Position numbers and translations under genes: made by a program | Assembly: GCA_009886115.1 (NCBI GenBank) | Contig: VFJJ01000015.1 | Location: 1-50,265 of the forward strand | Source: Actinomycetota bacterium | GTDB lineage: Bacteria > Actinomycetota > Acidimicrobiia > IMCC26256 > VFJJ01 | Length of the DNA stretch: 50,265 bases | Reading direction: 5' to 3' | Shown here: piece by piece, positions 1 to 50,265 of the stretch | How positions within the stretch are numbered: the first letter of the stretch is position 1 | Layout: the number at the start of each line of letters is the position of its first letter | Notes under the pieces: model-generated | Databases searched by the model: none | What the model saw: the letters and a program-made list of their open reading frames with translations, nothing else | What the model was told of the DNA's origin: nothing

Positions 1-822
1 CCCAATCGCAAGGTCTCGAGGATGCATCGCTGCACGAACGCGGGATCGTCGACGAGCCGGTGCTCGTCCTGGGGGTGGCGAGCGACGTGATCGAGGATTC
101 GGTCCATGGTCTTGGGCAGCGTGGTCGCGCTGGTCCCGGCGCCGGTGAGGAGGAAGAACGCCACCTCGCGCACGATCACGTGATGGGGCAGGTCGAGCTG
201 CTCGGTGTTCTCGACGAGCACCCTCAGGACGTCGCGGGGCAGCTCGTCGTCGGTGATCTCGCCCCGGGCCCGCCGACCGAGCAGCCCCCGCCGGCGTTCG
301 AGCGACGGTGTCAGGAACTCGACGTCGAAGGCGTGCAAGGCCTCCACGATCTCGCGCTCCTTGGTCTCACGGTCCCCGGTGTAGTGCATGATCCGGGCGC
401 CGTCGACGAAGAGCAGCATGAGGGCGAGCAGGCGCTCGCTCTCTTGCCTGCTACCGATCGCGCGGTCGATCCCGGCGTTGACGGCAGCCAGGTTCAGCAT
501 CACCCGATGACCGAGCTCGAGCAGCTCGGCCCGTCCCTGCTCCAGGTACGGCGCCAATGTGGCGGCGAGCACGTCAGGGAACTGATCGCGCTCGTAGCGG
601 AAGTAAGGTGTCCCGGCGGAACAACGGGTTCTCGAGCCGCCGCCGGTCGCGGTGCTCGGTTCCGTGGAGGTTGACGAGCACACCCTCCATGACCGCGCCA
701 CCGTCATAGAGACCCTGGCGCATGTGCTTGGCCCGGTAGATCTCCTTCGCCTCCCGCCACGTCGTGATGGTGTGCTCGGCGAGGCCGGCCGGATCGCCGT
801 GATGGGTGATGAGCGCAGTCAT
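1..822 (-). pseudogene. Cytochrome P450, frameshifted and truncated by the window edge
   Basis: The gene starts at the ATG at 822 and reads toward position 1, where the window ends before the heme-binding Cys. The N-terminus matches the two other P450s here (42510-43721, 46850-48088), including the H-x3-R stretch and RRRLEN-PLFRRD. That frame then stops at 574-576. The homologous continuation (YFRYERDQFP, ELPRDVLRVL, I-helix TGAGTSATT, ExxR motif ETLR) runs stop-free in another frame to the edge. One extra base in the AA pair at 605-606 (plus strand) explains the break: removing it restores an uninterrupted P450. It is therefore either a recent pseudogene or a sequencing or assembly error. 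P450s use O2 and electrons from a ferredoxin to hydroxylate substrates; the substrate here is unknown. The strong hairpin at 841-891 separates it from the upstream lipoprotein gene. Confidence 0.85.
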
Positions 823-840
823 TGGATCCCCCGGGATGGG

Positions 841-891
841 GCTGACGCGATGCGGCCCGCACCACGGGGGTGCGGGCCGCATCGCGTCAGC
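841..891 (-). terminator. Strong 22-bp hairpin, probable terminator
   Basis: A perfect 22-bp inverted repeat (841-862 and 870-891) surrounds a 7-nt loop. It lies just past the stop of the minus-strand lipoprotein gene (927) and before the P450 start (822). No T-run follows, which is common for high-GC actinobacterial intrinsic terminators. It probably insulates the P450 from transporter transcription. Confidence 0.75.
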
Positions 892-926
892 TGGTGCCGA
901 CATGGTCCATCAGCAGAGCCCGGTGA

Positions 927-2156
927 TCAGCCAGTGATGTTCCAGAGGCTCTTGAAGTCGGCCTCGTAGGTGAGGACACCGACGTACGGCGCGGAAGTCC
1001 CCGTGTCGGCGTTGAGCTGCAGCGCGGCGTCGAGACCAGGGGAGCCCGTGAACAGGATCTGGGTCTCGATCGGCTGCAGGGGGTTGAAGTCGACCCCGGC
1101 CCGGATGCGGGCGTAGGTGTCGGCGAAGTAGTACCCCACCGGAATGACGGCGTTGCCGCCCCACGCCCACTCCTTGCCGGCCTTGACGTTGTTCAGGCTC
1201 TCGATGTTGGGGTCGTGCCCCATGACCTTCACCTTGGAGAGGTCGATACCGGCCTCCTCGAGCGCCACGGCCGTACCGAAGGCCTGGTCGCCGAAGGCGA
1301 AGAACACGTAGTTGGCCGTCGGGTCGGCCTGCAGGGCCGACACGATCTTGCCCGGGATGGCGCCCTCGAGGAGGTCCTGGATCGAGTTGTTGAGGACCGT
1401 GAGCTTGCAGTCGGGGCAGTTCTTGGCCAGCGTGTCCTTGATGACCGCGTCGCGGAACGCGATGATCGGGAAGTCGGGGATCGTCGAGTAGATGATGTTG
1501 GCGGTGCCGCCCGAATCGGCGATCACCCAGTTGGTCATCATCTCGATGGTCAGTTGCGAGTCGGCTGAACAGCCGATGCACGCGTAGATCCCGTTCTCCT
1601 CACCCAGCGGCGGGTTCACGGTGTACCCGTCGATGATCGGGATGCCCTTCGCTACCGCCGCGGCAGCGGCGTCCTGGAACTCCGAAAGCGGCCGGCCCGT
1701 GATCATGAGCACGTCGGCGCCGGAGTCGACGCCCTGCTGCATGACGGCGCCGACCTCGTCCTGGTTGCCCGGGTTGTAGGGCACTCGCGTGAGCTCCCAC
1801 CCGAGGATGTCGGAGGCGGCCTGGAGGCCGTCGCCGATGCTCGCGCAGACCGGGAAGTTGCACTCCGCCCAGAACACCTTCACGCCCTTGTCAGGGGTGG
1901 CGGGGAGCGGCTCGGCGATCTGGATCTTGGTCGGGTTCACGAGGAACGGCTGGATGAATGCCGTGGCGGCCTCGACCCCGGCGTTGCCGGTGGGCGGAGC
2001 AGTGGTGGCGCCGGCAACGGTGGTCTCACCGCTGGGCGCTGTCGTCTCGACGGTACCGGCGTCGTCGTCGTCGTCGTCGTCGCCGCATGCCGCGGCCACC
2101 AGTGCCATCGACAACGCGAGCGCAATCAGCGCAAGTCTTCTGGGCATTCGAATCAT
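927..2156 (-). CDS. Sugar-type ABC transporter substrate-binding lipoprotein
   Basis: 409 aa, with its start at ATG 2156 behind the purine-rich AGGAAGAGAG. A lipoprotein signal peptide (basic MIRMPRR, hydrophobic core, lipobox VAAAC) gives lipidated Cys24. This is followed by seven Asp (26-32) and a Thr/Ala/Pro-rich linker to about residue 60. The rest has the periplasmic-binding-protein type I fold of the RbsB/BMP class (VLMITGRPLSEF, PIIDGYTV, VMGHDPN). It should capture a ligand outside the membrane for the divergent ATPase and permease at 2449-5081. The ligand is unknown: the adjacent molybdenum hydroxylase genes argue for something other than a plain sugar. Unusual for this class, the mature domain holds three close Cys pairs (99/104, 193/196, 247/250). 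It is the sole gene of its transcription unit. Confidence 0.85.
   Translation of the reverse strand: MIRMPRRLALIALALSMALVAAACGDDDDDDDAGTVETTAPSGETTVAGATTAPPTGNAGVEAATAFIQPFLVNPTKIQIAEPLPATPDKGVKVFWAECNFPVCASIGDGLQAASDILGWELTRVPYNPGNQDEVGAVMQQGVDSGADVLMITGRPLSEFQDAAAAAVAKGIPIIDGYTVNPPLGEENGIYACIGCSADSQLTIEMMTNWVIADSGGTANIIYSTIPDFPIIAFRDAVIKDTLAKNCPDCKLTVLNNSIQDLLEGAIPGKIVSALQADPTANYVFFAFGDQAFGTAVALEEAGIDLSKVKVMGHDPNIESLNNVKAGKEWAWGGNAVIPVGYYFADTYARIRAGVDFNPLQPIETQILFTGSPGLDAALQLNADTGTSAPYVGVLTYEADFKSLWNITG
2061..2081. repeat. (GTC)7 triplet repeat
   Basis: Seven perfect GTC triplets, read as GAC on the coding strand, encode the seven-Asp run directly after the lipidated Cys of the substrate-binding protein. 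The run lies in the surface linker, so length changes by slippage would keep the reading frame. Confidence 0.9.
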
Positions 2157-2448
2157 GGACTCTCTCTTCCTGCAACGTACGGTCCGGCCCGATTCTCGGG
2201 CTCGGACAATCCCCCTGGCCCCCGCGGTCCCCGGCCCGATCGGGGTGACGGTGGCTGAAGACGTGAAACCTGATGATGATTCGGGCTCGCTGATTGTGCC
2301 CTCCGAACGGCGTCGAGGCAAGCTTCCACCACGGCGGTCGGGCGTGTCTTCGGATCCATGATCAGGATTGCGCGAGAGACGGCACGTCCCGTAGCGTCCC
2401 CGCGGCGGGGTGCAGCGAGCACTCGCGCAACCCGGGGGGAGCGACGAC
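2157..2448. promoter_or_regulatory. Divergent promoter region of the ABC importer, with palindrome
   Basis: This 292-bp gap separates the minus-strand binding-protein gene from the plus-strand ATPase gene and must hold both promoters. An imperfect inverted repeat with 11-bp arms and a one-base bulge lies at 2182-2192 and 2196-2207, 26 bases upstream of the lipoprotein start. It could be an operator or a leader hairpin. TACGTT (minus strand, about 2174-2179) resembles a TAnnnT -10 element. No other clear motif was seen. Confidence 0.45.
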
Positions 2449-3996
2449 GTGTCTGGATCTGTGCTCGAGATTCGGGGACTCTCGAAGACGTTTCCTGGCC
2501 AGCATGCGTTGATCAACGTCGATTTCGACGTCGCGCCGGGTGAGGTGCACGCGCTCGTCGGCCAGAACGGATCCGGGAAGTCGACGCTCATCAAGATCCT
2601 GGCGGGTTACCACGATCCCGCTCCGGGCGCTTCGGCGAGCGTCACCCGCCAGCGACGCGGAGGCGAGTTGACCCACCTCCGCCTGGGCGATGCTCGAGCG
2701 GCCGAAGAGGCTGGAGTGCGATTCGTGCACCAGGATCTCGGGCTCGTCGAGACCCTCGGTGCTCACGAGAACCTGGCCCTGGGCGCCGGATTCCTCACCA
2801 ATCGCATGGGCACCATCTCCTGGCGGCAGGAGATAAAACGAGCGCGGGCGGCCTTGGCCGACCTGGGCTACCACATCGACCCTCGCAAGCCGGTCAAGGA
2901 GCTGTCTGCCGCCGAGCGCACCGGGATCGCCATCGCCCGGGCGCTGCAGAACTGGGATCGCGACGTGGAGCTTCTCGTGCTCGACGAGCCCACCGCCTCG
3001 CTGCCCGGACCGGAGGTGGAGCGGCTCTTCGACGTGATACGCACGGTCAAGGAGCGTGGGGTCGCCGTTGTCTACGTCTCACACCATCTGGACGAGGTCT
3101 TCCACATCGCCGATCGGGTCACCGTGCTCCGGGACGGGCGCAAGATCGACACCGTACCCACGTCTACCCTCGACCACGACAAGCTCGTAGAGCTGATCGT
3201 GGGTCGGGCACTCTACGCAGAGTTCGCGACCGACCTCTCGGAAGGTCGCGCCGGCGGACGGAAGGTGGTCCTCGCTGCACGCGGCTTGAGCAGCTCGAGT
3301 CTCCTGCACCTCGATCTCGACGTCACCGAGGGCGAGATCATCGGGGTCGCGGGCATCACAGGCTCGGGTCGTGAAGAGGTCGCTCGTGTGTTGTTCGGTG
3401 CGTTGCCTCGGACGGGCGTCGTGCAGATCGGCGGAGTCCACGTCGTTGGCGATCGACCAGACCTCTCCGTCCGCGCCGGGCTCGCCATGGTGCCGGCGGA
3501 TCGGAAGCAGGTGGGGATCATGCCGGAGATGGCCGTGCGCGAGAACATGACGCTCACTGATCTCCAGCCTTATTGGATCCAGGGATTGCTCCGGGTGCGC
3601 AAGGAGCGGTCCGAGGTTTCGACCTGGCTCGACACGCTCGACGTGCGACCACGTCAGACCGAGCGCCTCATCAAGACCCTCTCCGGAGGGAACCAGCAGA
3701 AGGTGCTCATCGCCAAGTGGCTGCGGGTGAAGCCCAAGGTGCTCGTCCTCGATGAGCCGACCCAGGGCGTGGACGTCGGCGCCAAGGCCGATATCCACCG
3801 CCTGGTGGATCACGCGGCGGAAGCGGGAGCGGCGGTGATCGTGTGTTCCACCGACACGGAGGAGTTGGTCCGCCTCTGTCATCGAGTCGTCGTCATGCAG
3901 CGCGGCGTTGCCCGTGCCGTGCTCACCGGCGACGAGATCACCGTCGACCGGATCAACCAACTTCAGCTACAGGTCGCCCAGGAGGCCACGGCATGA
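2449..3996 (+). CDS. Sugar-type ABC transporter ATP-binding protein (two ABC domains)
   Basis: 515 aa, the usual length for RbsA/MglA-type double ATPases. I chose GTG 2449, which has GGGGGGAG about 8 bases upstream, over earlier in-frame codons without a ribosome site. The first domain has Walker A GQNGSGKST (38-46) and Walker B LLVLDEPTASLP, but a degenerate signature (LSAAERTGIAIARAL). The second has the reverse pattern: degenerate Walker A (GITGSGREE), an intact signature LSGGNQQKVLIAKWL and Walker B VLVLDEPTQGVDVG. This asymmetry is normal for the carbohydrate-uptake CUT2 family. It powers uptake through the permease, whose start codon overlaps its stop (ATGA at 3993). It is divergent from the binding-protein gene. 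Confidence 0.92.
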   Translation: MSGSVLEIRGLSKTFPGQHALINVDFDVAPGEVHALVGQNGSGKSTLIKILAGYHDPAPGASASVTRQRRGGELTHLRLGDARAAEEAGVRFVHQDLGLVETLGAHENLALGAGFLTNRMGTISWRQEIKRARAALADLGYHIDPRKPVKELSAAERTGIAIARALQNWDRDVELLVLDEPTASLPGPEVERLFDVIRTVKERGVAVVYVSHHLDEVFHIADRVTVLRDGRKIDTVPTSTLDHDKLVELIVGRALYAEFATDLSEGRAGGRKVVLAARGLSSSSLLHLDLDVTEGEIIGVAGITGSGREEVARVLFGALPRTGVVQIGGVHVVGDRPDLSVRAGLAMVPADRKQVGIMPEMAVRENMTLTDLQPYWIQGLLRVRKERSEVSTWLDTLDVRPRQTERLIKTLSGGNQQKVLIAKWLRVKPKVLVLDEPTQGVDVGAKADIHRLVDHAAEAGAAVIVCSTDTEELVRLCHRVVVMQRGVARAVLTGDEITVDRINQLQLQVAQEATA

Positions 3997-5081
3997 GCAC
4001 CACCGCCGACGCAGGCGCGGTCGATCCGCCCGTCAACCGGTTGAGAAACGTGAGCCTGGGTCGCTATTCGGCCCTGATCCTGCTGGCGCTGTTCTTCGTC
4101 TACTTCGGACTCATCGACAGCACGACCAAGGATGTGTTCACCGACGGCAGCAACATCAAGGTGACGCTGGCTGCACGGGTCACGATCGGATTCCTGACCC
4201 TGGGCCTGCTCGTACCCCTCGCTGCAGGGATCTTCGATCTGTCGATCGGAGCCATGATGGGCTTCGCGTCCATGGTGCTCGCATGGATCGAACAGGAGAA
4301 TCGGGTTCCTGGCGGCGTCTTCGGAGCGTCAGTCGTCACGATCCTGATCTGCATGGTGTTTGGCTGGGTCAACGGCTTCCTCGTCGTGAAGCTCAACATC
4401 AACTCGTTCATTGCGACGCTGGGAATGAGTCAGGTGATCACCGCTGCGATGCTGTGGCGATCCGACAACCAGCGCATCGCCGATGTCTTCTCCGACGAGT
4501 TCCAGGACCTGGGGCGCAAGGAGTTCCTCACCCAGTCGCTGTCGGTCTGGTACCTCTTGGGCGCGGCCATCGTCATCTGGTACATGCTCGAGTACACGCC
4601 GTTCGGTCGGAAGTTGTTCGCAACCGGTGGTAACCCCGATGCCGCTCGGCTGGCGGGTGTTCGCACCGGCCGTTACATCTGGACCGCTCTCATCATCTCC
4701 TCGGTCATGGCCGCCCTCGGCGGGATCGTGTTCGACATGCGCCAGGGTGCGGCGTCACCGCAAACCGGGCCGCCCCTTTTGTTCCCAGCGTTCGCGGCCG
4801 TGTTCTTCGGAGCTACCCAGATCCGCAATCGTCCCAACGTCTGGGGCACGATGATCGCCATCGTGACCCTGGCCTTCGGCGCCAAGGGCCTCCAGCTCAA
4901 GTCCCCCGGCGTCTGGGTCGAGCCATTGTTCAACGGTCTCGCCTTGGCGATCGCCGTAGCTTTCGCCAGCTACCAGGGCGGGCTCCGCCTCCGTCGAAAG
5001 CGCGATCCTGAAGTGCCGTCGGGCAACCTCGCGGCCACGGTCTCGAGCCGAACGGATCTCGATGTCGACCCATCGGGCTGA
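3993..5081 (+). CDS. Sugar-type ABC transporter permease (RbsC-like)
   Basis: 362 aa, very hydrophobic, with about nine or ten membrane segments. The first is near residues 27-45 (YSALILLALFFVYFGL). The motifs LAAGIFDLSIGAMMG and GGNPDAARLAGV are typical of RbsC/XylH-type BPD_transp_2 permeases. It overlaps the ATPase stop by 4 bases, so the two are probably co-translated. Only one permease gene is present, so it should act as a homodimer. The last ~35 residues (basic, then Ser/Thr/Asp) extend as a cytoplasmic tail. Ligand unknown. Confidence 0.9.
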   Translation: MSTTADAGAVDPPVNRLRNVSLGRYSALILLALFFVYFGLIDSTTKDVFTDGSNIKVTLAARVTIGFLTLGLLVPLAAGIFDLSIGAMMGFASMVLAWIEQENRVPGGVFGASVVTILICMVFGWVNGFLVVKLNINSFIATLGMSQVITAAMLWRSDNQRIADVFSDEFQDLGRKEFLTQSLSVWYLLGAAIVIWYMLEYTPFGRKLFATGGNPDAARLAGVRTGRYIWTALIISSVMAALGGIVFDMRQGAASPQTGPPLLFPAFAAVFFGATQIRNRPNVWGTMIAIVTLAFGAKGLQLKSPGVWVEPLFNGLALAIAVAFASYQGGLRLRRKRDPEVPSGNLAATVSSRTDLDVDPSG

Positions 5082-5165
5082 ACCGACGGTCGTGTCCGCA
5101 CGCTCCGGCTCCGTCGCCGGGACGATCCTGCCCCTTCACCGCTCCTCGTCTCCTGGAGGTTGCTG

Positions 5166-7487
5166 ATGTCCATGGTTGGTACTCGGGTCATCCGCAAGGA
5201 AGATCCCAACCTCATCACCGGTCGTGGGCTGTTCACCGACGACGTGTCGATCATGGGCACGACGATCATGGCGTTCGTGCGCAGCACTGAGGCCCACGCC
5301 GACATCGTGTCGGTCGACCTCGCCGAGGCTCGGGCACTCCCGGGTGTGCTCGTGGTCATCACCGTCGACGATCTCGAGACCCAGGAACTCCCCGGGGCCT
5401 TCATGCGCACGGTGCTCGCCAAGGACCGCGTCCGGTTCGTCGGGGAGCCGATCGCGGTGGTCGTGGCGGAAGACCGGTACATCGCGGCCGACGCCGTGGA
5501 GCTGGTGCAGGTGACCTATCGCCCGCTGCCGTTGGTGATCACGCCGGTCGAGGCTCTGGCCGTCGGCGCTCCGCTCGTGCAGGAGGCGCTCGGTACCAAC
5601 GTGTGCTTCGAGGTTCCGTGGCCGCAGGAGCAGATCGACCAGGTCGATCGAGCGTTCGAGGCTGCGCCCCGGCAGGCTTCCACGACGTTCCACAGCCAGC
5701 GGGTGCACCCCGTGCCCATGGAGCCTTCTGCCATCCTCGCCGACTGGGGCCCCGACAAGCTCACGGTCTGGGCGTCCACGCAGATGCCCCACGGCTTGCG
5801 CAACTGCCTGTCGTCGTTTCTCGGGGTACCCCAGCACCAGTGCCGGGTGATCCAACCCGACGTCGGCGGGGGCTTCGGCGCCAAGGTGCAGCAATACCCC
5901 GAGCTGTTCCTGGCGCCCATCCTGTCGAAGCGCCTCGGCCGGCCGGTGAAGTACGTGCAGACGCGCACGGAGTGCTTCGCCATCATGTGCTCGGGACGCG
6001 ACCAGCATCACGAGATCGACGTGGCGTTCGACGACGACGGTCACATCCTCGGCCTGCGCAGTCTCATCCACGCCGACCTGGGGGCGTATCCCGACCTGCC
6101 CAACTCGTTCGGCATGCCCACGCTCACGAACTGGATGTCGTCGGGCTGTTACAAGATCCCGGCGATCGTCGCCGGATACAAATGCGTTCTCACCAACAAG
6201 ACGCCGCAGTCGGCGTATCGCGGTGCTGGTCGACCCGAGGCCTCGTTCCTCGCCGAGCGGGTCGTCGACCTCATTGCCGACGAGACCGGCATCGACCCGG
6301 CCGAGGTGCGGCTGCGCAACTTCATCCCCACCGACGAGTTCCCGTACAAGGTGCCGCACGCCGAGGTCTACTACGACTCGGGCAACTATCCCCTGTCTCT
6401 CCACGAGGCGTTGCGGCTGTGCGACTACGAGAACCTGAAGGTGGAGCGTGATCGACGCAACGCCGACGCTTCCGAGAAGCTGATGGGTATCGGGTTCTCG
6501 ACCTGGGTCGAGATCGCCGCGTTCGGACCCCGTGGTGCGCTCGAAGGCTTTGGTCACATCGGCAGCTACGAATCGGCCCAGGTGAAGATCCAGCCCGACG
6601 GCACGGCGATCATCGCCACCGGAGCCTCGCCGCACGGTCAGGGTACGCACACGACGCTGGCCATGATCGCCGCCGACGAGCTCCACATGTCGATCGACAA
6701 CATCACCGTCCGATCGGGCGACACCGACACGACACCGCAGGGCGTCGGCACCATGGGCTCGCGCACCGCAGCCATCGCCGGTGAAGCCACCAAGCAGGCG
6801 AGCATCAAGGTGTTCCAGAACGCATGCAAGATAGCGGCGCACATGCTCGAAGCGAACCCCGACGACCTCGAGTGCGTCGACGGCCTGTTCCAGGTGAAGG
6901 GTGTGCCGTCGAAGACCATCCCGTGGTCACAGGTCGGCTGGGCCGGTCTCTCGCCCACGCTGCTCCCCGACGACATCCCCGCCGGGTGCCTCGAGTCGAC
7001 GGTCTTCGCCGAGCCCACAGGGTTCACCTACCCGGCCGGGGCTTATGTGTGCGTGGTCGGAATCGATCGCGATACCGGTCACGTCGAGGTCGAGAAGTTC
7101 TACTCGGTCGACGACTGCGGCACGGTGATCAACCCGTTGCTCGCCGAGGGACAGGTTCAGGGTGGGATCATCCAGGGCATCGCCCAGGCGCTCTTCGAGG
7201 AGATGGTCTGGGACTCCGCCGGACAGCCCCTCACCACCACGCTCATGGACTACCTGGCGCCGGCCGCGTCCGACGTCCCGTCCATCATCGACGGGCGTAC
7301 CAACACGCCGACACCCCACAACTCGTTGGGCGCCAAGGGAATCGGCGAGTCGGGCACGATCGGCTCGACGCCTGCGGTGGTCAACGCCGTGGTCAACGCG
7401 CTGGCCCAGTACGGCGTCAAGAACATCGCCATGCCGATCAGCCCGCAGCGGGTGTGGCGCATCCTCAACCAGGCCCAGGGGGCGTGA
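5166..7487 (+). CDS. Molybdenum hydroxylase large (molybdopterin-binding) subunit, xanthine oxidase family
   Basis: 773 aa. ATG 5166 follows GGAGG at 5155-5159 with 6-base spacing. The aldehyde-oxidase/xanthine-dehydrogenase a/b hammerhead lies at the N-terminus. Mo-pterin contacts include GGGFGAKVQ, and the active-site loop AYRGAGR is at about residues 350-356. The catalytic Glu is in GIGESG (Glu728). AYRGAGR is the form II loop; true CO dehydrogenase (form I) has AYxCSFR, so CO oxidation is not indicated. The enzyme should hydroxylate an aldehyde or N-heterocycle using water-derived oxygen. The 2Fe-2S and FAD subunits follow directly, in the order large-small-medium. The transporter 84 bases upstream may import the substrate (inference). 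Confidence 0.92.
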
Positions 7488-7492
7488 GCGCG

Positions 7493-7987
7493 ATGCAACG
7501 AGAAGTCACCATCTCCGTCAACGGCGCGACCCGCACCGACACCGTCGAGCCGCGGCTGTTGCTCGTGCACTATCTTCGGGAGCAACGACGCCTGACGGGC
7601 ACCCACATCGGCTGCGACACGTCGAACTGTGGTGCCTGCACGGTGCTGATCGACGGTCTCTCGGCCAAGTCCTGCACCGTGCTGGCCGTGCAGGCCGACG
7701 GTCACGAGGTGTCGACCATCGAGGGGCTGGCCGGTTCCGACGGCTCGTTCCACCCCGTGCAGGAAGGGTTCCGGCAGTGCCACGGGCTCCAATGCGGGTA
7801 TTGCACACCGGGGATGATCATGGCGTCGGTGGGGATCCTGGCCGACAACCCGCACCCTTCTGAGTCGGAGATCCGCATGGGTCTCGAAGGCAACATCTGT
7901 CGTTGCACGGGTTACCAGAAGATCGTCGAGGCGGTGCAGTGGGCAGCCGCCCACCCGCAACCGCAGCCTGCGGGTCAGGGAGGCTGA
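7493..7987 (+). CDS. Molybdenum hydroxylase small subunit, two [2Fe-2S] clusters
   Basis: 164 aa from ATG 7493; a GTG at 7484 overlapping the previous stop is the alternative start. The N-terminal plant-type ferredoxin domain has Cys41, Cys46, Cys49 and Cys61. The C-terminal helical domain has Cys101, Cys104, Cys136 and Cys138 (QCGYC and CRC). Both cluster sets are complete. It carries electrons from the Mo site in the large subunit to FAD in the medium subunit. Length and motifs are standard for CoxS/XdhC-like subunits. It is translationally coupled with the genes on both sides. Confidence 0.94.
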
Positions 7988-7990
7988 GGC

Positions 7991-8818
7991 GTGATTCCCC
8001 CGAAGTTCGACTACGTGAAGGCTCGTTCTGCCGACGAGGCCTTGGCGGCATTGGCCGAGCACGGCGAAGACGCCAAGCTCCTCGCCGGTGGCCACTCCCT
8101 CATTCCGCTCCTCAAGCTGCGCCTCTCGTCGCCGAGCGTGCTCATCGACATCGGGGAGATCGCAGATCTGAGCTACATCAACGACGGTGGCACACACATC
8201 GCAATCGGCGCGGCCACGACGCATCGCACCGTTGCGCACTCGGAGTTGCTGAGAGCCCAGGTGCCCCTACTCGCTCACGCCACCGGGCAGGTCGGCGATC
8301 CTCAGGTCCGCAACCGGGGGACGATCGGAGGCTCGATCGCTCACGGCGACCCGGCCTCCGATCAACCGGCCGTGCTCGTGGCGATCGACGCCGTGCTCGT
8401 GGCGCGGTCGGCAACAGGGAGCCAGCGTGAGATCCCCGCCGGCGAGTTCTTCCGGAGCTTCCTCGAGACGGCGTTGGCGCCCGACGAGATGCTCGTCGAG
8501 ATCCGTGTCCCGAAGATCCCCGGGGCGGGATGGTCGTTCCAGAAATTCAACCGACGTGCGCAGGACTGGGCGATCGTCGGCGTGGCGGCCGTCCTCGACG
8601 GGACTTCGGCTGGTATCGGCCTCGTCAACATGGGCGGAACGCCGGTGCGAGCGAAGGCGACCGAGGAGGCCCTCGCTGGTGGAGCCTCGCCGGCGGAGGC
8701 TGCCGCCCATGCGGCTGATGGCACCGACCCGCCGAGTGATCTCAACGCCGATCCCGACTACCGCTGCCACCTGGCCCGAGTGCTCGTGGGCCGTGCTCTC
8801 CACGAGGCGAGGAGCTGA
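7991..8818 (+). CDS. Molybdenum hydroxylase medium (FAD-binding) subunit
   Basis: 275 aa, starting at GTG 7991 behind GGGAGG (7978-7983). FAD contacts are LLAGGHSLIPLLKLR near residues 34-48 and TIGGSIAHGDPASD near 110-125, both canonical for CoxM-type subunits. It receives electrons from the 2Fe-2S subunit and passes them to an unknown acceptor. It is the last gene of the ABC-importer/hydroxylase block and faces a convergent gene across the hairpin at 8823-8880. Confidence 0.93.
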   Translation: MIPPKFDYVKARSADEALAALAEHGEDAKLLAGGHSLIPLLKLRLSSPSVLIDIGEIADLSYINDGGTHIAIGAATTHRTVAHSELLRAQVPLLAHATGQVGDPQVRNRGTIGGSIAHGDPASDQPAVLVAIDAVLVARSATGSQREIPAGEFFRSFLETALAPDEMLVEIRVPKIPGAGWSFQKFNRRAQDWAIVGVAAVLDGTSAGIGLVNMGGTPVRAKATEEALAGGASPAEAAAHAADGTDPPSDLNADPDYRCHLARVLVGRALHEARS

Positions 8819-8822
8819 AACT

Positions 8823-8880
8823 CCCGCTTCTTTGTGGCTGCGCACCGCGTATGCGCGGTCTCAGACGCAAAGAACGGGGG
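8823..8880. terminator. Bidirectional terminator between convergent genes
   Basis: An inner perfect hairpin (accgcg 8844-8849, cgcggt 8854-8859) sits inside an imperfect outer stem. The outer arms are 8823-8835 (cccgcttctttgt) and 8868-8879 (caaagaacgggg). It fills the 69-bp gap between the FAD subunit gene (+) and the unknown gene ending at 8888 (-), so it can serve both directions. Confidence 0.55.
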
Positions 8881-8887
8881 TGTCGCG

Positions 8888-9736
8888 TCAACTCTGGCGC
8901 AGCAGGAGGCTCGCCGCGACTTCTGCCGGCATGCCGATCTCGACCCCCCGGTCGCGAGCCGGTGCGTTGCAGGCGCTGATGACGCCGTCGCGGTAGCTCG
9001 ACAGACCGTTGCCCATGCGTGCTCTCGTGGCGTCGACCGTGGCGCCGGCGAGCCCGTCGGCCTCCACGATGAACAGCCCGGCCATGCCCGAGTCGTCGAG
9101 ACCTCGTCCGCCGTCAGAGCAGATGAACCCCCAGGGACTCCATCGTCGAAGGTACTCGACCGCGCTCCGGCCGGTGTGGCCGGCAGTGACGAGCACGTTG
9201 CGACCCGAGTCCTCGGGGAGAGCGAACGCGATCGAGTCGGTGCACACGACGATCCGACCATCGGGTGCGGTCTCCATGACCGTCCGGTTTGTGATCTCCT
9301 CGGCAGCTTTGGTGACGGGGTCGAACACGAGCAGCCGACGGGCCGCCTCCGACACCGGCTGGCCGGGGACGACGCCAGCGTCGATCGCGAGTTGGTTGGC
9401 GAAGCTCACGATGCCGTGCTCGTAGAGGTGCACGCCGTTGCCCAGATGGGCCGTCATCACGTCGGCGACGGCCGCTGGTATCCCCAGCGCTTCGAGGTAC
9501 CACAGACCGGCGATCGCCGATCCCTCGGGGCCGACCCCGCAGTCCATGCCGATCGCGCCTCGCGGTCGGTGCTCGCCGATGAAACGGGCGGGTAACACCC
9601 CGCAGTACGACGAGTTGACACAGATGTCGCGGCCTCGGTTGCGCTCGTCGACGTCGTAGGCCGAGTCCATGGCCATGACCCGCCCGGCTGCGGCGTCAAA
9701 CATCACGGTCTGCTTGTCGGTCACCCACGCCGTCAT
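8888..9736 (-). CDS. Uncharacterised conserved protein, copy A of a two-copy family
   Basis: 282 aa, soluble, no signal peptide or membrane segment. I do not recognise the family. It aligns along almost its whole length with the protein at 26562-27464. Shared motifs are AMDSA-Y-D-RNR-RD, GVLPAR, IAGLWYLEALGIPAA, LGNG, TDSI-FALP-DS, NVLVTAGHTGRS, GFICSDGG, DDSG-AGL and ISACN. The conserved Asp, Ser, His and Gly-rich motifs look like an active site, so an enzyme is more likely than a structural protein. Its ATG overlaps the stop of the CoA ligase upstream (ATGA at 9733-9736). It is the last gene of an operon with that ligase and a BadI/MenB-like crotonase. The other copy also lies next to a CoA ligase, so a role in forming or handling an acyl-CoA substrate is inferred. 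Confidence 0.85.
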   Translation of the reverse strand: MTAWVTDKQTVMFDAAAGRVMAMDSAYDVDERNRGRDICVNSSYCGVLPARFIGEHRPRGAIGMDCGVGPEGSAIAGLWYLEALGIPAAVADVMTAHLGNGVHLYEHGIVSFANQLAIDAGVVPGQPVSEAARRLLVFDPVTKAAEEITNRTVMETAPDGRIVVCTDSIAFALPEDSGRNVLVTAGHTGRSAVEYLRRWSPWGFICSDGGRGLDDSGMAGLFIVEADGLAGATVDATRARMGNGLSSYRDGVISACNAPARDRGVEIGMPAEVAASLLLRQS

Positions 9737-11481
9737 GACGCATCCTCCTCCGCCCCCTGCTCGTGACGTGCAGGACGTGCAGGACGTGCAGGACGTGCAG
9801 GACGGGCTTGGGGCCCACGGTCGGCTGTGACGGCGTCAGCTCCGATCGCTCGCAGGTCGACCTTGCGCACCTTCTCCGAAGGCGTCTTCGGGAGCTCGTC
9901 GATGAATCGGAGATATCGGGGTACGGCGAAGGCCGGCAACTGGCGATCGGCATACTCCCAGAGCTCCTCGGACGTGAGCGAGGCGCCGGGCTCGAGCACG
10001 ACGAAGACCATCACCTCGTCTTCGCCGGCCTCCTGGTCGGCAGGCACGCCGATCGCCGCGACCTCAGCGATGGCCGCATGGTTGAGGAGCCCCTGTTCGA
10101 CCTCGTAGGAGCTGATGTTCTCCCCCCGACGACGAATGGCGTCCTTCAGCCGGTCGACGAAGTAGTACCAGCCGTCATCGTCGCGCCTGAGCCCGTCGCC
10201 GGTGTGGAACCAGAGGTTGCGGAACACCTCGACGGTCTTGTCGGGCATCCCGTAATAGCCCATCAGCATGGTCCAAGGGTGACACGCCCTGACCGTGAGC
10301 TCACCGACCTGACCGACGGGGACCTCTTCGTCGGTTTCGGGGTCGACGAGGCGAACGTCGTACCAGTCGCGATTGAGCATTCCCGCTGCCCCGGCGGGGC
10401 GCTCGACACCATGCGGCGTGAGGATCGGCATACAGGTCTCTGTGAGCCCGAACACCTCTACGAAGGTGTCGATACCGAAGCGCTCCTTGAAGGGCCCGAG
10501 GATCGAGTGGGCGGTGGGCGCAGCGAAGATGCAGCGGATGTCGTTGTCGGCATCGGCCGGCGTCGGCGGTTGCTGCCAGACGAAGTCCATCATCACGCCG
10601 ACGAAGTTCGTGACCGTGGCGCCACAGTCGCGAGCTTGGTTGAGCCATTCCGAAGCGCTGAACCGTTGTTGCATCACATATCGAGCCCCGGCGACGAGCG
10701 CGGGATACGCCGCGAGGAACTGCGAGTTGCCGTGGAACAGGGGCCCGACCGACATGTACGCGTCGCGGTCGGTGAGGCGTGTCAATGAGACGCACTCGTC
10801 GGCGAAGATGTGCATGTGGGCGTGGGGCATCATCACCCCCTTGGAAAGACCGGTGGTCCCGGAGGTGAAGAAGATCGACGCCAGGTCGTTGTAGCCGACC
10901 TCGGGCAGTGTGGCGTTCGCTGCCGCCGAAGCCGTGCTGTTGCGAGCATCCGACGGTGGTGTGAGGAGATCGGTCCAGAGCCCGGTCGCGTGTCCGGCGG
11001 CGTCGAGGAGAGCCGTGCCCGCGTCGCACGCGGTGTCGTCACCCACGAGGTAGAAGCGACGAATGGACCGGCAGGCCTCGGGGAGATCGACGAAACGCTC
11101 GGCATAGGCAGGGTCGATGATCGCGAAGGTGGGCTCGACCGTGCTCGTCTGGTGGGCGAGGAACGATCCGCGATACGCGGTGTTGATGGGGACCTCGACC
11201 AGCCCGGCGACCGCCGTGCCCAGCCAGGCGAAGACGTACGCCGAGCAGTTCGGGAGCATGACCAGGACGCGGTCACCCGGGATGGCGCCCGCAGCAAGGA
11301 ACGACTGTCCGATCGACTCGGCGATGTCGAGTGTCTGTCGATAGGTGTAAAGCTCAGCAGTCCAGGGAACGTCGAGATACACGGTGTCGGCGTGGGTCAG
11401 CGCCCGGTGCCTCAAGGTGTGGGGCGTCGTCCACTGCCGGCGGTCGGCGAACGTGGGCCGATGCTCCTCGTAGAAGGCCAT
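9733..11481 (-). CDS. AMP-dependent acyl-CoA ligase (CaiC-like)
   Basis: 582 aa from ATG 11481, which shares one base with the upstream stop (TGATG). It has the adenylate-forming P-loop FFTSGTTGLSKGV, the A5 motif FGLTE, FHTGDG and the hinge region KDAIRRRGENISS, which resembles crotonobetaine/carnitine-CoA ligases. The A10 motif is PKTPSEKVRK: the catalytic Lys is kept but the usual Gly before it is Glu. It should activate a carboxylic acid to its CoA thioester via acyl-AMP. The last 25 residues carry an (Ala-Arg-Pro)n tail encoded by the 9-bp repeat at 9765-9800, probably disordered. It lies between a BadI/MenB-like crotonase and the unknown protein in one operon. The substrate is perhaps a cyclic acid (inference). 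Confidence 0.88.
   Translation of the reverse strand: MAFYEEHRPTFADRRQWTTPHTLRHRALTHADTVYLDVPWTAELYTYRQTLDIAESIGQSFLAAGAIPGDRVLVMLPNCSAYVFAWLGTAVAGLVEVPINTAYRGSFLAHQTSTVEPTFAIIDPAYAERFVDLPEACRSIRRFYLVGDDTACDAGTALLDAAGHATGLWTDLLTPPSDARNSTASAAANATLPEVGYNDLASIFFTSGTTGLSKGVMMPHAHMHIFADECVSLTRLTDRDAYMSVGPLFHGNSQFLAAYPALVAGARYVMQQRFSASEWLNQARDCGATVTNFVGVMMDFVWQQPPTPADADNDIRCIFAAPTAHSILGPFKERFGIDTFVEVFGLTETCMPILTPHGVERPAGAAGMLNRDWYDVRLVDPETDEEVPVGQVGELTVRACHPWTMLMGYYGMPDKTVEVFRNLWFHTGDGLRRDDDGWYYFVDRLKDAIRRRGENISSYEVEQGLLNHAAIAEVAAIGVPADQEAGEDEVMVFVVLEPGASLTSEELWEYADRQLPAFAVPRYLRFIDELPKTPSEKVRKVDLRAIGADAVTADRGPQARPARPARPARPARHEQGAEEDAS
9765..9800. repeat. Four tandem 9-bp units (gacgtgcag)
   Basis: Four perfect copies encode the (Ala-Arg-Pro) tail of the CoA ligase on the minus strand. 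The unit is a multiple of three, so copy-number change by slippage keeps the frame. Confidence 0.9.
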
Positions 11482-12248
11482 CACAGCCCTCGGGGCGGGA
11501 ACTGCGCCTTGCGCTTCTCCATGAACGCCGTGGCCCCCTCGATCATGTCGGGCGATCCGACGGCCTGGAGCAGCATCCCGAGCCCGGCCTGCATGTCTGT
11601 GCGCAACTGGTTCCACCAGACGTTGCTGCTGATCTTGGCGATCTCGAGATAGCGCGGGCTCATGGCCAACAACTCGGCGGCCCAGAGCTCGACCTCGGCC
11701 TCGAGGTCGGCGTCGGGTACGACCCGGTTGATCCATCCCATGTCGAGCGCTTCGCGGGCGCTGTACTTCCGGCAGAGGAAGACCACTTCCTTGGCCCGCT
11801 TCTCGCCGATGTTCATGGCCAGCAGGTTGGTCCCGCCGAGCACCGGCGCCGAGCCGATCTTCACGCCGGTCTGGCCGAACACGGCGCTCTCGGCGGCGAT
11901 GGCCAGATCGCACGCCACGACGAGCTCGTTCCCCCCGCCGATGGCCGGACCGTTCACCGCGGCGATGACGGGCTGCGACGCATTGCGGATTGCATCGAAC
12001 ATCTCCAGAGATCCGACGAACTGCGAACGGAGCTCGTCGTACTTGGGGTTCTGGAGATTGGCGAGGTAGCCCCCGGCGCAGAACGCGCGGCCTTCGCCGG
12101 TGATCACGAACACCCCGGCGTCGGCGTGCTCACGGAACGCGGCGATGATCTCGTCGATGGTGCCCCGACCGTAGCTGTTCAAGCGCTCGGGTCGATTCAG
12201 TCGGAGCCAGACGACGCGGTCGCGGCGGTCGACGATCACGTCGCTCAT
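11481..12248 (-). CDS. Crotonase-fold enzyme of the MenB/BadI type (possible ring-opening hydrolase)
   Basis: 255 aa from ATG 12248, with AAGGGAGA upstream. Crotonase oxyanion-hole motifs are FCAGG (56-60) and PAIGGGNEL (101-109). Downstream, FGQTGVKIGS, GEKRAKEV and an EKRKAQF end match 1,4-dihydroxynaphthoyl-CoA synthase (MenB) and 2-ketocyclohexanecarboxyl-CoA hydrolase (BadI) more than ordinary enoyl-CoA hydratases. These relatives close or open rings by (retro-)Claisen chemistry. The loop after KIGS reads APVLGG (134-139), where MenB and BadI have an Asp and a Tyr (SxDxGYG). Catalysis must therefore differ, or the substrate does. It is the first gene of an operon with a CoA ligase and the unknown protein. 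It is divergent from a beta-oxidation operon that would supply a cyclic beta-keto acyl-CoA. Confidence 0.8.
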   Translation of the reverse strand: MSDVIVDRRDRVVWLRLNRPERLNSYGRGTIDEIIAAFREHADAGVFVITGEGRAFCAGGYLANLQNPKYDELRSQFVGSLEMFDAIRNASQPVIAAVNGPAIGGGNELVVACDLAIAAESAVFGQTGVKIGSAPVLGGTNLLAMNIGEKRAKEVVFLCRKYSAREALDMGWINRVVPDADLEAEVELWAAELLAMSPRYLEIAKISSNVWWNQLRTDMQAGLGMLLQAVGSPDMIEGATAFMEKRKAQFPPRGL

Positions 12249-12338
12249 GGTCGTGTCTCCCTTGTGGGTGCGCTTTGCCGACGAGCCGTGCACTGCGAGT
12301 TTGGAGGATATCGAGCCTGTCGTGAGCGAGCGAGCTGG

Positions 12339-12374
12339 TTGCCGTAATCCGTGATCATGGTTAGCATCGGGCAG
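12339..12374 (+). promoter_or_regulatory. Candidate sigma-70-type promoter of the 12419-20267 operon
   Basis: TTGCCG (12339-12344) and TAGCAT (12362-12367) are separated by exactly 17 bases, giving a predicted transcript start near 12374. They lie in the 170-bp divergent gap between the BadI-like gene and the SDR gene. The rest of the gap shows no clear operator. Confidence 0.45.
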
Positions 12375-12418
12375 CTGGTTCGACGGCCGGCGTTGCGTAG
12401 CCCGAGACGGAGATGCCC

Positions 12419-13267
12419 ATGGGAAAGCTCGATGGCAAGGTAGCGCTCGTGACCGGAGCTTCGCGAGGTCAGGGAGCCAATCACTGCCGGTGGTTGGCCC
12501 GTGAAGGCGCCAAGATCGTGGCGCTCGACGCCTGTGCCGACTTCGATCCGATCTATCCCCTGGGCACACGGGCCGAGTTGCAGCAGACGGTGGCCTCGTG
12601 CGAGAGCTTTGGTGTGCAGGCGATCGCCATCCAGGCCGACGTGCGCGATGAGCGTCAGGTCGAGGCCGCCGTGGCGGAGGCGATCGACCGGCTCGGATCG
12701 GTCGACATCCTCTGCAACAACGCCGGCGTTTGCAAGGTCGACGGTATCCACGAGATGTCGAGCGAGGTCATCGACATCGTCATCGACATCAACGTCAAGG
12801 GCGTCTTCTACACGACCAAGCACGTCGTGCCCGGCATGATGGAACGCAACTGGGGTCGCATCATCAACACGGCCTCTGCAGGCGGACTCAAGGCGTTGCC
12901 CTACGTGTCGCACTACGCCGCGTCCAAGGGCGCCGTGGTCATGGCGACGAAGTCGTGGGCCAACGAGCTCGCCCCGTACGGTATCTGTGTGAACGCGATC
13001 TGCCCGGGAACGATCCTGTCGGGCATGATCACCGGCCTGGCCGGCCAGATGGCGGCCGATCCGGTCTCGGGCGAACCTGTACCGCTGGGCTCGGTCGATC
13101 CCGATGCCGCGTACGACGCCTTCAACGCCAACAACATGCTCAAGGGACCGCGAGGTCATGTGGTGATCGACGACATCTCGGCCATGGTCGTGTACCTGGC
13201 CTCCGAAGCCGGTGATCGGATCACCGGCCAGGCGATCCCGATCGACTCCGGTTGGACGTCGAGTTGA
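12419..13267 (+). CDS. SDR oxidoreductase, mycofactocin-coupled type
   Basis: 282 aa. I chose ATG 12419 (MGKLDGK) because GGAG at 12409-12412 is 6 bases upstream; ATG 12413 would touch it. The nucleotide motif is TGASRGQG and the catalytic pair is YAASK. The inserted ACADFDPIYPLGT segment after beta-2 is characteristic of mycofactocin-dependent SDRs, which hold NAD tightly and are re-oxidised by mycofactocin. It should oxidise an alcohol to a ketone. First gene of a nine-gene operon with beta-oxidation enzymes. Its 3' end overlaps the acyl-CoA dehydrogenase gene. Confidence 0.85.
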   Translation: MGKLDGKVALVTGASRGQGANHCRWLAREGAKIVALDACADFDPIYPLGTRAELQQTVASCESFGVQAIAIQADVRDERQVEAAVAEAIDRLGSVDILCNNAGVCKVDGIHEMSSEVIDIVIDINVKGVFYTTKHVVPGMMERNWGRIINTASAGGLKALPYVSHYAASKGAVVMATKSWANELAPYGICVNAICPGTILSGMITGLAGQMAADPVSGEPVPLGSVDPDAAYDAFNANNMLKGPRGHVVIDDISAMVVYLASEAGDRITGQAIPIDSGWTSS

Positions 13268-14421
13268 GCCCGTCCGGGTCGCTGGCAACCGTCAGCCGGG
13301 CTCTCGACGATCGTGCGCTGGCTGTCCTCGCCGAAGCTCGTACCGTTGCCGCCGGCTGCGAGAGCTTCGCGATCGAGGCTGATGAGTCGAGCGTCGTCCA
13401 CGAACCGACGCTCGCGGCCCTGCGGGCCAGCCGGCTGAGCGAGCTCGTCGTTCCCTCGGCGTTCGGCGGACGATTCGATCAGGTCGATCCCTTGGCCGTG
13501 TGCGTCGCCCGTCAGGCGTGCATGAAGGTGTCGTCGCATCTCGACTCGCTCTTCGCCCTTCAGGGCATCGGGAGCTACGCCATCTCGGTGGCCGGAACCG
13601 AAGAGCAGCGTCGCACCTGGCTCCCGAAGGTGGCCTCGGCCGAGGTGCTGGCGGGGTTGGCCCTCACCGAGCCCGGCGCCGGATCCGACCTGAAGGCCAT
13701 CGCCACCACGGCCACGGTCGACGGGGACGAGATCGTGGTCGACGGGGCCAAGTCGTTCATCAGCAACGGCGGGGCGGCGGGCTTCTACACCACGCTCGTG
13801 GCCGAGAACGGCGGGCTCTCGCTGCTGTTGATCCCCGCCGACAGCCCGGGGCTCACGGTCACGGCCACGCCCGAGATCATCGCCCCGCACGTCCTCGGCG
13901 ATCTCCATCTCGACGGGGTGCGCCTGCCGTCGTCGGCCCGCCTGGGCGAGCCGGGCAAGGGGTTGCGACACGTTCTGGCGACGCTCTCGGTCTTTCGCAT
14001 CTCCGTTGCCGGAGCGGCGGTCGGGCTCATGGAAGGCGCGCTCGAGGAAGCTGTTCGCCACACGCGCACGCGCGAGCAGTTCGGACGGCCGTTGGCCCAA
14101 CACGGCCCGGTTGCCGCACTCCTCGCCGACTCGTGGGCCGAGCTCGAGTCGACTCGACTGCTGACCTACGAGACGGCAGCCTCGGCGAGGCTCGACCCTG
14201 CCGCAAACCTCGACCGGTCGTCTCTGGCCAAGCTGGCGGCCACCGAAGCTGCCAGTCGCGTCGTCGACCGGTGCGTGCAGGCGATGGGGCGCTGGGGACT
14301 CGTCCGCGGCTCGAAGATCGAGAAGTACTACCGGCAGGCTCGTCCGATGCGTGTGTACGAAGGCGCATCCGAGGTGCTGCGCCTGGGCATCGCCCGCCGC
14401 CTCTGCGACGAGGTGGATTGA
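13252..14421 (+). CDS. Acyl-CoA dehydrogenase
   Basis: 389 aa, typical length. The start is uncertain: TTG 13252 is given, but TTG 13264, which overlaps the SDR stop (TTGA), is also possible; neither has a strong ribosome site. FAD/substrate motifs are LALTEPGAGSD and the C-terminal RTREQFGRPL. The catalytic-base motif is VYEGASEVLR, whose Glu matches the medium-chain enzyme position. It introduces an alpha,beta double bond into an acyl-CoA, passing electrons to ETF. With the crotonase (16821), 3-hydroxyacyl-CoA dehydrogenase (15943) and CoA ligase (9733) it forms a beta-oxidation set. Confidence 0.88.
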   Translation: MDVELSPSGSLATVSRALDDRALAVLAEARTVAAGCESFAIEADESSVVHEPTLAALRASRLSELVVPSAFGGRFDQVDPLAVCVARQACMKVSSHLDSLFALQGIGSYAISVAGTEEQRRTWLPKVASAEVLAGLALTEPGAGSDLKAIATTATVDGDEIVVDGAKSFISNGGAAGFYTTLVAENGGLSLLLIPADSPGLTVTATPEIIAPHVLGDLHLDGVRLPSSARLGEPGKGLRHVLATLSVFRISVAGAAVGLMEGALEEAVRHTRTREQFGRPLAQHGPVAALLADSWAELESTRLLTYETAASARLDPAANLDRSSLAKLAATEAASRVVDRCVQAMGRWGLVRGSKIEKYYRQARPMRVYEGASEVLRLGIARRLCDEVD

Positions 14422-14424
14422 ACC

Positions 14425-15183
14425 GTGGACCTGAGGCTGGAGGGCACGGTGGCGATCGTCACCGGAGCCAGTCGGGGCTTGGGCGAAGCGGCCGTCGAGG
14501 CGCTGGTCGCCGAAGGGGCGTCGGTCGTCGCCGCAGCGCGCACGATCGCCGATCTCGAACGGGTTGCCGCCACGTCGAGCGCGCCCGACCGGATCCACAC
14601 CGTTGCCTGCGACATGCTCGACCGCGATGCTGTGGCCGGGTTGGTCGACGTGGCGGTCGAGCGGTTCGGGCGGCTCGATTGCGTGGTGAGCAACGCCGGT
14701 ATCGCGCCCGCCGGTAACTTCGTCGATCAGGATCTCGAGGTTCTCGATCGTGTTCTTCAGGTGAACCTCGTCGCGCCAGCGGTGTTGGCCCGGGCCGCGG
14801 CCCGACACATGATCGACGCCGGTCACGGCGGCTCGATCATGACCGTGGCGTCCACGTCGGCCCTCAAGGGCAAGGCGCTCCTTGCGGCGTACTCCGCATC
14901 CAAGGGGGGCGTGGTGCGCCTCAGCGAGGCGCTGGCGACCGAATGGGCCCGGTATCGCATTCGCGTCAATGTCATCGCCCCGGGGGCTTTCGAGACGGAG
15001 GCGCAGGCTGCGGTCATCGCCGATCCGAGAATGCTCGATGCCCGGTTGAAGAAGATTCCCGCCCGGCGCATGGGCGAGGCCTGGGAGCTCGGGCCGCTGG
15101 TGTGTTATCTGGCCTCGCCGCTCTCTGATTTCGTGACCGGCTCGGTCTTCGTCATCGACGGGGGCGAGGTCTCGAAGCTCTGA
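14425..15183 (+). CDS. SDR oxidoreductase
   Basis: 252 aa from GTG 14425, three bases after the acyl-CoA dehydrogenase stop. Classical SDR: TGASRGLG (NAD(P) binding), SNAG, catalytic YSASKGG and the C-terminal FVIDGGE. The active-site Ser lies in the VASTSA segment. It probably oxidises a hydroxyacyl or cyclic alcohol intermediate. By context a role like BadH (2-hydroxycyclohexanecarboxyl-CoA dehydrogenase) is possible, but the sequence alone does not show the substrate. Confidence 0.87.
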   Translation: MDLRLEGTVAIVTGASRGLGEAAVEALVAEGASVVAAARTIADLERVAATSSAPDRIHTVACDMLDRDAVAGLVDVAVERFGRLDCVVSNAGIAPAGNFVDQDLEVLDRVLQVNLVAPAVLARAAARHMIDAGHGGSIMTVASTSALKGKALLAAYSASKGGVVRLSEALATEWARYRIRVNVIAPGAFETEAQAAVIADPRMLDARLKKIPARRMGEAWELGPLVCYLASPLSDFVTGSVFVIDGGEVSKL

Positions 15184-15223
15184 GGCCGATGAACGCCGTG
15201 AGACACTGCACGCGGAGGATTGC

Positions 15224-15946
15224 ATGAGCAACGCCGATCATCACGACCTGGCCAGCCCATTCCTGCGGTCGGGTGAGATCGCCGCGGTCTCGGCGAAGTT
15301 CGCCGAGGGCCTGGCCCGCATCCGCGACGTCACCGATCGCGACGGTGCGTGTCCCGCCTGGGCCAAGGCGCTCTACATGTCGGGTGCAGCCGCGGTGAAG
15401 GGCCACGACACGATGGTGCACCGGGAGCTGGCGCGCGCGGCTGCCGGGGGCCTGAGCCTCGACTGGGCTCGGGGCGCGTCGCTCGCGGTGCTCATCAGCC
15501 GGGGTGAGGCGGTGTACGAGCGCTTCGTCACGGCTCTCGATTCGGTGTATGGGGTGGCCCGTCCCGAGCCCAATGCGCCGATCCCCGAGCTCGAGATGAG
15601 CCGCGACGCGGCCCTCGAGTACTTCCATGGGTACTTCGGGTTCGTGCCCGAGTACGTGACGCTCATGGCCGACGACGCCCCCCGGGCCCTGGAGGGATAC
15701 GTGCTCATGCGCGAGTGGTCGCTGGCCGAGAACCAGCTGCCGGCCAAGCACGTGGAGTTGCTGCTGTGCACCATGAATGCAGCTGAGTTCTCGTCGCGTT
15801 TCGTGAACGTGCACGCCAACGGGGCCAGACGGGCCGGAGCGTCGGAGGCTGAGATCGTGGAGGCCGTCCTCTGCGCAATCCCCGTGGCCGGGGTCGCGTC
15901 GTGGTTACCGGGCGCTGACGGGATCATGGAAGGCCGGGCGCGATGA
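15224..15946 (+). CDS. Carboxymuconolactone decarboxylase-family protein (two CMD units)
   Basis: 240 aa from ATG 15224, with GGAGG upstream. Two AhpD/CMD-like helical units can be seen: WAKALYMSGAAAVKGHDTMVH near residues 45-65 and KHVELLLCTMNAAEF near 175-190. The redox CxxC pair of AhpD is absent, so a peroxidase-type role is unlikely. A decarboxylase, isomerase or ring-opening role as in lactone decarboxylases would fit the operon. The following gene overlaps its stop (ATGA at 15943). Confidence 0.75.
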   Translation: MSNADHHDLASPFLRSGEIAAVSAKFAEGLARIRDVTDRDGACPAWAKALYMSGAAAVKGHDTMVHRELARAAAGGLSLDWARGASLAVLISRGEAVYERFVTALDSVYGVARPEPNAPIPELEMSRDAALEYFHGYFGFVPEYVTLMADDAPRALEGYVLMREWSLAENQLPAKHVELLLCTMNAAEFSSRFVNVHANGARRAGASEAEIVEAVLCAIPVAGVASWLPGADGIMEGRAR

Positions 15947-16824
15947 AGGTCGCCGTGATCGGCGGGGGGATCATGGGCAACGGAATCGCCCAGATATCGG
16001 CTGCCGCGGGTCACGACGTGGTGATGCGCGACATGACCGAAGAGCTGCTGACGAGGGCGCAGGCCCAGATCGTCGACAGCCTCTCGCGACTGGTGCGCAA
16101 GGAGACGATCACCGATGGCGACCGCGATGCGACCCTTGGGCGGCTGAGCTTCACGACCGAGCTGGGAGCCGCCGTCGACGGCGCCGAGATCGTGATCGAG
16201 GCCGTACCGGAGGATCTCGCGATCAAACAGGCGGTGTTCGCCGAGATCGTCGCCCACTCGTCCGACACGTGCGTGTTCGGGACCAATACCAGCCAGCTCA
16301 GCATCACGTCGATCGGTGCCGGGCTCGGCGACGCCGCCATTCGCCTGGTCGGCACCCATTTCTTCAATCCTCCCGTTCTGATGCGCCTCGTCGAGCTCGT
16401 TGCGGGTCTGCGGACCAGCATCGAAACCCTCGATCGGGCCGAGGCCTTCGCTCGCGGGCTGGGGAAGGAAACCGTGATCTGCCGGAAGGACTCTCCCGGC
16501 TTCCTCACGAGTCGCATCAGTGCGATCCTCCGCTTGGAATGCCTGCGCATGCTCGACGAGGGCCTGGCCTCGGCTGCCGACATCGACAAGGCGATCAAGT
16601 TGGCGTTCAACCATCCGATGGGCCCGCTGGAGCTCGGCGACTTCAACGGCTACGACACGTTCCTCAAGGCGGCGACGGCGCTGGCCGAGTCGCACGGTGA
16701 TCGGTTCCGGCCCCCGCCGCTGTTGAAGAACCTGGTCGCTGCCGGACGATACGGACGCAAGACCGGCGCCGGGATCTACGACTACGCCCCCGACGGCACG
16801 CGTACGGGTGGGAGCATCGCGTGA
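15943..16824 (+). CDS. 3-hydroxyacyl-CoA dehydrogenase
   Basis: 293 aa, the standard length of stand-alone HbdH/FadB2-type enzymes. It has the Rossmann motif GGGIMGNGIA (8-17), EAVPED, the catalytic HFFNPP segment (His with a downstream Glu in RLVELV), KDSPGFLTSRI and the C-terminal helical domain (HPMGPLELGD). It oxidises L-3-hydroxyacyl-CoA to 3-ketoacyl-CoA with NAD. It overlaps both neighbours by 4 bases, with the crotonase as its upstream step. Confidence 0.93.
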   Translation: MKVAVIGGGIMGNGIAQISAAAGHDVVMRDMTEELLTRAQAQIVDSLSRLVRKETITDGDRDATLGRLSFTTELGAAVDGAEIVIEAVPEDLAIKQAVFAEIVAHSSDTCVFGTNTSQLSITSIGAGLGDAAIRLVGTHFFNPPVLMRLVELVAGLRTSIETLDRAEAFARGLGKETVICRKDSPGFLTSRISAILRLECLRMLDEGLASAADIDKAIKLAFNHPMGPLELGDFNGYDTFLKAATALAESHGDRFRPPPLLKNLVAAGRYGRKTGAGIYDYAPDGTRTGGSIA

Positions 16825-17639
16825 GCATGCGAGCGTGGGCCGATGATCTCGAAGCCACCGTGTTCAGGGTGGAAGAGGCTGGCGTCGCCTGGATCACGCT
16901 GAATCGTCCCGACGCGGCCAACGCCCGGAACCAGCGGATGCGTGACGAGCTGATGCGCATCTATGCAGGCGTCGCAGCCGACCCCGAGATCAACGTCGTG
17001 GTGCTGACGGCTGCTGGCGACCGCTTCTTCTGCGCCGGCATGGACCTGAAGGAGGCAGGCGGTCCCGAGACCCAGGCCCAGCGCCGGAGCCGCCTGCGCT
17101 CGAGTCGCGACATCGAGGTGTTGGCCGCGCTCCCGCAGCCGACGGTGGCCGCGATAAACGGCGCCGCCATGGGCGGAGGCTTCGAGATGGCACTGGCCTG
17201 TGACATAAGGGTGATCTCCGACACGGCCCGGGTCGGGCTTCCCGAGCTCAAGCTGGGACTGGTTCCGGGCGGTGGGGCCACCCAGCGACTGCCCCGCATC
17301 GTGGGCATGGCCCGCACATTCGAGCTCCTGTACCTCGCGCCGACCCTCGTCGGTCCCGAGGTGGTCGCCGCCGGTCTGGCCATGACCTCGGTCGCCGCTG
17401 CCGATCTGGAGGTATCCGTGCGCTCGGTGGCCGCCGAGATCGCGGCCAAGCCGCGGGCTGCGCTGTTCGCCGCCAAGGAGCTCGTCCGCAAGGGGCACGA
17501 CCTCCCGCTCGCCGCAGGTATCGAGATGGAGCTCGACGCACTGTTGTTCCTCATGCAGGCCCGGGTCGACGCTGCCACCGAGGGTGCCTCAGCCGCTGCT
17601 CCAGCTGCTGGCACCACAATCCAGGAGATGCCGTCGTGA
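16821..17639 (+). CDS. Enoyl-CoA hydratase
   Basis: 272 aa from GTG 16821, overlapping the previous stop (GTGA); ATG 16827 is an alternative. Crotonase motifs FCAGMDLKEA and AAMGGGFEMALACD form the oxyanion hole. Both catalytic Glu are present: one in GGGFE and one in LPELKLGLVPGGG. It hydrates 2-enoyl-CoA for the adjacent dehydrogenase. The last ~20 residues are Ala/Thr-rich and add to the usual ~255-aa length. Confidence 0.9.
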   Translation: MSMRAWADDLEATVFRVEEAGVAWITLNRPDAANARNQRMRDELMRIYAGVAADPEINVVVLTAAGDRFFCAGMDLKEAGGPETQAQRRSRLRSSRDIEVLAALPQPTVAAINGAAMGGGFEMALACDIRVISDTARVGLPELKLGLVPGGGATQRLPRIVGMARTFELLYLAPTLVGPEVVAAGLAMTSVAAADLEVSVRSVAAEIAAKPRAALFAAKELVRKGHDLPLAAGIEMELDALLFLMQARVDAATEGASAAAPAAGTTIQEMPS

Positions 17640-18424
17640 TCGTCGACGCTCATGCCCATGTCTGGCCCGACAACCTCGCGGAGCGGGCGCTCGGCGGAGC
17701 GAACCTCGGGCTGGACCTCTTCGGCGACGGCACCGTCACCGACCTGCTCGCCGCGCAGGAGCGAGCCGGGATCGACCTCTCGGTCACGCTCGCCGTTGCC
17801 AACACGCCCGAGCAGGTGGCTGGGGCGAATCGCTTCGCGGGCTCCCTCGATCGTGACCGCTTCATCCCGTTCGGCAGCGTGCACGCCGGGCTCTCCGCCG
17901 AGGCCAACGTGTCGTCGCTGCGAGCCAACGGCCTTCGAGGCGCCAAGGTGCATCCCCTGTTCCAGAGCTACTCCCTCGACGATCCCGGCCTCTGGGACAC
18001 GTTCGACGCCATGCGGGGCGAGTTCGCCGTCATCTGCCATGTGGGGGAAGGCTCCCACGACGGCGCAGGCGCCAGGTGCACGCCGCTGATGTTGGCCGAG
18101 GTGGTCCGACGGTTCCCGGGCCTTGATCTCATCGCCTGCCATTTCGGGGGATATCGCCTCATCGAGGAGGCGGCCGAGATCGTGATCGGTCTTCCCGTGT
18201 ATGTCGACACCTCGTGGCCGCCGAGCTTCGCCGGCCTGGGTCGCGACCGCACGGTCGAGCTGATTCGCCGCCACGGTGCCGAGCGTGTCGTCTTCGCCAG
18301 CGACTGGCCGACCGCCGACCCGACAGCCGAGATCGCCGTCGTGCGCGACCTCGGCCTCGACGACGAAGACACCGCTGCGATACTCGGCGGCAACCTCGAG
18401 CGGCTCCTCGGGCTCGGGGTCTGA
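17636..18424 (+). CDS. Amidohydrolase-family TIM-barrel metal enzyme (ACMSD-like)
   Basis: 262 aa from GTG 17636, which overlaps the crotonase stop. Metal ligands HxH are at residues 6-8 (VDAHAHVW). Further likely ligands are His in GAKVHPLF, VICHVG and ACHFGG, and Asp in FASDWPTADP. The family (amidohydrolase 2, ACMS decarboxylase and relatives) hydrolyses or decarboxylates carboxylated rings. Here it could remove a carboxylate or open a lactone made in the pathway. Substrate unknown. Confidence 0.82.
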   Translation: MIVDAHAHVWPDNLAERALGGANLGLDLFGDGTVTDLLAAQERAGIDLSVTLAVANTPEQVAGANRFAGSLDRDRFIPFGSVHAGLSAEANVSSLRANGLRGAKVHPLFQSYSLDDPGLWDTFDAMRGEFAVICHVGEGSHDGAGARCTPLMLAEVVRRFPGLDLIACHFGGYRLIEEAAEIVIGLPVYVDTSWPPSFAGLGRDRTVELIRRHGAERVVFASDWPTADPTAEIAVVRDLGLDDEDTAAILGGNLERLLGLGV

Positions 18425-18430
18425 GCATCG

Positions 18431-19174
18431 ATGATCGAGCAGCGCGGCGATGAGCAGCCCAAGAAGGCGACCCTGGTCGCGCGCCAGATCGTCGATGCCA
18501 TCGTCGACGGCGGGCTCACCTGTGGAGATCGGCTTCCAGCCGAGGGCGAGATGGTCGAGCAGTACTCGGCCGGTCGGAGCACGGTGCGCGAAGCCCTACG
18601 GCTGCTCGAATCACAAGGGGTGGTGTCGATCCGCCCCGGCGTCGGTGGCGGGCCGGTCGTCTCCGAGCGCGACGCCAGCGGCATGGCGGCCAACATCGCG
18701 CTGCTCCTGCAGCTCTCGGGAGCCACCTTCAGAGCTGTCATCGACGCCCGGCTCGTGCTCGAGCCCCAGATCGCCGCCGAAGCCGCTCGGGCCGCCGACC
18801 GGAGTGTGGTCGCCGAGCTGCGAGCGTCACTCGAAGCCAGTCGGCGATACCGGTACGACCAACGTCGACTGGTCTCGGAAAGTGCCCGATTCCACGACCT
18901 CGTGGCCGCGAGCTCGAGCAACCCGTTGTTCGAGTACCTGCTGAAGGCGCTGCACCTCATCACCGAGCCCTTCGCTCAGGAGCTCGACTACACGGGCACG
19001 CGCCCCGATCGCCTCCTCCGGGCCCACGAGCGGATCGTCGTGGCGCTCGAGAGCCGAGACGCGGCCAAGGCCGAGGACGCCATGCGCAAGGATCTGCAGG
19101 ACTTCGTGCGCCACGTCAAGGTGACACGCCCGAATCTGTTCGACGAGCCGATCCGCTGGAACCAGGTGTCGTGA
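18431..19174 (+). CDS. GntR-family transcriptional regulator (FadR/FCD subfamily)
   Basis: 247 aa. The N-terminal winged helix-turn-helix spans about 15-75 (GDRLPAEGEM, GRSTVREALRLLESQGVV). The C-terminal all-helical FCD ligand domain (ARLVLEPQIAAEA, FHDLVAASS, HERIVVALESRD) has the Asp/His pattern that usually binds a metal and a carboxylate effector. It lies inside the catabolic operon, 6 bases after the amidohydrolase, and probably represses it until an acid or CoA intermediate accumulates (inference). Confidence 0.88.
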   Translation: MIEQRGDEQPKKATLVARQIVDAIVDGGLTCGDRLPAEGEMVEQYSAGRSTVREALRLLESQGVVSIRPGVGGGPVVSERDASGMAANIALLLQLSGATFRAVIDARLVLEPQIAAEAARAADRSVVAELRASLEASRRYRYDQRRLVSESARFHDLVAASSSNPLFEYLLKALHLITEPFAQELDYTGTRPDRLLRAHERIVVALESRDAAKAEDAMRKDLQDFVRHVKVTRPNLFDEPIRWNQVS

Positions 19175-19214
19175 TCCACGGGGCACGGGGTCCACGCTCA
19201 GGAGGAGGAAGATC

Positions 19215-20267
19215 ATGAGAGCAGCGGTGTATCACGGTCGAGAGGACGTGCGGATCGAGGACGTCGCTGAACCGAGCCCGGGTCCCGGCCAGGTCAAGCT
19301 CCGTGTGGGCTCCAACGGGATCTGCGGCACCGACCTCCACGAGTTCTACAACGGTCCGATGTTCATCGGATCGGACACGCCGCATCCCCTGACGGGCCGG
19401 ACGCTGCCACAGATCATCGGGCATGAGTTCGCCGGAACCGTGGTGGAGCTGGGTGAGGGCGTCTCCGACCTCACCGTGGGCGACCTCGTCACGGTCGAGC
19501 CCATCGAATGGTGCGGTGTCTGCCCGCAGTGCCTGTCGGGGAGCTACAACTTGTGCCCGGTGCTGGCGTTCCACGGCGTGCAGCGTGACGGCGGTGGCCT
19601 CTCGGAGTTCACCGTCGTCAATCGGCGCATGGCCCATCGGGTTCCCGATGGGGTCTCAGCCGAGCTGGCCGCGCTGTGCGAGCCCATGTGCGTGGCGTTC
19701 CACGGTGTGTTGCGCTCGGGCCTGCAACCCGGCCAGACCGGTGTCGTGTACGGAGCTGGGCCGATCGGCATCGGGGCGTTCCTCGGATTGCGCGCCGAAG
19801 GCGTGACCGATCTCATCGTCGTGGAACCGTCGGCCGTTCGTCGTGCGGCCGTCGAACGCCTCGGGGCGCCCATCGTGCTCGATCCCACAGTCGACGACGT
19901 CGCGGCAGCGATCCTCAGTCATACCAAGGGTCGCGGGGCCGATGGCTCGATCGACTGTGCCGGGGCCATCGGAAGCTTTCAGGCCGCCGTGGCTTCGACC
20001 GGTGTGCACGGGCGGATCGTCACGGTTGCGGTGTTCGCCGAGCCCGTACCGTTCTCGCCGAACGACATCCTGTTCCGTGAGACGGAGATCACAGCGTCGA
20101 TGTGCTACTGCAACGACTACCCGAAGGTATTGGCCCACATGGCCAACGGGGCCTATCCCCTCGACGGGTGGGTCCAGCACATCGCCCTCGACGACCTCGT
20201 CGAGCACGGCATCAAGGTGCTGCGAGACCAGCGGGCCATGAAGATCCTCGTCGACGTGAACCCCTGA
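19215..20267 (+). CDS. Zinc-dependent alcohol dehydrogenase (butanediol/sorbitol dehydrogenase type)
   Basis: 350 aa, with a strong GGAGGAGGAA ribosome site. Catalytic zinc ligands are Cys37 (GICGTDLHEF) and His70-Glu71 (GHEF), with Glu in LCEPM. Structural zinc Cys are 100, 103, 106 and 114. The NAD motif is VYGAGPIGIG. It belongs to the medium-chain dehydrogenases acting on secondary alcohols or diols. Last gene of the 12419-20267 operon. Confidence 0.9.
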   Translation: MRAAVYHGREDVRIEDVAEPSPGPGQVKLRVGSNGICGTDLHEFYNGPMFIGSDTPHPLTGRTLPQIIGHEFAGTVVELGEGVSDLTVGDLVTVEPIEWCGVCPQCLSGSYNLCPVLAFHGVQRDGGGLSEFTVVNRRMAHRVPDGVSAELAALCEPMCVAFHGVLRSGLQPGQTGVVYGAGPIGIGAFLGLRAEGVTDLIVVEPSAVRRAAVERLGAPIVLDPTVDDVAAAILSHTKGRGADGSIDCAGAIGSFQAAVASTGVHGRIVTVAVFAEPVPFSPNDILFRETEITASMCYCNDYPKVLAHMANGAYPLDGWVQHIALDDLVEHGIKVLRDQRAMKILVDVNP

Positions 20268-20276
20268 CATCAGGGC

Positions 20277-20355
20277 CGTCCGACAACCCACCCAGGTTGG
20301 GTAGCCGTGCCTCACGATCTTCTGTTCTTCGTCGCGTTGCGTGAGTCGTCGGACG
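20277..20355. terminator. Nested-hairpin region between convergent genes
   Basis: The 98-bp gap between the alcohol dehydrogenase (+) and cupin (-) genes has a closing 8-bp stem (20277-20284 with 20348-20355). It encloses a small hairpin (about 20286-20302, acccacc/ggttgggt) and a second stem (ctcacg 20311-20316 with cgtgag 20340-20345). Folded, it is a three-way junction, probably a bidirectional terminator. Confidence 0.45.
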
Positions 20356-20365
20356 TTGCCGGGCT

Positions 20366-20797
20366 TCAGCGGGCGTCGGCCTGGAAGGTGTCGCCGTCCT
20401 CCCATTGCACGTCGATGGGACCGGTGCTGATCAGGATGAACTCGCAGCCGTCGGGCCCCGACTCCTCGGGGCCGTAGGTGTGACCGGCCCGCACCCAGCG
20501 CACGTCGCCCGTCGCGTACCAACCGGTGCCGTCGTTGAACGTCATCGAGCCCTTCATGATCACGTAGATCGTGTCGGCAGCGTGGGCGTGCCGGTTGGCC
20601 AACGTGTCGGGCGGGAACTTGTTGGGCACGATCCAGGGACCGGATTCCCAGGTGTCGCCCATGAACTTGACCTTCACGATGTCGGTCATGTTGGTGAAGA
20701 ACTCGGGAAACTCCTCGGGGTCGACGAAGGTCGTCCATTCCCCGCCGTCGAGGCTGGCCTTGCCCCGCCACTCATTGCGCTCGGCGTACGACTCCAT
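20366..20797 (-). CDS. Cupin-domain protein
   Basis: 143 aa from ATG 20797, with GAGGAGA 8 bases upstream. A single cupin core is visible (RHAHAADTIYVIMKGSM around residues 65-82, then GDVRWVRAGHTYGPEESG), with His residues fit to bind a metal. It may be a small dioxygenase, isomerase or binding protein; the fold does not decide. Last gene of the six-gene operon beginning at 26393. A more distant cupin lies at 31993-32490. Confidence 0.75.
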   Translation of the reverse strand: MESYAERNEWRGKASLDGGEWTTFVDPEEFPEFFTNMTDIVKVKFMGDTWESGPWIVPNKFPPDTLANRHAHAADTIYVIMKGSMTFNDGTGWYATGDVRWVRAGHTYGPEESGPDGCEFILISTGPIDVQWEDGDTFQADAR

Positions 20798-20864
20798 GTG
20801 CTTGTCTCCTCGGACCGTCGCAGCGGTCATCAGGTGTGGTCGTGGTCGTCAGTGGTCCAGGTAG

Positions 20865-22565
20865 TCAGTGCGTCAGTGCGATCGGCGCGTCGCCGGGGCC
20901 TGAGCCGGGATCGGTTCGCGTGGTCTCGATCACCAAGCTACCCGCCTGCTCCATCGCTCGGAGGGCCCGTTTGTCGATCTTTCCGACGCTGGTCTTGGGG
21001 AGGGCATCGACGAACGTGAACCGTTCGGGCAACCACCAGCGGGCGACCTGATCGGCGAGGAACGTACGCAGCTCGTCGCCGTCGACGAGGTGGGCCGGTT
21101 CACGCACGATCACAGCGAGCGGCCGCTCCTGCCAACGCTCGTCGGCCACGGCGATCACGGCGGCCTCGACGACGGCCGGATGGGCCACGAGCCGGTTCTC
21201 GAGCTCGACCGACGAGATCCACTCGCCGCCCGACTTGATGACGTCCTTGGTGCGATCGGTGAGCTGTACGAACGCCCGGTCGTCGATCGTGCCCACGTCG
21301 CCCGTCCGCAACCAGCCGTCGGCCGTGAAGGACTCGGGGGAGGGATCGTCGTGGTAGGCGCCAGTGACCCATGGGCCCCGGAGCTGGAGCTCGCCGACCG
21401 ATGTGCCGTCCCAGACCACCGGCGCTCCGCTTTCGTCGACCAACCTGATCTCGACTCCGGGCACCGGACGGCCGCTGCGCGCCCGCCATTCCCCGTCGTC
21501 GTCGGGATCGGCGTCGCGGGGAGGCACCGAAACCGCGCACAGCGGCGAGGTCTCGGTCATGCCCCACCCCTGCACGAGCGGTACGCCCCAGACGCGGCGC
21601 ACGGCTTCGACCATCGAGCGGGGGACCGCCGAACCACCCGAGACGATCATCCGCAACGACGAGGCATCGACCGGTTCACGCTCGTGGCGCCGGAGCAGGT
21701 CGCTGATGATGGTTGGGACGGCCGCGGTGAACGTGATGCGCTGCTCGCACAGGAGCCGAGCGATGGCTGGGGCCTGGAGATGGGGACCCGGCATCACGAG
21801 GTCGGCGCCGCTCATCCACGCCGCATAGGGGAGCCCCCAGGCGTTGGCGTGGAACATGGGTGGCACCAGCAGGATCCGGTCAGCTTGGTTGATGGCGAAG
21901 GTGTCGACCGCCCGGGCGGCCAACGAGTGCACGAACGTCGACTTGTGGCTGTACACGACACCCTTGGGGTTACCCGTCGTCCCGCTCGTGTAACAGACCG
22001 CGGCCGCGGCGTCTTCGTCGACATCGGGCCAGGCGAACTCCGCGGGCGCGTCGTCGAGCAGGGTGTCGTACGCGTGGATCGAGTGGTGCGCAGCCGGTGC
22101 GCCTGGGCTGCTGCTCGCTCCGGGGTTGATCGTTCGACGCGCCCCGACGACGACGATGTGTTCGACGCCTGGGCACAGGGGTAGCACCGTGTCGAGCAGG
22201 GGAAGCAGCACCGCGTCGACCAACAGGACCCGGTCGTCGGCGTGGTTGACGATGTACGCAATCTGCTCGGGAAACAGTCGGATGTTCAGCGTGTGGAGGA
22301 CAGCACCCATGCTCGGGATCGCGAGATACGCCTCCATGTGCGCCGCGTGGTTCCAGCAGAAGGTGGCAACGCGATCGCCTCGACACACCCCGAGCCCGGC
22401 CAGCGCGCCCGCCAGCCGCTCCGCCCGGGCTGCGATGCGCGCGTACGTCGCGTCGATCACCCGCTCGCCGTCGAACTCGGCGACGATGCTGCGCCCGTGG
22501 ACCGCCCGGCCGTGGCGCATGATCAGGGCCACACCCATGGGCTGGTTCATCATCGTTGCCAGCAC
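20865..22565 (-). CDS. Long- or medium-chain fatty acyl-CoA ligase
   Basis: 566 aa. GTG 22565 gives MLATMMNQPM, the usual opening of this subfamily, and has GGGGGG just upstream. Adenylation motifs: YTSGTTGNPKGVVYSHKS, GWGMTE, TGDVG, KDVIKSGGEWISS and the A10 Lys in PKTSVGKIDK. It activates a fatty or aryl-alkyl acid to its CoA ester. It is the fifth gene of the minus-strand operon with two LLM oxygenases, an alpha/beta hydrolase and an SDR, whose product may be its acid substrate. Confidence 0.9.
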   Translation of the reverse strand: MLATMMNQPMGVALIMRHGRAVHGRSIVAEFDGERVIDATYARIAARAERLAGALAGLGVCRGDRVATFCWNHAAHMEAYLAIPSMGAVLHTLNIRLFPEQIAYIVNHADDRVLLVDAVLLPLLDTVLPLCPGVEHIVVVGARRTINPGASSSPGAPAAHHSIHAYDTLLDDAPAEFAWPDVDEDAAAAVCYTSGTTGNPKGVVYSHKSTFVHSLAARAVDTFAINQADRILLVPPMFHANAWGLPYAAWMSGADLVMPGPHLQAPAIARLLCEQRITFTAAVPTIISDLLRRHEREPVDASSLRMIVSGGSAVPRSMVEAVRRVWGVPLVQGWGMTETSPLCAVSVPPRDADPDDDGEWRARSGRPVPGVEIRLVDESGAPVVWDGTSVGELQLRGPWVTGAYHDDPSPESFTADGWLRTGDVGTIDDRAFVQLTDRTKDVIKSGGEWISSVELENRLVAHPAVVEAAVIAVADERWQERPLAVIVREPAHLVDGDELRTFLADQVARWWLPERFTFVDALPKTSVGKIDKRALRAMEQAGSLVIETTRTDPGSGPGDAPIALTH

Positions 22566-22607
22566 ACAGCCCCCCGGTTCTGCAACAGGCCCGTTCGCCT
22601 GAGGGCC

Positions 22608-23348
22608 TCAGGTCTTCGCCGACCAACCACCGTCCATGGGGATGACGAGGCCGGTCAAGAACGCGGCGTCCTCACTGTGGAGGTATGCCACCATCCCGGC
22701 CACCTCACCGGCCGTGCCCAGGCGGGGGATGATGTGGTTCACCGAGAAGTCGACGTCGACATCGCCCAGGATCGGGGTGTCGATGGTGCCCGGGGCGATG
22801 GCGTTGATCCGAACGGTCGGGTACTGCATCGCGGCCTGCTTGGTCAGCGAGATGACGCCGCCCTTGGCTGCTGAGTACGCGGTGAGGTCGAGCAGGCCGC
22901 GCACAGCGGCCATCGAGGAGATGTTGACGACCGAACCTCGTCCCCGTTCGAGCATGTGCGGGAGCACGGTCTTCATCCCGAGCCAGGTCCCGGTGAGATC
23001 GGTGTCGATCACCCAGTGCCAGTGCTCCTCGTCGAGTTCGATGACGTTGTCGGGCCCGAGCGTGTTGACGATGCCCGCGATGTTGCACAGGTAATCGACC
23101 TGGCCGTATGCCCCGAGCGCTTCATCGAGCGTCTTCTTCCACAGCGCCGACTTGGTGACGTCCATCTCGACGGCGATCGCGGTGCCACCGGCACCCTGGA
23201 TGGACTTGGTCGTCTGCTCGGCACCGGTCCCGTTGACGTCGGCGCAGACGACCCGTACGCCTTCCTCCGACAGTCGGATGGCCGTGGCCTGACCGATACC
23301 GGAAGCCGCACCGGTGACGATGGCCGCTCCTCCTGAGAGTCCCCTCAT
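22608..23348 (-). CDS. SDR oxidoreductase
   Basis: 246 aa from ATG 23348; longer in-frame starts add no recognisable SDR sequence. TGAASGIG binds NAD(P), CNIAG replaces the common NNAG, and the catalytic pair is in YSAAKGG. It ends with VIPMDGGWS. It probably oxidises an alcohol produced by the neighbouring monooxygenases. Operon member, 42 bases upstream of the CoA ligase. Confidence 0.86.
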   Translation of the reverse strand: MRGLSGGAAIVTGAASGIGQATAIRLSEEGVRVVCADVNGTGAEQTTKSIQGAGGTAIAVEMDVTKSALWKKTLDEALGAYGQVDYLCNIAGIVNTLGPDNVIELDEEHWHWVIDTDLTGTWLGMKTVLPHMLERGRGSVVNISSMAAVRGLLDLTAYSAAKGGVISLTKQAAMQYPTVRINAIAPGTIDTPILGDVDVDFSVNHIIPRLGTAGEVAGMVAYLHSEDAAFLTGLVIPMDGGWSAKT

Positions 23349-23415
23349 GGTGAACCCGACTTTCTGTCCGAATGCCCGGCCCCGGCTCGTGGGGGACCCA
23401 GGCATGGGCCGCGTG

Positions 23416-24507
23416 CTAGGCGAGGAGCGCTTGGGGGACGACGATCTCGTCCTTGGGGAAGTGGGGCATGACCTCGTTGGCGAAGATCTTCATCGACTCC
23501 TTGACCTTCCAGTCCTCGAGGCCGCCGATGCGCATCCAGCAGAAGATCTCCTGTTGGCCGATCGTGTCGCGCAGATCGGCGATCTTGGCCGTGGCCTCCT
23601 CGGGGGTACCGAGCATGATGATGCCGCCCTGCTTGAGGGCGCTCACGTCGACCCCGCCCATCTCCTCGAACGCCGCTGCGGTGTCTCGCATGTACTCGTA
23701 GCCCGCGGGAGCGTTGGGGCCCTTGGGAACGAGGTCCATGACCAGGTTGAAGTACCAGTCGAGCGCCTCCGACGGGCGGGCGAAGGCCTCTTCCTCGGTC
23801 TCGGCCAGGTGCATCTGCCAGTTCATCGGGAAGTTCAGGCTCTTGGGGTCGCGCCCGCCGGCGATGAGCTTGCGCTTGGCATCGACGACGAAGGCCTTCA
23901 GCGACTCGAGATCCATGAGTGTCGGGGTGACCATGATGTTCAGCCCGTACTTGTCGACCAGGTCGAACGTGGTGGGCGAGATGGCCGCGACGTAGATCGG
24001 CGGCCGGGGGCGCTGCACCGGGCGAGGGGTGATCGCCACGTCATCGAGCTGGTAGTGCTTGCCCTGGTAGCTGAACCGCTCGTTTTCCCAGAGACCGATG
24101 AGGATGTCGAGGCTCTCCTCGAAGATCTCACGGCTGATGCTCTGCTTGTCGGCGAGCATCAGGTTCTTGAACTCCATGGGCTGGTACCCCCGACCGACAC
24201 CCATGTCGAGCCGGCCGCCCGAGATCACGTCGACCATCGCGTAGTCCTCGGCGGTGCGGACCGGGTTCTGGAACGGGAGGATCGACACGGCCATACCGAT
24301 GCGCAGGCGTTCGGTGATCTTGGCCACGGCCGAGCAGGCGACCGCGCCGTTCGGGATGGAGCCGTAGGCGGAGCCGTGGTGCTCGGCCAGCCACACCGAG
24401 TCGAAGCCCAGCTCCTCGGCGTACTCGATCTGACCGAACATCTCCTTGTAGGCCCGCTGGTACTCACCATCAGGGCTCTCGAGAACGTAGAACATTCCGA
24501 ACTTCAT
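23416..24507 (-). CDS. LLM-class flavin-dependent monooxygenase (luciferase-like)
   Basis: 363 aa from ATG 24507, with AAAGGGG upstream. It has the luciferase-like barrel: EELGFDSVWLAEHHG near residues 30-45, RIGMAVSILPFQNPVR, SGGRLDMGVGRGYQP and TPEEATAKIADL near the C-terminus. These enzymes use reduced FMN (or F420) and O2 to oxidise carbonyl or C-S/C-N compounds. It is followed in the operon by an SDR and preceded by a second LLM enzyme, so a two-step oxidation or alternative substrates are possible. Confidence 0.85.
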   Translation of the reverse strand: MKFGMFYVLESPDGEYQRAYKEMFGQIEYAEELGFDSVWLAEHHGSAYGSIPNGAVACSAVAKITERLRIGMAVSILPFQNPVRTAEDYAMVDVISGGRLDMGVGRGYQPMEFKNLMLADKQSISREIFEESLDILIGLWENERFSYQGKHYQLDDVAITPRPVQRPRPPIYVAAISPTTFDLVDKYGLNIMVTPTLMDLESLKAFVVDAKRKLIAGGRDPKSLNFPMNWQMHLAETEEEAFARPSEALDWYFNLVMDLVPKGPNAPAGYEYMRDTAAAFEEMGGVDVSALKQGGIIMLGTPEEATAKIADLRDTIGQQEIFCWMRIGGLEDWKVKESMKIFANEVMPHFPKDEIVVPQALLA

Positions 24508-24566
24508 GGGGGGACCCCTTTGGTCGTTGCGCCGGTTGTGACGGTATGGCGTGGCCGAGAGCTCGC

Positions 24567-25574
24567 TCAGGCGAGGTTGGCGCGTACCTTGGGCAGCACG
24601 TCCTTGGCCAACAGCTCGATGCGACGGGCCCCGGCCGCGACGGGCTCGCCCGGGAACCGGGCCCAGAAATGCACGTCGACGATCTCCGGGCAGGCCTTGA
24701 GCATCGCGGTGAGCTCGGTGACAGCGGTGGCTGGATCCATCACCTGATACAAGCCGTGCTCGAGTGCTGCCGCGGCATCGGGGAACGGCGGAACCTGGTC
24801 GGGCGGACCGAACGCACCCCACTTGATGTACTCGTTGACCTCGTACAGGGCGTGCGGACCGACCTCGGCCGCGACCCGCTCGGGATCTTCGTCGACGATG
24901 CCCCAGTGGCCGGCGTAGATGGCCGGGGTGCTGCCGGCCTCGGCGCAGGCCTGGAGGTAGATGTCGTTGCCGATGCCGCCTGTGGCGAGGAAGCCGTCAG
25001 CGAGCCGCGCCGCCCGCTTGATGGCCGGCTCGGACATGCCGCCCATGAGGATGCGGGGCGGCGTCGCGGGAACGGGTGTGACCCGCAGGCCCGCAGGTAC
25101 CGAAAAGCGCTTGCCCTCGAATTCGATGGGCTCGCCACTCCAGGCCTGACGCAGGATCGCCACGGCCTCCTCCATGAGGCTGGGGCGGTGCGACAGTTTG
25201 CGATCGAAGGCCGTGAACTCATCAGCTCGGTAGCCGAGGCCGACTCCGAGATCGAACCGTCCGCCGGTGAGGATCGACACCGTGGCGACGTCACCGGCCA
25301 AACGGAGCGGATCGTGCAGCGGCAGGAGCATCAGGTTGGTGGCGATGCGCATCTGCTTGGTGCGCTGGCCGACCGCTCCGGCCAGGATCAGCGCTGAGGG
25401 CGTGTAGCCGTCGTCGCAGAAGAAGTGCTCGGTGAACCACACCGATCCGTAACCCAACCCCTCCGCCCACTCGATCTGGTCGATCGTCTCGCGATAGAGC
25501 TGTTCGTTCGGGACCTTCCACGGCTCCGGGTTGCGCATGTGGTACCAGAGCCCGAAACGGACGTCACGTGCCAT
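24567..25574 (-). CDS. LLM-class flavin-dependent oxidoreductase
   Basis: 335 aa. Luciferase-like fold with YGSVWFTEHFF (about 42-52), IATNLMLLPLHDPLR, TGGRFDLGVGLGYR and PRILMGGMSEPA. It differs clearly from the LLM protein encoded 60 bases downstream, so the pair is not a recent duplication. Cofactor (FMN or F420) cannot be read with certainty. It starts 16 bases after the alpha/beta hydrolase gene. Confidence 0.85.
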   Translation of the reverse strand: MARDVRFGLWYHMRNPEPWKVPNEQLYRETIDQIEWAEGLGYGSVWFTEHFFCDDGYTPSALILAGAVGQRTKQMRIATNLMLLPLHDPLRLAGDVATVSILTGGRFDLGVGLGYRADEFTAFDRKLSHRPSLMEEAVAILRQAWSGEPIEFEGKRFSVPAGLRVTPVPATPPRILMGGMSEPAIKRAARLADGFLATGGIGNDIYLQACAEAGSTPAIYAGHWGIVDEDPERVAAEVGPHALYEVNEYIKWGAFGPPDQVPPFPDAAAALEHGLYQVMDPATAVTELTAMLKACPEIVDVHFWARFPGEPVAAGARRIELLAKDVLPKVRANLA

Positions 25575-25589
25575 CGAACGCTCCCCGGA

Positions 25590-26393
25590 TCACAGGCTGT
25601 TGACGAAGGAGACGAGCTCGTCGCGATACCGCGGCCCATCCTCCAGGAACGGGGCGTGGCCACACCCGGGGAACTCGACCAAACGACCGTTTGGCGCGCT
25701 GCGAGCGGCGAGCCGTCCGATCTCGGGATCGACGATGACATCCTTGGCCCCCACCATCGACAGCACGGGAGCAGTGATGCCGGCAAGGATGGCCCGCTGG
25801 TCGAGGACGCCGAGCTCGGCGAGCGTGGCGTCGGCCTGAGGAGACGCCTGGAGGAAGATCCCGGTCATCCAGGCGATCATGGCGTCGGGCTGGGGCTCGG
25901 CGCACACCCCCTGCGACAACCCGTTGAGGAAGTTCACCCGGTCGGCACGGAGCGCCCCCACGGTTGCGCCGACAGCGTCAGCCGGTCCGCCGTGGGGGAA
26001 GTCGTCGGCCTGGGCGTAGCGCGGTGTGGCGCCGCAGGTGAGCACGATGGCGCCGAGGTCGGCGCCCAGGCGGCTGCCTGCCTCCACCACGACCGGCCCA
26101 CCGATCGACCATCCGTTGAGGACGGGGCTCTGCAACCCGAGGTGTCGTACCAGGGCAACGACATCACCGGCGATGGCGCCGATCGAGGTGTCGGAGAAGT
26201 CCTTGTCGGACGAGCCGCACGCTCGATGGTCGATCGACACGACGGTGTTGCCGTTCTCGAGGAGTCTCGGGAGCGTGGTGTCCCAGACCCGGCAGCTCAT
26301 CCCCCATCCGTGCACCAGCACGACCGGACGCTTGGCCCCTTCGTGGTGCTCGAAGTAGATGCGCCTGTCACCGTCGACCGCCAGGTATGCCAC
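25590..26393 (-). CDS. Alpha/beta hydrolase
   Basis: 267 aa. It has the oxyanion-side motif LVHGWGM (26-32), nucleophile Ser96 in GWSIGG, an acid in the KDVIVDP region and the catalytic His in GCGHAPF. The fold is that of small esterases, lactonases and C-C hydrolases of catabolic pathways. A lactone or ester formed by the Baeyer-Villiger-like LLM enzymes is a plausible substrate (inference). First gene of the minus-strand operon 26393 to 20366. The palindrome at 26421-26446 lies just upstream of its start. Confidence 0.86.
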   Translation of the reverse strand: MAYLAVDGDRRIYFEHHEGAKRPVVLVHGWGMSCRVWDTTLPRLLENGNTVVSIDHRACGSSDKDFSDTSIGAIAGDVVALVRHLGLQSPVLNGWSIGGPVVVEAGSRLGADLGAIVLTCGATPRYAQADDFPHGGPADAVGATVGALRADRVNFLNGLSQGVCAEPQPDAMIAWMTGIFLQASPQADATLAELGVLDQRAILAGITAPVLSMVGAKDVIVDPEIGRLAARSAPNGRLVEFPGCGHAPFLEDGPRYRDELVSFVNSL

Positions 26394-26420
26394 GGTTTCC
26401 CCCCATACGTCGTCGACTGG

Positions 26421-26446
26421 TTCAACCGATCGTTCGATCGCTTGAA
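26421..26446. promoter_or_regulatory. 26-bp palindrome, probable operator of divergent operons
   Basis: Arms ttcaa/ttgaa at the ends and cgatcg/cgatcg inside are symmetric around 26433.5, with only one mismatched position per arm. It sits in the 168-bp gap between the hydrolase operon (-) and the unknown-protein/CoA-ligase pair (+), 28 bases from the hydrolase start. No regulator gene is adjacent, so its protein is unknown. Confidence 0.55.
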
Positions 26447-26561
26447 TCCCTGCACACTATTCGGCGCTGCCGCCTCCGTCCAAGGGACACTTCGATGTTC
26501 CGGGGCCTAGTGTTCCGGCTCTCGGGCCAGGACTCGGGGGAGCGAGACGCGGGAGGCGACG

Positions 26562-27464
26562 ATGGCCGAAGAGGCGCCGCTGCTGGCGAACGAGGACGAT
26601 CATCCGCACGATCTGGTCCACGAGGAAGGCTCGCGTCGGGTCATCGCCATGGACTCGGCACGGTACGTCGATGCCCGAAATCGTGACCGCGATGTCGTGG
26701 TGGCAGCCTCCTACCTGGGTGTGCTCCCTGCTCGCCTGATGGCGCCGCACCGGCCGCGGGCCGTGATCGGCCATGACGGCTGCATCGGCAAGGACGGCGC
26801 TGGTATCGCGGGGCTCTGGTACCTCGAGGCCTTGGGAATACCGGCCGCCACGGCCGAGGGGATGAGCGCCGAGCTCGGCAACGGGATCGACATGTACGAG
26901 ACCGGCCTCATCTCCAGGGTCAACATCTACGCCGAGCGGTGCGGTGTCACCGAAGGGATGTCGGTGCGAGACGCGGCCCTGGTGCTGCTCCGCAACGATC
27001 CGAGCGGCGAGGTCGATGAGGGGACCAAGATCCGGCGGGAGGTGAAGGCCACGTCGAGATCGGGACGAGAGATCGTGGTCACCGACTCGATCGTGTTCGC
27101 GCTGCCCGGCGACTCCAACAACGTGCTCGTGACGGCAGGGCACACCGGACGCAGTGGCGCCAAGTTCCTCCTGGAGGTGCACCCACACGGGTTCATCTGC
27201 TCCGACGGCGGGCGGGCCAAGAACGACTCGGGCACCAGCGGGCTCATCGTGACCGACGAGCACGGCCTCGCCGGCGCGTGCTGCGACGCGTGGAGCGCGC
27301 CGGTGGGAGACGCGTTCAAGGCCTGGGACGAGGGTCGGATCAGCGCGTGCAACGAGTCGGCTCGACGCCGCGGGGTCGAGGTCGGGATGCTCGTGCGCGA
27401 TGCCGCGCAGGCGTTGCTGCATGAGGTGCCCGACGTGTCCGAGGTCGCGAAGTCCGGAGCGTGA
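26562..27464 (+). CDS. Uncharacterised conserved protein, copy B of a two-copy family
   Basis: 300 aa from ATG 26562, with GGGAGG upstream. It aligns with the protein at 8888-9736 from about residue 25 to 290 and shares GVLPAR, IAGLWYLEALGIPAA, ELGNGIDMYE, TDSIVFALPGDS, NVLVTAGHTGRS, GFICSDGGR and ISACNESAR. It has an extra acidic N-terminus (EEAPLLANEDD). It is soluble with no signal peptide. I do not recognise the family. Five bases separate it from a CoA ligase gene; copy A is also joined to a CoA ligase but downstream of it. Repeated association in different orders argues for a functional link. The two copies are clearly diverged, so they probably serve different substrates. Confidence 0.85.
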   Translation: MAEEAPLLANEDDHPHDLVHEEGSRRVIAMDSARYVDARNRDRDVVVAASYLGVLPARLMAPHRPRAVIGHDGCIGKDGAGIAGLWYLEALGIPAATAEGMSAELGNGIDMYETGLISRVNIYAERCGVTEGMSVRDAALVLLRNDPSGEVDEGTKIRREVKATSRSGREIVVTDSIVFALPGDSNNVLVTAGHTGRSGAKFLLEVHPHGFICSDGGRAKNDSGTSGLIVTDEHGLAGACCDAWSAPVGDAFKAWDEGRISACNESARRRGVEVGMLVRDAAQALLHEVPDVSEVAKSGA

Positions 27465-27468
27465 TCAC

Positions 27469-29010
27469 GTGAACGTCGGGCTGGCGATCACCCGCAATGC
27501 CGTTCGCCGTCCAGACAGCCCGGCGCTGTTCGGCGATCGCGTCGTCACCTACCGGGAGCTCGACGAGCGGACGAACCGTCTCGCCCATGCACTCAGCGAC
27601 AGGTTCGGCATCGCCAAGGGCGACCGTGTGGCGCTGTTCGTTCCCAATCGCCCCGAGGTCGTCGAGGTGCTGGGCGGGATCGTCAAGTGCGGAGCGGTAT
27701 ACGTGGGCCTCAACTTCCGGCTCGGGCCCACCGAGATGGAGCAGGTCTTCGACAACGCCGAGCCCCGATTGATGATCACGGATTCCGAGCACCGGGCCGA
27801 GGCCGAACGGGTCTGCTCGCTGCTGGGTGTGCCGCTCGTCGACATCGACACCGTTGCCTACGCGGAGCTGCTCGCGGCGTCGTCGGCCGAAGCTCATCCG
27901 GCGGTGCATCAGGTCCGGCACGATGACGACTTCTGCATCGTGTACACGAGCGGCACGACCGGTCGGCCCAAGGGGGTGCTGTTCGATCATGCCCGGGCGC
28001 TCCAGCATGCGACCGTCACGTGTCTGGAGTACGACGTCACGCCCGACAGCCGGTATCTCGTGCAGATCCCGCACAACTCGAGCGTCAACATCACGATCGT
28101 GCCCTGTCTGGTGATCGGGGCCGCTCTCGGGTTTCTCGACAGTCGGAGCTTCGACCCGGTGCCCTTCGCCCGGATGGTTGCCGACCATGCCGTCACCCAC
28201 TCGTTCCTCGTGCCGACGCAGCTGATGCGCATGCTCGATCGCCTGCCGCACAGCGACGATCATCTCCTGTCGTCACTCGTGACCCTGGGGTACGGATCGT
28301 CGCCCATCAGTCCCGATCGGCTGGGCGAGCTCGTGTCGCGTTTGGGACCGATCTTCATCCAGCTCTACGGGATGGCCGAGATCGCTTCGGTCGGGACCCT
28401 GTTGCGCAAGCACGACCACGTGGCCGCGCTCGGGCGCAGCCCCCGGTTGCTCGCCTCGTGCGGGCAGCCGTCGTACGCCGTCGACGTGCGTGTGGTCGAT
28501 GGCGACGGTCGGGATGTCGCGATCGGTGAGCGGGGCGAGGTGATCTTCGCCGGGCCCCATGTGATGAAGGGCTACTACCGGGAGCCGGAACGGACCGCCG
28601 AGCATCTCCGCGATGGTTGGATGCATTCGGGCGATGTCGCCGTGGTCGACGCCGAGGGGTTCGTGTACATCGTCGACCGGATCAAGAACCTCATCATCCG
28701 GGGTGGCTTGAACATCGCCCCGACCGAGATCGAGAACGTGCTCTACCGCCACGAGGCCGTGCTGGAGTGCTCCGTGATCGGCGTTCCCGACCCGGAGTGG
28801 GGTGAGGCGATCGTGGCTGTCGTGGCTCTCAGGCAGGGGCACACGGTGGAGCCCGAGGAGCTGCGCTTGCACTGCCGGCAGTCGGAGCTGTCGTCGATCA
28901 AGGTTCCCGTTCGCGTGGAGGTCGTCGACTCCCTCCCCAAGAACGCCGTCGGCAAGATCGCCAAGGACGAGCTCCGCCGCCAGCACTGGGGCCCCGGCCG
29001 CCAGGTGTGA
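27469..29010 (+). CDS. AMP-dependent acyl-CoA ligase
   Basis: 513 aa from GTG 27469 (MNVGLAITRNA), 5 bases after the unknown gene, with GGAG about 10 bases upstream. It has YTSGTTGRPKGVLFDHA, YGMAE, HSGDVAVVD, KNLIIRGGLNIAPTEIE and the complete A10 motif PKNAVGKIAK. It is a typical fatty/aryl acid-CoA ligase, not closely related to the two other ligases here (9733, 20865). It forms a two-gene operon with copy B of the unknown family. Confidence 0.9.
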   Translation: MNVGLAITRNAVRRPDSPALFGDRVVTYRELDERTNRLAHALSDRFGIAKGDRVALFVPNRPEVVEVLGGIVKCGAVYVGLNFRLGPTEMEQVFDNAEPRLMITDSEHRAEAERVCSLLGVPLVDIDTVAYAELLAASSAEAHPAVHQVRHDDDFCIVYTSGTTGRPKGVLFDHARALQHATVTCLEYDVTPDSRYLVQIPHNSSVNITIVPCLVIGAALGFLDSRSFDPVPFARMVADHAVTHSFLVPTQLMRMLDRLPHSDDHLLSSLVTLGYGSSPISPDRLGELVSRLGPIFIQLYGMAEIASVGTLLRKHDHVAALGRSPRLLASCGQPSYAVDVRVVDGDGRDVAIGERGEVIFAGPHVMKGYYREPERTAEHLRDGWMHSGDVAVVDAEGFVYIVDRIKNLIIRGGLNIAPTEIENVLYRHEAVLECSVIGVPDPEWGEAIVAVVALRQGHTVEPEELRLHCRQSELSSIKVPVRVEVVDSLPKNAVGKIAKDELRRQHWGPGRQV

Positions 29011-29061
29011 CGCTCGCCGTGGGAGCGCCCCGGCCTTCACTGACGACTCGGCGACGGCGGA

Positions 29062-29577
29062 TCACGGCTGGGTGTACAGGAGCCACGTGCGACGGGCTCG
29101 GTCGGCGACCTCGTCGCGGAGCTCGCTGGGCTCGATGACCTGGATGTGCGGGCCGAGCGACATCACCTCGACCGCGGCGCCTTCGAGGCTGTCGATCAGG
29201 AACGTGGCATCGAGCCAACCGTCGTCGGCGCCCGGCCGCTGTCGACGAATGCGCAACGGTTGGAGTCGCCCGAGCACTGCCGCCAACCGCTGGCCCTCGG
29301 GCGTGACCCGGACCCGCGCCCTTCTCGGCCCGGCGCGAGGCGGGTGGAGTCGGCGATGGGACCGGCTCGTGAGCTCGGTGGTGTAGCCGTCGAGCAACTG
29401 GATCCCGCCCCCGGGTCCGCGGGTGGCATAGACGGGTACGCCCGCGCCGGAGAGCGCTTCGACGTCTCGCAGGACGGTCCGCTCGCTCACCTCCAACTCG
29501 ACAGCCAGATCGGCGGCAGTCACCCGTCCGCGTCGCTGCAGGATGAGCAGCAAGGTGATCAGCCGGCCGGCACGCAT
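29062..29577 (-). CDS. Short HTH/WYL-type transcriptional regulator
   Basis: 171 aa. The N-terminus is a DeoR-like winged helix ([35 protein letters not shown], residues 4-50), followed by [13 protein letters not shown] as in WYL regulators. The C-terminus ([29 protein letters not shown]) matches the end of those proteins. The usual middle with the WYL motif is missing, and the protein is about half the family's ~320 aa. It is either a natural short form or an internally deleted gene. It is divergent from the small conserved gene at 29666, with a palindrome between them. Confidence 0.7.
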
Positions 29578-29603
29578 TCGGTCATGTTCGCAGAATCCTA
29601 TTC

Positions 29604-29637
29604 ATGACAAGAGATGTCATCTTCTGATCTCTACAGT
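29604..29637. promoter_or_regulatory. Operator-like palindrome and -10 element
   Basis: ATGACA (29604-29609) and TGTCAT (29615-29620) form a perfect inverted repeat with a 5-base spacer, in the 88-bp gap between the WYL-type regulator (-) and the plus-strand gene at 29666. TACAGT (29632-29637) fits a -10 box for the plus gene. It is probably the site of the adjacent regulator. Confidence 0.5.
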
Positions 29638-29665
29638 GTCGACGACCGACGCGAAAGGAACGCTG

Positions 29666-30085
29666 ATGGGCATGATCGACGTGGAGGGAACGGGCACCCC
29701 GGACGACCCGTGGATCCTGACCACGCCGCCGGGCACGTCGGAGTTCGAGGCGTACCGGGACCCCGACGCCGATCCTCCGGCGCTCGTCGTCCGGGTCGGC
29801 GCGACCGAGCTTCGCTACCACCTGCGTTGCATCGACGACGTGCACGCGATGCTGATCGAGCGAGGTGACTGGATGCCGTTGGGCAACGCGGACGAGCAGA
29901 AACCGGCAGCGCCCGACACCGTGGAGGCGTGGGGACGCGCCCCCGACAACCCGGTCGGTGGCTGGTACGGCCTCAAGAAGGGTCTGCGCGGTCGGTTCGG
30001 GAACTACGTGCCCCCCGTGCTCAAGGCCCTCGGCCTCGCCGAGGTGGAGCACAACGCTCGCAACAACCGGATGCGAGCCCTGTGA
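29666..30085 (+). CDS. Small conserved protein of unknown function
   Basis: 139 aa from ATG 29666, with AAAGGA 6 bases upstream; earlier starts would run into the regulatory gap. Features are an N-terminal GTGTPDDPW, TPPGTSEFEAYRD, HAMLIERGDWMPLG, DEQKPA and NPVGGWYGL, and a basic C-terminus (VEHNARNNRMRAL). The many invariant-looking Trp/Gly/Pro motifs suggest a conserved domain of unknown function. I recall similar proteins in actinobacteria beside small HTH regulators but can assign no activity. Divergent from the WYL-type regulator. Confidence 0.7.
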   Translation: MGMIDVEGTGTPDDPWILTTPPGTSEFEAYRDPDADPPALVVRVGATELRYHLRCIDDVHAMLIERGDWMPLGNADEQKPAAPDTVEAWGRAPDNPVGGWYGLKKGLRGRFGNYVPPVLKALGLAEVEHNARNNRMRAL

Positions 30086-30104
30086 CCGCGCGATGCCGCC
30101 CGAG

Positions 30105-30791
30105 TCAGAACGGGGGGAGGCGGCGGAGGTTGGCGTCCCACATCTGTTCGCGGAAGCCGTGGCGGAGGTAGGCGTCGCGGTAGGTGGCGGCGATGGGATC
30201 GGGGAGGGGCTTTCCGCCGACGGCCATGGCCGCGAGCTGGTAGCCGGCGCACAGCTCCAACAGCAGGGCCTCGACCGTGCAGTGCTCGAGGGTGTCGGCC
30301 ACGTTGACCGCGCCGTGATGGCTCATCAGCAAGGCCCGCTTGGACCCGAGGGCCTTGACGATGAGCGGGCCCTCCTCGTCGGGGGTGTGCACGCCGTCGT
30401 CCTCGAAGAAGGCCACGTCGTCGAGGAACAGGCCCGCGTAGGTGTAGTACATCCCGAACGGCTCGGCGGTGGTGGTGAGCGTCGAGATGTTGCGCGAGTG
30501 CGTGTGGATGATGGAATTGATCTCGGGCCGCGCTTCGTACACGGCGGCGTGGAAGTTGATGCCCGGCGATGAAGTAATGGTGCCGGCCTCGCGGATCCCG
30601 AGATCGAAGCCGACCTTCGAGACGTGTTCGGGCAAGGTCTCGTCGAAGTACTGATAGGGCGTGACCCAGAAGGCGTCCTCGCCGGGCACGCGTACGCTGA
30701 CGTGTCCGCCGATCTGGCTGTCGAGGCCTTCCCGGTGGAGGATGCGACGCGCGGCTGCGATGAGATGCCTCACGTCGCCGGGAGCGTTCAC
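30105..30791 (-). CDS. Class II aldolase/adducin-family protein
   Basis: 228 aa. GTG 30791 overlaps the stop of the amidohydrolase gene (GTGA). Class II aldolase zinc ligands are visible as HTH in INSIIHTHS and a further His in LMSHHGAVNV. SSPGINFHAAVYEARPE is the usual preceding strand-helix. Family members cleave fuculose-1-phosphate-like aldols or decarboxylate hydroxy acids; the phosphate-binding pattern is not clear here. Last gene of the operon 33289-30105, so it may cleave or decarboxylate the product of the amidohydrolase. Confidence 0.85.
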   Translation of the reverse strand: MNAPGDVRHLIAAARRILHREGLDSQIGGHVSVRVPGEDAFWVTPYQYFDETLPEHVSKVGFDLGIREAGTITSSPGINFHAAVYEARPEINSIIHTHSRNISTLTTTAEPFGMYYTYAGLFLDDVAFFEDDGVHTPDEEGPLIVKALGSKRALLMSHHGAVNVADTLEHCTVEALLLELCAGYQLAAMAVGGKPLPDPIAATYRDAYLRHGFREQMWDANLRRLPPF

Positions 30792-31996
30792 AGGGTCGTC
30801 GTCGCTGCTGATCGCTGGGCCTCGGGTGGCTCCGGGAGCTTCAGCCCGAACAGCTCGACGCAGGTGTCGCGCACGATCGCCGCCCGGGCCTCGGCGGGAA
30901 CACCGGCCAGGACGGTGTCGATCACCTGACGGGAGTTGGGCCAGGTACTCGAACCGTGCGGATAGTCGTTGCCCCACATCAGATTGCCGTACCCCATCAG
31001 GGGCAGCGCCGCGTCGTGGATGCCGATGGGGTCCTCGAGAAACGTCGCGTAGATCTGGCGCTTGTAGTACCCGCTCGGCGCCATGGTGAGCTCGGTGTCG
31101 AAGCTGGCTCGGTAGCGGTTCCACCACAGGTCGGCCATGTGCAGCCAGAAACCGATCCAGCCGATCTCGTTCTCGGCTGAGACGATCTTCAACCGGGGGA
31201 AGCGCTCGAGCACTCCCGAGAACACGATGTCGGTGAGGCTGTGCACGACCTCCTCGTGCAGCTCCATGAGACCGCCGAAGTACTCGTTGGCCGGCAGGTC
31301 GGTGAGCATCTGCTTCGACGGGCGTCCATGACCGGTGAGGATGTGCAGCCCCACGGGCATGTCGAGGTCTTGAGCGGCGGCCCAGAAGCGGTCGTAGGAA
31401 CGCCCGGTGAACGGGCGGTCGGCGGGGGGCGACGCCATGACCATGACGCCCCGCAGACCCCGGTCGCGCGTGCGCTCGAGCTCGGCGATGGCCCCGTCGA
31501 CATCGAGGATGCCGGCGAGGCCCATGCCGACGAGCCGGTTGGTGTCGTAGGAGCAGAACTCGGAGAGCCAGTCGTTGTAGGCCCGGAAGAGCGCCGCCTG
31601 GTACGCGAGGTCCTCGACCCGGAACATGGGGAAGGCCAAGCTGGCGTACAGCACCTCGGCGGAGACCCCGTCGACATCCTGAGCGGCGAGCCGTGCCGCA
31701 GGGTCCCAGCCGCCGGCCGGGGCATCGGCTTCGGCCAACGCCTTCGTGTTGTGCGCGGCGAGCTCGTCGTCGCGCTTGTTGGCTGCGAACAGGCCCGAGT
31801 AGTTCACGATCGGGATGCCGCCGCCGCCGAACTTGTACTTGCTCGCCGCCTCGTCGTAGAAGATGCGAGGCACACGGTCGCGGTAGCGGGTATCGACGCG
31901 CTCGGCCCAGAGATCGCCGGGCTCGAGCACATGGGAGTCGGCCGAGACGATGATCTCGGACGCGCCGCCGCTCGTGTCGCCCGCGGAACTCGTCAC
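30788..31996 (-). CDS. Amidohydrolase-family TIM-barrel enzyme (decarboxylase-like)
   Basis: 402 aa from GTG 31996, overlapping the cupin stop (GTGA). The first motif is DSH (VSADSHVLEP) instead of HxH, as in a large actinobacterial subgroup. Others are MPVGLHILTGHG (His), VSAENEIGWIG and WGNDYPHGSSTWPNS (metal-binding Asp). Proteins of this group sit in aromatic-acid pathways and act as non-oxidative decarboxylases or hydrolases. Operon neighbours are a diiron-type protein, a cupin and an aldolase. Confidence 0.83.
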   Translation of the reverse strand: MTSSAGDTSGGASEIIVSADSHVLEPGDLWAERVDTRYRDRVPRIFYDEAASKYKFGGGGIPIVNYSGLFAANKRDDELAAHNTKALAEADAPAGGWDPAARLAAQDVDGVSAEVLYASLAFPMFRVEDLAYQAALFRAYNDWLSEFCSYDTNRLVGMGLAGILDVDGAIAELERTRDRGLRGVMVMASPPADRPFTGRSYDRFWAAAQDLDMPVGLHILTGHGRPSKQMLTDLPANEYFGGLMELHEEVVHSLTDIVFSGVLERFPRLKIVSAENEIGWIGFWLHMADLWWNRYRASFDTELTMAPSGYYKRQIYATFLEDPIGIHDAALPLMGYGNLMWGNDYPHGSSTWPNSRQVIDTVLAGVPAEARAAIVRDTCVELFGLKLPEPPEAQRSAATTTL

Positions 31997-32490
31997 GAGA
32001 AGCGCTCTGTCAGCATCTCGACGTTGAGGGTGGAACCGTCGCTCGAACCAATGGGCCGTGCCGGCCAGCGCCCATCCTTGAAGATGACGATCACGCGCAC
32101 CCCCTCGGGCCCGGCGATGAGCGGGCCGTACACCTGACCGGCCTTGGCGATGCGGATGTCGCCGGCGTGGTACCAGTGACCGCTCACCTGCTGGCTGCCT
32201 TCGAGCAGGAACTCGGAGTAGTCGCAGTCGTGGAAGTGCGGCTCGATGCGGCACTGCGGCGGGAAGAACACGTTGAACACCGCGGGCGCAGTGATGTCGT
32301 CGGGATCACCGATCTTGTACTGGCTCACCTCGACGCCGTTGGGCAGGGTCTGCCAGCCGATCTCGTCCCACGACGTGCCGGCATGACCGCGCCGGCCCAG
32401 CTGCACCTTGATGCTGGCTCCCTGGGGAAGTCCCTCGGCCTCGTCGGCGGTGTCGGCGCTGTCGGCGCTGTCGTTCTCGGTGACGGACAT
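31993..32490 (-). CDS. Cupin-domain protein
   Basis: 165 aa from ATG 32490, with AGGAG 5 bases upstream. The first ~20 residues are Ser/Ala/Asp-rich (SADSADTADEAE), encoded by a short repeat, and are probably disordered. The cupin core begins at RIEPHFHDCDYSEFLLEG (His-x-His with Asp/Glu) and continues to GDIRIAKAGQVYGP. The two His plus Glu could bind Fe or another metal, so a small dioxygenase is possible. Second gene of the operon starting at 33289. Confidence 0.78.
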   Translation of the reverse strand: MSVTENDSADSADTADEAEGLPQGASIKVQLGRRGHAGTSWDEIGWQTLPNGVEVSQYKIGDPDDITAPAVFNVFFPPQCRIEPHFHDCDYSEFLLEGSQQVSGHWYHAGDIRIAKAGQVYGPLIAGPEGVRVIVIFKDGRWPARPIGSSDGSTLNVEMLTERFS

Positions 32491-32504
32491 CGGTGCTCCT
32501 TCGA

Positions 32505-32540
32505 GATCGAACGGGATCGAACGCGATCGAACGCGATCGG
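32505..32540. repeat. Tandem 10-bp repeat (gatcgaacgc)
   Basis: Three full units and a partial fourth lie in the 67-bp gap between the diiron-protein and cupin genes, immediately before the cupin ribosome site. The GATCGAACG core resembles half of the shared motif at 37132. It could be regulatory or simple slippage expansion. Confidence 0.8.
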
Positions 32541-32557
32541 GACCAGTGTGGCAGGCC

Positions 32558-33289
32558 TCAGGCAGCCGCGTCGCGGTAGAGCATCCACATCTCGTGGAAC
32601 AGTCGGCCGGTGTCGAGCGTGCAGTCGTAGACGTGCTTGCGGCCCTCCGGTGTCGTCGCGTAGGCCGAGACCAGCTCGATGCCCTCGTCGCCGTGCTCCT
32701 CGTCGGCGGTGATGTGCATGGTGAAGAACACGACCTGCTCGTCGCTGAGCCCGTAATTGGCCTTGAGCGCGTTGACCATGCGGGCGAACGTGGCCGGCAC
32801 GAACGACTCCAACCCGATGGCGATGGCGCTGAGCGGCACGAACCACTCGCGACACAGCCCCATGAACTCGAAGTACTCGGTGAGTCGTCGTCCCGCCGGC
32901 ACCTGCTCTGCGCCGCGTATGGCATCGGCGTCGGCGCCGATCGCTCGGGCGAATTCCAGCAACAACTCGGGGTGGGCCTTGGTGTTGGTGAAGGTCCCCA
33001 TGCACTCTTCGGCCAGGTTCTTCACCAGGGTGGTGCGGACCGCCTCGTGCGGGCAGCGGACGTAGATGGCGCCGATCCAGGGGAGCATCCGGCTGATGTG
33101 CAGGTAGAACTGCTCGGTCCAGGCCGCGATCTGCTCGAGCGTGGCCCGACCGGATTCGAGGTCGAGCAGGAACGGATGGTCGTGCATGCCGTTGCCCGGC
33201 CGAGCGAGCTCTCGGCGCATGAGGCCCACGAACTCATCGGGTGTCATCGCGGCCAGATCGGCGGTCGTCGGGGCAAAGGTAGCGGCCAT
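32558..33289 (-). CDS. Heme-oxygenase-like diiron protein (TenA/PqqC/CADD-type fold)
   Basis: 243 aa from ATG 33289, with AGGAGA 4 bases upstream. All-helical. The core pair H192-x3-D196-x2-H199 (HITADEEH) reproduces the iron-binding H-x3-D-x2-H of CADD-like heme-oxygenase-like diiron oxidases. Likely partner ligands are E94 or E95 (NLAEECMG), H106 (KAHPELL) and E161 (IGLESF), at spacings close to those of CADD. Such proteins use O2 for oxidative C-C or C-N cleavage; PqqC relatives lack the metal set. It is the first gene of an operon with a cupin, amidohydrolase and class II aldolase. Substrate unknown. Confidence 0.82.
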   Translation of the reverse strand: MAATFAPTTADLAAMTPDEFVGLMRRELARPGNGMHDHPFLLDLESGRATLEQIAAWTEQFYLHISRMLPWIGAIYVRCPHEAVRTTLVKNLAEECMGTFTNTKAHPELLLEFARAIGADADAIRGAEQVPAGRRLTEYFEFMGLCREWFVPLSAIAIGLESFVPATFARMVNALKANYGLSDEQVVFFTMHITADEEHGDEGIELVSAYATTPEGRKHVYDCTLDTGRLFHEMWMLYRDAAA

Positions 33290-33413
33290 GGGTTCTCCTG
33301 GGTGGGCGTTGCTGCGGCGGCAGTCTGAGCGATCGCTTGGCCGATCCCCCGACCGGTTCCCCGCGGCCACGATCAATCGATCGTCAAACCATGATCATAG
33401 TTCTGAAGGGATG

Positions 33414-33911
33414 TCATGGCAAGAAGTCACCGGCGTCGATTCGCACGTCGCGGATCGTGGTGTCGATCGCTCTCAGACCCTTCGCCGGCATGGCCCCGAG
33501 GCCGAACTCGATCTCGGCCAGGGCCTTCGCGGCCTTGACGACGATCTCGGTTCCGGCCGGTGTTATGCGGGCCAGCACCGTCCGCCGATCGTCGGGATGT
33601 GGTACCCGCTCGACGTGCCCGTCGGTCTCGAGGCGGTCGATGGTGTTGGTGACGCTCGTCGGATGCACCATCAGCCGCACGCCCATCTTGCCCATGGGCA
33701 GTGCGCCCGTCCGGGAGAAGTGCAGCAGAGCCAAGGCCTCGAAGCGCGAGAACGTGAGCCCGAGCGGTCGCAGGGCCTCGTTGATCCGGTGCAGGACGAT
33801 CTGGTGGGCGCGGGTGATGGACGTGGCCGCACTCATCGCGTCGGTGGCGCCCCAGCCGTGGACGCTCCAGTTGCGGCGGGCCTCGTCGATGGGGTCGAAC
33901 GGCAGGGGCAC
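33414..33911 (-). CDS. MarR-family transcriptional regulator
   Basis: 165 aa from GTG 33911. No ribosome site is visible, but TACGAT lies 7 bases upstream, so the transcript is probably leaderless. Winged helix: LTFSRFEALALLHF, MGVRLMVHPTSVTNTIDRLETDG, then the wing HPDDRRTVLARITPAG. It is divergent from the B12-mutase operon across 75 bp with overlapping promoter elements, so it probably represses that operon in response to a small acid or CoA ester (inference). Confidence 0.88.
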   Translation of the reverse strand: MPLPFDPIDEARRNWSVHGWGATDAMSAATSITRAHQIVLHRINEALRPLGLTFSRFEALALLHFSRTGALPMGKMGVRLMVHPTSVTNTIDRLETDGHVERVPHPDDRRTVLARITPAGTEIVVKAAKALAEIEFGLGAMPAKGLRAIDTTIRDVRIDAGDFLP

Positions 33912-33986
33912 GATGAGGATCGTACGGCATCGGGACCGAGAAATCTAGGACTTCCAAGTATCGGAGATCCGTGTAATACTCGGGGC
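33912..33986. promoter_or_regulatory. Compact divergent promoter/operator of MarR and mutase genes
   Basis: On the minus strand TACGAT (33919-33924) stands 7 bases before the MarR GTG. On the plus strand TAATAC (33974-33979) stands 7 bases before the mutase ATG. Both fit leaderless transcription. Between them, 33949-33969 is a degenerate 21-bp palindrome of the form GA-n2-TCC-n-A-n3-T-n-GGA-n2-TC, suited to a MarR dimer. Confidence 0.5.
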
Positions 33987-35699
33987 ATGAGCGATGCGAG
34001 CCCCCGTCGTCCGTCCGCCGCCAACGCCGCCAACGCCGCCAACGAGGGTGCAGCAGTTCCGTCGGAGGCCACGGTCACGGCTCGGGCCGCCTACGACGCT
34101 GCCTTCGCCGCATCACCGGTGCGAACCGACGTCGACTTCGAGACCCTGAGCGGGATCCCGCTCGATCCGGTCTACGGCGACGCTCCCTTCCCCGGCCAGT
34201 ACCCGTACACCCGGGGTGTCTACGCCTCGATGTACCGGTCGAAGCTGTGGACGATGCGGATGTTCGCCGGCTTCGGAACGGCCGAGGACACCAACGCCCG
34301 CTTCAAGGAGTTGTTGCGCGCCGGGGGCACGGGCCTGTCGACGGCGTTCGACATGCCCACCCTGATGGGTCGCGACTCCGACAACGACTGGGCGGTGGGC
34401 GAGGTCGGCCGTGCTGGCGTTGCCATCGACACCTTGGCCGACATGGAAGACCTGTTCGCCGACATCGACCTCGGGGGCGTGTCGACGTCGATGACCATCA
34501 ACGGTCCGGCGCCGATCCTGCTCGCCATGTACGTGGCCGTCGCCGAGAGCACCGGGGTACCCCGCAAGGCCTTGGCCGGCACGATCCAGAACGACATCCT
34601 CAAGGAGTATCAGGCGCAGAAGGAGTACATCTTCCCGCCCCGCCCGTCGATGCGGATCATCACCGACATGATGCGCTTCACGTCGGCGGAGATGCCCAAG
34701 TGGCACCCGGTCTCGATCTCCGGATACCACATCCGTGAGGCCGGCTCGACGGCCGTGCAGGAGCTGGCGTTCACCCTGGCGAACGGTTTCGCCTACGTGG
34801 AGGCGGCCATGGCGACGGGTCTGCCGATCGACGAGTTCGCCCCCCGCCTGTCGTTCTTCTTCAACTCGCACTCCGACTTCTTCGAGGAGATCGGCAAGTT
34901 CCGGGCGGCCCGACGCATCTGGGCCCGGTGGATGAAGGAGCGCTACGGAGCCGAGCAGGAGCGGTCGCTGCTGTTGCGCTTCCACACGCAGACGGCGGGT
35001 GTGTCACTCACCGCGCAGCAGCCCGAGATCAACATTGCCCGCGTCGCCATGCAGGCCTTGGCCGGCGTGCTCGGGGGCACCCAGAGCCTGCACACCGATT
35101 CGTTCGACGAGGCCCTGGCGTTGCCCACCGAGAAGGCAGCTCGCATCGCGCTCCGTACCCAGCAGCTCGTCGCCTACGAGACGGGCGCCGCCAACGTGGC
35201 CGACCCGCTCGGCGGCTCGCACTACGTCGAGTGGATGACCGACGAGATGGAGCGCCGGGCCGAGGAGATCTTCGAGCACCTCGACGCTCTGGGCGACGGC
35301 TCGATCCTCGAAGGCGTCTACCGGGGCATCGACAACGGATACTTCACCGGCTCGATCGCCGACGCCGCATACCGATTCGAGCGTGAGGTCAACAGTGGAC
35401 GCCGCATCATCGTGGGCGTCAACGAGTTCACCGAGGGGGACGAGCGCAGCTCCGATCTCTTGTCGATCGGCCAGGACACCGAAGACCTCCAGCTCAAGAG
35501 GCTCGCCACGGTCAAGCAGGCCCGTTCCGATGCCGAGGTGGCCGCGGCGTTGACCCGGCTCCAGGTCGACGCCCGAGACGCCAACACCAACCTCATGCCC
35601 GGCTTCATCGACGCCGTCAAGGTGCAGGCCACCGAAGGCGAGATCGTCGCGGCCCTCGAAGACGTCTTCGGCACCTACGTGGAGCAGGTGATCGTGTGA
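33987..35699 (+). CDS. B12-dependent acyl-CoA mutase large subunit, isobutyryl-CoA mutase-like
   Basis: 570 aa from ATG 33987. The first ~25 residues are a low-complexity Ala/Asn leader with a 9-bp repeat. The catalytic TIM barrel (TRGVYASMYR, GTIQNDILKEY, SISGYHIREAG, TQSLHTDSFDEA) matches methylmalonyl-CoA mutase-family large subunits. Substrate residues differ: the position of MutB Tyr89 is Phe93 (TMRMF-AGFGT) and that of Arg207 is Gln211. This Phe/Gln pair is the isobutyryl-CoA mutase combination. HCM's Ile and Asp117 are absent (Phe93, Ala120). His248 matches MutB His244. It should interconvert branched and linear acyl-CoAs by radical carbon-skeleton rearrangement. The B12 subunit and MeaB follow directly. 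Confidence 0.9.
   Translation: MSDASPRRPSAANAANAANEGAAVPSEATVTARAAYDAAFAASPVRTDVDFETLSGIPLDPVYGDAPFPGQYPYTRGVYASMYRSKLWTMRMFAGFGTAEDTNARFKELLRAGGTGLSTAFDMPTLMGRDSDNDWAVGEVGRAGVAIDTLADMEDLFADIDLGGVSTSMTINGPAPILLAMYVAVAESTGVPRKALAGTIQNDILKEYQAQKEYIFPPRPSMRIITDMMRFTSAEMPKWHPVSISGYHIREAGSTAVQELAFTLANGFAYVEAAMATGLPIDEFAPRLSFFFNSHSDFFEEIGKFRAARRIWARWMKERYGAEQERSLLLRFHTQTAGVSLTAQQPEINIARVAMQALAGVLGGTQSLHTDSFDEALALPTEKAARIALRTQQLVAYETGAANVADPLGGSHYVEWMTDEMERRAEEIFEHLDALGDGSILEGVYRGIDNGYFTGSIADAAYRFEREVNSGRRIIVGVNEFTEGDERSSDLLSIGQDTEDLQLKRLATVKQARSDAEVAAALTRLQVDARDANTNLMPGFIDAVKVQATEGEIVAALEDVFGTYVEQVIV
34017..34043. repeat. Three tandem 9-bp units (gccgccaac)
   Basis: Three perfect copies encode AlaAlaAsn repeats in the N-terminal leader of the mutase large subunit, ahead of the conserved domain. 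Confidence 0.9.
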
Positions 35700-36145
35700 C
35701 GGGCGCCGAGACGGTCACCGACCCCGGGGGGTCGGCCCACGGCCAGATCGAGGCAGCGCCCATCCGCATCGTCCTGGCCAAGCTGGGCCTTGACGGCCAC
35801 GACCGGGGCATCAAGGTCGTCGCCCGGCTCATGCGCGATGCCGGCTTCGAGGTCGTGTATCTCGGTCTGCGCCAGACCGTCGACATGGTCGTCGCCGCCG
35901 TCGAGCAAGAGGACGCCGACGCCATCGGCATCTCGATGCTGAACGGAGGGCATCTCACCCTGGCGCCCCGCATGGTCGAGGCAGTGCGCGCCGCCGGTCT
36001 CGACGTGCCCGTCATCATCGGCGGCATCGTGCCCGACGCCGACATCGCCAAGCTGTTGCAGGCCGGAGTGGCTGCAGTGCTCACGCCGGGGACGCCGGCC
36101 GAGGAGCTGGTACGGGTCGTCCGCGGGGCCGTGTCGGGAGCGTGA
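35696..36145 (+). CDS. Cobalamin-binding small subunit of the acyl-CoA mutase
   Basis: 149 aa from GTG 35696, overlapping the large-subunit stop (GTGA). The B12 domain carries DxHxxG at residues 33-38 (DGHDRG); His35 is the lower axial ligand. SMLNGGH and GGIVPDAD line the nucleotide tail. About 20 extra N-terminal residues precede the domain. Separate large and small subunits are typical of IcmA/IcmB and HcmA/HcmB rather than the fused methylmalonyl-CoA mutase alpha chain, which supports the ICM-type call. Confidence 0.93.
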   Translation: MTGAETVTDPGGSAHGQIEAAPIRIVLAKLGLDGHDRGIKVVARLMRDAGFEVVYLGLRQTVDMVVAAVEQEDADAIGISMLNGGHLTLAPRMVEAVRAAGLDVPVIIGGIVPDADIAKLLQAGVAAVLTPGTPAEELVRVVRGAVSGA

Positions 36146-37104
36146 GCCCCCGGGTCGACGTCCCGATCGCCGACCTGTTCGAGCGGGCCCGTGCCGGTGA
36201 GCGCCGGGCGCTGGGACGTCTGCTGTCGTACGCCGAGGCCGGGGGTGCGCGAGCCGACGAGCTCACTGATCTCGTGCATCCGCACACCGGCGGGGCCCAC
36301 GTGGTCGGCATCACCGGCGCGCCCGGGGCTGGGAAGTCGACGCTCACCGGTCAGCTCGTTGCTCACGCTGACGGCACGGGGATGCGCTGTGCCGTGTTGG
36401 CTGTCGACCCGTCCTCGCCGTTGAGCGGGGGAGCGATCCTGGGCGACCGCATCCGCATGGACCCGGTCGTGCGTCAGGGGGCGTTCATTCGCTCGATGGC
36501 GACGCGGGGACACGGGGGCGGGCTCTCGCTGGCCGTCCCAGCGGCGATCCGGGTGCTCGACGCCGTCGGCTACGACCGCGTGGTCGTCGAGACGGTCGGG
36601 GTGGGCCAGATCGAGATCGACGTCGCCTCCGCGGCCGACACCGTGGTGGTCGTGGTGACGCCCGGCTGGGGCGACGCAGTGCAGGCCAACAAGGCGGGGC
36701 TGCTCGAGCTGGCCGACGTGCTCGTGGTCAACAAGGCCGACCGTCCCGGCGCCGACGACTCCCGCCGCGATCTCGAGCTGATGCTCGACCTCACCGTCCT
36801 CGGCGCGTGGCGGCCGCCGATCGTGCTCACGACCGCGACCGAGGCCAGGGGGATCGGCGATCTGCACGACACCCTGGTGGCGCACCGGGGCTTTCTCGAC
36901 GAGAGCGGCACGCTGCCCGACCGTCGTCGCCGCAGGGCCCGCCACGAGTTGGTGACGCGCGTCGAGGTGCTGCTCGCCCGCCTGACCCGGTCGGAGGTCG
37001 CGACCCCCGACGGGCTGGCCCTGCTCGACGCCGTCGCCGAGCGTCGCACGACCCCGAGCGCGGCGGCCGACGCGTTGCTCGCGGCCGTGATCGCCCGCGC
37101 CTGA
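36142..37104 (+). CDS. meaB: MeaB/ArgK-type GTPase, mutase chaperone
   Basis: 320 aa from GTG 36142, overlapping the previous stop (GTGA). SIMIBI-class G domain: Walker A GAPGAGKST (59-67), DPSSPLSGG, GDRIRM, ETVGVGQIE and the guanine-specificity motif NKAD. It loads and protects adenosylcobalamin in the mutase and ejects damaged cofactor. It completes a three-gene mutase module (large, small, chaperone) with 4-base overlaps. Confidence 0.93.
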   Translation: MSPRVDVPIADLFERARAGERRALGRLLSYAEAGGARADELTDLVHPHTGGAHVVGITGAPGAGKSTLTGQLVAHADGTGMRCAVLAVDPSSPLSGGAILGDRIRMDPVVRQGAFIRSMATRGHGGGLSLAVPAAIRVLDAVGYDRVVVETVGVGQIEIDVASAADTVVVVVTPGWGDAVQANKAGLLELADVLVVNKADRPGADDSRRDLELMLDLTVLGAWRPPIVLTTATEARGIGDLHDTLVAHRGFLDESGTLPDRRRRRARHELVTRVEVLLARLTRSEVATPDGLALLDAVAERRTTPSAAADALLAAVIARA

Positions 37105-37131
37105 TCGAGCCTCACGTGGCTCGCCGATCGA

Positions 37132-37156
37132 TTCAATCGAACGGTTGGTCGAGCGG
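37132..37156 (+). promoter_or_regulatory. Shared operator-like motif, site 1
   Basis: The sequence has the form TTCAAnCGAACGGTnGGTCGAG and matches site 2 at 42087-42111 at nearly every position; site 3 is at 49744-49761. It lies between meaB and the SDR gene, 62 bases upstream of a -10-like TACAGT at 37194-37199. It probably controls an internal promoter for the SDR/amidohydrolase/LLM genes. Confidence 0.5.
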
Positions 37157-37249
37157 TTCGTCGAACGCCGGGCACCGCCCGGGTCCCGTTCGATACAGTG
37201 CCGCGCACGTGGCGGCTGTTCGGCTGGCAGGGCGACCGAGGAGGAAACG

Positions 37250-38092
37250 ATGAGCGCGATGCTGCGGGGTCTGGCGGGCAAGAAGGTGCTCATCACGGGC
37301 GCCTTCAAGGGTCAGGGGTTCAACCACGCCAAGGCTTTCGCCGATGCCGGCTGCGACATCGCAGCCCTCGACATCATCGAGCCCATCCCCGACGTGTACG
37401 CCTTGGCCACCAAGGACATGATGGACGCCACGATCAGGGCGATCGAAGATCGCGACCAACGGTGTGTCGCGCTGCCCTGCGACCTGCGCGACGAGGCCCA
37501 GGTGAAGGCCGCGGTCGACAAGGCGCTCGAAGAGTTCGACGGGGTCATCGACATCGTCGTCAACAACGCCGGCATCGCTGCGCTCGACTCGATCACCGAG
37601 ATGCGCGGCAACGTGATGGACGCCGTGATCGACACGATCGTCAAGGGCCACATGTACGTGGCCAAGTACGCGGTGCCGAACATGATCGGCCGGCGCCAAG
37701 GCAAGATCGTCAACATCTCGTCAGCGGTCACCGGCAGCGGTCACGCCATGCTCTCGCATTACGTCGCGGCCAAGCACGCCATCAACGGGCTCACCGAGGC
37801 CTGGGCCATGGAGCTGGCCGAGTTCAACATCAACGTGAACGCCATCGCGCCGGCGACCATCAGGCCCGGGGAGGGCCAGGGCTCGGGCATGGTGCTCGGG
37901 CTCGCCGGCAGCATTGACATGTCGCCCGAGGCGGCGTACGACCACTTCTCGACCATGGGCAACGTACCCGGCGACAAGTGGCGCGCCGAGATGCAGGACA
38001 TCACCGACGCGGTGCTGTTCCTCGCCTCCGACAATGCCGACAAGATCACCGGTCACGTCATGCGGGTCGACTGCGGCCAGATGTTCCGGTAG
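37250..38092 (+). CDS. SDR oxidoreductase, mycofactocin-type
   Basis: 280 aa from ATG 37250, with GAGGAGG 5-6 bases upstream. TGAFKGQG binds NAD; the insertion LDIIEPIPDVYALAT after beta-2 resembles mycofactocin-coupled SDRs, as in the protein at 12419-13267. The catalytic pair is in YVAAKHA, preceded by ISSAVTGSG. It has its own promoter region after meaB. It may oxidise an alcohol leading into the mutase pathway. Confidence 0.82.
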   Translation: MSAMLRGLAGKKVLITGAFKGQGFNHAKAFADAGCDIAALDIIEPIPDVYALATKDMMDATIRAIEDRDQRCVALPCDLRDEAQVKAAVDKALEEFDGVIDIVVNNAGIAALDSITEMRGNVMDAVIDTIVKGHMYVAKYAVPNMIGRRQGKIVNISSAVTGSGHAMLSHYVAAKHAINGLTEAWAMELAEFNINVNAIAPATIRPGEGQGSGMVLGLAGSIDMSPEAAYDHFSTMGNVPGDKWRAEMQDITDAVLFLASDNADKITGHVMRVDCGQMFR

Positions 38093-38126
38093 CGGTCAAC
38101 GACAACGGTCGGCGGGTCACCGAGTC

Positions 38127-38933
38127 GTGGAACCCAAGGCGGTACTGGTCACGGGGGCGGGATCGGGGATCGGCTCGGGGATCGCCGAGGTTCTCGCCGC
38201 CCGGGGCTGGCGGGTCGCGGTCAACGACGTCGACCCCGTTCTGGCGGCCGACACGGCCGCGGAGCTCGGTGGCCCCGAGCGGGCCGTGGCCCTGTCGGGC
38301 GACATCGGCACCGAGCCGGAGGCGATCGTCGCCCGGGCCGCTGCGCTCCTCGGTGGTCGCCTCGATGCTCTCGTCAACAACGCTGGTATCCACCGGCGGG
38401 CCCCGCTCGCCGATGTCGCGGCCGACGACCTCGACGCCGTCTACCGGGTCAACCTCCGCGCCGTCGTGTTGGCCTCACAGGCCGCGCTGCGCCAGTTCCG
38501 TTCTTCCGGGATGAGCGGCGCGATCGTGAACGTCTCGTCGATCGCGGCTCTGACTCCACAGATGGGCGTGGGTCTCTACACGGCGACCAAAGCCGGCGTG
38601 TCGGCCTTCACGGCGCAGGCTGCCGTGGAGTGGGGCCCGTTCGGCGTGCGGGTCAACGCGGTGGCTCCGGGCATGGTGCGCACAGCGATGGCCGAGGCGG
38701 TGTACGCCGATGCCGAGTTGCACGAACGCCGACGGGCAATGGTCCCGCTCGGGCGTATCGGCCATCCGCACGACATCGGCACGGCGGTGGCCTTTCTCCT
38801 CTCCGACGACGCGAGCTACGTGACGGGCCAGACGATCGTGGTCGACGGAGGATTCACCAACGTGCTGATCGATCTGCTGCCGCATCCCGGAGCGCCGCAC
38901 CACGACGCCACCACCACACTGGCGCACCGGTGA
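38127..38933 (+). CDS. SDR oxidoreductase with C-terminal LPHP tail
   Basis: 268 aa from GTG 38127, 34 bases after the previous SDR. TGAGSGIGSG, NNAGIHRR, YTATKAG and VDGGF mark a classical SDR. After the usual end it continues with TNVLIDLLPHPG and a His/Thr-rich tail. Related tails occur in the SDRs at 44610 and 45455, which suggests one subfamily. Its stop overlaps the amidohydrolase start. Confidence 0.84.
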   Translation: MEPKAVLVTGAGSGIGSGIAEVLAARGWRVAVNDVDPVLAADTAAELGGPERAVALSGDIGTEPEAIVARAAALLGGRLDALVNNAGIHRRAPLADVAADDLDAVYRVNLRAVVLASQAALRQFRSSGMSGAIVNVSSIAALTPQMGVGLYTATKAGVSAFTAQAAVEWGPFGVRVNAVAPGMVRTAMAEAVYADAELHERRRAMVPLGRIGHPHDIGTAVAFLLSDDASYVTGQTIVVDGGFTNVLIDLLPHPGAPHHDATTTLAHR

Positions 38934-39952
38934 GCAACCTCAGCCGTCCCGGCCTGATCGACGTGCACGCCCACGTGGTCCTCGACGGCACCATGGGCGC
39001 CGCCGGCCCGGCGTGCGGGCCCGAGATCGGGACCGGAGCCGACGGCATCGACTGGTTCCGCGTCGGCGATTGGTACCTCCACGGCGTGCCGTACCGCGGG
39101 TCGTTGTTCATGGAGGCCGAGCTGCGCCTGCGAGCCATGGACGAGCAGGAGATCAGGGTGCAGGCGCTCTCGCCCAACCCGCTCTCCTACCTCCACCGGA
39201 TCTCCCCACCCAATGCCGTCGACTATTGCCGACGGCACAACGACGACCTGGCCGAGATCGTGAGAACCCATCCCGATCGCTTCGTGGGTCTGGCTTCGTT
39301 GCCGATGCAGGATGTCGATGCCGCCGTTGCCGAGCTCCGGCGCAGTGTGGTCGAGCTGGGTCTGCTGGGGCCGTACATCGGCACCGATTTCGGCGTGCAC
39401 CTCGATGACGCCCGTCTCGACCCGTTCTACGGGGCGTGTGTCGAGCTCGACGTGCCGCTGTTCTTTCACCCCGCGCCGAGCGGGCTCGACGGGCCGCTCC
39501 GTGACGATCGCATGCGGCGCTTCGATCTCGACCTCGTGCTCGAGTTCTCGTTCGAGGAGATCGTCACCGTTGCCATGTTGGTGTTCGGCGGCGTGACCCG
39601 GCGCTTCCCCACGCTTGACGTGTGCGTGTCGCACGGAGGCGGATCGACGCCCGTCCACCTGGCCAAGCTGCGCAAGCTGGCCGAGCGGCGCCCGTCGATG
39701 CCGGAGTGGATCAGGCCGGTCGGCGAGTTCGACCGGGCGTTCGGGCGCCTCTGGTTCGACTGCCACATCACCGGCGAGCGGGAGTTCGCCTTCGCCGTCG
39801 AGCAGCTCGGGACCGACCATCTCGTGCTCGGAACCAACTTCGGCGGCTGGGATCGCGGTACCGCTCCCGCACTCGGTGCGCTCGCCGACGGTCTCACCGC
39901 CAATGCCGTGCGGTTGCTGCGGCTGGAGCGGCGAGCGCCACACCTGCTGTGA
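38930..39952 (+). CDS. Amidohydrolase-family enzyme (ACMSD-like) with altered metal site
   Basis: 340 aa from GTG 38930, overlapping the SDR stop (GTGA). HxH at residues 13-15 (IDVHAHVV), His in PLFFHPAPSG and SHGGGSTP resemble ACMS-decarboxylase relatives. At the last ligand position, where the family has Asp (GSDYP), this protein reads GTNFGGWD near residue 302. The metal Asp is Asn unless the Asp four residues later replaces it. Probably a ring decarboxylase or hydrolase. It has long loops with SPNPLSYLHRI. Substrate unknown. Confidence 0.8.
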   Translation: MSNLSRPGLIDVHAHVVLDGTMGAAGPACGPEIGTGADGIDWFRVGDWYLHGVPYRGSLFMEAELRLRAMDEQEIRVQALSPNPLSYLHRISPPNAVDYCRRHNDDLAEIVRTHPDRFVGLASLPMQDVDAAVAELRRSVVELGLLGPYIGTDFGVHLDDARLDPFYGACVELDVPLFFHPAPSGLDGPLRDDRMRRFDLDLVLEFSFEEIVTVAMLVFGGVTRRFPTLDVCVSHGGGSTPVHLAKLRKLAERRPSMPEWIRPVGEFDRAFGRLWFDCHITGEREFAFAVEQLGTDHLVLGTNFGGWDRGTAPALGALADGLTANAVRLLRLERRAPHLL

Positions 39953-39978
39953 ACGCTGACCGGTCCCGCCTCCCGGAG

Positions 39979-40010
39979 CCCAACCTCCCAACCTCCCAAC
40001 CGCCCAACCT
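39979..40010. repeat. Four tandem 8-bp units (cccaacct)
   Basis: Four copies, one with a single change, lie in the 130-bp gap before the LLM gene at 40083. The rest of the gap shows only the LLM ribosome site. Eight is not a multiple of three, consistent with non-coding DNA. Confidence 0.9.
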
Positions 40011-40082
40011 GACCAAGAGTGAGTTCAGCCCCCTCCACCCCGGACTACTCACGCTTGGTCATCGCATGAGGAGCGCAGCACC

Positions 40083-40925
40083 GTGAAATACGCCATCAAA
40101 ACCTCTCCCCAGCACACGACCTGGACCGACATGCTCGACGTGTGGCGCGCCGCCGACGACATCGATGTGTTCGACTCGGCGTGGAACTTCGACCACTTCT
40201 ACCCCATCAACTCCCACGACTCCCATGGGCCGTGCATGGAAGGCTGGGTCACGCTCACGGCGCTGGCGCAGGCGACCACGCGCATCCGCATCGGGTGCAT
40301 GGTCAACGGCGTCGTGTACCGGCACCCGGCGGTGCTGGCCAACATGGCGGCCACGCTCGACGTCGTGAGCAACGGGCGTCTCGAGCTCGGGATCGGCGCC
40401 GGCTGGAACGAGGAGGAGTGCGACGCCTACGGGATCAGACTGGGGAGCCTCACCGAGCGTTTCGACCGCTTCGAGGAAGCCTGCGCGGTCGTCACCGGGC
40501 TGCTCAGCGACGAGACCACCACCTTCGACGGTCGCTACTTCCAGCTCACCGAGGCCCGCAACAATCCCCGTGGTGTGCAACGCCCGCATCCCCCGATCGT
40601 GATCGGCGGCCAGGGCGAGAAGCGCACCCTGCCGATCGTCGCCCGCTGGGCCGACCACTGGAACTATCCCGGTTTCGACACCGAGGGGTACCTCCGCAAG
40701 CGTGACGTGTTGCATGCAGCGTGCGCGGCGATCGGGCGGGATCCCGCCCAGATCGTCACATCGATGCACGTTCCCTTCAACGCCGAGACGGGCCCCGGAC
40801 CGGTGGCTGAGCTGTGCGCCCAGCACGCCGAGGCCGGCCTCGACCTCGCCGTGGTCTACCTGCCGCCGCCGCACACGCCGGCCATGCTCGAACCGCTCGC
40901 CAGGGCCCTGGCCGAGGTGGGCTGA
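40083..40925 (+). CDS. LLM-class, probably F420-dependent oxidoreductase
   Basis: 280 aa from GTG 40083, with AGGAG about 10 bases upstream. It has FDSAWNFDHFYP near residues 29-40, TTRIRIGCMVNGVVYRHP, SNGRLELGIGAGWNEEE and IVIGGQGEKRTLP. The length and VNGVVYRHP/AGWNEEE pattern suit actinobacterial F420-dependent LLM enzymes. It reduces or oxidises a carbonyl or C-C double bond. Last gene on the plus strand before a convergent LLM gene 11 bases away. Confidence 0.85.
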   Translation: MKYAIKTSPQHTTWTDMLDVWRAADDIDVFDSAWNFDHFYPINSHDSHGPCMEGWVTLTALAQATTRIRIGCMVNGVVYRHPAVLANMAATLDVVSNGRLELGIGAGWNEEECDAYGIRLGSLTERFDRFEEACAVVTGLLSDETTTFDGRYFQLTEARNNPRGVQRPHPPIVIGGQGEKRTLPIVARWADHWNYPGFDTEGYLRKRDVLHAACAAIGRDPAQIVTSMHVPFNAETGPGPVAELCAQHAEAGLDLAVVYLPPPHTPAMLEPLARALAEVG

Positions 40926-40936
40926 GCCTCCTCGAA

Positions 40937-42055
40937 TCAGTGCTCGCGCAGGCCGGCCTTGACGAGGAGGGGGCGCAGGACCTCGTCGAATTGGGCCAGG
41001 CCGGCGTGGTAGTCGACCCAGCTGATCGTGATGCCGTCGAGGCCGGCATCGGAGAACTCCTGCATCCCCGCCACGACCTGATCAGCGGTTCCCACCAAGG
41101 GAATTGCTCCGTAGCCGGCGATGAGGTTGGCGGCCATTCCCGACCATCCGTCACCCAACGCGCTCTCCGAATTTGGGATCAGCACGTCGAGCAGGTTCTT
41201 GACCCCGGGCCAGTCGCCGAGATCGTGCACGTACCGGTCGCGGTAGGCGATGGCCTCGGCCTCGGTGTCGCGACAGACGATGTACCCCTGGCCGAACACC
41301 TGGATCTCACGCCCGAACTCCTCACGGGCGAGCCGCTTGACGTTGGTCGCGATCTCGCCGGCGCTGGAGATGTCGGGAGCGACGACGAAGTTCAGGTCGC
41401 AGTGCTGTGCAGCGAAGCGCTGGCCCCGCTCGCTGTTGCCCGCGCTCATGAGCACCGGGTACGGGCTCTGCACCGGCTTGGGCTCGGAGTAGGCGTTGGG
41501 GCTCGTGAAGTAGGGCCCGGCGTAGTCGAAGTCGCCGTCGCGCGTCCACAGTTCCTTGCACAGCCCGAGCCAGTCGTCGGCGTACTCGTAACGCTCGTCG
41601 TGCTCCTTCTGCGCCACGCCGAACATGGAGATCTCGGTCTCGTTCCAGCCGGCGACCATGTTGAGGCAGAACCGTCCGCCCGAGATGTGGTCGATCGTCG
41701 CCACCTCCTTTGCGGCCCGCACCGGATGCACCGTGGGGACGTGGAACGTGGCGAACACCGCGATGCGCTCGGTGACCGCGGCCAGGCCGGCGGCCCAGGT
41801 GAAGGTCTCGAAGTTGCGGTGGTTGAAGTTCACGTTGCCGCCCATGCCCCGCCAGCGCGCAACAGGGATGATGGCCTCGATCCCAGCGGCCTCGGCGGCC
41901 TTGGCCACCCGAACTGATTCCGGCCAGTCGATCTTGAGGGTCTCGGGCATGTCGGTCATCGAGCAGCCACCGCTCACGTTGACGCCGAAGACGCCGAGCT
42001 TGAGCTTGTTGGGGCTGGCCAGCATGGGGTTCTGCTCACGGGGTACGCGCGTCAT
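40937..42055 (-). CDS. LLM-class FMN-dependent monooxygenase (RutA/SfnG-like)
   Basis: 372 aa from ATG 42055, with GGGAGG 11-15 bases upstream. It resembles RutA/SfnG/SsuD-type monooxygenases: IPVARWRGMGG, NFETFTWAAGLAAVT, SGGRFCLNMVAGWNETE, PVLMSAGNSERGQRFAAQHCD and VGTADQVVAGM. These enzymes use FMNH2 and O2 to cleave C-S or C-N bonds or open rings. It stands alone, divergent from the Dabb gene, with site 2 of the shared motif in between. Confidence 0.86.
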   Translation of the reverse strand: MTRVPREQNPMLASPNKLKLGVFGVNVSGGCSMTDMPETLKIDWPESVRVAKAAEAAGIEAIIPVARWRGMGGNVNFNHRNFETFTWAAGLAAVTERIAVFATFHVPTVHPVRAAKEVATIDHISGGRFCLNMVAGWNETEISMFGVAQKEHDERYEYADDWLGLCKELWTRDGDFDYAGPYFTSPNAYSEPKPVQSPYPVLMSAGNSERGQRFAAQHCDLNFVVAPDISSAGEIATNVKRLAREEFGREIQVFGQGYIVCRDTEAEAIAYRDRYVHDLGDWPGVKNLLDVLIPNSESALGDGWSGMAANLIAGYGAIPLVGTADQVVAGMQEFSDAGLDGITISWVDYHAGLAQFDEVLRPLLVKAGLREH

Positions 42056-42086
42056 GATGGCGATGACCTCCCAAAGGCCGACGGGT

Positions 42087-42111
42087 TTCAAACGAACGGT
42101 AGGTCGAGGGG
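42087..42111 (+). promoter_or_regulatory. Shared operator-like motif, site 2
   Basis: This site has the form TTCAAnCGAACGGTnGGTCGAG and differs from site 1 (37132-37156) at only three positions over 25 bases. It lies in the 99-bp gap between the LLM monooxygenase (-) and Dabb (+) genes and could control both. Confidence 0.5.
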
Positions 42112-42154
42112 GTTCCGGTGTGCCACGCCGTTGCCGCCGTGCTAGCAAGGTGAG

Positions 42155-42448
42155 GTGATCCGACACTGTGTGATGTTCACGTGGGCCGACGATGCCACCG
42201 ACGAGCAGCGGGCCCGAGTGCCGGCAGAACTGGCTCGCCTCCCCGGGCTCATCTCCGAGATTCGGGCATATCGGTTCGGCAGCGACATCGGCGTGATGGC
42301 TGGTAACTACGACTTCGTCGTCAACGCCGACTTCGACGATACCGACAGTTATCTCCGATACGCCGAGCATCCCGAGCACCTTCGAGTGCTGACGGAGCAC
42401 ATCCGCCCGGCGATCTCGGCCCGGGCCGCCGTCCAGTTCCAAATGTGA
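42155..42448 (+). CDS. Dabb-family stress-responsive alpha/beta-barrel protein
   Basis: 97 aa from GTG 42155, behind AAGGTGAG. It has the typical Dabb start (IRHCVMFTWADDATDEQ), GLISEIRAYRFGSD, YDFVVNADF, and SYLRYAEHPEHLRVL. These dimeric ferredoxin-like folds are found as small monooxygenases, cyclases or stress proteins. Here it is next to a flavin monooxygenase. The stop codon lies within the terminator palindrome. Confidence 0.85.
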   Translation: MIRHCVMFTWADDATDEQRARVPAELARLPGLISEIRAYRFGSDIGVMAGNYDFVVNADFDDTDSYLRYAEHPEHLRVLTEHIRPAISARAAVQFQM

Positions 42449-42489
42449 GCGGAAATGCTCGCCCCGTGAGCATTTCCGCGCACATTTGG
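42439..42489. terminator. Bidirectional terminator palindrome (22-bp arms)
   Basis: Arms 42439-42460 and 42468-42489 pair at 21 of 22 positions around a 7-nt loop. The left arm overlaps the last codons and stop of the Dabb gene; the right arm lies 21 bases past the P450 stop (42510). It is placed to end transcription from both convergent genes. Confidence 0.8.
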
Positions 42490-42509
42490 TTGCGGTTGGC
42501 TGGGGAAGC

Positions 42510-43721
42510 TCAGCTCGTGAAGACCACGCCGTAGCTGGCCCAATAGGGGCGTCGGGTGTTGGCGTCCATCACAGGCGGACGGGCCGGGTCGGGACGGGCG
42601 CCGTGGTCGAAGAGCTTCTGGACGGCCACCGTCGCCAGCCCGAACAGGTGGTCGTCGAAGCCGCCATCACGCTCGAGATCGGGAACGAGCCCGGCGGCCA
42701 GCTCCTGGCCGATACAGGCGTGCATTCCGCTGCCGAACGACAGGCCGTAGGGCCCGACCCCTTCGGGGAGTTGGCGATGCGGGTTGAAGTCGGCGGCGTC
42801 GGGCCCGAACACGTCGGGGTCGCGGTTGGCTGAGATGAGGTCGAACACGACGGTGTCGCCCACGTGGATCTCGGTCCCCGACCGCAGCCGGGCATCGACC
42901 AGAGCCCGCCGCATGCCCGTGGGGCTCGACGGGTTGAGGCGGATCGTCTCGTGCACGCAGCGCTGCACGAACAGCCGGTCGCTGGTGACGAGGCCCTCGT
43001 CGTCGGGATGGTCGGCGATCCATTCCCAGATCGCGTGCAGGCAGCGTCCGAACGCCGTGGCCGAGGTGTGGGCCCCGGCGAGGAGGAAGAACGCGATCTC
43101 GCGGGTCACCACATCGGGCGGCAGGGCGAGGTTGTCCTGGTTGCGCAGGAGCACCGTGAGGATGTCGCGCGGTAGCTCGTCCTCGGTGATCTCGCCGGCC
43201 GCGAGACGGGTGATGAGCGCACGCCGACGGGCTATCGAGGGATCGAGGAACTCGGTGTCGAAGTCGGCGATGGCCGATCGCACCTCGGCTTCCACCTCGG
43301 CCTTGGGACGGGTCGAGTGCCCGAGCGTGGCGCCCTCGATGAACTTCATGAGGTAGCGGTAGAGCCGGCTGGTCTCGTCGGGCGTGCCCAGCGGGCGGTC
43401 GACCCCAGCGGTGAGCGCGGCCAGGTTCATCATCAGGTGATGGCCGAGGTGCACGAGATCGGCCCGGCCCTCGGCGACGAAGGGCCTCACGGTGTCCTCG
43501 ATGACCGCTGGGAACAACGCTCGCTCGTACTGGAGATGGATGTCGCGCCGGAACAGGCGGTTCTCGAGCCGGCGCCGGGCCCGGTGGGCGTCACCGTGGA
43601 GGGTGACGAGCACGTCGGCCATCACAACCTCGCCGGCGTCGTACAGGCTCTGCTGGAAGTCCTTGTTGCGGTACGCCTCGAGCACGTCGGCGTAGCGGGT
43701 CAACACGATCGTCTCGGCCAT
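42510..43721 (-). CDS. Cytochrome P450
   Basis: 403 aa from ATG 43721, at normal bacterial P450 length. ExxR is E258-R261 (ETIR). The heme loop is FGSGMHACIG with axial Cys336. The I-helix reads AGAHTS (215-220), where most P450s have Asp or Glu before the Thr; here it is His218. N-terminal HGDAHRARRR is the C-helix heme-propionate region. No ribosome site is seen; TACGAT 6 bases upstream fits a leaderless transcript. Closely related to the P450s at 1-822 and 46850-48088. Electron partner may be the ferredoxin at 48093. An SDR gene is just upstream. Confidence 0.93.
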   Translation of the reverse strand: MAETIVLTRYADVLEAYRNKDFQQSLYDAGEVVMADVLVTLHGDAHRARRRLENRLFRRDIHLQYERALFPAVIEDTVRPFVAEGRADLVHLGHHLMMNLAALTAGVDRPLGTPDETSRLYRYLMKFIEGATLGHSTRPKAEVEAEVRSAIADFDTEFLDPSIARRRALITRLAAGEITEDELPRDILTVLLRNQDNLALPPDVVTREIAFFLLAGAHTSATAFGRCLHAIWEWIADHPDDEGLVTSDRLFVQRCVHETIRLNPSSPTGMRRALVDARLRSGTEIHVGDTVVFDLISANRDPDVFGPDAADFNPHRQLPEGVGPYGLSFGSGMHACIGQELAAGLVPDLERDGGFDDHLFGLATVAVQKLFDHGARPDPARPPVMDANTRRPYWASYGVVFTS

Positions 43722-43738
43722 GGCGCGATCGTACGTGG

Positions 43739-44500
43739 CTACGCGTTCGTGACGCCGAGGCCGAGGCCGCCGTCGACGGTGAGAACGCTGCCCGTGGTCC
43801 ACTCGGCGCGGGCCAGGTACTCGATGCCCTCGGCGATCTCGCCGACCGTGCCGATGCGGCCCAGGGCGTGCGATGAGGCCATCGACTGGAGCCGGGCCCG
43901 CGCCGTGTCGTCGTCGAACAGCCCGGCCCGTTGGTTGATCTCGGTGAACACGGCACCGGGACGGATGCACCCCACCCGGACGCCCTGCGGGCCGAGCTCG
44001 GCGGCGAGCACGCCGGTGAGCGTCTCGACGGCGCCCTTGGTCGCGGCGTACGGCGATGCCCCGGGGAACGCCCGCTGCGTGTGCACGGAGCCGATGAACA
44101 CGACGCAGCCGGAGCGCTCCGCGAGATGGGGGACGGCTTGGCCGGTGAGCATCATGGCCCCGACCACGTTGGTGTGGAAGACGTCGAGGAGCTCCCGCTC
44201 GTCGAGCTCGGTGATCGGACCCCGGTACATGTTGCCGGCGTTGTTGACGAGCACGTCGATCCCCCCACCGTGCTCGAGGGCCGTCGCCACCAACGCACGG
44301 CGGTCGACGTCGACGGTCACGTCGCCCTGGAGCCATCGGCATCGTGGACCGATCGACTCGGCGACCGCTTGAACCTTCTCGGCTCGGCGACCGTGGATCG
44401 TGACCCGGGCGCCGAGGGCGGCGAAATGGCGGGCGGTCCCTTCGCCGATCCCCGATCCTCCTCCGGTGACAACGACCGACATGCCCTCGACGGCTCTCAT
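43739..44500 (-). CDS. SDR oxidoreductase
   Basis: 253 aa from ATG 44500, with GGGGAG 8 bases upstream. TGGGSGIGEG, NNAGNMYRG, and YAATKGA as catalytic pair. It lies 17 bases upstream of the P450 gene on the same strand, so the pair may hydroxylate and then oxidise one substrate, although the P450 also seems to have its own leaderless promoter. Confidence 0.86.
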   Translation of the reverse strand: MRAVEGMSVVVTGGGSGIGEGTARHFAALGARVTIHGRRAEKVQAVAESIGPRCRWLQGDVTVDVDRRALVATALEHGGGIDVLVNNAGNMYRGPITELDERELLDVFHTNVVGAMMLTGQAVPHLAERSGCVVFIGSVHTQRAFPGASPYAATKGAVETLTGVLAAELGPQGVRVGCIRPGAVFTEINQRAGLFDDDTARARLQSMASSHALGRIGTVGEIAEGIEYLARAEWTTGSVLTVDGGLGLGVTNA

Positions 44501-44609
44501 CGTGGCTGCTCCCCGGTGGAGTCGTGGCCCGGCGAGCACGAGCACGCCCTGCCCGGGTGAGAGAAGATCGCGGGGCGATCCCCGATCCCTCTCGAGAGCA
44601 CGAGGCTCC

Positions 44610-45449
44610 GTGTCATCGTCTGCCCGTTCAACAGAACCGTCCCCGCGAGCGGTGGTCACCGGCGCGGCCCGCGGCATCGGACGCGCCGTGGTCGAACGCC
44701 TGCGGGCCGACGGGTGGACGGTCGTCGCCCTCGACCGTCTCGGTCGCGACGCCGGCGCCTTCGATGCCACGGACGCGACGGATGTCGCGGGCGCACCGGA
44801 TGGCTTCGATGCCCTGGGTGGATCCGACGGCGTGATCGCCTGCGACATGGCTGATCCCGATGCCATCGCGCGGGTGGCCGCGGCCGTGGGACCGGTCGAC
44901 CTGCTCGTGAACAACGCGGGGATCTGGCGCTTCGGTCATCTCGAGGACGTACCCGTCGCCGACATCGACGACGTTCTCGCCGTCAACCTGCGCGGACCGC
45001 TGCTGGCCATGCAGGCCTTCGTGCGTCCGATGCTCGAGCGGGGCCGTGGCGCCATCGTCAACGTGGTGTCGAGCGCGGCGGCCCAGGTGAACACCGGCGT
45101 CGGGATCTATGCCGCGTCGAAGGCGGGCCTGCTCGCACTCACCCGACAGGCAGCCCTCGAATGGGGGCCGCGGGGCATTCGGGTGAACGCCGTGGGGCCC
45201 GGGCTCGTGCCCACCGAGGGGACGGCCGCGGTATACGACGACCCCGAGGTGCGCCGGGTGCGGGCCGGCGCCGTTCCCTTGCGGCGCTTGGGAACTCCGG
45301 CCGATGTGGCCGAGGTCGTGGCGTTCCTGGGTTCGGAACGGGCGGCCTACGTGAGCGGTCAGGTGCTCTACGTCGACGGCGGGTTGACCCAGTCGCTCAT
45401 GACGCTCCTGCCCCGTCCGCCGGGCACGGCCGGGCCCAGCGCCGAGTGA
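44610..45449 (+). CDS. SDR oxidoreductase with C-terminal LPRP tail
   Basis: 279 aa from GTG 44610, with GAGG upstream. TGAARGIG, NNAGIWRFG, YAASKAG and YVDGGL are SDR motifs. A variable Asp/Ala/Thr-rich insertion (FDATDATDVAGAPDGFDALG) follows beta-2. The tail TQSLMTLLPRPPG resembles those of the SDRs at 38127 and 45455. It is divergent from the SDR at 43739 and convergent with that at 45455, 5 bases away. Confidence 0.84.
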   Translation: MSSSARSTEPSPRAVVTGAARGIGRAVVERLRADGWTVVALDRLGRDAGAFDATDATDVAGAPDGFDALGGSDGVIACDMADPDAIARVAAAVGPVDLLVNNAGIWRFGHLEDVPVADIDDVLAVNLRGPLLAMQAFVRPMLERGRGAIVNVVSSAAAQVNTGVGIYAASKAGLLALTRQAALEWGPRGIRVNAVGPGLVPTEGTAAVYDDPEVRRVRAGAVPLRRLGTPADVAEVVAFLGSERAAYVSGQVLYVDGGLTQSLMTLLPRPPGTAGPSAE

Positions 45450-45454
45450 CGCCG

Positions 45455-46327
45455 TCATCGAGCTCCGCCGTCTCCGCCGTCTCCGCCATCGGCGCCGGGG
45501 TTGCCGGAGCCGACTGAGTCGACCGACTGCGGGCGGGGAAGCTGGCTGATCATGTTCATGGTGACGCCCCCGTCGACGAGCAGGTTCTGCCCGGTGATGT
45601 ACGACGCGGCGTCGGAGGCGAGGAACAGCACGGCATCGGCGATGTCGTCTGCCGTTCCCAGCCGGCCCAGCGGCACCTTGGACGAGCGGATCTCGCGGAA
45701 TCCCGAGTCGGCATAGATCGGCGCCGACATGCCGCCGTCGATCAGGCCCGGCGCCACGGCGTTGACGCGGAGACCCCACGGCGCCCATTCGATGGCCATC
45801 TGCTGGGTGAGGAGCGCGATGGCCGCCTTGGTCGAGCCGTACGCGCCGGCGTTGGGTCCGGGCATCACCCCGTTCATCGACGTGATGTTCACGATGGCGC
45901 CCCGGCGCCCCTCGGCACGCAGGCGGCAGGCCACGGCTCGGGCCGTGAGGTAGGTGCCCGTGAGATTCACCTCGACCACGGCCCGCCAGTCGGCCGCGCT
46001 CAGATCGGCGAGCGGTCCGAAGCGCACGATGCCGGCATTGTTCACCAGCAGATCGGGAGTCCCGAACTCGTCGAGACAACGTTGCACAGCTGCTTCGTCG
46101 ACCGTGGATGCGATGAGCGCGACAGCTCGGGCACCCGGATCGCCCGGATCACCAGTGTCGCCAAGGCTCTGCGCGACTGAGCGAGCACCCGCCTCGTTCA
46201 CGTCGAGAACGCCGACGCGCATCCCGGTGGCGACGAGACGCCGGGCGATGACCTCGCCGATCCCGGAACCGCCTCCGGTGACGATGGCACTGGTCGTGAT
46301 GGCACTGGTCGTGATGGCACTGGTCAT
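45455..46327 (-). CDS. SDR oxidoreductase with N-terminal TSAIT repeats and C-terminal LPRP tail
   Basis: 290 aa from ATG 46327, without a visible ribosome site. The N-terminus is TSAIT repeated three times, the last running into the Rossmann motif VTGGGSGIGE, so the repeat adds length before beta-1. NNAGIVRFG, YGSTKAA and VDGGV follow. The tail MNMISQLPRP is like that of the two related SDRs, then ends in a Gly/Asp-rich repeat. It is divergent from the epoxide-hydrolase-like gene. Confidence 0.84.
   Translation of the reverse strand: MTSAITTSAITTSAIVTGGGSGIGEVIARRLVATGMRVGVLDVNEAGARSVAQSLGDTGDPGDPGARAVALIASTVDEAAVQRCLDEFGTPDLLVNNAGIVRFGPLADLSAADWRAVVEVNLTGTYLTARAVACRLRAEGRRGAIVNITSMNGVMPGPNAGAYGSTKAAIALLTQQMAIEWAPWGLRVNAVAPGLIDGGMSAPIYADSGFREIRSSKVPLGRLGTADDIADAVLFLASDAASYITGQNLLVDGGVTMNMISQLPRPQSVDSVGSGNPGADGGDGGDGGAR
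45463..45489. repeat. Three tandem 9-bp units (ctccgccgt)
   Basis: Three copies, the last with one change, encode the Gly-Gly-Asp repeats at the C-terminus of the minus-strand SDR. Confidence 0.85.
46283..46327. repeat. Three tandem 15-bp units (gatggcactggtcgt)
   Basis: Three copies, with one base changed in the third, encode Thr-Ser-Ala-Ile-Thr repeats at the SDR N-terminus. Expansion changes only the length of the leader before the NAD-binding strand. Confidence 0.9.
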
Positions 46328-46409
46328 GGCGCACCAGTCGCAGAGGCTCTGGGCATGGTGGTCACGTCGCTCTCCTCGCGAGCCTGCGGGCTCCGATACG
46401 TTCTGGCTC

Positions 46410-46808
46410 ATGGCTCTCGACCTCGACCAGACCCGAGCTGCGATCGGGCGGTTCCTTCGAGCCGTCGAGACCGGCGACGCCTCGGCGACAGCATCCTGTT
46501 TCACCGTCGACGGGACGTGGTCGAACATGCCCCACCCGCCTGCGGTGGGCCACGAAGCGATCAGGGCGCTCTTCGCTCGGGTGCTCGACCGTTCGTCGAG
46601 CGTTCGCTGGGACGTGGTGTCGGAGGCCTATGCCCCGGGTCGGGCGTGGTTGGAGCGCGTCGATCGATTCTGGATCGATGGCCTCGAGCACTCGGTCGCC
46701 TGCAACGGCGTCTTCGAGATCGACGAGGCCACGGGTCTGTTGCGCGAGGTGCGCGACTACGTCGACCTGGGCCCGTGGCGCGCCGGGTTGGAGGCCGCCG
46801 GGATCTGA
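46410..46808 (+). CDS. Limonene-1,2-epoxide hydrolase-like protein (NTF2 fold)
   Basis: 132 aa from ATG 46410. TACGTT (46397-46402) lies 7 bases upstream, so a leaderless transcript is likely. Arg83, Asp85 and Asp116 have exactly the spacing of the catalytic Arg99-Asp101-Asp132 of limonene epoxide hydrolase (LERVDRF, VRDYVDL). Asn39 matches Asn55. The position of Tyr53 is Trp37. The enzyme would add water to an epoxide in one step, giving a diol. Convergent P450 (46850-48088) and nearby SDRs could make the epoxide and oxidise the diol (inference). Confidence 0.8.
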   Translation: MALDLDQTRAAIGRFLRAVETGDASATASCFTVDGTWSNMPHPPAVGHEAIRALFARVLDRSSSVRWDVVSEAYAPGRAWLERVDRFWIDGLEHSVACNGVFEIDEATGLLREVRDYVDLGPWRAGLEAAGI

Positions 46809-46849
46809 CGGCCGAGCGCACCGTCGAGAGGTGCATGCCGCGCGTCCGT

Positions 46850-48088
46850 TCATCGCTGGAACCGGCCGTCCAGACGCAGGCGCACCGGGTAACGGCCCCA
46901 GTTGCGGCGCGCCGTCGAGGTGTCGAGCGTCGGGAGATCGTCGGGATCGGGACGGGCGCCGTGCGCCAACAGTGCCCCGATCATCAACGGCACCGTCCCG
47001 TAGAGGTGCTCGGCCGGATCGGTGCCGGATTCGGAGGCCAGGCCGCCGTCGAGCTCCATCCCGATGCAGGCGTGCATCCCGCCCCCGAACGTGTGACCCC
47101 ACGGGGCAGCGTCGCTGCGGACCGTGCGGTGCGGGTTGAACTCGTGGGCGTCGGCGCCGAAGACAGCGACGTCGCGGTTGGCTGCCATCAGGTCGAGCGT
47201 CACCTGGCCGCCCGTGTCGACGGTCGTTCCGTTGCGGAGCTCGATCGGCGCCCGGGCCCGCCGCTGGCCGACGGGAGACGCCGGGTGCAGGCGCATCGAC
47301 TCGTGCACGCAGCGTTGGAGGAACAGGGGATCGGAGCGCACACGGTCGTCGTCGGCGGGACCGGCCCCGGCGAGCCAGGTGAAGATCTCGTGCACGGCAT
47401 GGGTGAAGGAGTTGGCCGTGGAGTGCATGCCTGCCTGGAGGTAGAAGGTGACCTCACGGCGGATCACGTCGTCGGGGAGCTCGAGCGCATCGGCATTGCG
47501 GGCCAGCACCGTGAGCACGTCGCGGGGGAGGGCGTCGTCGGCCAGCTCGCCATCGTCGACCCGGGCGATGAGCCGGCGACGGCGTTCCAGCGACGGACGG
47601 AACACGTCGGCGTCGAAGCGCTCGATGGCCGCTGCGACCTCGGCCCGCACCTCGTCCTTGGGTCGGGTGGAGTGGACGATCGTGGCGCCCTCGCTGAACC
47701 GGCACGAGTACTGGTACAACGCCTCCGACTCGGCCGCAGAACCAGTGGGACGGTCGACACCTGCGACCATCGCCGTGAGGTTGATGACCACGCGGCGGCC
47801 GAACGGCACGAGATCACCCCCACCGCCCGAGACGAGCGGGGCGAGCTGTTCGTCGATGGCCGGGGGGATGAGCTCGCGCTCGTAGAAGCGGAAGGTCTCC
47901 CTCCGGAACAGTCGGTTCTCGAGCCGGCGCCGGGCCTGGTGCTCACGGCCGTGGAGCACGATGAGCGCGTCGCCCATCACGAGCTCGGCCTCGTCGTAGA
48001 GCGACTGCGCGAGGTCCTTGTGGCGATAGGCATCGCGGACGTCGTCGTAGCGACTGAGCGTGATATCTGTCGGATTGTTACCGGCCAT
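46850..48088 (-). CDS. Cytochrome P450
   Basis: 412 aa from ATG 48088, 4 bases after the ferredoxin gene stop. ExxR is E263-R266 (ESMR), and the heme loop FGGGMHACIG has Cys341. The I-helix has AGMHST (219-224), with His222 where an acidic residue is usual, as in the P450 at 42510. It shares the long N-terminal match with the two other P450s of the window. It almost certainly takes electrons from the co-transcribed [3Fe-4S] ferredoxin. Substrate unknown. Confidence 0.93.
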   Translation of the reverse strand: MAGNNPTDITLSRYDDVRDAYRHKDLAQSLYDEAELVMGDALIVLHGREHQARRRLENRLFRRETFRFYERELIPPAIDEQLAPLVSGGGGDLVPFGRRVVINLTAMVAGVDRPTGSAAESEALYQYSCRFSEGATIVHSTRPKDEVRAEVAAAIERFDADVFRPSLERRRRLIARVDDGELADDALPRDVLTVLARNADALELPDDVIRREVTFYLQAGMHSTANSFTHAVHEIFTWLAGAGPADDDRVRSDPLFLQRCVHESMRLHPASPVGQRRARAPIELRNGTTVDTGGQVTLDLMAANRDVAVFGADAHEFNPHRTVRSDAAPWGHTFGGGMHACIGMELDGGLASESGTDPAEHLYGTVPLMIGALLAHGARPDPDDLPTLDTSTARRNWGRYPVRLRLDGRFQR

Positions 48089-48092
48089 GGGC

Positions 48093-48320
48093 TCAGACCG
48101 CCATCGGATCGATCTCGGCCCCGTCATCGCCGACGAGCACGATGGCCTGCCCGGGACAGTTCCGGGCGATCTTCTTCAGGCGCTCATCGCTCAACTCCGC
48201 TGCACCGGGGAGGACCTCGGCGAGTTGCTCGTCGTCGAAGTGAAACGCCTGGGGTGCATCGGCCACGCACTTGCCGCCGCTGATGCAGGCATCGCGATCG
48301 ATCCTGACCGTGAGTGACAT
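48093..48320 (-). CDS. [3Fe-4S] ferredoxin of the P450 system
   Basis: 75 aa from ATG 48320, with GGAGCGAACG just upstream. The Cys are 12, 18 and 55 (CISGGKC and NCPGQAI). This is the three-Cys pattern of P450-associated ferredoxins, with Gly15 in place of the fourth ligand, so a [3Fe-4S] cluster is expected. It transfers electrons one at a time to the P450 4 bases downstream. No ferredoxin reductase gene is present in the window. Confidence 0.92.
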   Translation of the reverse strand: MSLTVRIDRDACISGGKCVADAPQAFHFDDEQLAEVLPGAAELSDERLKKIARNCPGQAIVLVGDDGAEIDPMAV

Positions 48321-48381
48321 CGTTCGCTCCTCGCTTCTTGCCGAGCTTCGCAACGACGATTGCGGACGCGAGTTATCGGTA

Positions 48382-48394
48382 GTCAAGAGTTGAC
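48382..48394. promoter_or_regulatory. Palindrome GTCAA-GAG-TTGAC upstream of the ferredoxin/P450 pair
   Basis: A perfect 5-3-5 inverted repeat covers the stop codon of the amidohydrolase gene and lies 62 bases upstream of the ferredoxin start. On the minus strand its TTGAC half could also serve as a -35 element. Possible operator for the ferredoxin/P450 genes. Confidence 0.35.
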
Positions 48395-49732
48395 GAGCTC
48401 CCAGGTGAGAACCTGGCTGCCGTAGGTACCGACCTTCTCGCCGGGCAGGGTGTCGCGCTGCGGCCACGGCCTCGCCAGATCGACGGGTCGACCGTCCTTC
48501 ACGACGGCCCGCAGGCGAGAGCGGTCGCACAGGACGCCGAGGTCGGCCATCGGATCGCCGTCGACCACGAGGAGATCACCCACCCATCCGGGCGCCAGGG
48601 TGCCGATCTGCATCCCCGGGCGGCCGCGGGCGATGGCCCGACCGCCGTTGCGGGTGCCGCACGTGACGGCCTCGAGCGGTGTGAGACCGAGGTACCGCAC
48701 GAACAGGTCGAGCTCCCGAGCGTGCCAATGGCCATAGGGCGTGAGGGAGAACCCGGCCTCGGAGCCGCACATCAGCGTCGTACCGGCATCGTGGGCCTTG
48801 CGGATCATGGGCGCAGAGGCCTCGATCTCGTTGCGGAACAGGCCGATGACAGCGGGGGTCGCTCCCACCTTGGCGCCGAACTCGACGAGGTTGGCGAGGA
48901 ACGTGAACGTCGGGGCGACGGCCGCACCGCTCTCGACCACGGCCTCCACGGCTTCGTCGTCCATGAACGAGGCGTGCAGGATGAGGTCGACGCCGGCTCG
49001 GGCGGCATCCCGGGTCGACGAGGCGCTGCGGCAGTGGGCCGTGACAGGGACGCCGAGGTCGTGCGCCGTGTCACAGACCGTTCGCATCTCGTCGAGCGTC
49101 CAGACCTGCAGCTCGCCCTGACGGCCGGGCACCAGCCCGGTGGCGTGGATCTTCACCCAGTCGGCCCCGTGCTTGATCTGGCGACGGGTCTCCTGCACCA
49201 TCTCGTCGCGGGTGGCGACCACCATGGCGTAGCCGAGCATGCCGCGGTCGGGGATCAGCCGGCCGGCGGTGCCCCCGACCGCGGTGAGGAGCGCGAACAT
49301 CCCCGACGCGATGCGGGGCCCTTCCACGATGCCGGCGTCGATGCAGTCACGCAGCGCGGGCCCGATCTCGAACAGTCCGTCGGCGTCGAGACAGCTCGTG
49401 ACGCCCGCCCTGAGCACCTTCTGCACGTTGAACGCGGCAACCATCGCCGCATGCGCCGGGGTGCGGTGGAAGAACAGCTCGTCGTTGCTGTTGGGCTCGC
49501 CCAGGGTCAGGTGCGTGTGGACGTCGACCAGGCCGGGCATCACCGTGGCGCCCGTCGCGTCGATCCGACGGGTGTCGACCCCCGCGGCCTCGGCCGCCTG
49601 TGCCCGACGATCGGCCTCGTCGCCGATGGCCACGACCGTCGTGCCGTCGATGAGGACCGAGGTGGAGGGCTGCGCGGCGGCGCCGGTGCCGTCGATCAGG
49701 GTTCCGTTGCTGACGAGCAGCTGGGTGGCCAC
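48383..49732 (-). CDS. Imidazolonepropionase-like amidohydrolase
   Basis: 449 aa from GTG 49732. Metal ligands are HxH at residues 72-74 (VDVHTHL), Lys in DWVKIHATG, His in PVTAHCRS and His in LILHASF. The last motif reads CGSEAGF where the family normally has GTDAG, so the Asp is Glu. Composite N- and C-terminal beta-sandwich segments (SNGTLIDGTG; GDLLVVDGDP) confirm the imidazolonepropionase/Xaa-Pro dipeptidase branch. It hydrolyses a cyclic or linear amide, or a lactone. TAGGAT 6 bases upstream suggests leaderless expression, overlapped by site 3 of the shared motif. Confidence 0.87.
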   Translation of the reverse strand: MATQLLVSNGTLIDGTGAAAQPSTSVLIDGTTVVAIGDEADRRAQAAEAAGVDTRRIDATGATVMPGLVDVHTHLTLGEPNSNDELFFHRTPAHAAMVAAFNVQKVLRAGVTSCLDADGLFEIGPALRDCIDAGIVEGPRIASGMFALLTAVGGTAGRLIPDRGMLGYAMVVATRDEMVQETRRQIKHGADWVKIHATGLVPGRQGELQVWTLDEMRTVCDTAHDLGVPVTAHCRSASSTRDAARAGVDLILHASFMDDEAVEAVVESGAAVAPTFTFLANLVEFGAKVGATPAVIGLFRNEIEASAPMIRKAHDAGTTLMCGSEAGFSLTPYGHWHARELDLFVRYLGLTPLEAVTCGTRNGGRAIARGRPGMQIGTLAPGWVGDLLVVDGDPMADLGVLCDRSRLRAVVKDGRPVDLARPWPQRDTLPGEKVGTYGSQVLTWELVNS

Positions 49733-49738
49733 GGGCCG

Positions 49739-49761
49739 ATCCTACCGACCGTTCGGTTGAT
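49739..49761 (-). promoter_or_regulatory. Leaderless promoter with shared operator motif, site 3
   Basis: On the minus strand TAGGAT (49739-49744) stands 6 bases before the amidohydrolase GTG. It is directly preceded by ATCAACCGAACGGTCGGT (49744-49761), which matches sites 1 and 2 in CAAnCGAACGGTnGGT. ACCGA-n4-TCGGT (49744-49757) is a perfect palindrome. A repressor bound here would block the promoter. Confidence 0.5.
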
Positions 49762-49839
49762 GCGAGAGGCTCGGGGCGCCCGACCCGGCGCTCCGCCGAG
49801 CGTCAAGCTCGAGGCGAGCGGCCCGGCGCCGGTCCCGGC

Positions 49840-50208
49840 TCAGAAGTCGGCCGTCTTCAGTGCCACGACCTGGTGGACGATCAGCCCGTGCTCGACCCGG
49901 TAGGTGTCGACACCACTCGTGCCGTCGCCGGGACCGCCGCTCAGGTGCCAGCTGACGGTCACGGCCCGTCTGTCGTCGTGGGCCACGTGGTCGACCGACA
50001 CGATGCCGCCCGCCAGCCGATCGGGGACCGTCGAGAAGTAGGCGGCGATCGCCTCCTGCCCCCGGTACGACGCGTCGGGTCGCTCGAGCACGGCATCGTG
50101 GTGGTAGTGCAGCGCCATCGCTGCGGGATCGCCGGAGCGCACCGCCTGAAGGTGGGCGCCGACCACGTCGACGGGTGTGGTCACCGGCTCGGGCTCGGGG
50201 TGGTTCAC
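49840..50208 (-). CDS. SnoaL/NTF2-like protein
   Basis: 122 aa from GTG 50208. NTF2-fold pattern: VDVVGAHLQAVRSGDPAAMA, LHYHHDAVLERPD, YRGQEAIAAYFSTVP, and a terminal strand GLIVHQVVALK. These small barrels include cyclases, isomerases and non-catalytic partners; the catalytic Asp-Arg-Asp set of the epoxide-hydrolase-like protein at 46410 is not present. Stands alone, 107 bases upstream of the amidohydrolase gene. Confidence 0.75.
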   Translation of the reverse strand: MNHPEPEPVTTPVDVVGAHLQAVRSGDPAAMALHYHHDAVLERPDASYRGQEAIAAYFSTVPDRLAGGIVSVDHVAHDDRRAVTVSWHLSGGPGDGTSGVDTYRVEHGLIVHQVVALKTADF

Positions 50209-50223
50209 AGCGAGAGTCTGCCT

Positions 50224-50265
50224 CGGCGGTTCGGCGGTTCGGCGGTTCGGCGGTTCGGCGGTTCG
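50224..50265. repeat. Tandem 8-bp repeat (cggcggtt) running off the window end
   Basis: Five perfect copies and two further bases reach the last position, so the full length is unknown. It lies upstream of the SnoaL-like gene and is probably intergenic. Confidence 0.92.

Follow-up and report, generated by a model that had tools for sequence, protein, structure and literature searches.

A CADD-like heme-oxygenase-like dimetal oxidase in a conserved, probably degradative gene cluster found mainly in Acidimicrobiia

Background

Heme-oxygenase-like dimetal oxidases (HDOs) number more than 10,000 predicted proteins, and a function has been assigned for about a dozen; with few exceptions, the characterised members work in biosynthesis, with amino or fatty acids as their substrates (PMC13108848). 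What, then, does such a protein do at a locus where it is followed by genes annotated as a cupin, an amidohydrolase and a class II aldolase? A sequence-only reading had proposed that the four proteins form one route, in which a single substrate is oxidatively cleaved, hydrolysed and split by retro-aldol cleavage. Here we consider the family of the first protein, its nearest relatives and its genetic setting in the window (the whole stretch of 50,265 nucleotides that was analysed), with gene linkage compared at 20 HDO loci, i.e. the window and 19 others.

Results and Discussion

The four genes and their upstream region are arranged as follows:

33414..33911, minus strand (as HDO): MarR-family regulator upstream of HDO (Pfam PF01047)
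33394..33422, minus strand: putative promoter-like site TTGCCA-17-TATGAT upstream of HDO (consensus match only)
33289-32558, minus strand: HDO, 243 aa (ATG at 33289, stop at 32558)
32490-31993, minus strand: small cupin, 165 aa (translation and alignment)
31996-30788, minus strand: Amidohydro_2 protein P0003, PtmU3/DitZ-like, 402 aa (Pfam PF04909)
30791-30105, minus strand: class II aldolase-fold protein P0004, pyruvic-oxime-dioxygenase-like group, 228 aa (Pfam PF00596)

Gene order, strand, coordinates and close spacing are as first described. The ATG of HDO is preceded by AGGAG, the cupin starts 67 nt beyond the HDO stop with its own AAGGAG site, and two GTGA overlaps join the cupin stop to the amidohydrolase start (31996) and the amidohydrolase stop to the aldolase start (30791). 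The search for promoter-like sites upstream of HDO found one, against 0.2 expected. A homolog of the MarR-family regulator is absent from all 19 other HDO loci.

A dimetal oxidase of the CADD branch

The HDO scores 97 bits against Pfam PF14518 (Haem_oxygenas_2) and 93.4 bits against the NCBIfam CADD model TIGR04305, which is under the curated cut-off of 200. Its best sequence matches in the PDB are NePabS and CADD; BesC reaches 24 bits and SznF 12 bits. Five metal ligands had been named from the sequence (H106, E161, H192, D196 and H199), and each was found at its given position, while the sixth, previously unnamed, is E94, which aligns with the first Glu in the DEEN motif of CADD. In the alignment all six are invariant in 20 orthologs and two distant relatives. 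Since this invariance accompanies the scores against both the Pfam family and the CADD subfamily, the ligand pattern is not a matter of chance.

The AlphaFold2 model of the protein is confident (pLDDT 89.3) and places all six ligands on core helices. CADD (8vag/1rcw) is its top match in Foldseek, with a TM-score of 0.90 by target length and an rmsd of 2.4, and both PqqC and TenA, which are metal-free, rank behind it; PqqC also falls below CADD by sequence rank and by fold E-value. We therefore reject a metal-free protein of the PqqC/TenA kind, as CADD is closer by sequence and fold and the six ligands are present. The earlier assignment to CADD-like dimetal oxidases thus holds, neither of the two outcomes named in advance as refuting it having come about, and sequence and model together support the protein as a CADD-like member of the HDOs, a rare O2-activating two-metal family.

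CADD from C. trachomatis and NePabS from N. europaea are the closest proteins by sequence and fold and have the set of three His and three carboxylates in common with the HDO. However, identity across the fold alignment is 20-22%, the first two ligands of the HDO are separated by five more residues, and its gene neighbourhood is catabolic. BesC, UndA, AetD, PolF and other substrate-acting HDOs likewise possess the dimetal heme-oxygenase-like fold, and O2 chemistry on an external substrate is presumably shared with them, but all of these are much less similar by sequence, and their substrates are amino or fatty acids in biosynthesis. No relative was found in the viral contigs searched; in the plasmids searched, HDO relatives occur only at 28-31%, and the amidohydrolase is without a close relative.

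Two gene pairs rather than one operon

The cupin adjoins HDO in six of the 19 other loci and lies 4.3 kb off in a seventh, whereas homologs of the amidohydrolase and the aldolase are adjacent to HDO in none of them. Homologs of P0004 are found directly beside an Amidohydro_2 gene, without an HDO, at seven of nine loci in five other genomes. The four genes are an HDO and a cupin joined to a separately conserved pair of amidohydrolase and aldolase; the conserved co-occurrence expected of the four was not borne out, and with 0/19 we reject the four-gene operon as a conserved unit.

The labels of this pair are probably mistaken as well, judged by the nearest relatives, PtmU3 and pyruvic oxime dioxygenase (POD). 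For P0003, the best PDB match and nearest solved relative is the diiron monooxygenase PtmU3 (163 bits), and DitZ reaches 93 bits. The six first-shell positions of the amidohydrolase-related dinuclear oxygenases (AROs) PtmU3, DitZ, AibH2 and SfbO (D-x-H, H, E, D-x2-H) are kept as D20, H22, H218, E275, D344 and H347. P0003 departs from these AROs two residues past the last His: it has Ser349 there, whereas dinuclear members are marked by an acid (Glu313 in PtmU3, Asp342 in AibH2), which binuclear members keep (PMC7782822). The same position is occupied by Val in L112, the nearest of the paired relatives, and by Asp in most other paired homologs.

P0004 shares with POD (AfPOD, BWPOD) the class II aldolase fold, an F-H pair, a Glu near the metal and the His triad, which the alignment places in HTH (96-98) and the SHHG motif (157-160). 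At the position of the catalytic Glu73 of FucA it has Gly77, as judged by alignment of the motifs. Its best PDB matches are 8iqa, 8il8 and 8ix6, the latter two identified as POD structures (PMC11841055). Unlike POD, it has His instead of Gln53 (GGHVSVR motif, 28-34), it starts a few residues ahead of the aldolase domain and lacks the N-terminal region (Lys8, Met19) essential for POD activity, and its similarity falls far short of the E < 1e-60 reported for the POD clade (PMC11841055).

These affinities lend some plausibility to a set of O2-activating non-heme enzymes, consisting of the HDO, the cupin as an oxygenase, an ARO and a POD-like Fe(II) enzyme, that would oxidise successive sites of one molecule: P0003 is closest to PtmU3, followed by DitZ, AibH2 and SfbO, P0004 is closest to POD, and elsewhere the amidohydrolases that accompany homologous aldolases mostly have the full ARO signature, with the acid. 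We nevertheless consider such a set improbable. Ser349 in P0003 and the altered Gln53 and missing N-terminal region in P0004 stand against it, no Rieske reductase was seen nearby, and the cupin has just two conserved His and a Glu (H85 and H87, with E93 in close relatives, and Tyr121 at the expected His position of the second motif). PDB searches with the cupin gave only weak matches without a hint of the substrate.

Less probable still is the dedicated pathway originally suggested, in which the four genes would serve oxidative cleavage, hydrolysis and retro-aldol cleavage of one substrate. The tight spacing, common strand, two overlaps and ribosome-binding sites ahead of the first two genes agree with it, as does the recurrence of the cupin as a partner of HDO, but the other pair never joins HDO at the 19 further loci and recurs without it. 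Hydrolysis is a weak expectation for a protein with dinuclear monooxygenases as its nearest solved relatives, and so is a retro-aldol step for one with Gly at the catalytic Glu of FucA and an Fe(II) dioxygenase as its nearest relative.

The conserved setting of the HDO

The conserved setting of the HDO is a large, probably degradative gene cluster spread over the window, not a four-gene pathway. It includes:

8888..11913, minus strand: DUF1805-like paralogue and CoA ligase (homologs next to HDO elsewhere)
13252..15946, plus strand: conserved partner module of acyl-CoA dehydrogenase, SDR and CMD-domain protein (Pfam)
26562..29010, plus strand: conserved partners, duplicated DUF1805-like protein and CoA ligase (homologs in several HDO loci)
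33980..37104, plus strand: both subunits (large and small) of methylmalonyl-CoA mutase, with a MeaB/ArgK-like GTPase (names by sequence recognition)
38630..39952, plus strand: ACMSD/decarboxylase-like Amidohydro_2 protein (Pfam)
42510..50265, minus strand: P450, SDR and SnoaL genes (Pfam)

The acyl-CoA dehydrogenase/SDR/CMD module occurs near HDO in 11 of the 19 other loci (55-73% identity), and homologs of the mutase and GTPase genes lie upstream of HDO in five. The DUF1805-like protein and CoA ligase of 26562..29010 have homologs of 74-80% and 61-71% identity, respectively, in several HDO loci; of their counterparts at 8888..11913, the DUF1805-like paralogue is 61% identical to the gene adjoining HDO in L036 and the CoA ligase 71% to the one adjoining HDO in L029. 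The P450, SDR and SnoaL genes correspond in relatives to an operon directly upstream of HDO (L030, L032, L034, L080-L083 and L086; SDR 69-72%, P450 57-59%, SnoaL 47-56%). It is the amidohydrolase of 38630..39952, not that of 30788-31996, which is conserved with HDO (65-66% in L080, L081 and L086), and the best PDB matches of its L080 homolog are ACMSD.

Altogether, 31 homologs of window genes at no less than 55% identity were found in 122 kb around nine HDO orthologs, and none in a control of 280 kb from one HDO-bearing genome. L080 is a compact 20-kb version of most of the window, and two betaproteobacterial loci (one MAG) have few of the HDO partners. The distribution of the HDO is patchy and the cluster is conserved; the best reading is an HDO-linked catabolic pathway mainly in marine Acidimicrobiia. 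Literature searches found such a cluster nowhere described.

Degradative Pfam types in the window comprise CoA ligases, ACAD, ECH, HCDH, LLM and P450, accompanied by a sugar-type ABC transporter and MarR, GntR and IclR regulators. The NCBIfam models gave no substrate-defining equivalog above cut-off for the partner proteins, and PDB searches with the P450 and CMD proteins returned only weak matches without a substrate hint. A fold search with the duplicated DUF1805-like protein, for which the model is of medium quality (pLDDT 70), produced no significant match; its similarity to 1qw2 is restricted to a local DUF1805 resemblance.

A biosynthetic cluster, with the HDO tailoring a natural product, would follow the precedent of the characterised HDOs, all but a few of which are biosynthetic (PMC13108848), and P450s and SDRs are found in such clusters too. 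Yet among the annotated window genes there is no PKS, NRPS or terpene synthase, and the CoA ligases, ECH, HCDH and methylmalonyl-CoA mutase, together with the importer genes and the regulators, speak for degradation, which makes biosynthesis quite unlikely. Scarcely credible, and rejected here, is a self-sacrificing pABA synthase feeding folate, as known from the nearest solved relatives CADD and NePabS (sacrificial Tyr Y27/Y25 and Lys K152/K159; PMC11965152): despite 93 bits with the CADD model, the score stays under its cut-off, the surrounding genes are degradative and not of folate synthesis, and the HDO has Leu41 for Tyr27 and Met171 for Lys152, positions that are Leu/Val and Met/Ile/Val, never Tyr or Lys, in 20/20 orthologs. 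The sequences are best read as a new subfamily within the CADD branch that is not a pABA synthase.

Proposed role

With a probability of about 0.6, we regard the protein as a new HDO of the CADD branch that uses a dinuclear Fe/Fe or Mn/Fe centre for one O2-dependent oxidative step in a large degradative pathway. E94, H106, E161, H192, D196 and H199 would hold the metals, and in its reduced state the centre would react with O2 and form an oxidant of the peroxo or high-valent kind. This oxidant would perform a single oxidative step, likeliest a C-C cleavage, decarboxylation or desaturation of a pathway intermediate. The remaining pathway would be encoded across the same 50-kb window, with hydroxylation by P450s, oxidation by SDRs, CoA activation, dehydrogenation of acyl-CoA and methylmalonyl-CoA mutase. 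HDO and cupin are probably co-transcribed here with the PtmU3/DitZ-like amidohydrolase-fold and class II aldolase-fold pair, which probably contributes another metal-dependent oxidation or C-C cleavage.

Considerably more tentative is the idea that marine Acidimicrobiia possess an undescribed pathway of aerobic degradation with the HDO as its signature enzyme. In this pathway the HDO might catalyse C-C cleavage or oxidative decarboxylation of a P450-hydroxylated, CoA-linked cyclic substrate, and the duplicated DUF1805-like protein might be a further new enzyme.

Conclusions

Annotations as 'amidohydrolase' or 'class II aldolase' in operons of this kind may conceal monooxygenases or dioxygenases. 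The partners of the HDO are defined, and the search for its substrate is therefore narrower. A catabolic role would depart from precedent because characterised HDOs are so predominantly biosynthetic; if true, it would bring catabolism into a superfamily described so far almost only from biosynthesis, and the subfamily, recurring with the same degradative genes at 19 loci, offers a concrete and testable case of a catabolic HDO.

The predicted dimetal oxidase and its relatives

By translation, all four genes lie on the minus strand, at the positions given in the sequence-only reading:

33289-32558 (-), from ATG to stop, heme-oxygenase-like dimetal oxidase (HDO)
32490-31993 (-), small cupin (P0002)
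31996-30788 (-), amidohydrolase (P0003)
30791-30105 (-), class II aldolase-fold protein (P0004)

Both GTGA overlaps claimed there are present (31996/31993, cupin/amidohydrolase; 30791/30788, amidohydrolase/aldolase-fold), GGAG-type ribosome sites precede HDO and the cupin, and a single promoter-like match lies upstream of HDO. The five HDO residues it named (H106, E161, H192, D196, H199) are likewise correctly positioned; the sixth ligand, which it did not name, is E94, aligned with the first Glu of the CADD DEEN motif.

In Pfam, HDO matches Haem_oxygenas_2 at 97 bits and TENA/PqqC less strongly; its match to the NCBIfam CADD subfamily (93 bits) is below the cut-off of 200. Among solved structures the closest in sequence are NePabS (9pj4) and CADD (1rcw), followed by PqqC, BesC and SznF. 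The AlphaFold2 model (pLDDT 89.3, built from 13 related sequences) places all six ligand residues within core helices or at their ends, and the best Foldseek match is CADD, with an rmsd of 2.4 A and a TM-score of 0.90 normalised by target length; PqqC, BesC and TenA rank behind it. No ligand position varies among 20 orthologs or in two distant relatives. Invariant ligands and a CADD-first ranking therefore uphold the dimetal reading on both points that could have overturned it, a missing six-ligand pocket and a place among metal-free PqqC/TenA proteins, metal distances aside.

The pABA that CADD and NePabS produce comes from residues of the enzymes themselves, Tyr27/25 and Lys152/159 (PMC11965152). 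HDO has Leu41 and Met171 at these sites, and neither Tyr nor Lys occurs there in any ortholog, which rules out a pABA synthase. The fold and ligand set are already known. None of the papers searched mentions this subfamily, its missing pABA residues or the degradative gene neighbourhood that recurs around it.

Scanning of genome contigs and whole-genome searches recovered orthologs at about 60-70% identity, leaving 19 other loci after removal of duplicates, of which 17 are presumed to be from Acidimicrobiia and two lie in a single betaproteobacterial MAG (L036 and L037, 64% and 60% identity). In the window's own order, none of the other 57 genomes searched has HDO, and in another order of the class 16 of 298 genomes have it, a distribution that suggests horizontal transfer. 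One of the two MAG copies adjoins a DUF1805-like gene and an ABC importer. A second HDO-type family, about 30% identical, occurs in the same class and phylum (L003, L004, L005, L038-L042); in L003-L005 the spacing of the first two ligands is shorter and CADD-like.

A recurrent, probably degradative neighbourhood

All window genes served as queries against the flanks of HDO orthologs. The flanks of nine orthologs (122 kb) contain 31 window homologs at >=55% identity, and a 280 kb control from one HDO-bearing genome contains none at that threshold.

Recurrent partners of HDO, by number of the 19 other loci
Acyl-CoA dehydrogenase/SDR/CMD protein (window 13252-15946): 11
P450 like window 42510-44342: 9
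Duplicated DUF1805-like protein: 8
CoA ligase like window 27400-29010: 7
SDRs and SnoaL like window 43739-50265: 7
Methylmalonyl-CoA mutase set: 5
ACMSD-like amidohydrolase (window 38630-39952): 3

Most of these lie within 20 kb at one locus (L080), and a sugar-type ABC importer occurs at three HDO loci (window, L029, L036). The window encodes two DUF1805-like paralogues of about 290 aa, at 26562-27464 (+) and 8888-9736 (-), internally duplicated so that either half resembles DUF1805; the protein near HDO in other genomes is 61-80% identical. A fold search with the duplicated protein gave no match, and it is a candidate new enzyme of the pathway. Several P450s of the window (42510-44342, 46850-48127, 3-707) are divergent, with AGxHT-like or AGAGT motifs in the I-helix, and match PDB entries only weakly. 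Other families also form paralogous sets: the two cupins at 31993-32490 and 20366-20830, four luciferase-like monooxygenases, three or more Amidohydro_2 proteins, numerous SDRs and several CoA ligases.

By analogy with published HDOs (PMC13108848), the reduced dimetal site would react with O2 to a peroxo intermediate, which would oxidise the bound substrate by C-C cleavage, desaturation or N-oxygenation. Since CoA ligases, acyl-CoA dehydrogenases and P450s often accompany HDO, the likeliest class of reaction on a CoA-linked or P450-hydroxylated intermediate would be decarboxylation, desaturation or oxidative C-C cleavage; N-oxygenation finds no support here.

Two joined gene pairs

The four genes, proposed as a route of oxidation, hydrolysis and retro-aldol cleavage, do not recur together at the other HDO loci. 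A cupin 53-57% identical to P0002 directly follows HDO at six loci (L031, L035, L082, L087, L088, L092), one of 51% identity lies 4.3 kb away at L033, and in one lineage a second acyl-CoA dehydrogenase takes the cupin's place. Homologs of P0004 and best-hit homologs of P0003 occur at none of the 19 loci. P0004 relatives (41-61%) occur in six other genomes of the class; at the nine such loci read with their flanks, an Amidohydro_2 gene is immediately upstream in six and immediately downstream in a seventh, with no HDO near these seven pairs. The operon is thus an HDO-cupin pair joined to a separately conserved amidohydrolase-aldolase pair.

P0004 has Gly at what we take, from the FucA sequence motif, to be the catalytic Glu of FucA, which rules against a canonical aldolase. 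Its closest matches among solved proteins are 8iqa, 8il8 and 8ix6, the latter two from work on pyruvic oxime dioxygenase (POD), a non-heme Fe(II) enzyme (PMC11841055). The His triad of POD is kept; His replaces Gln53 and the essential N-terminal region is missing. P0004 is at most a putative POD.

Among solved structures P0003 is closest to PtmU3 (163 bits), with DitZ (93 bits) second, then AibH2, 5-carboxyvanillate decarboxylase and SfbO; three of these, PtmU3, AibH2 and SfbO, belong to the dinuclear monooxygenases (PMC10811679, PMC7782822). P0003 keeps the six AibH2-type ligands (D20, H22, H218, E275, D344, H347), but has Ser349 at the extra acid found in dinuclear members only (PtmU3 Glu313, AibH2 Asp342; PMC7782822), and dinuclear monooxygenase function is thus only possible from its residues. 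Val stands there in its nearest paired relative and Asp in most other paired homologs.

Several genomes of this class have an Amidohydro_2 gene directly beside one for a class II aldolase-fold protein (L105-L108, L111-L113), and most of these Amidohydro_2 genes carry the complete signature of dinuclear oxygenases (D-x-H, H, E, D-Y-P-H-x-D). The two form a recurrent pair that may merit separate study.
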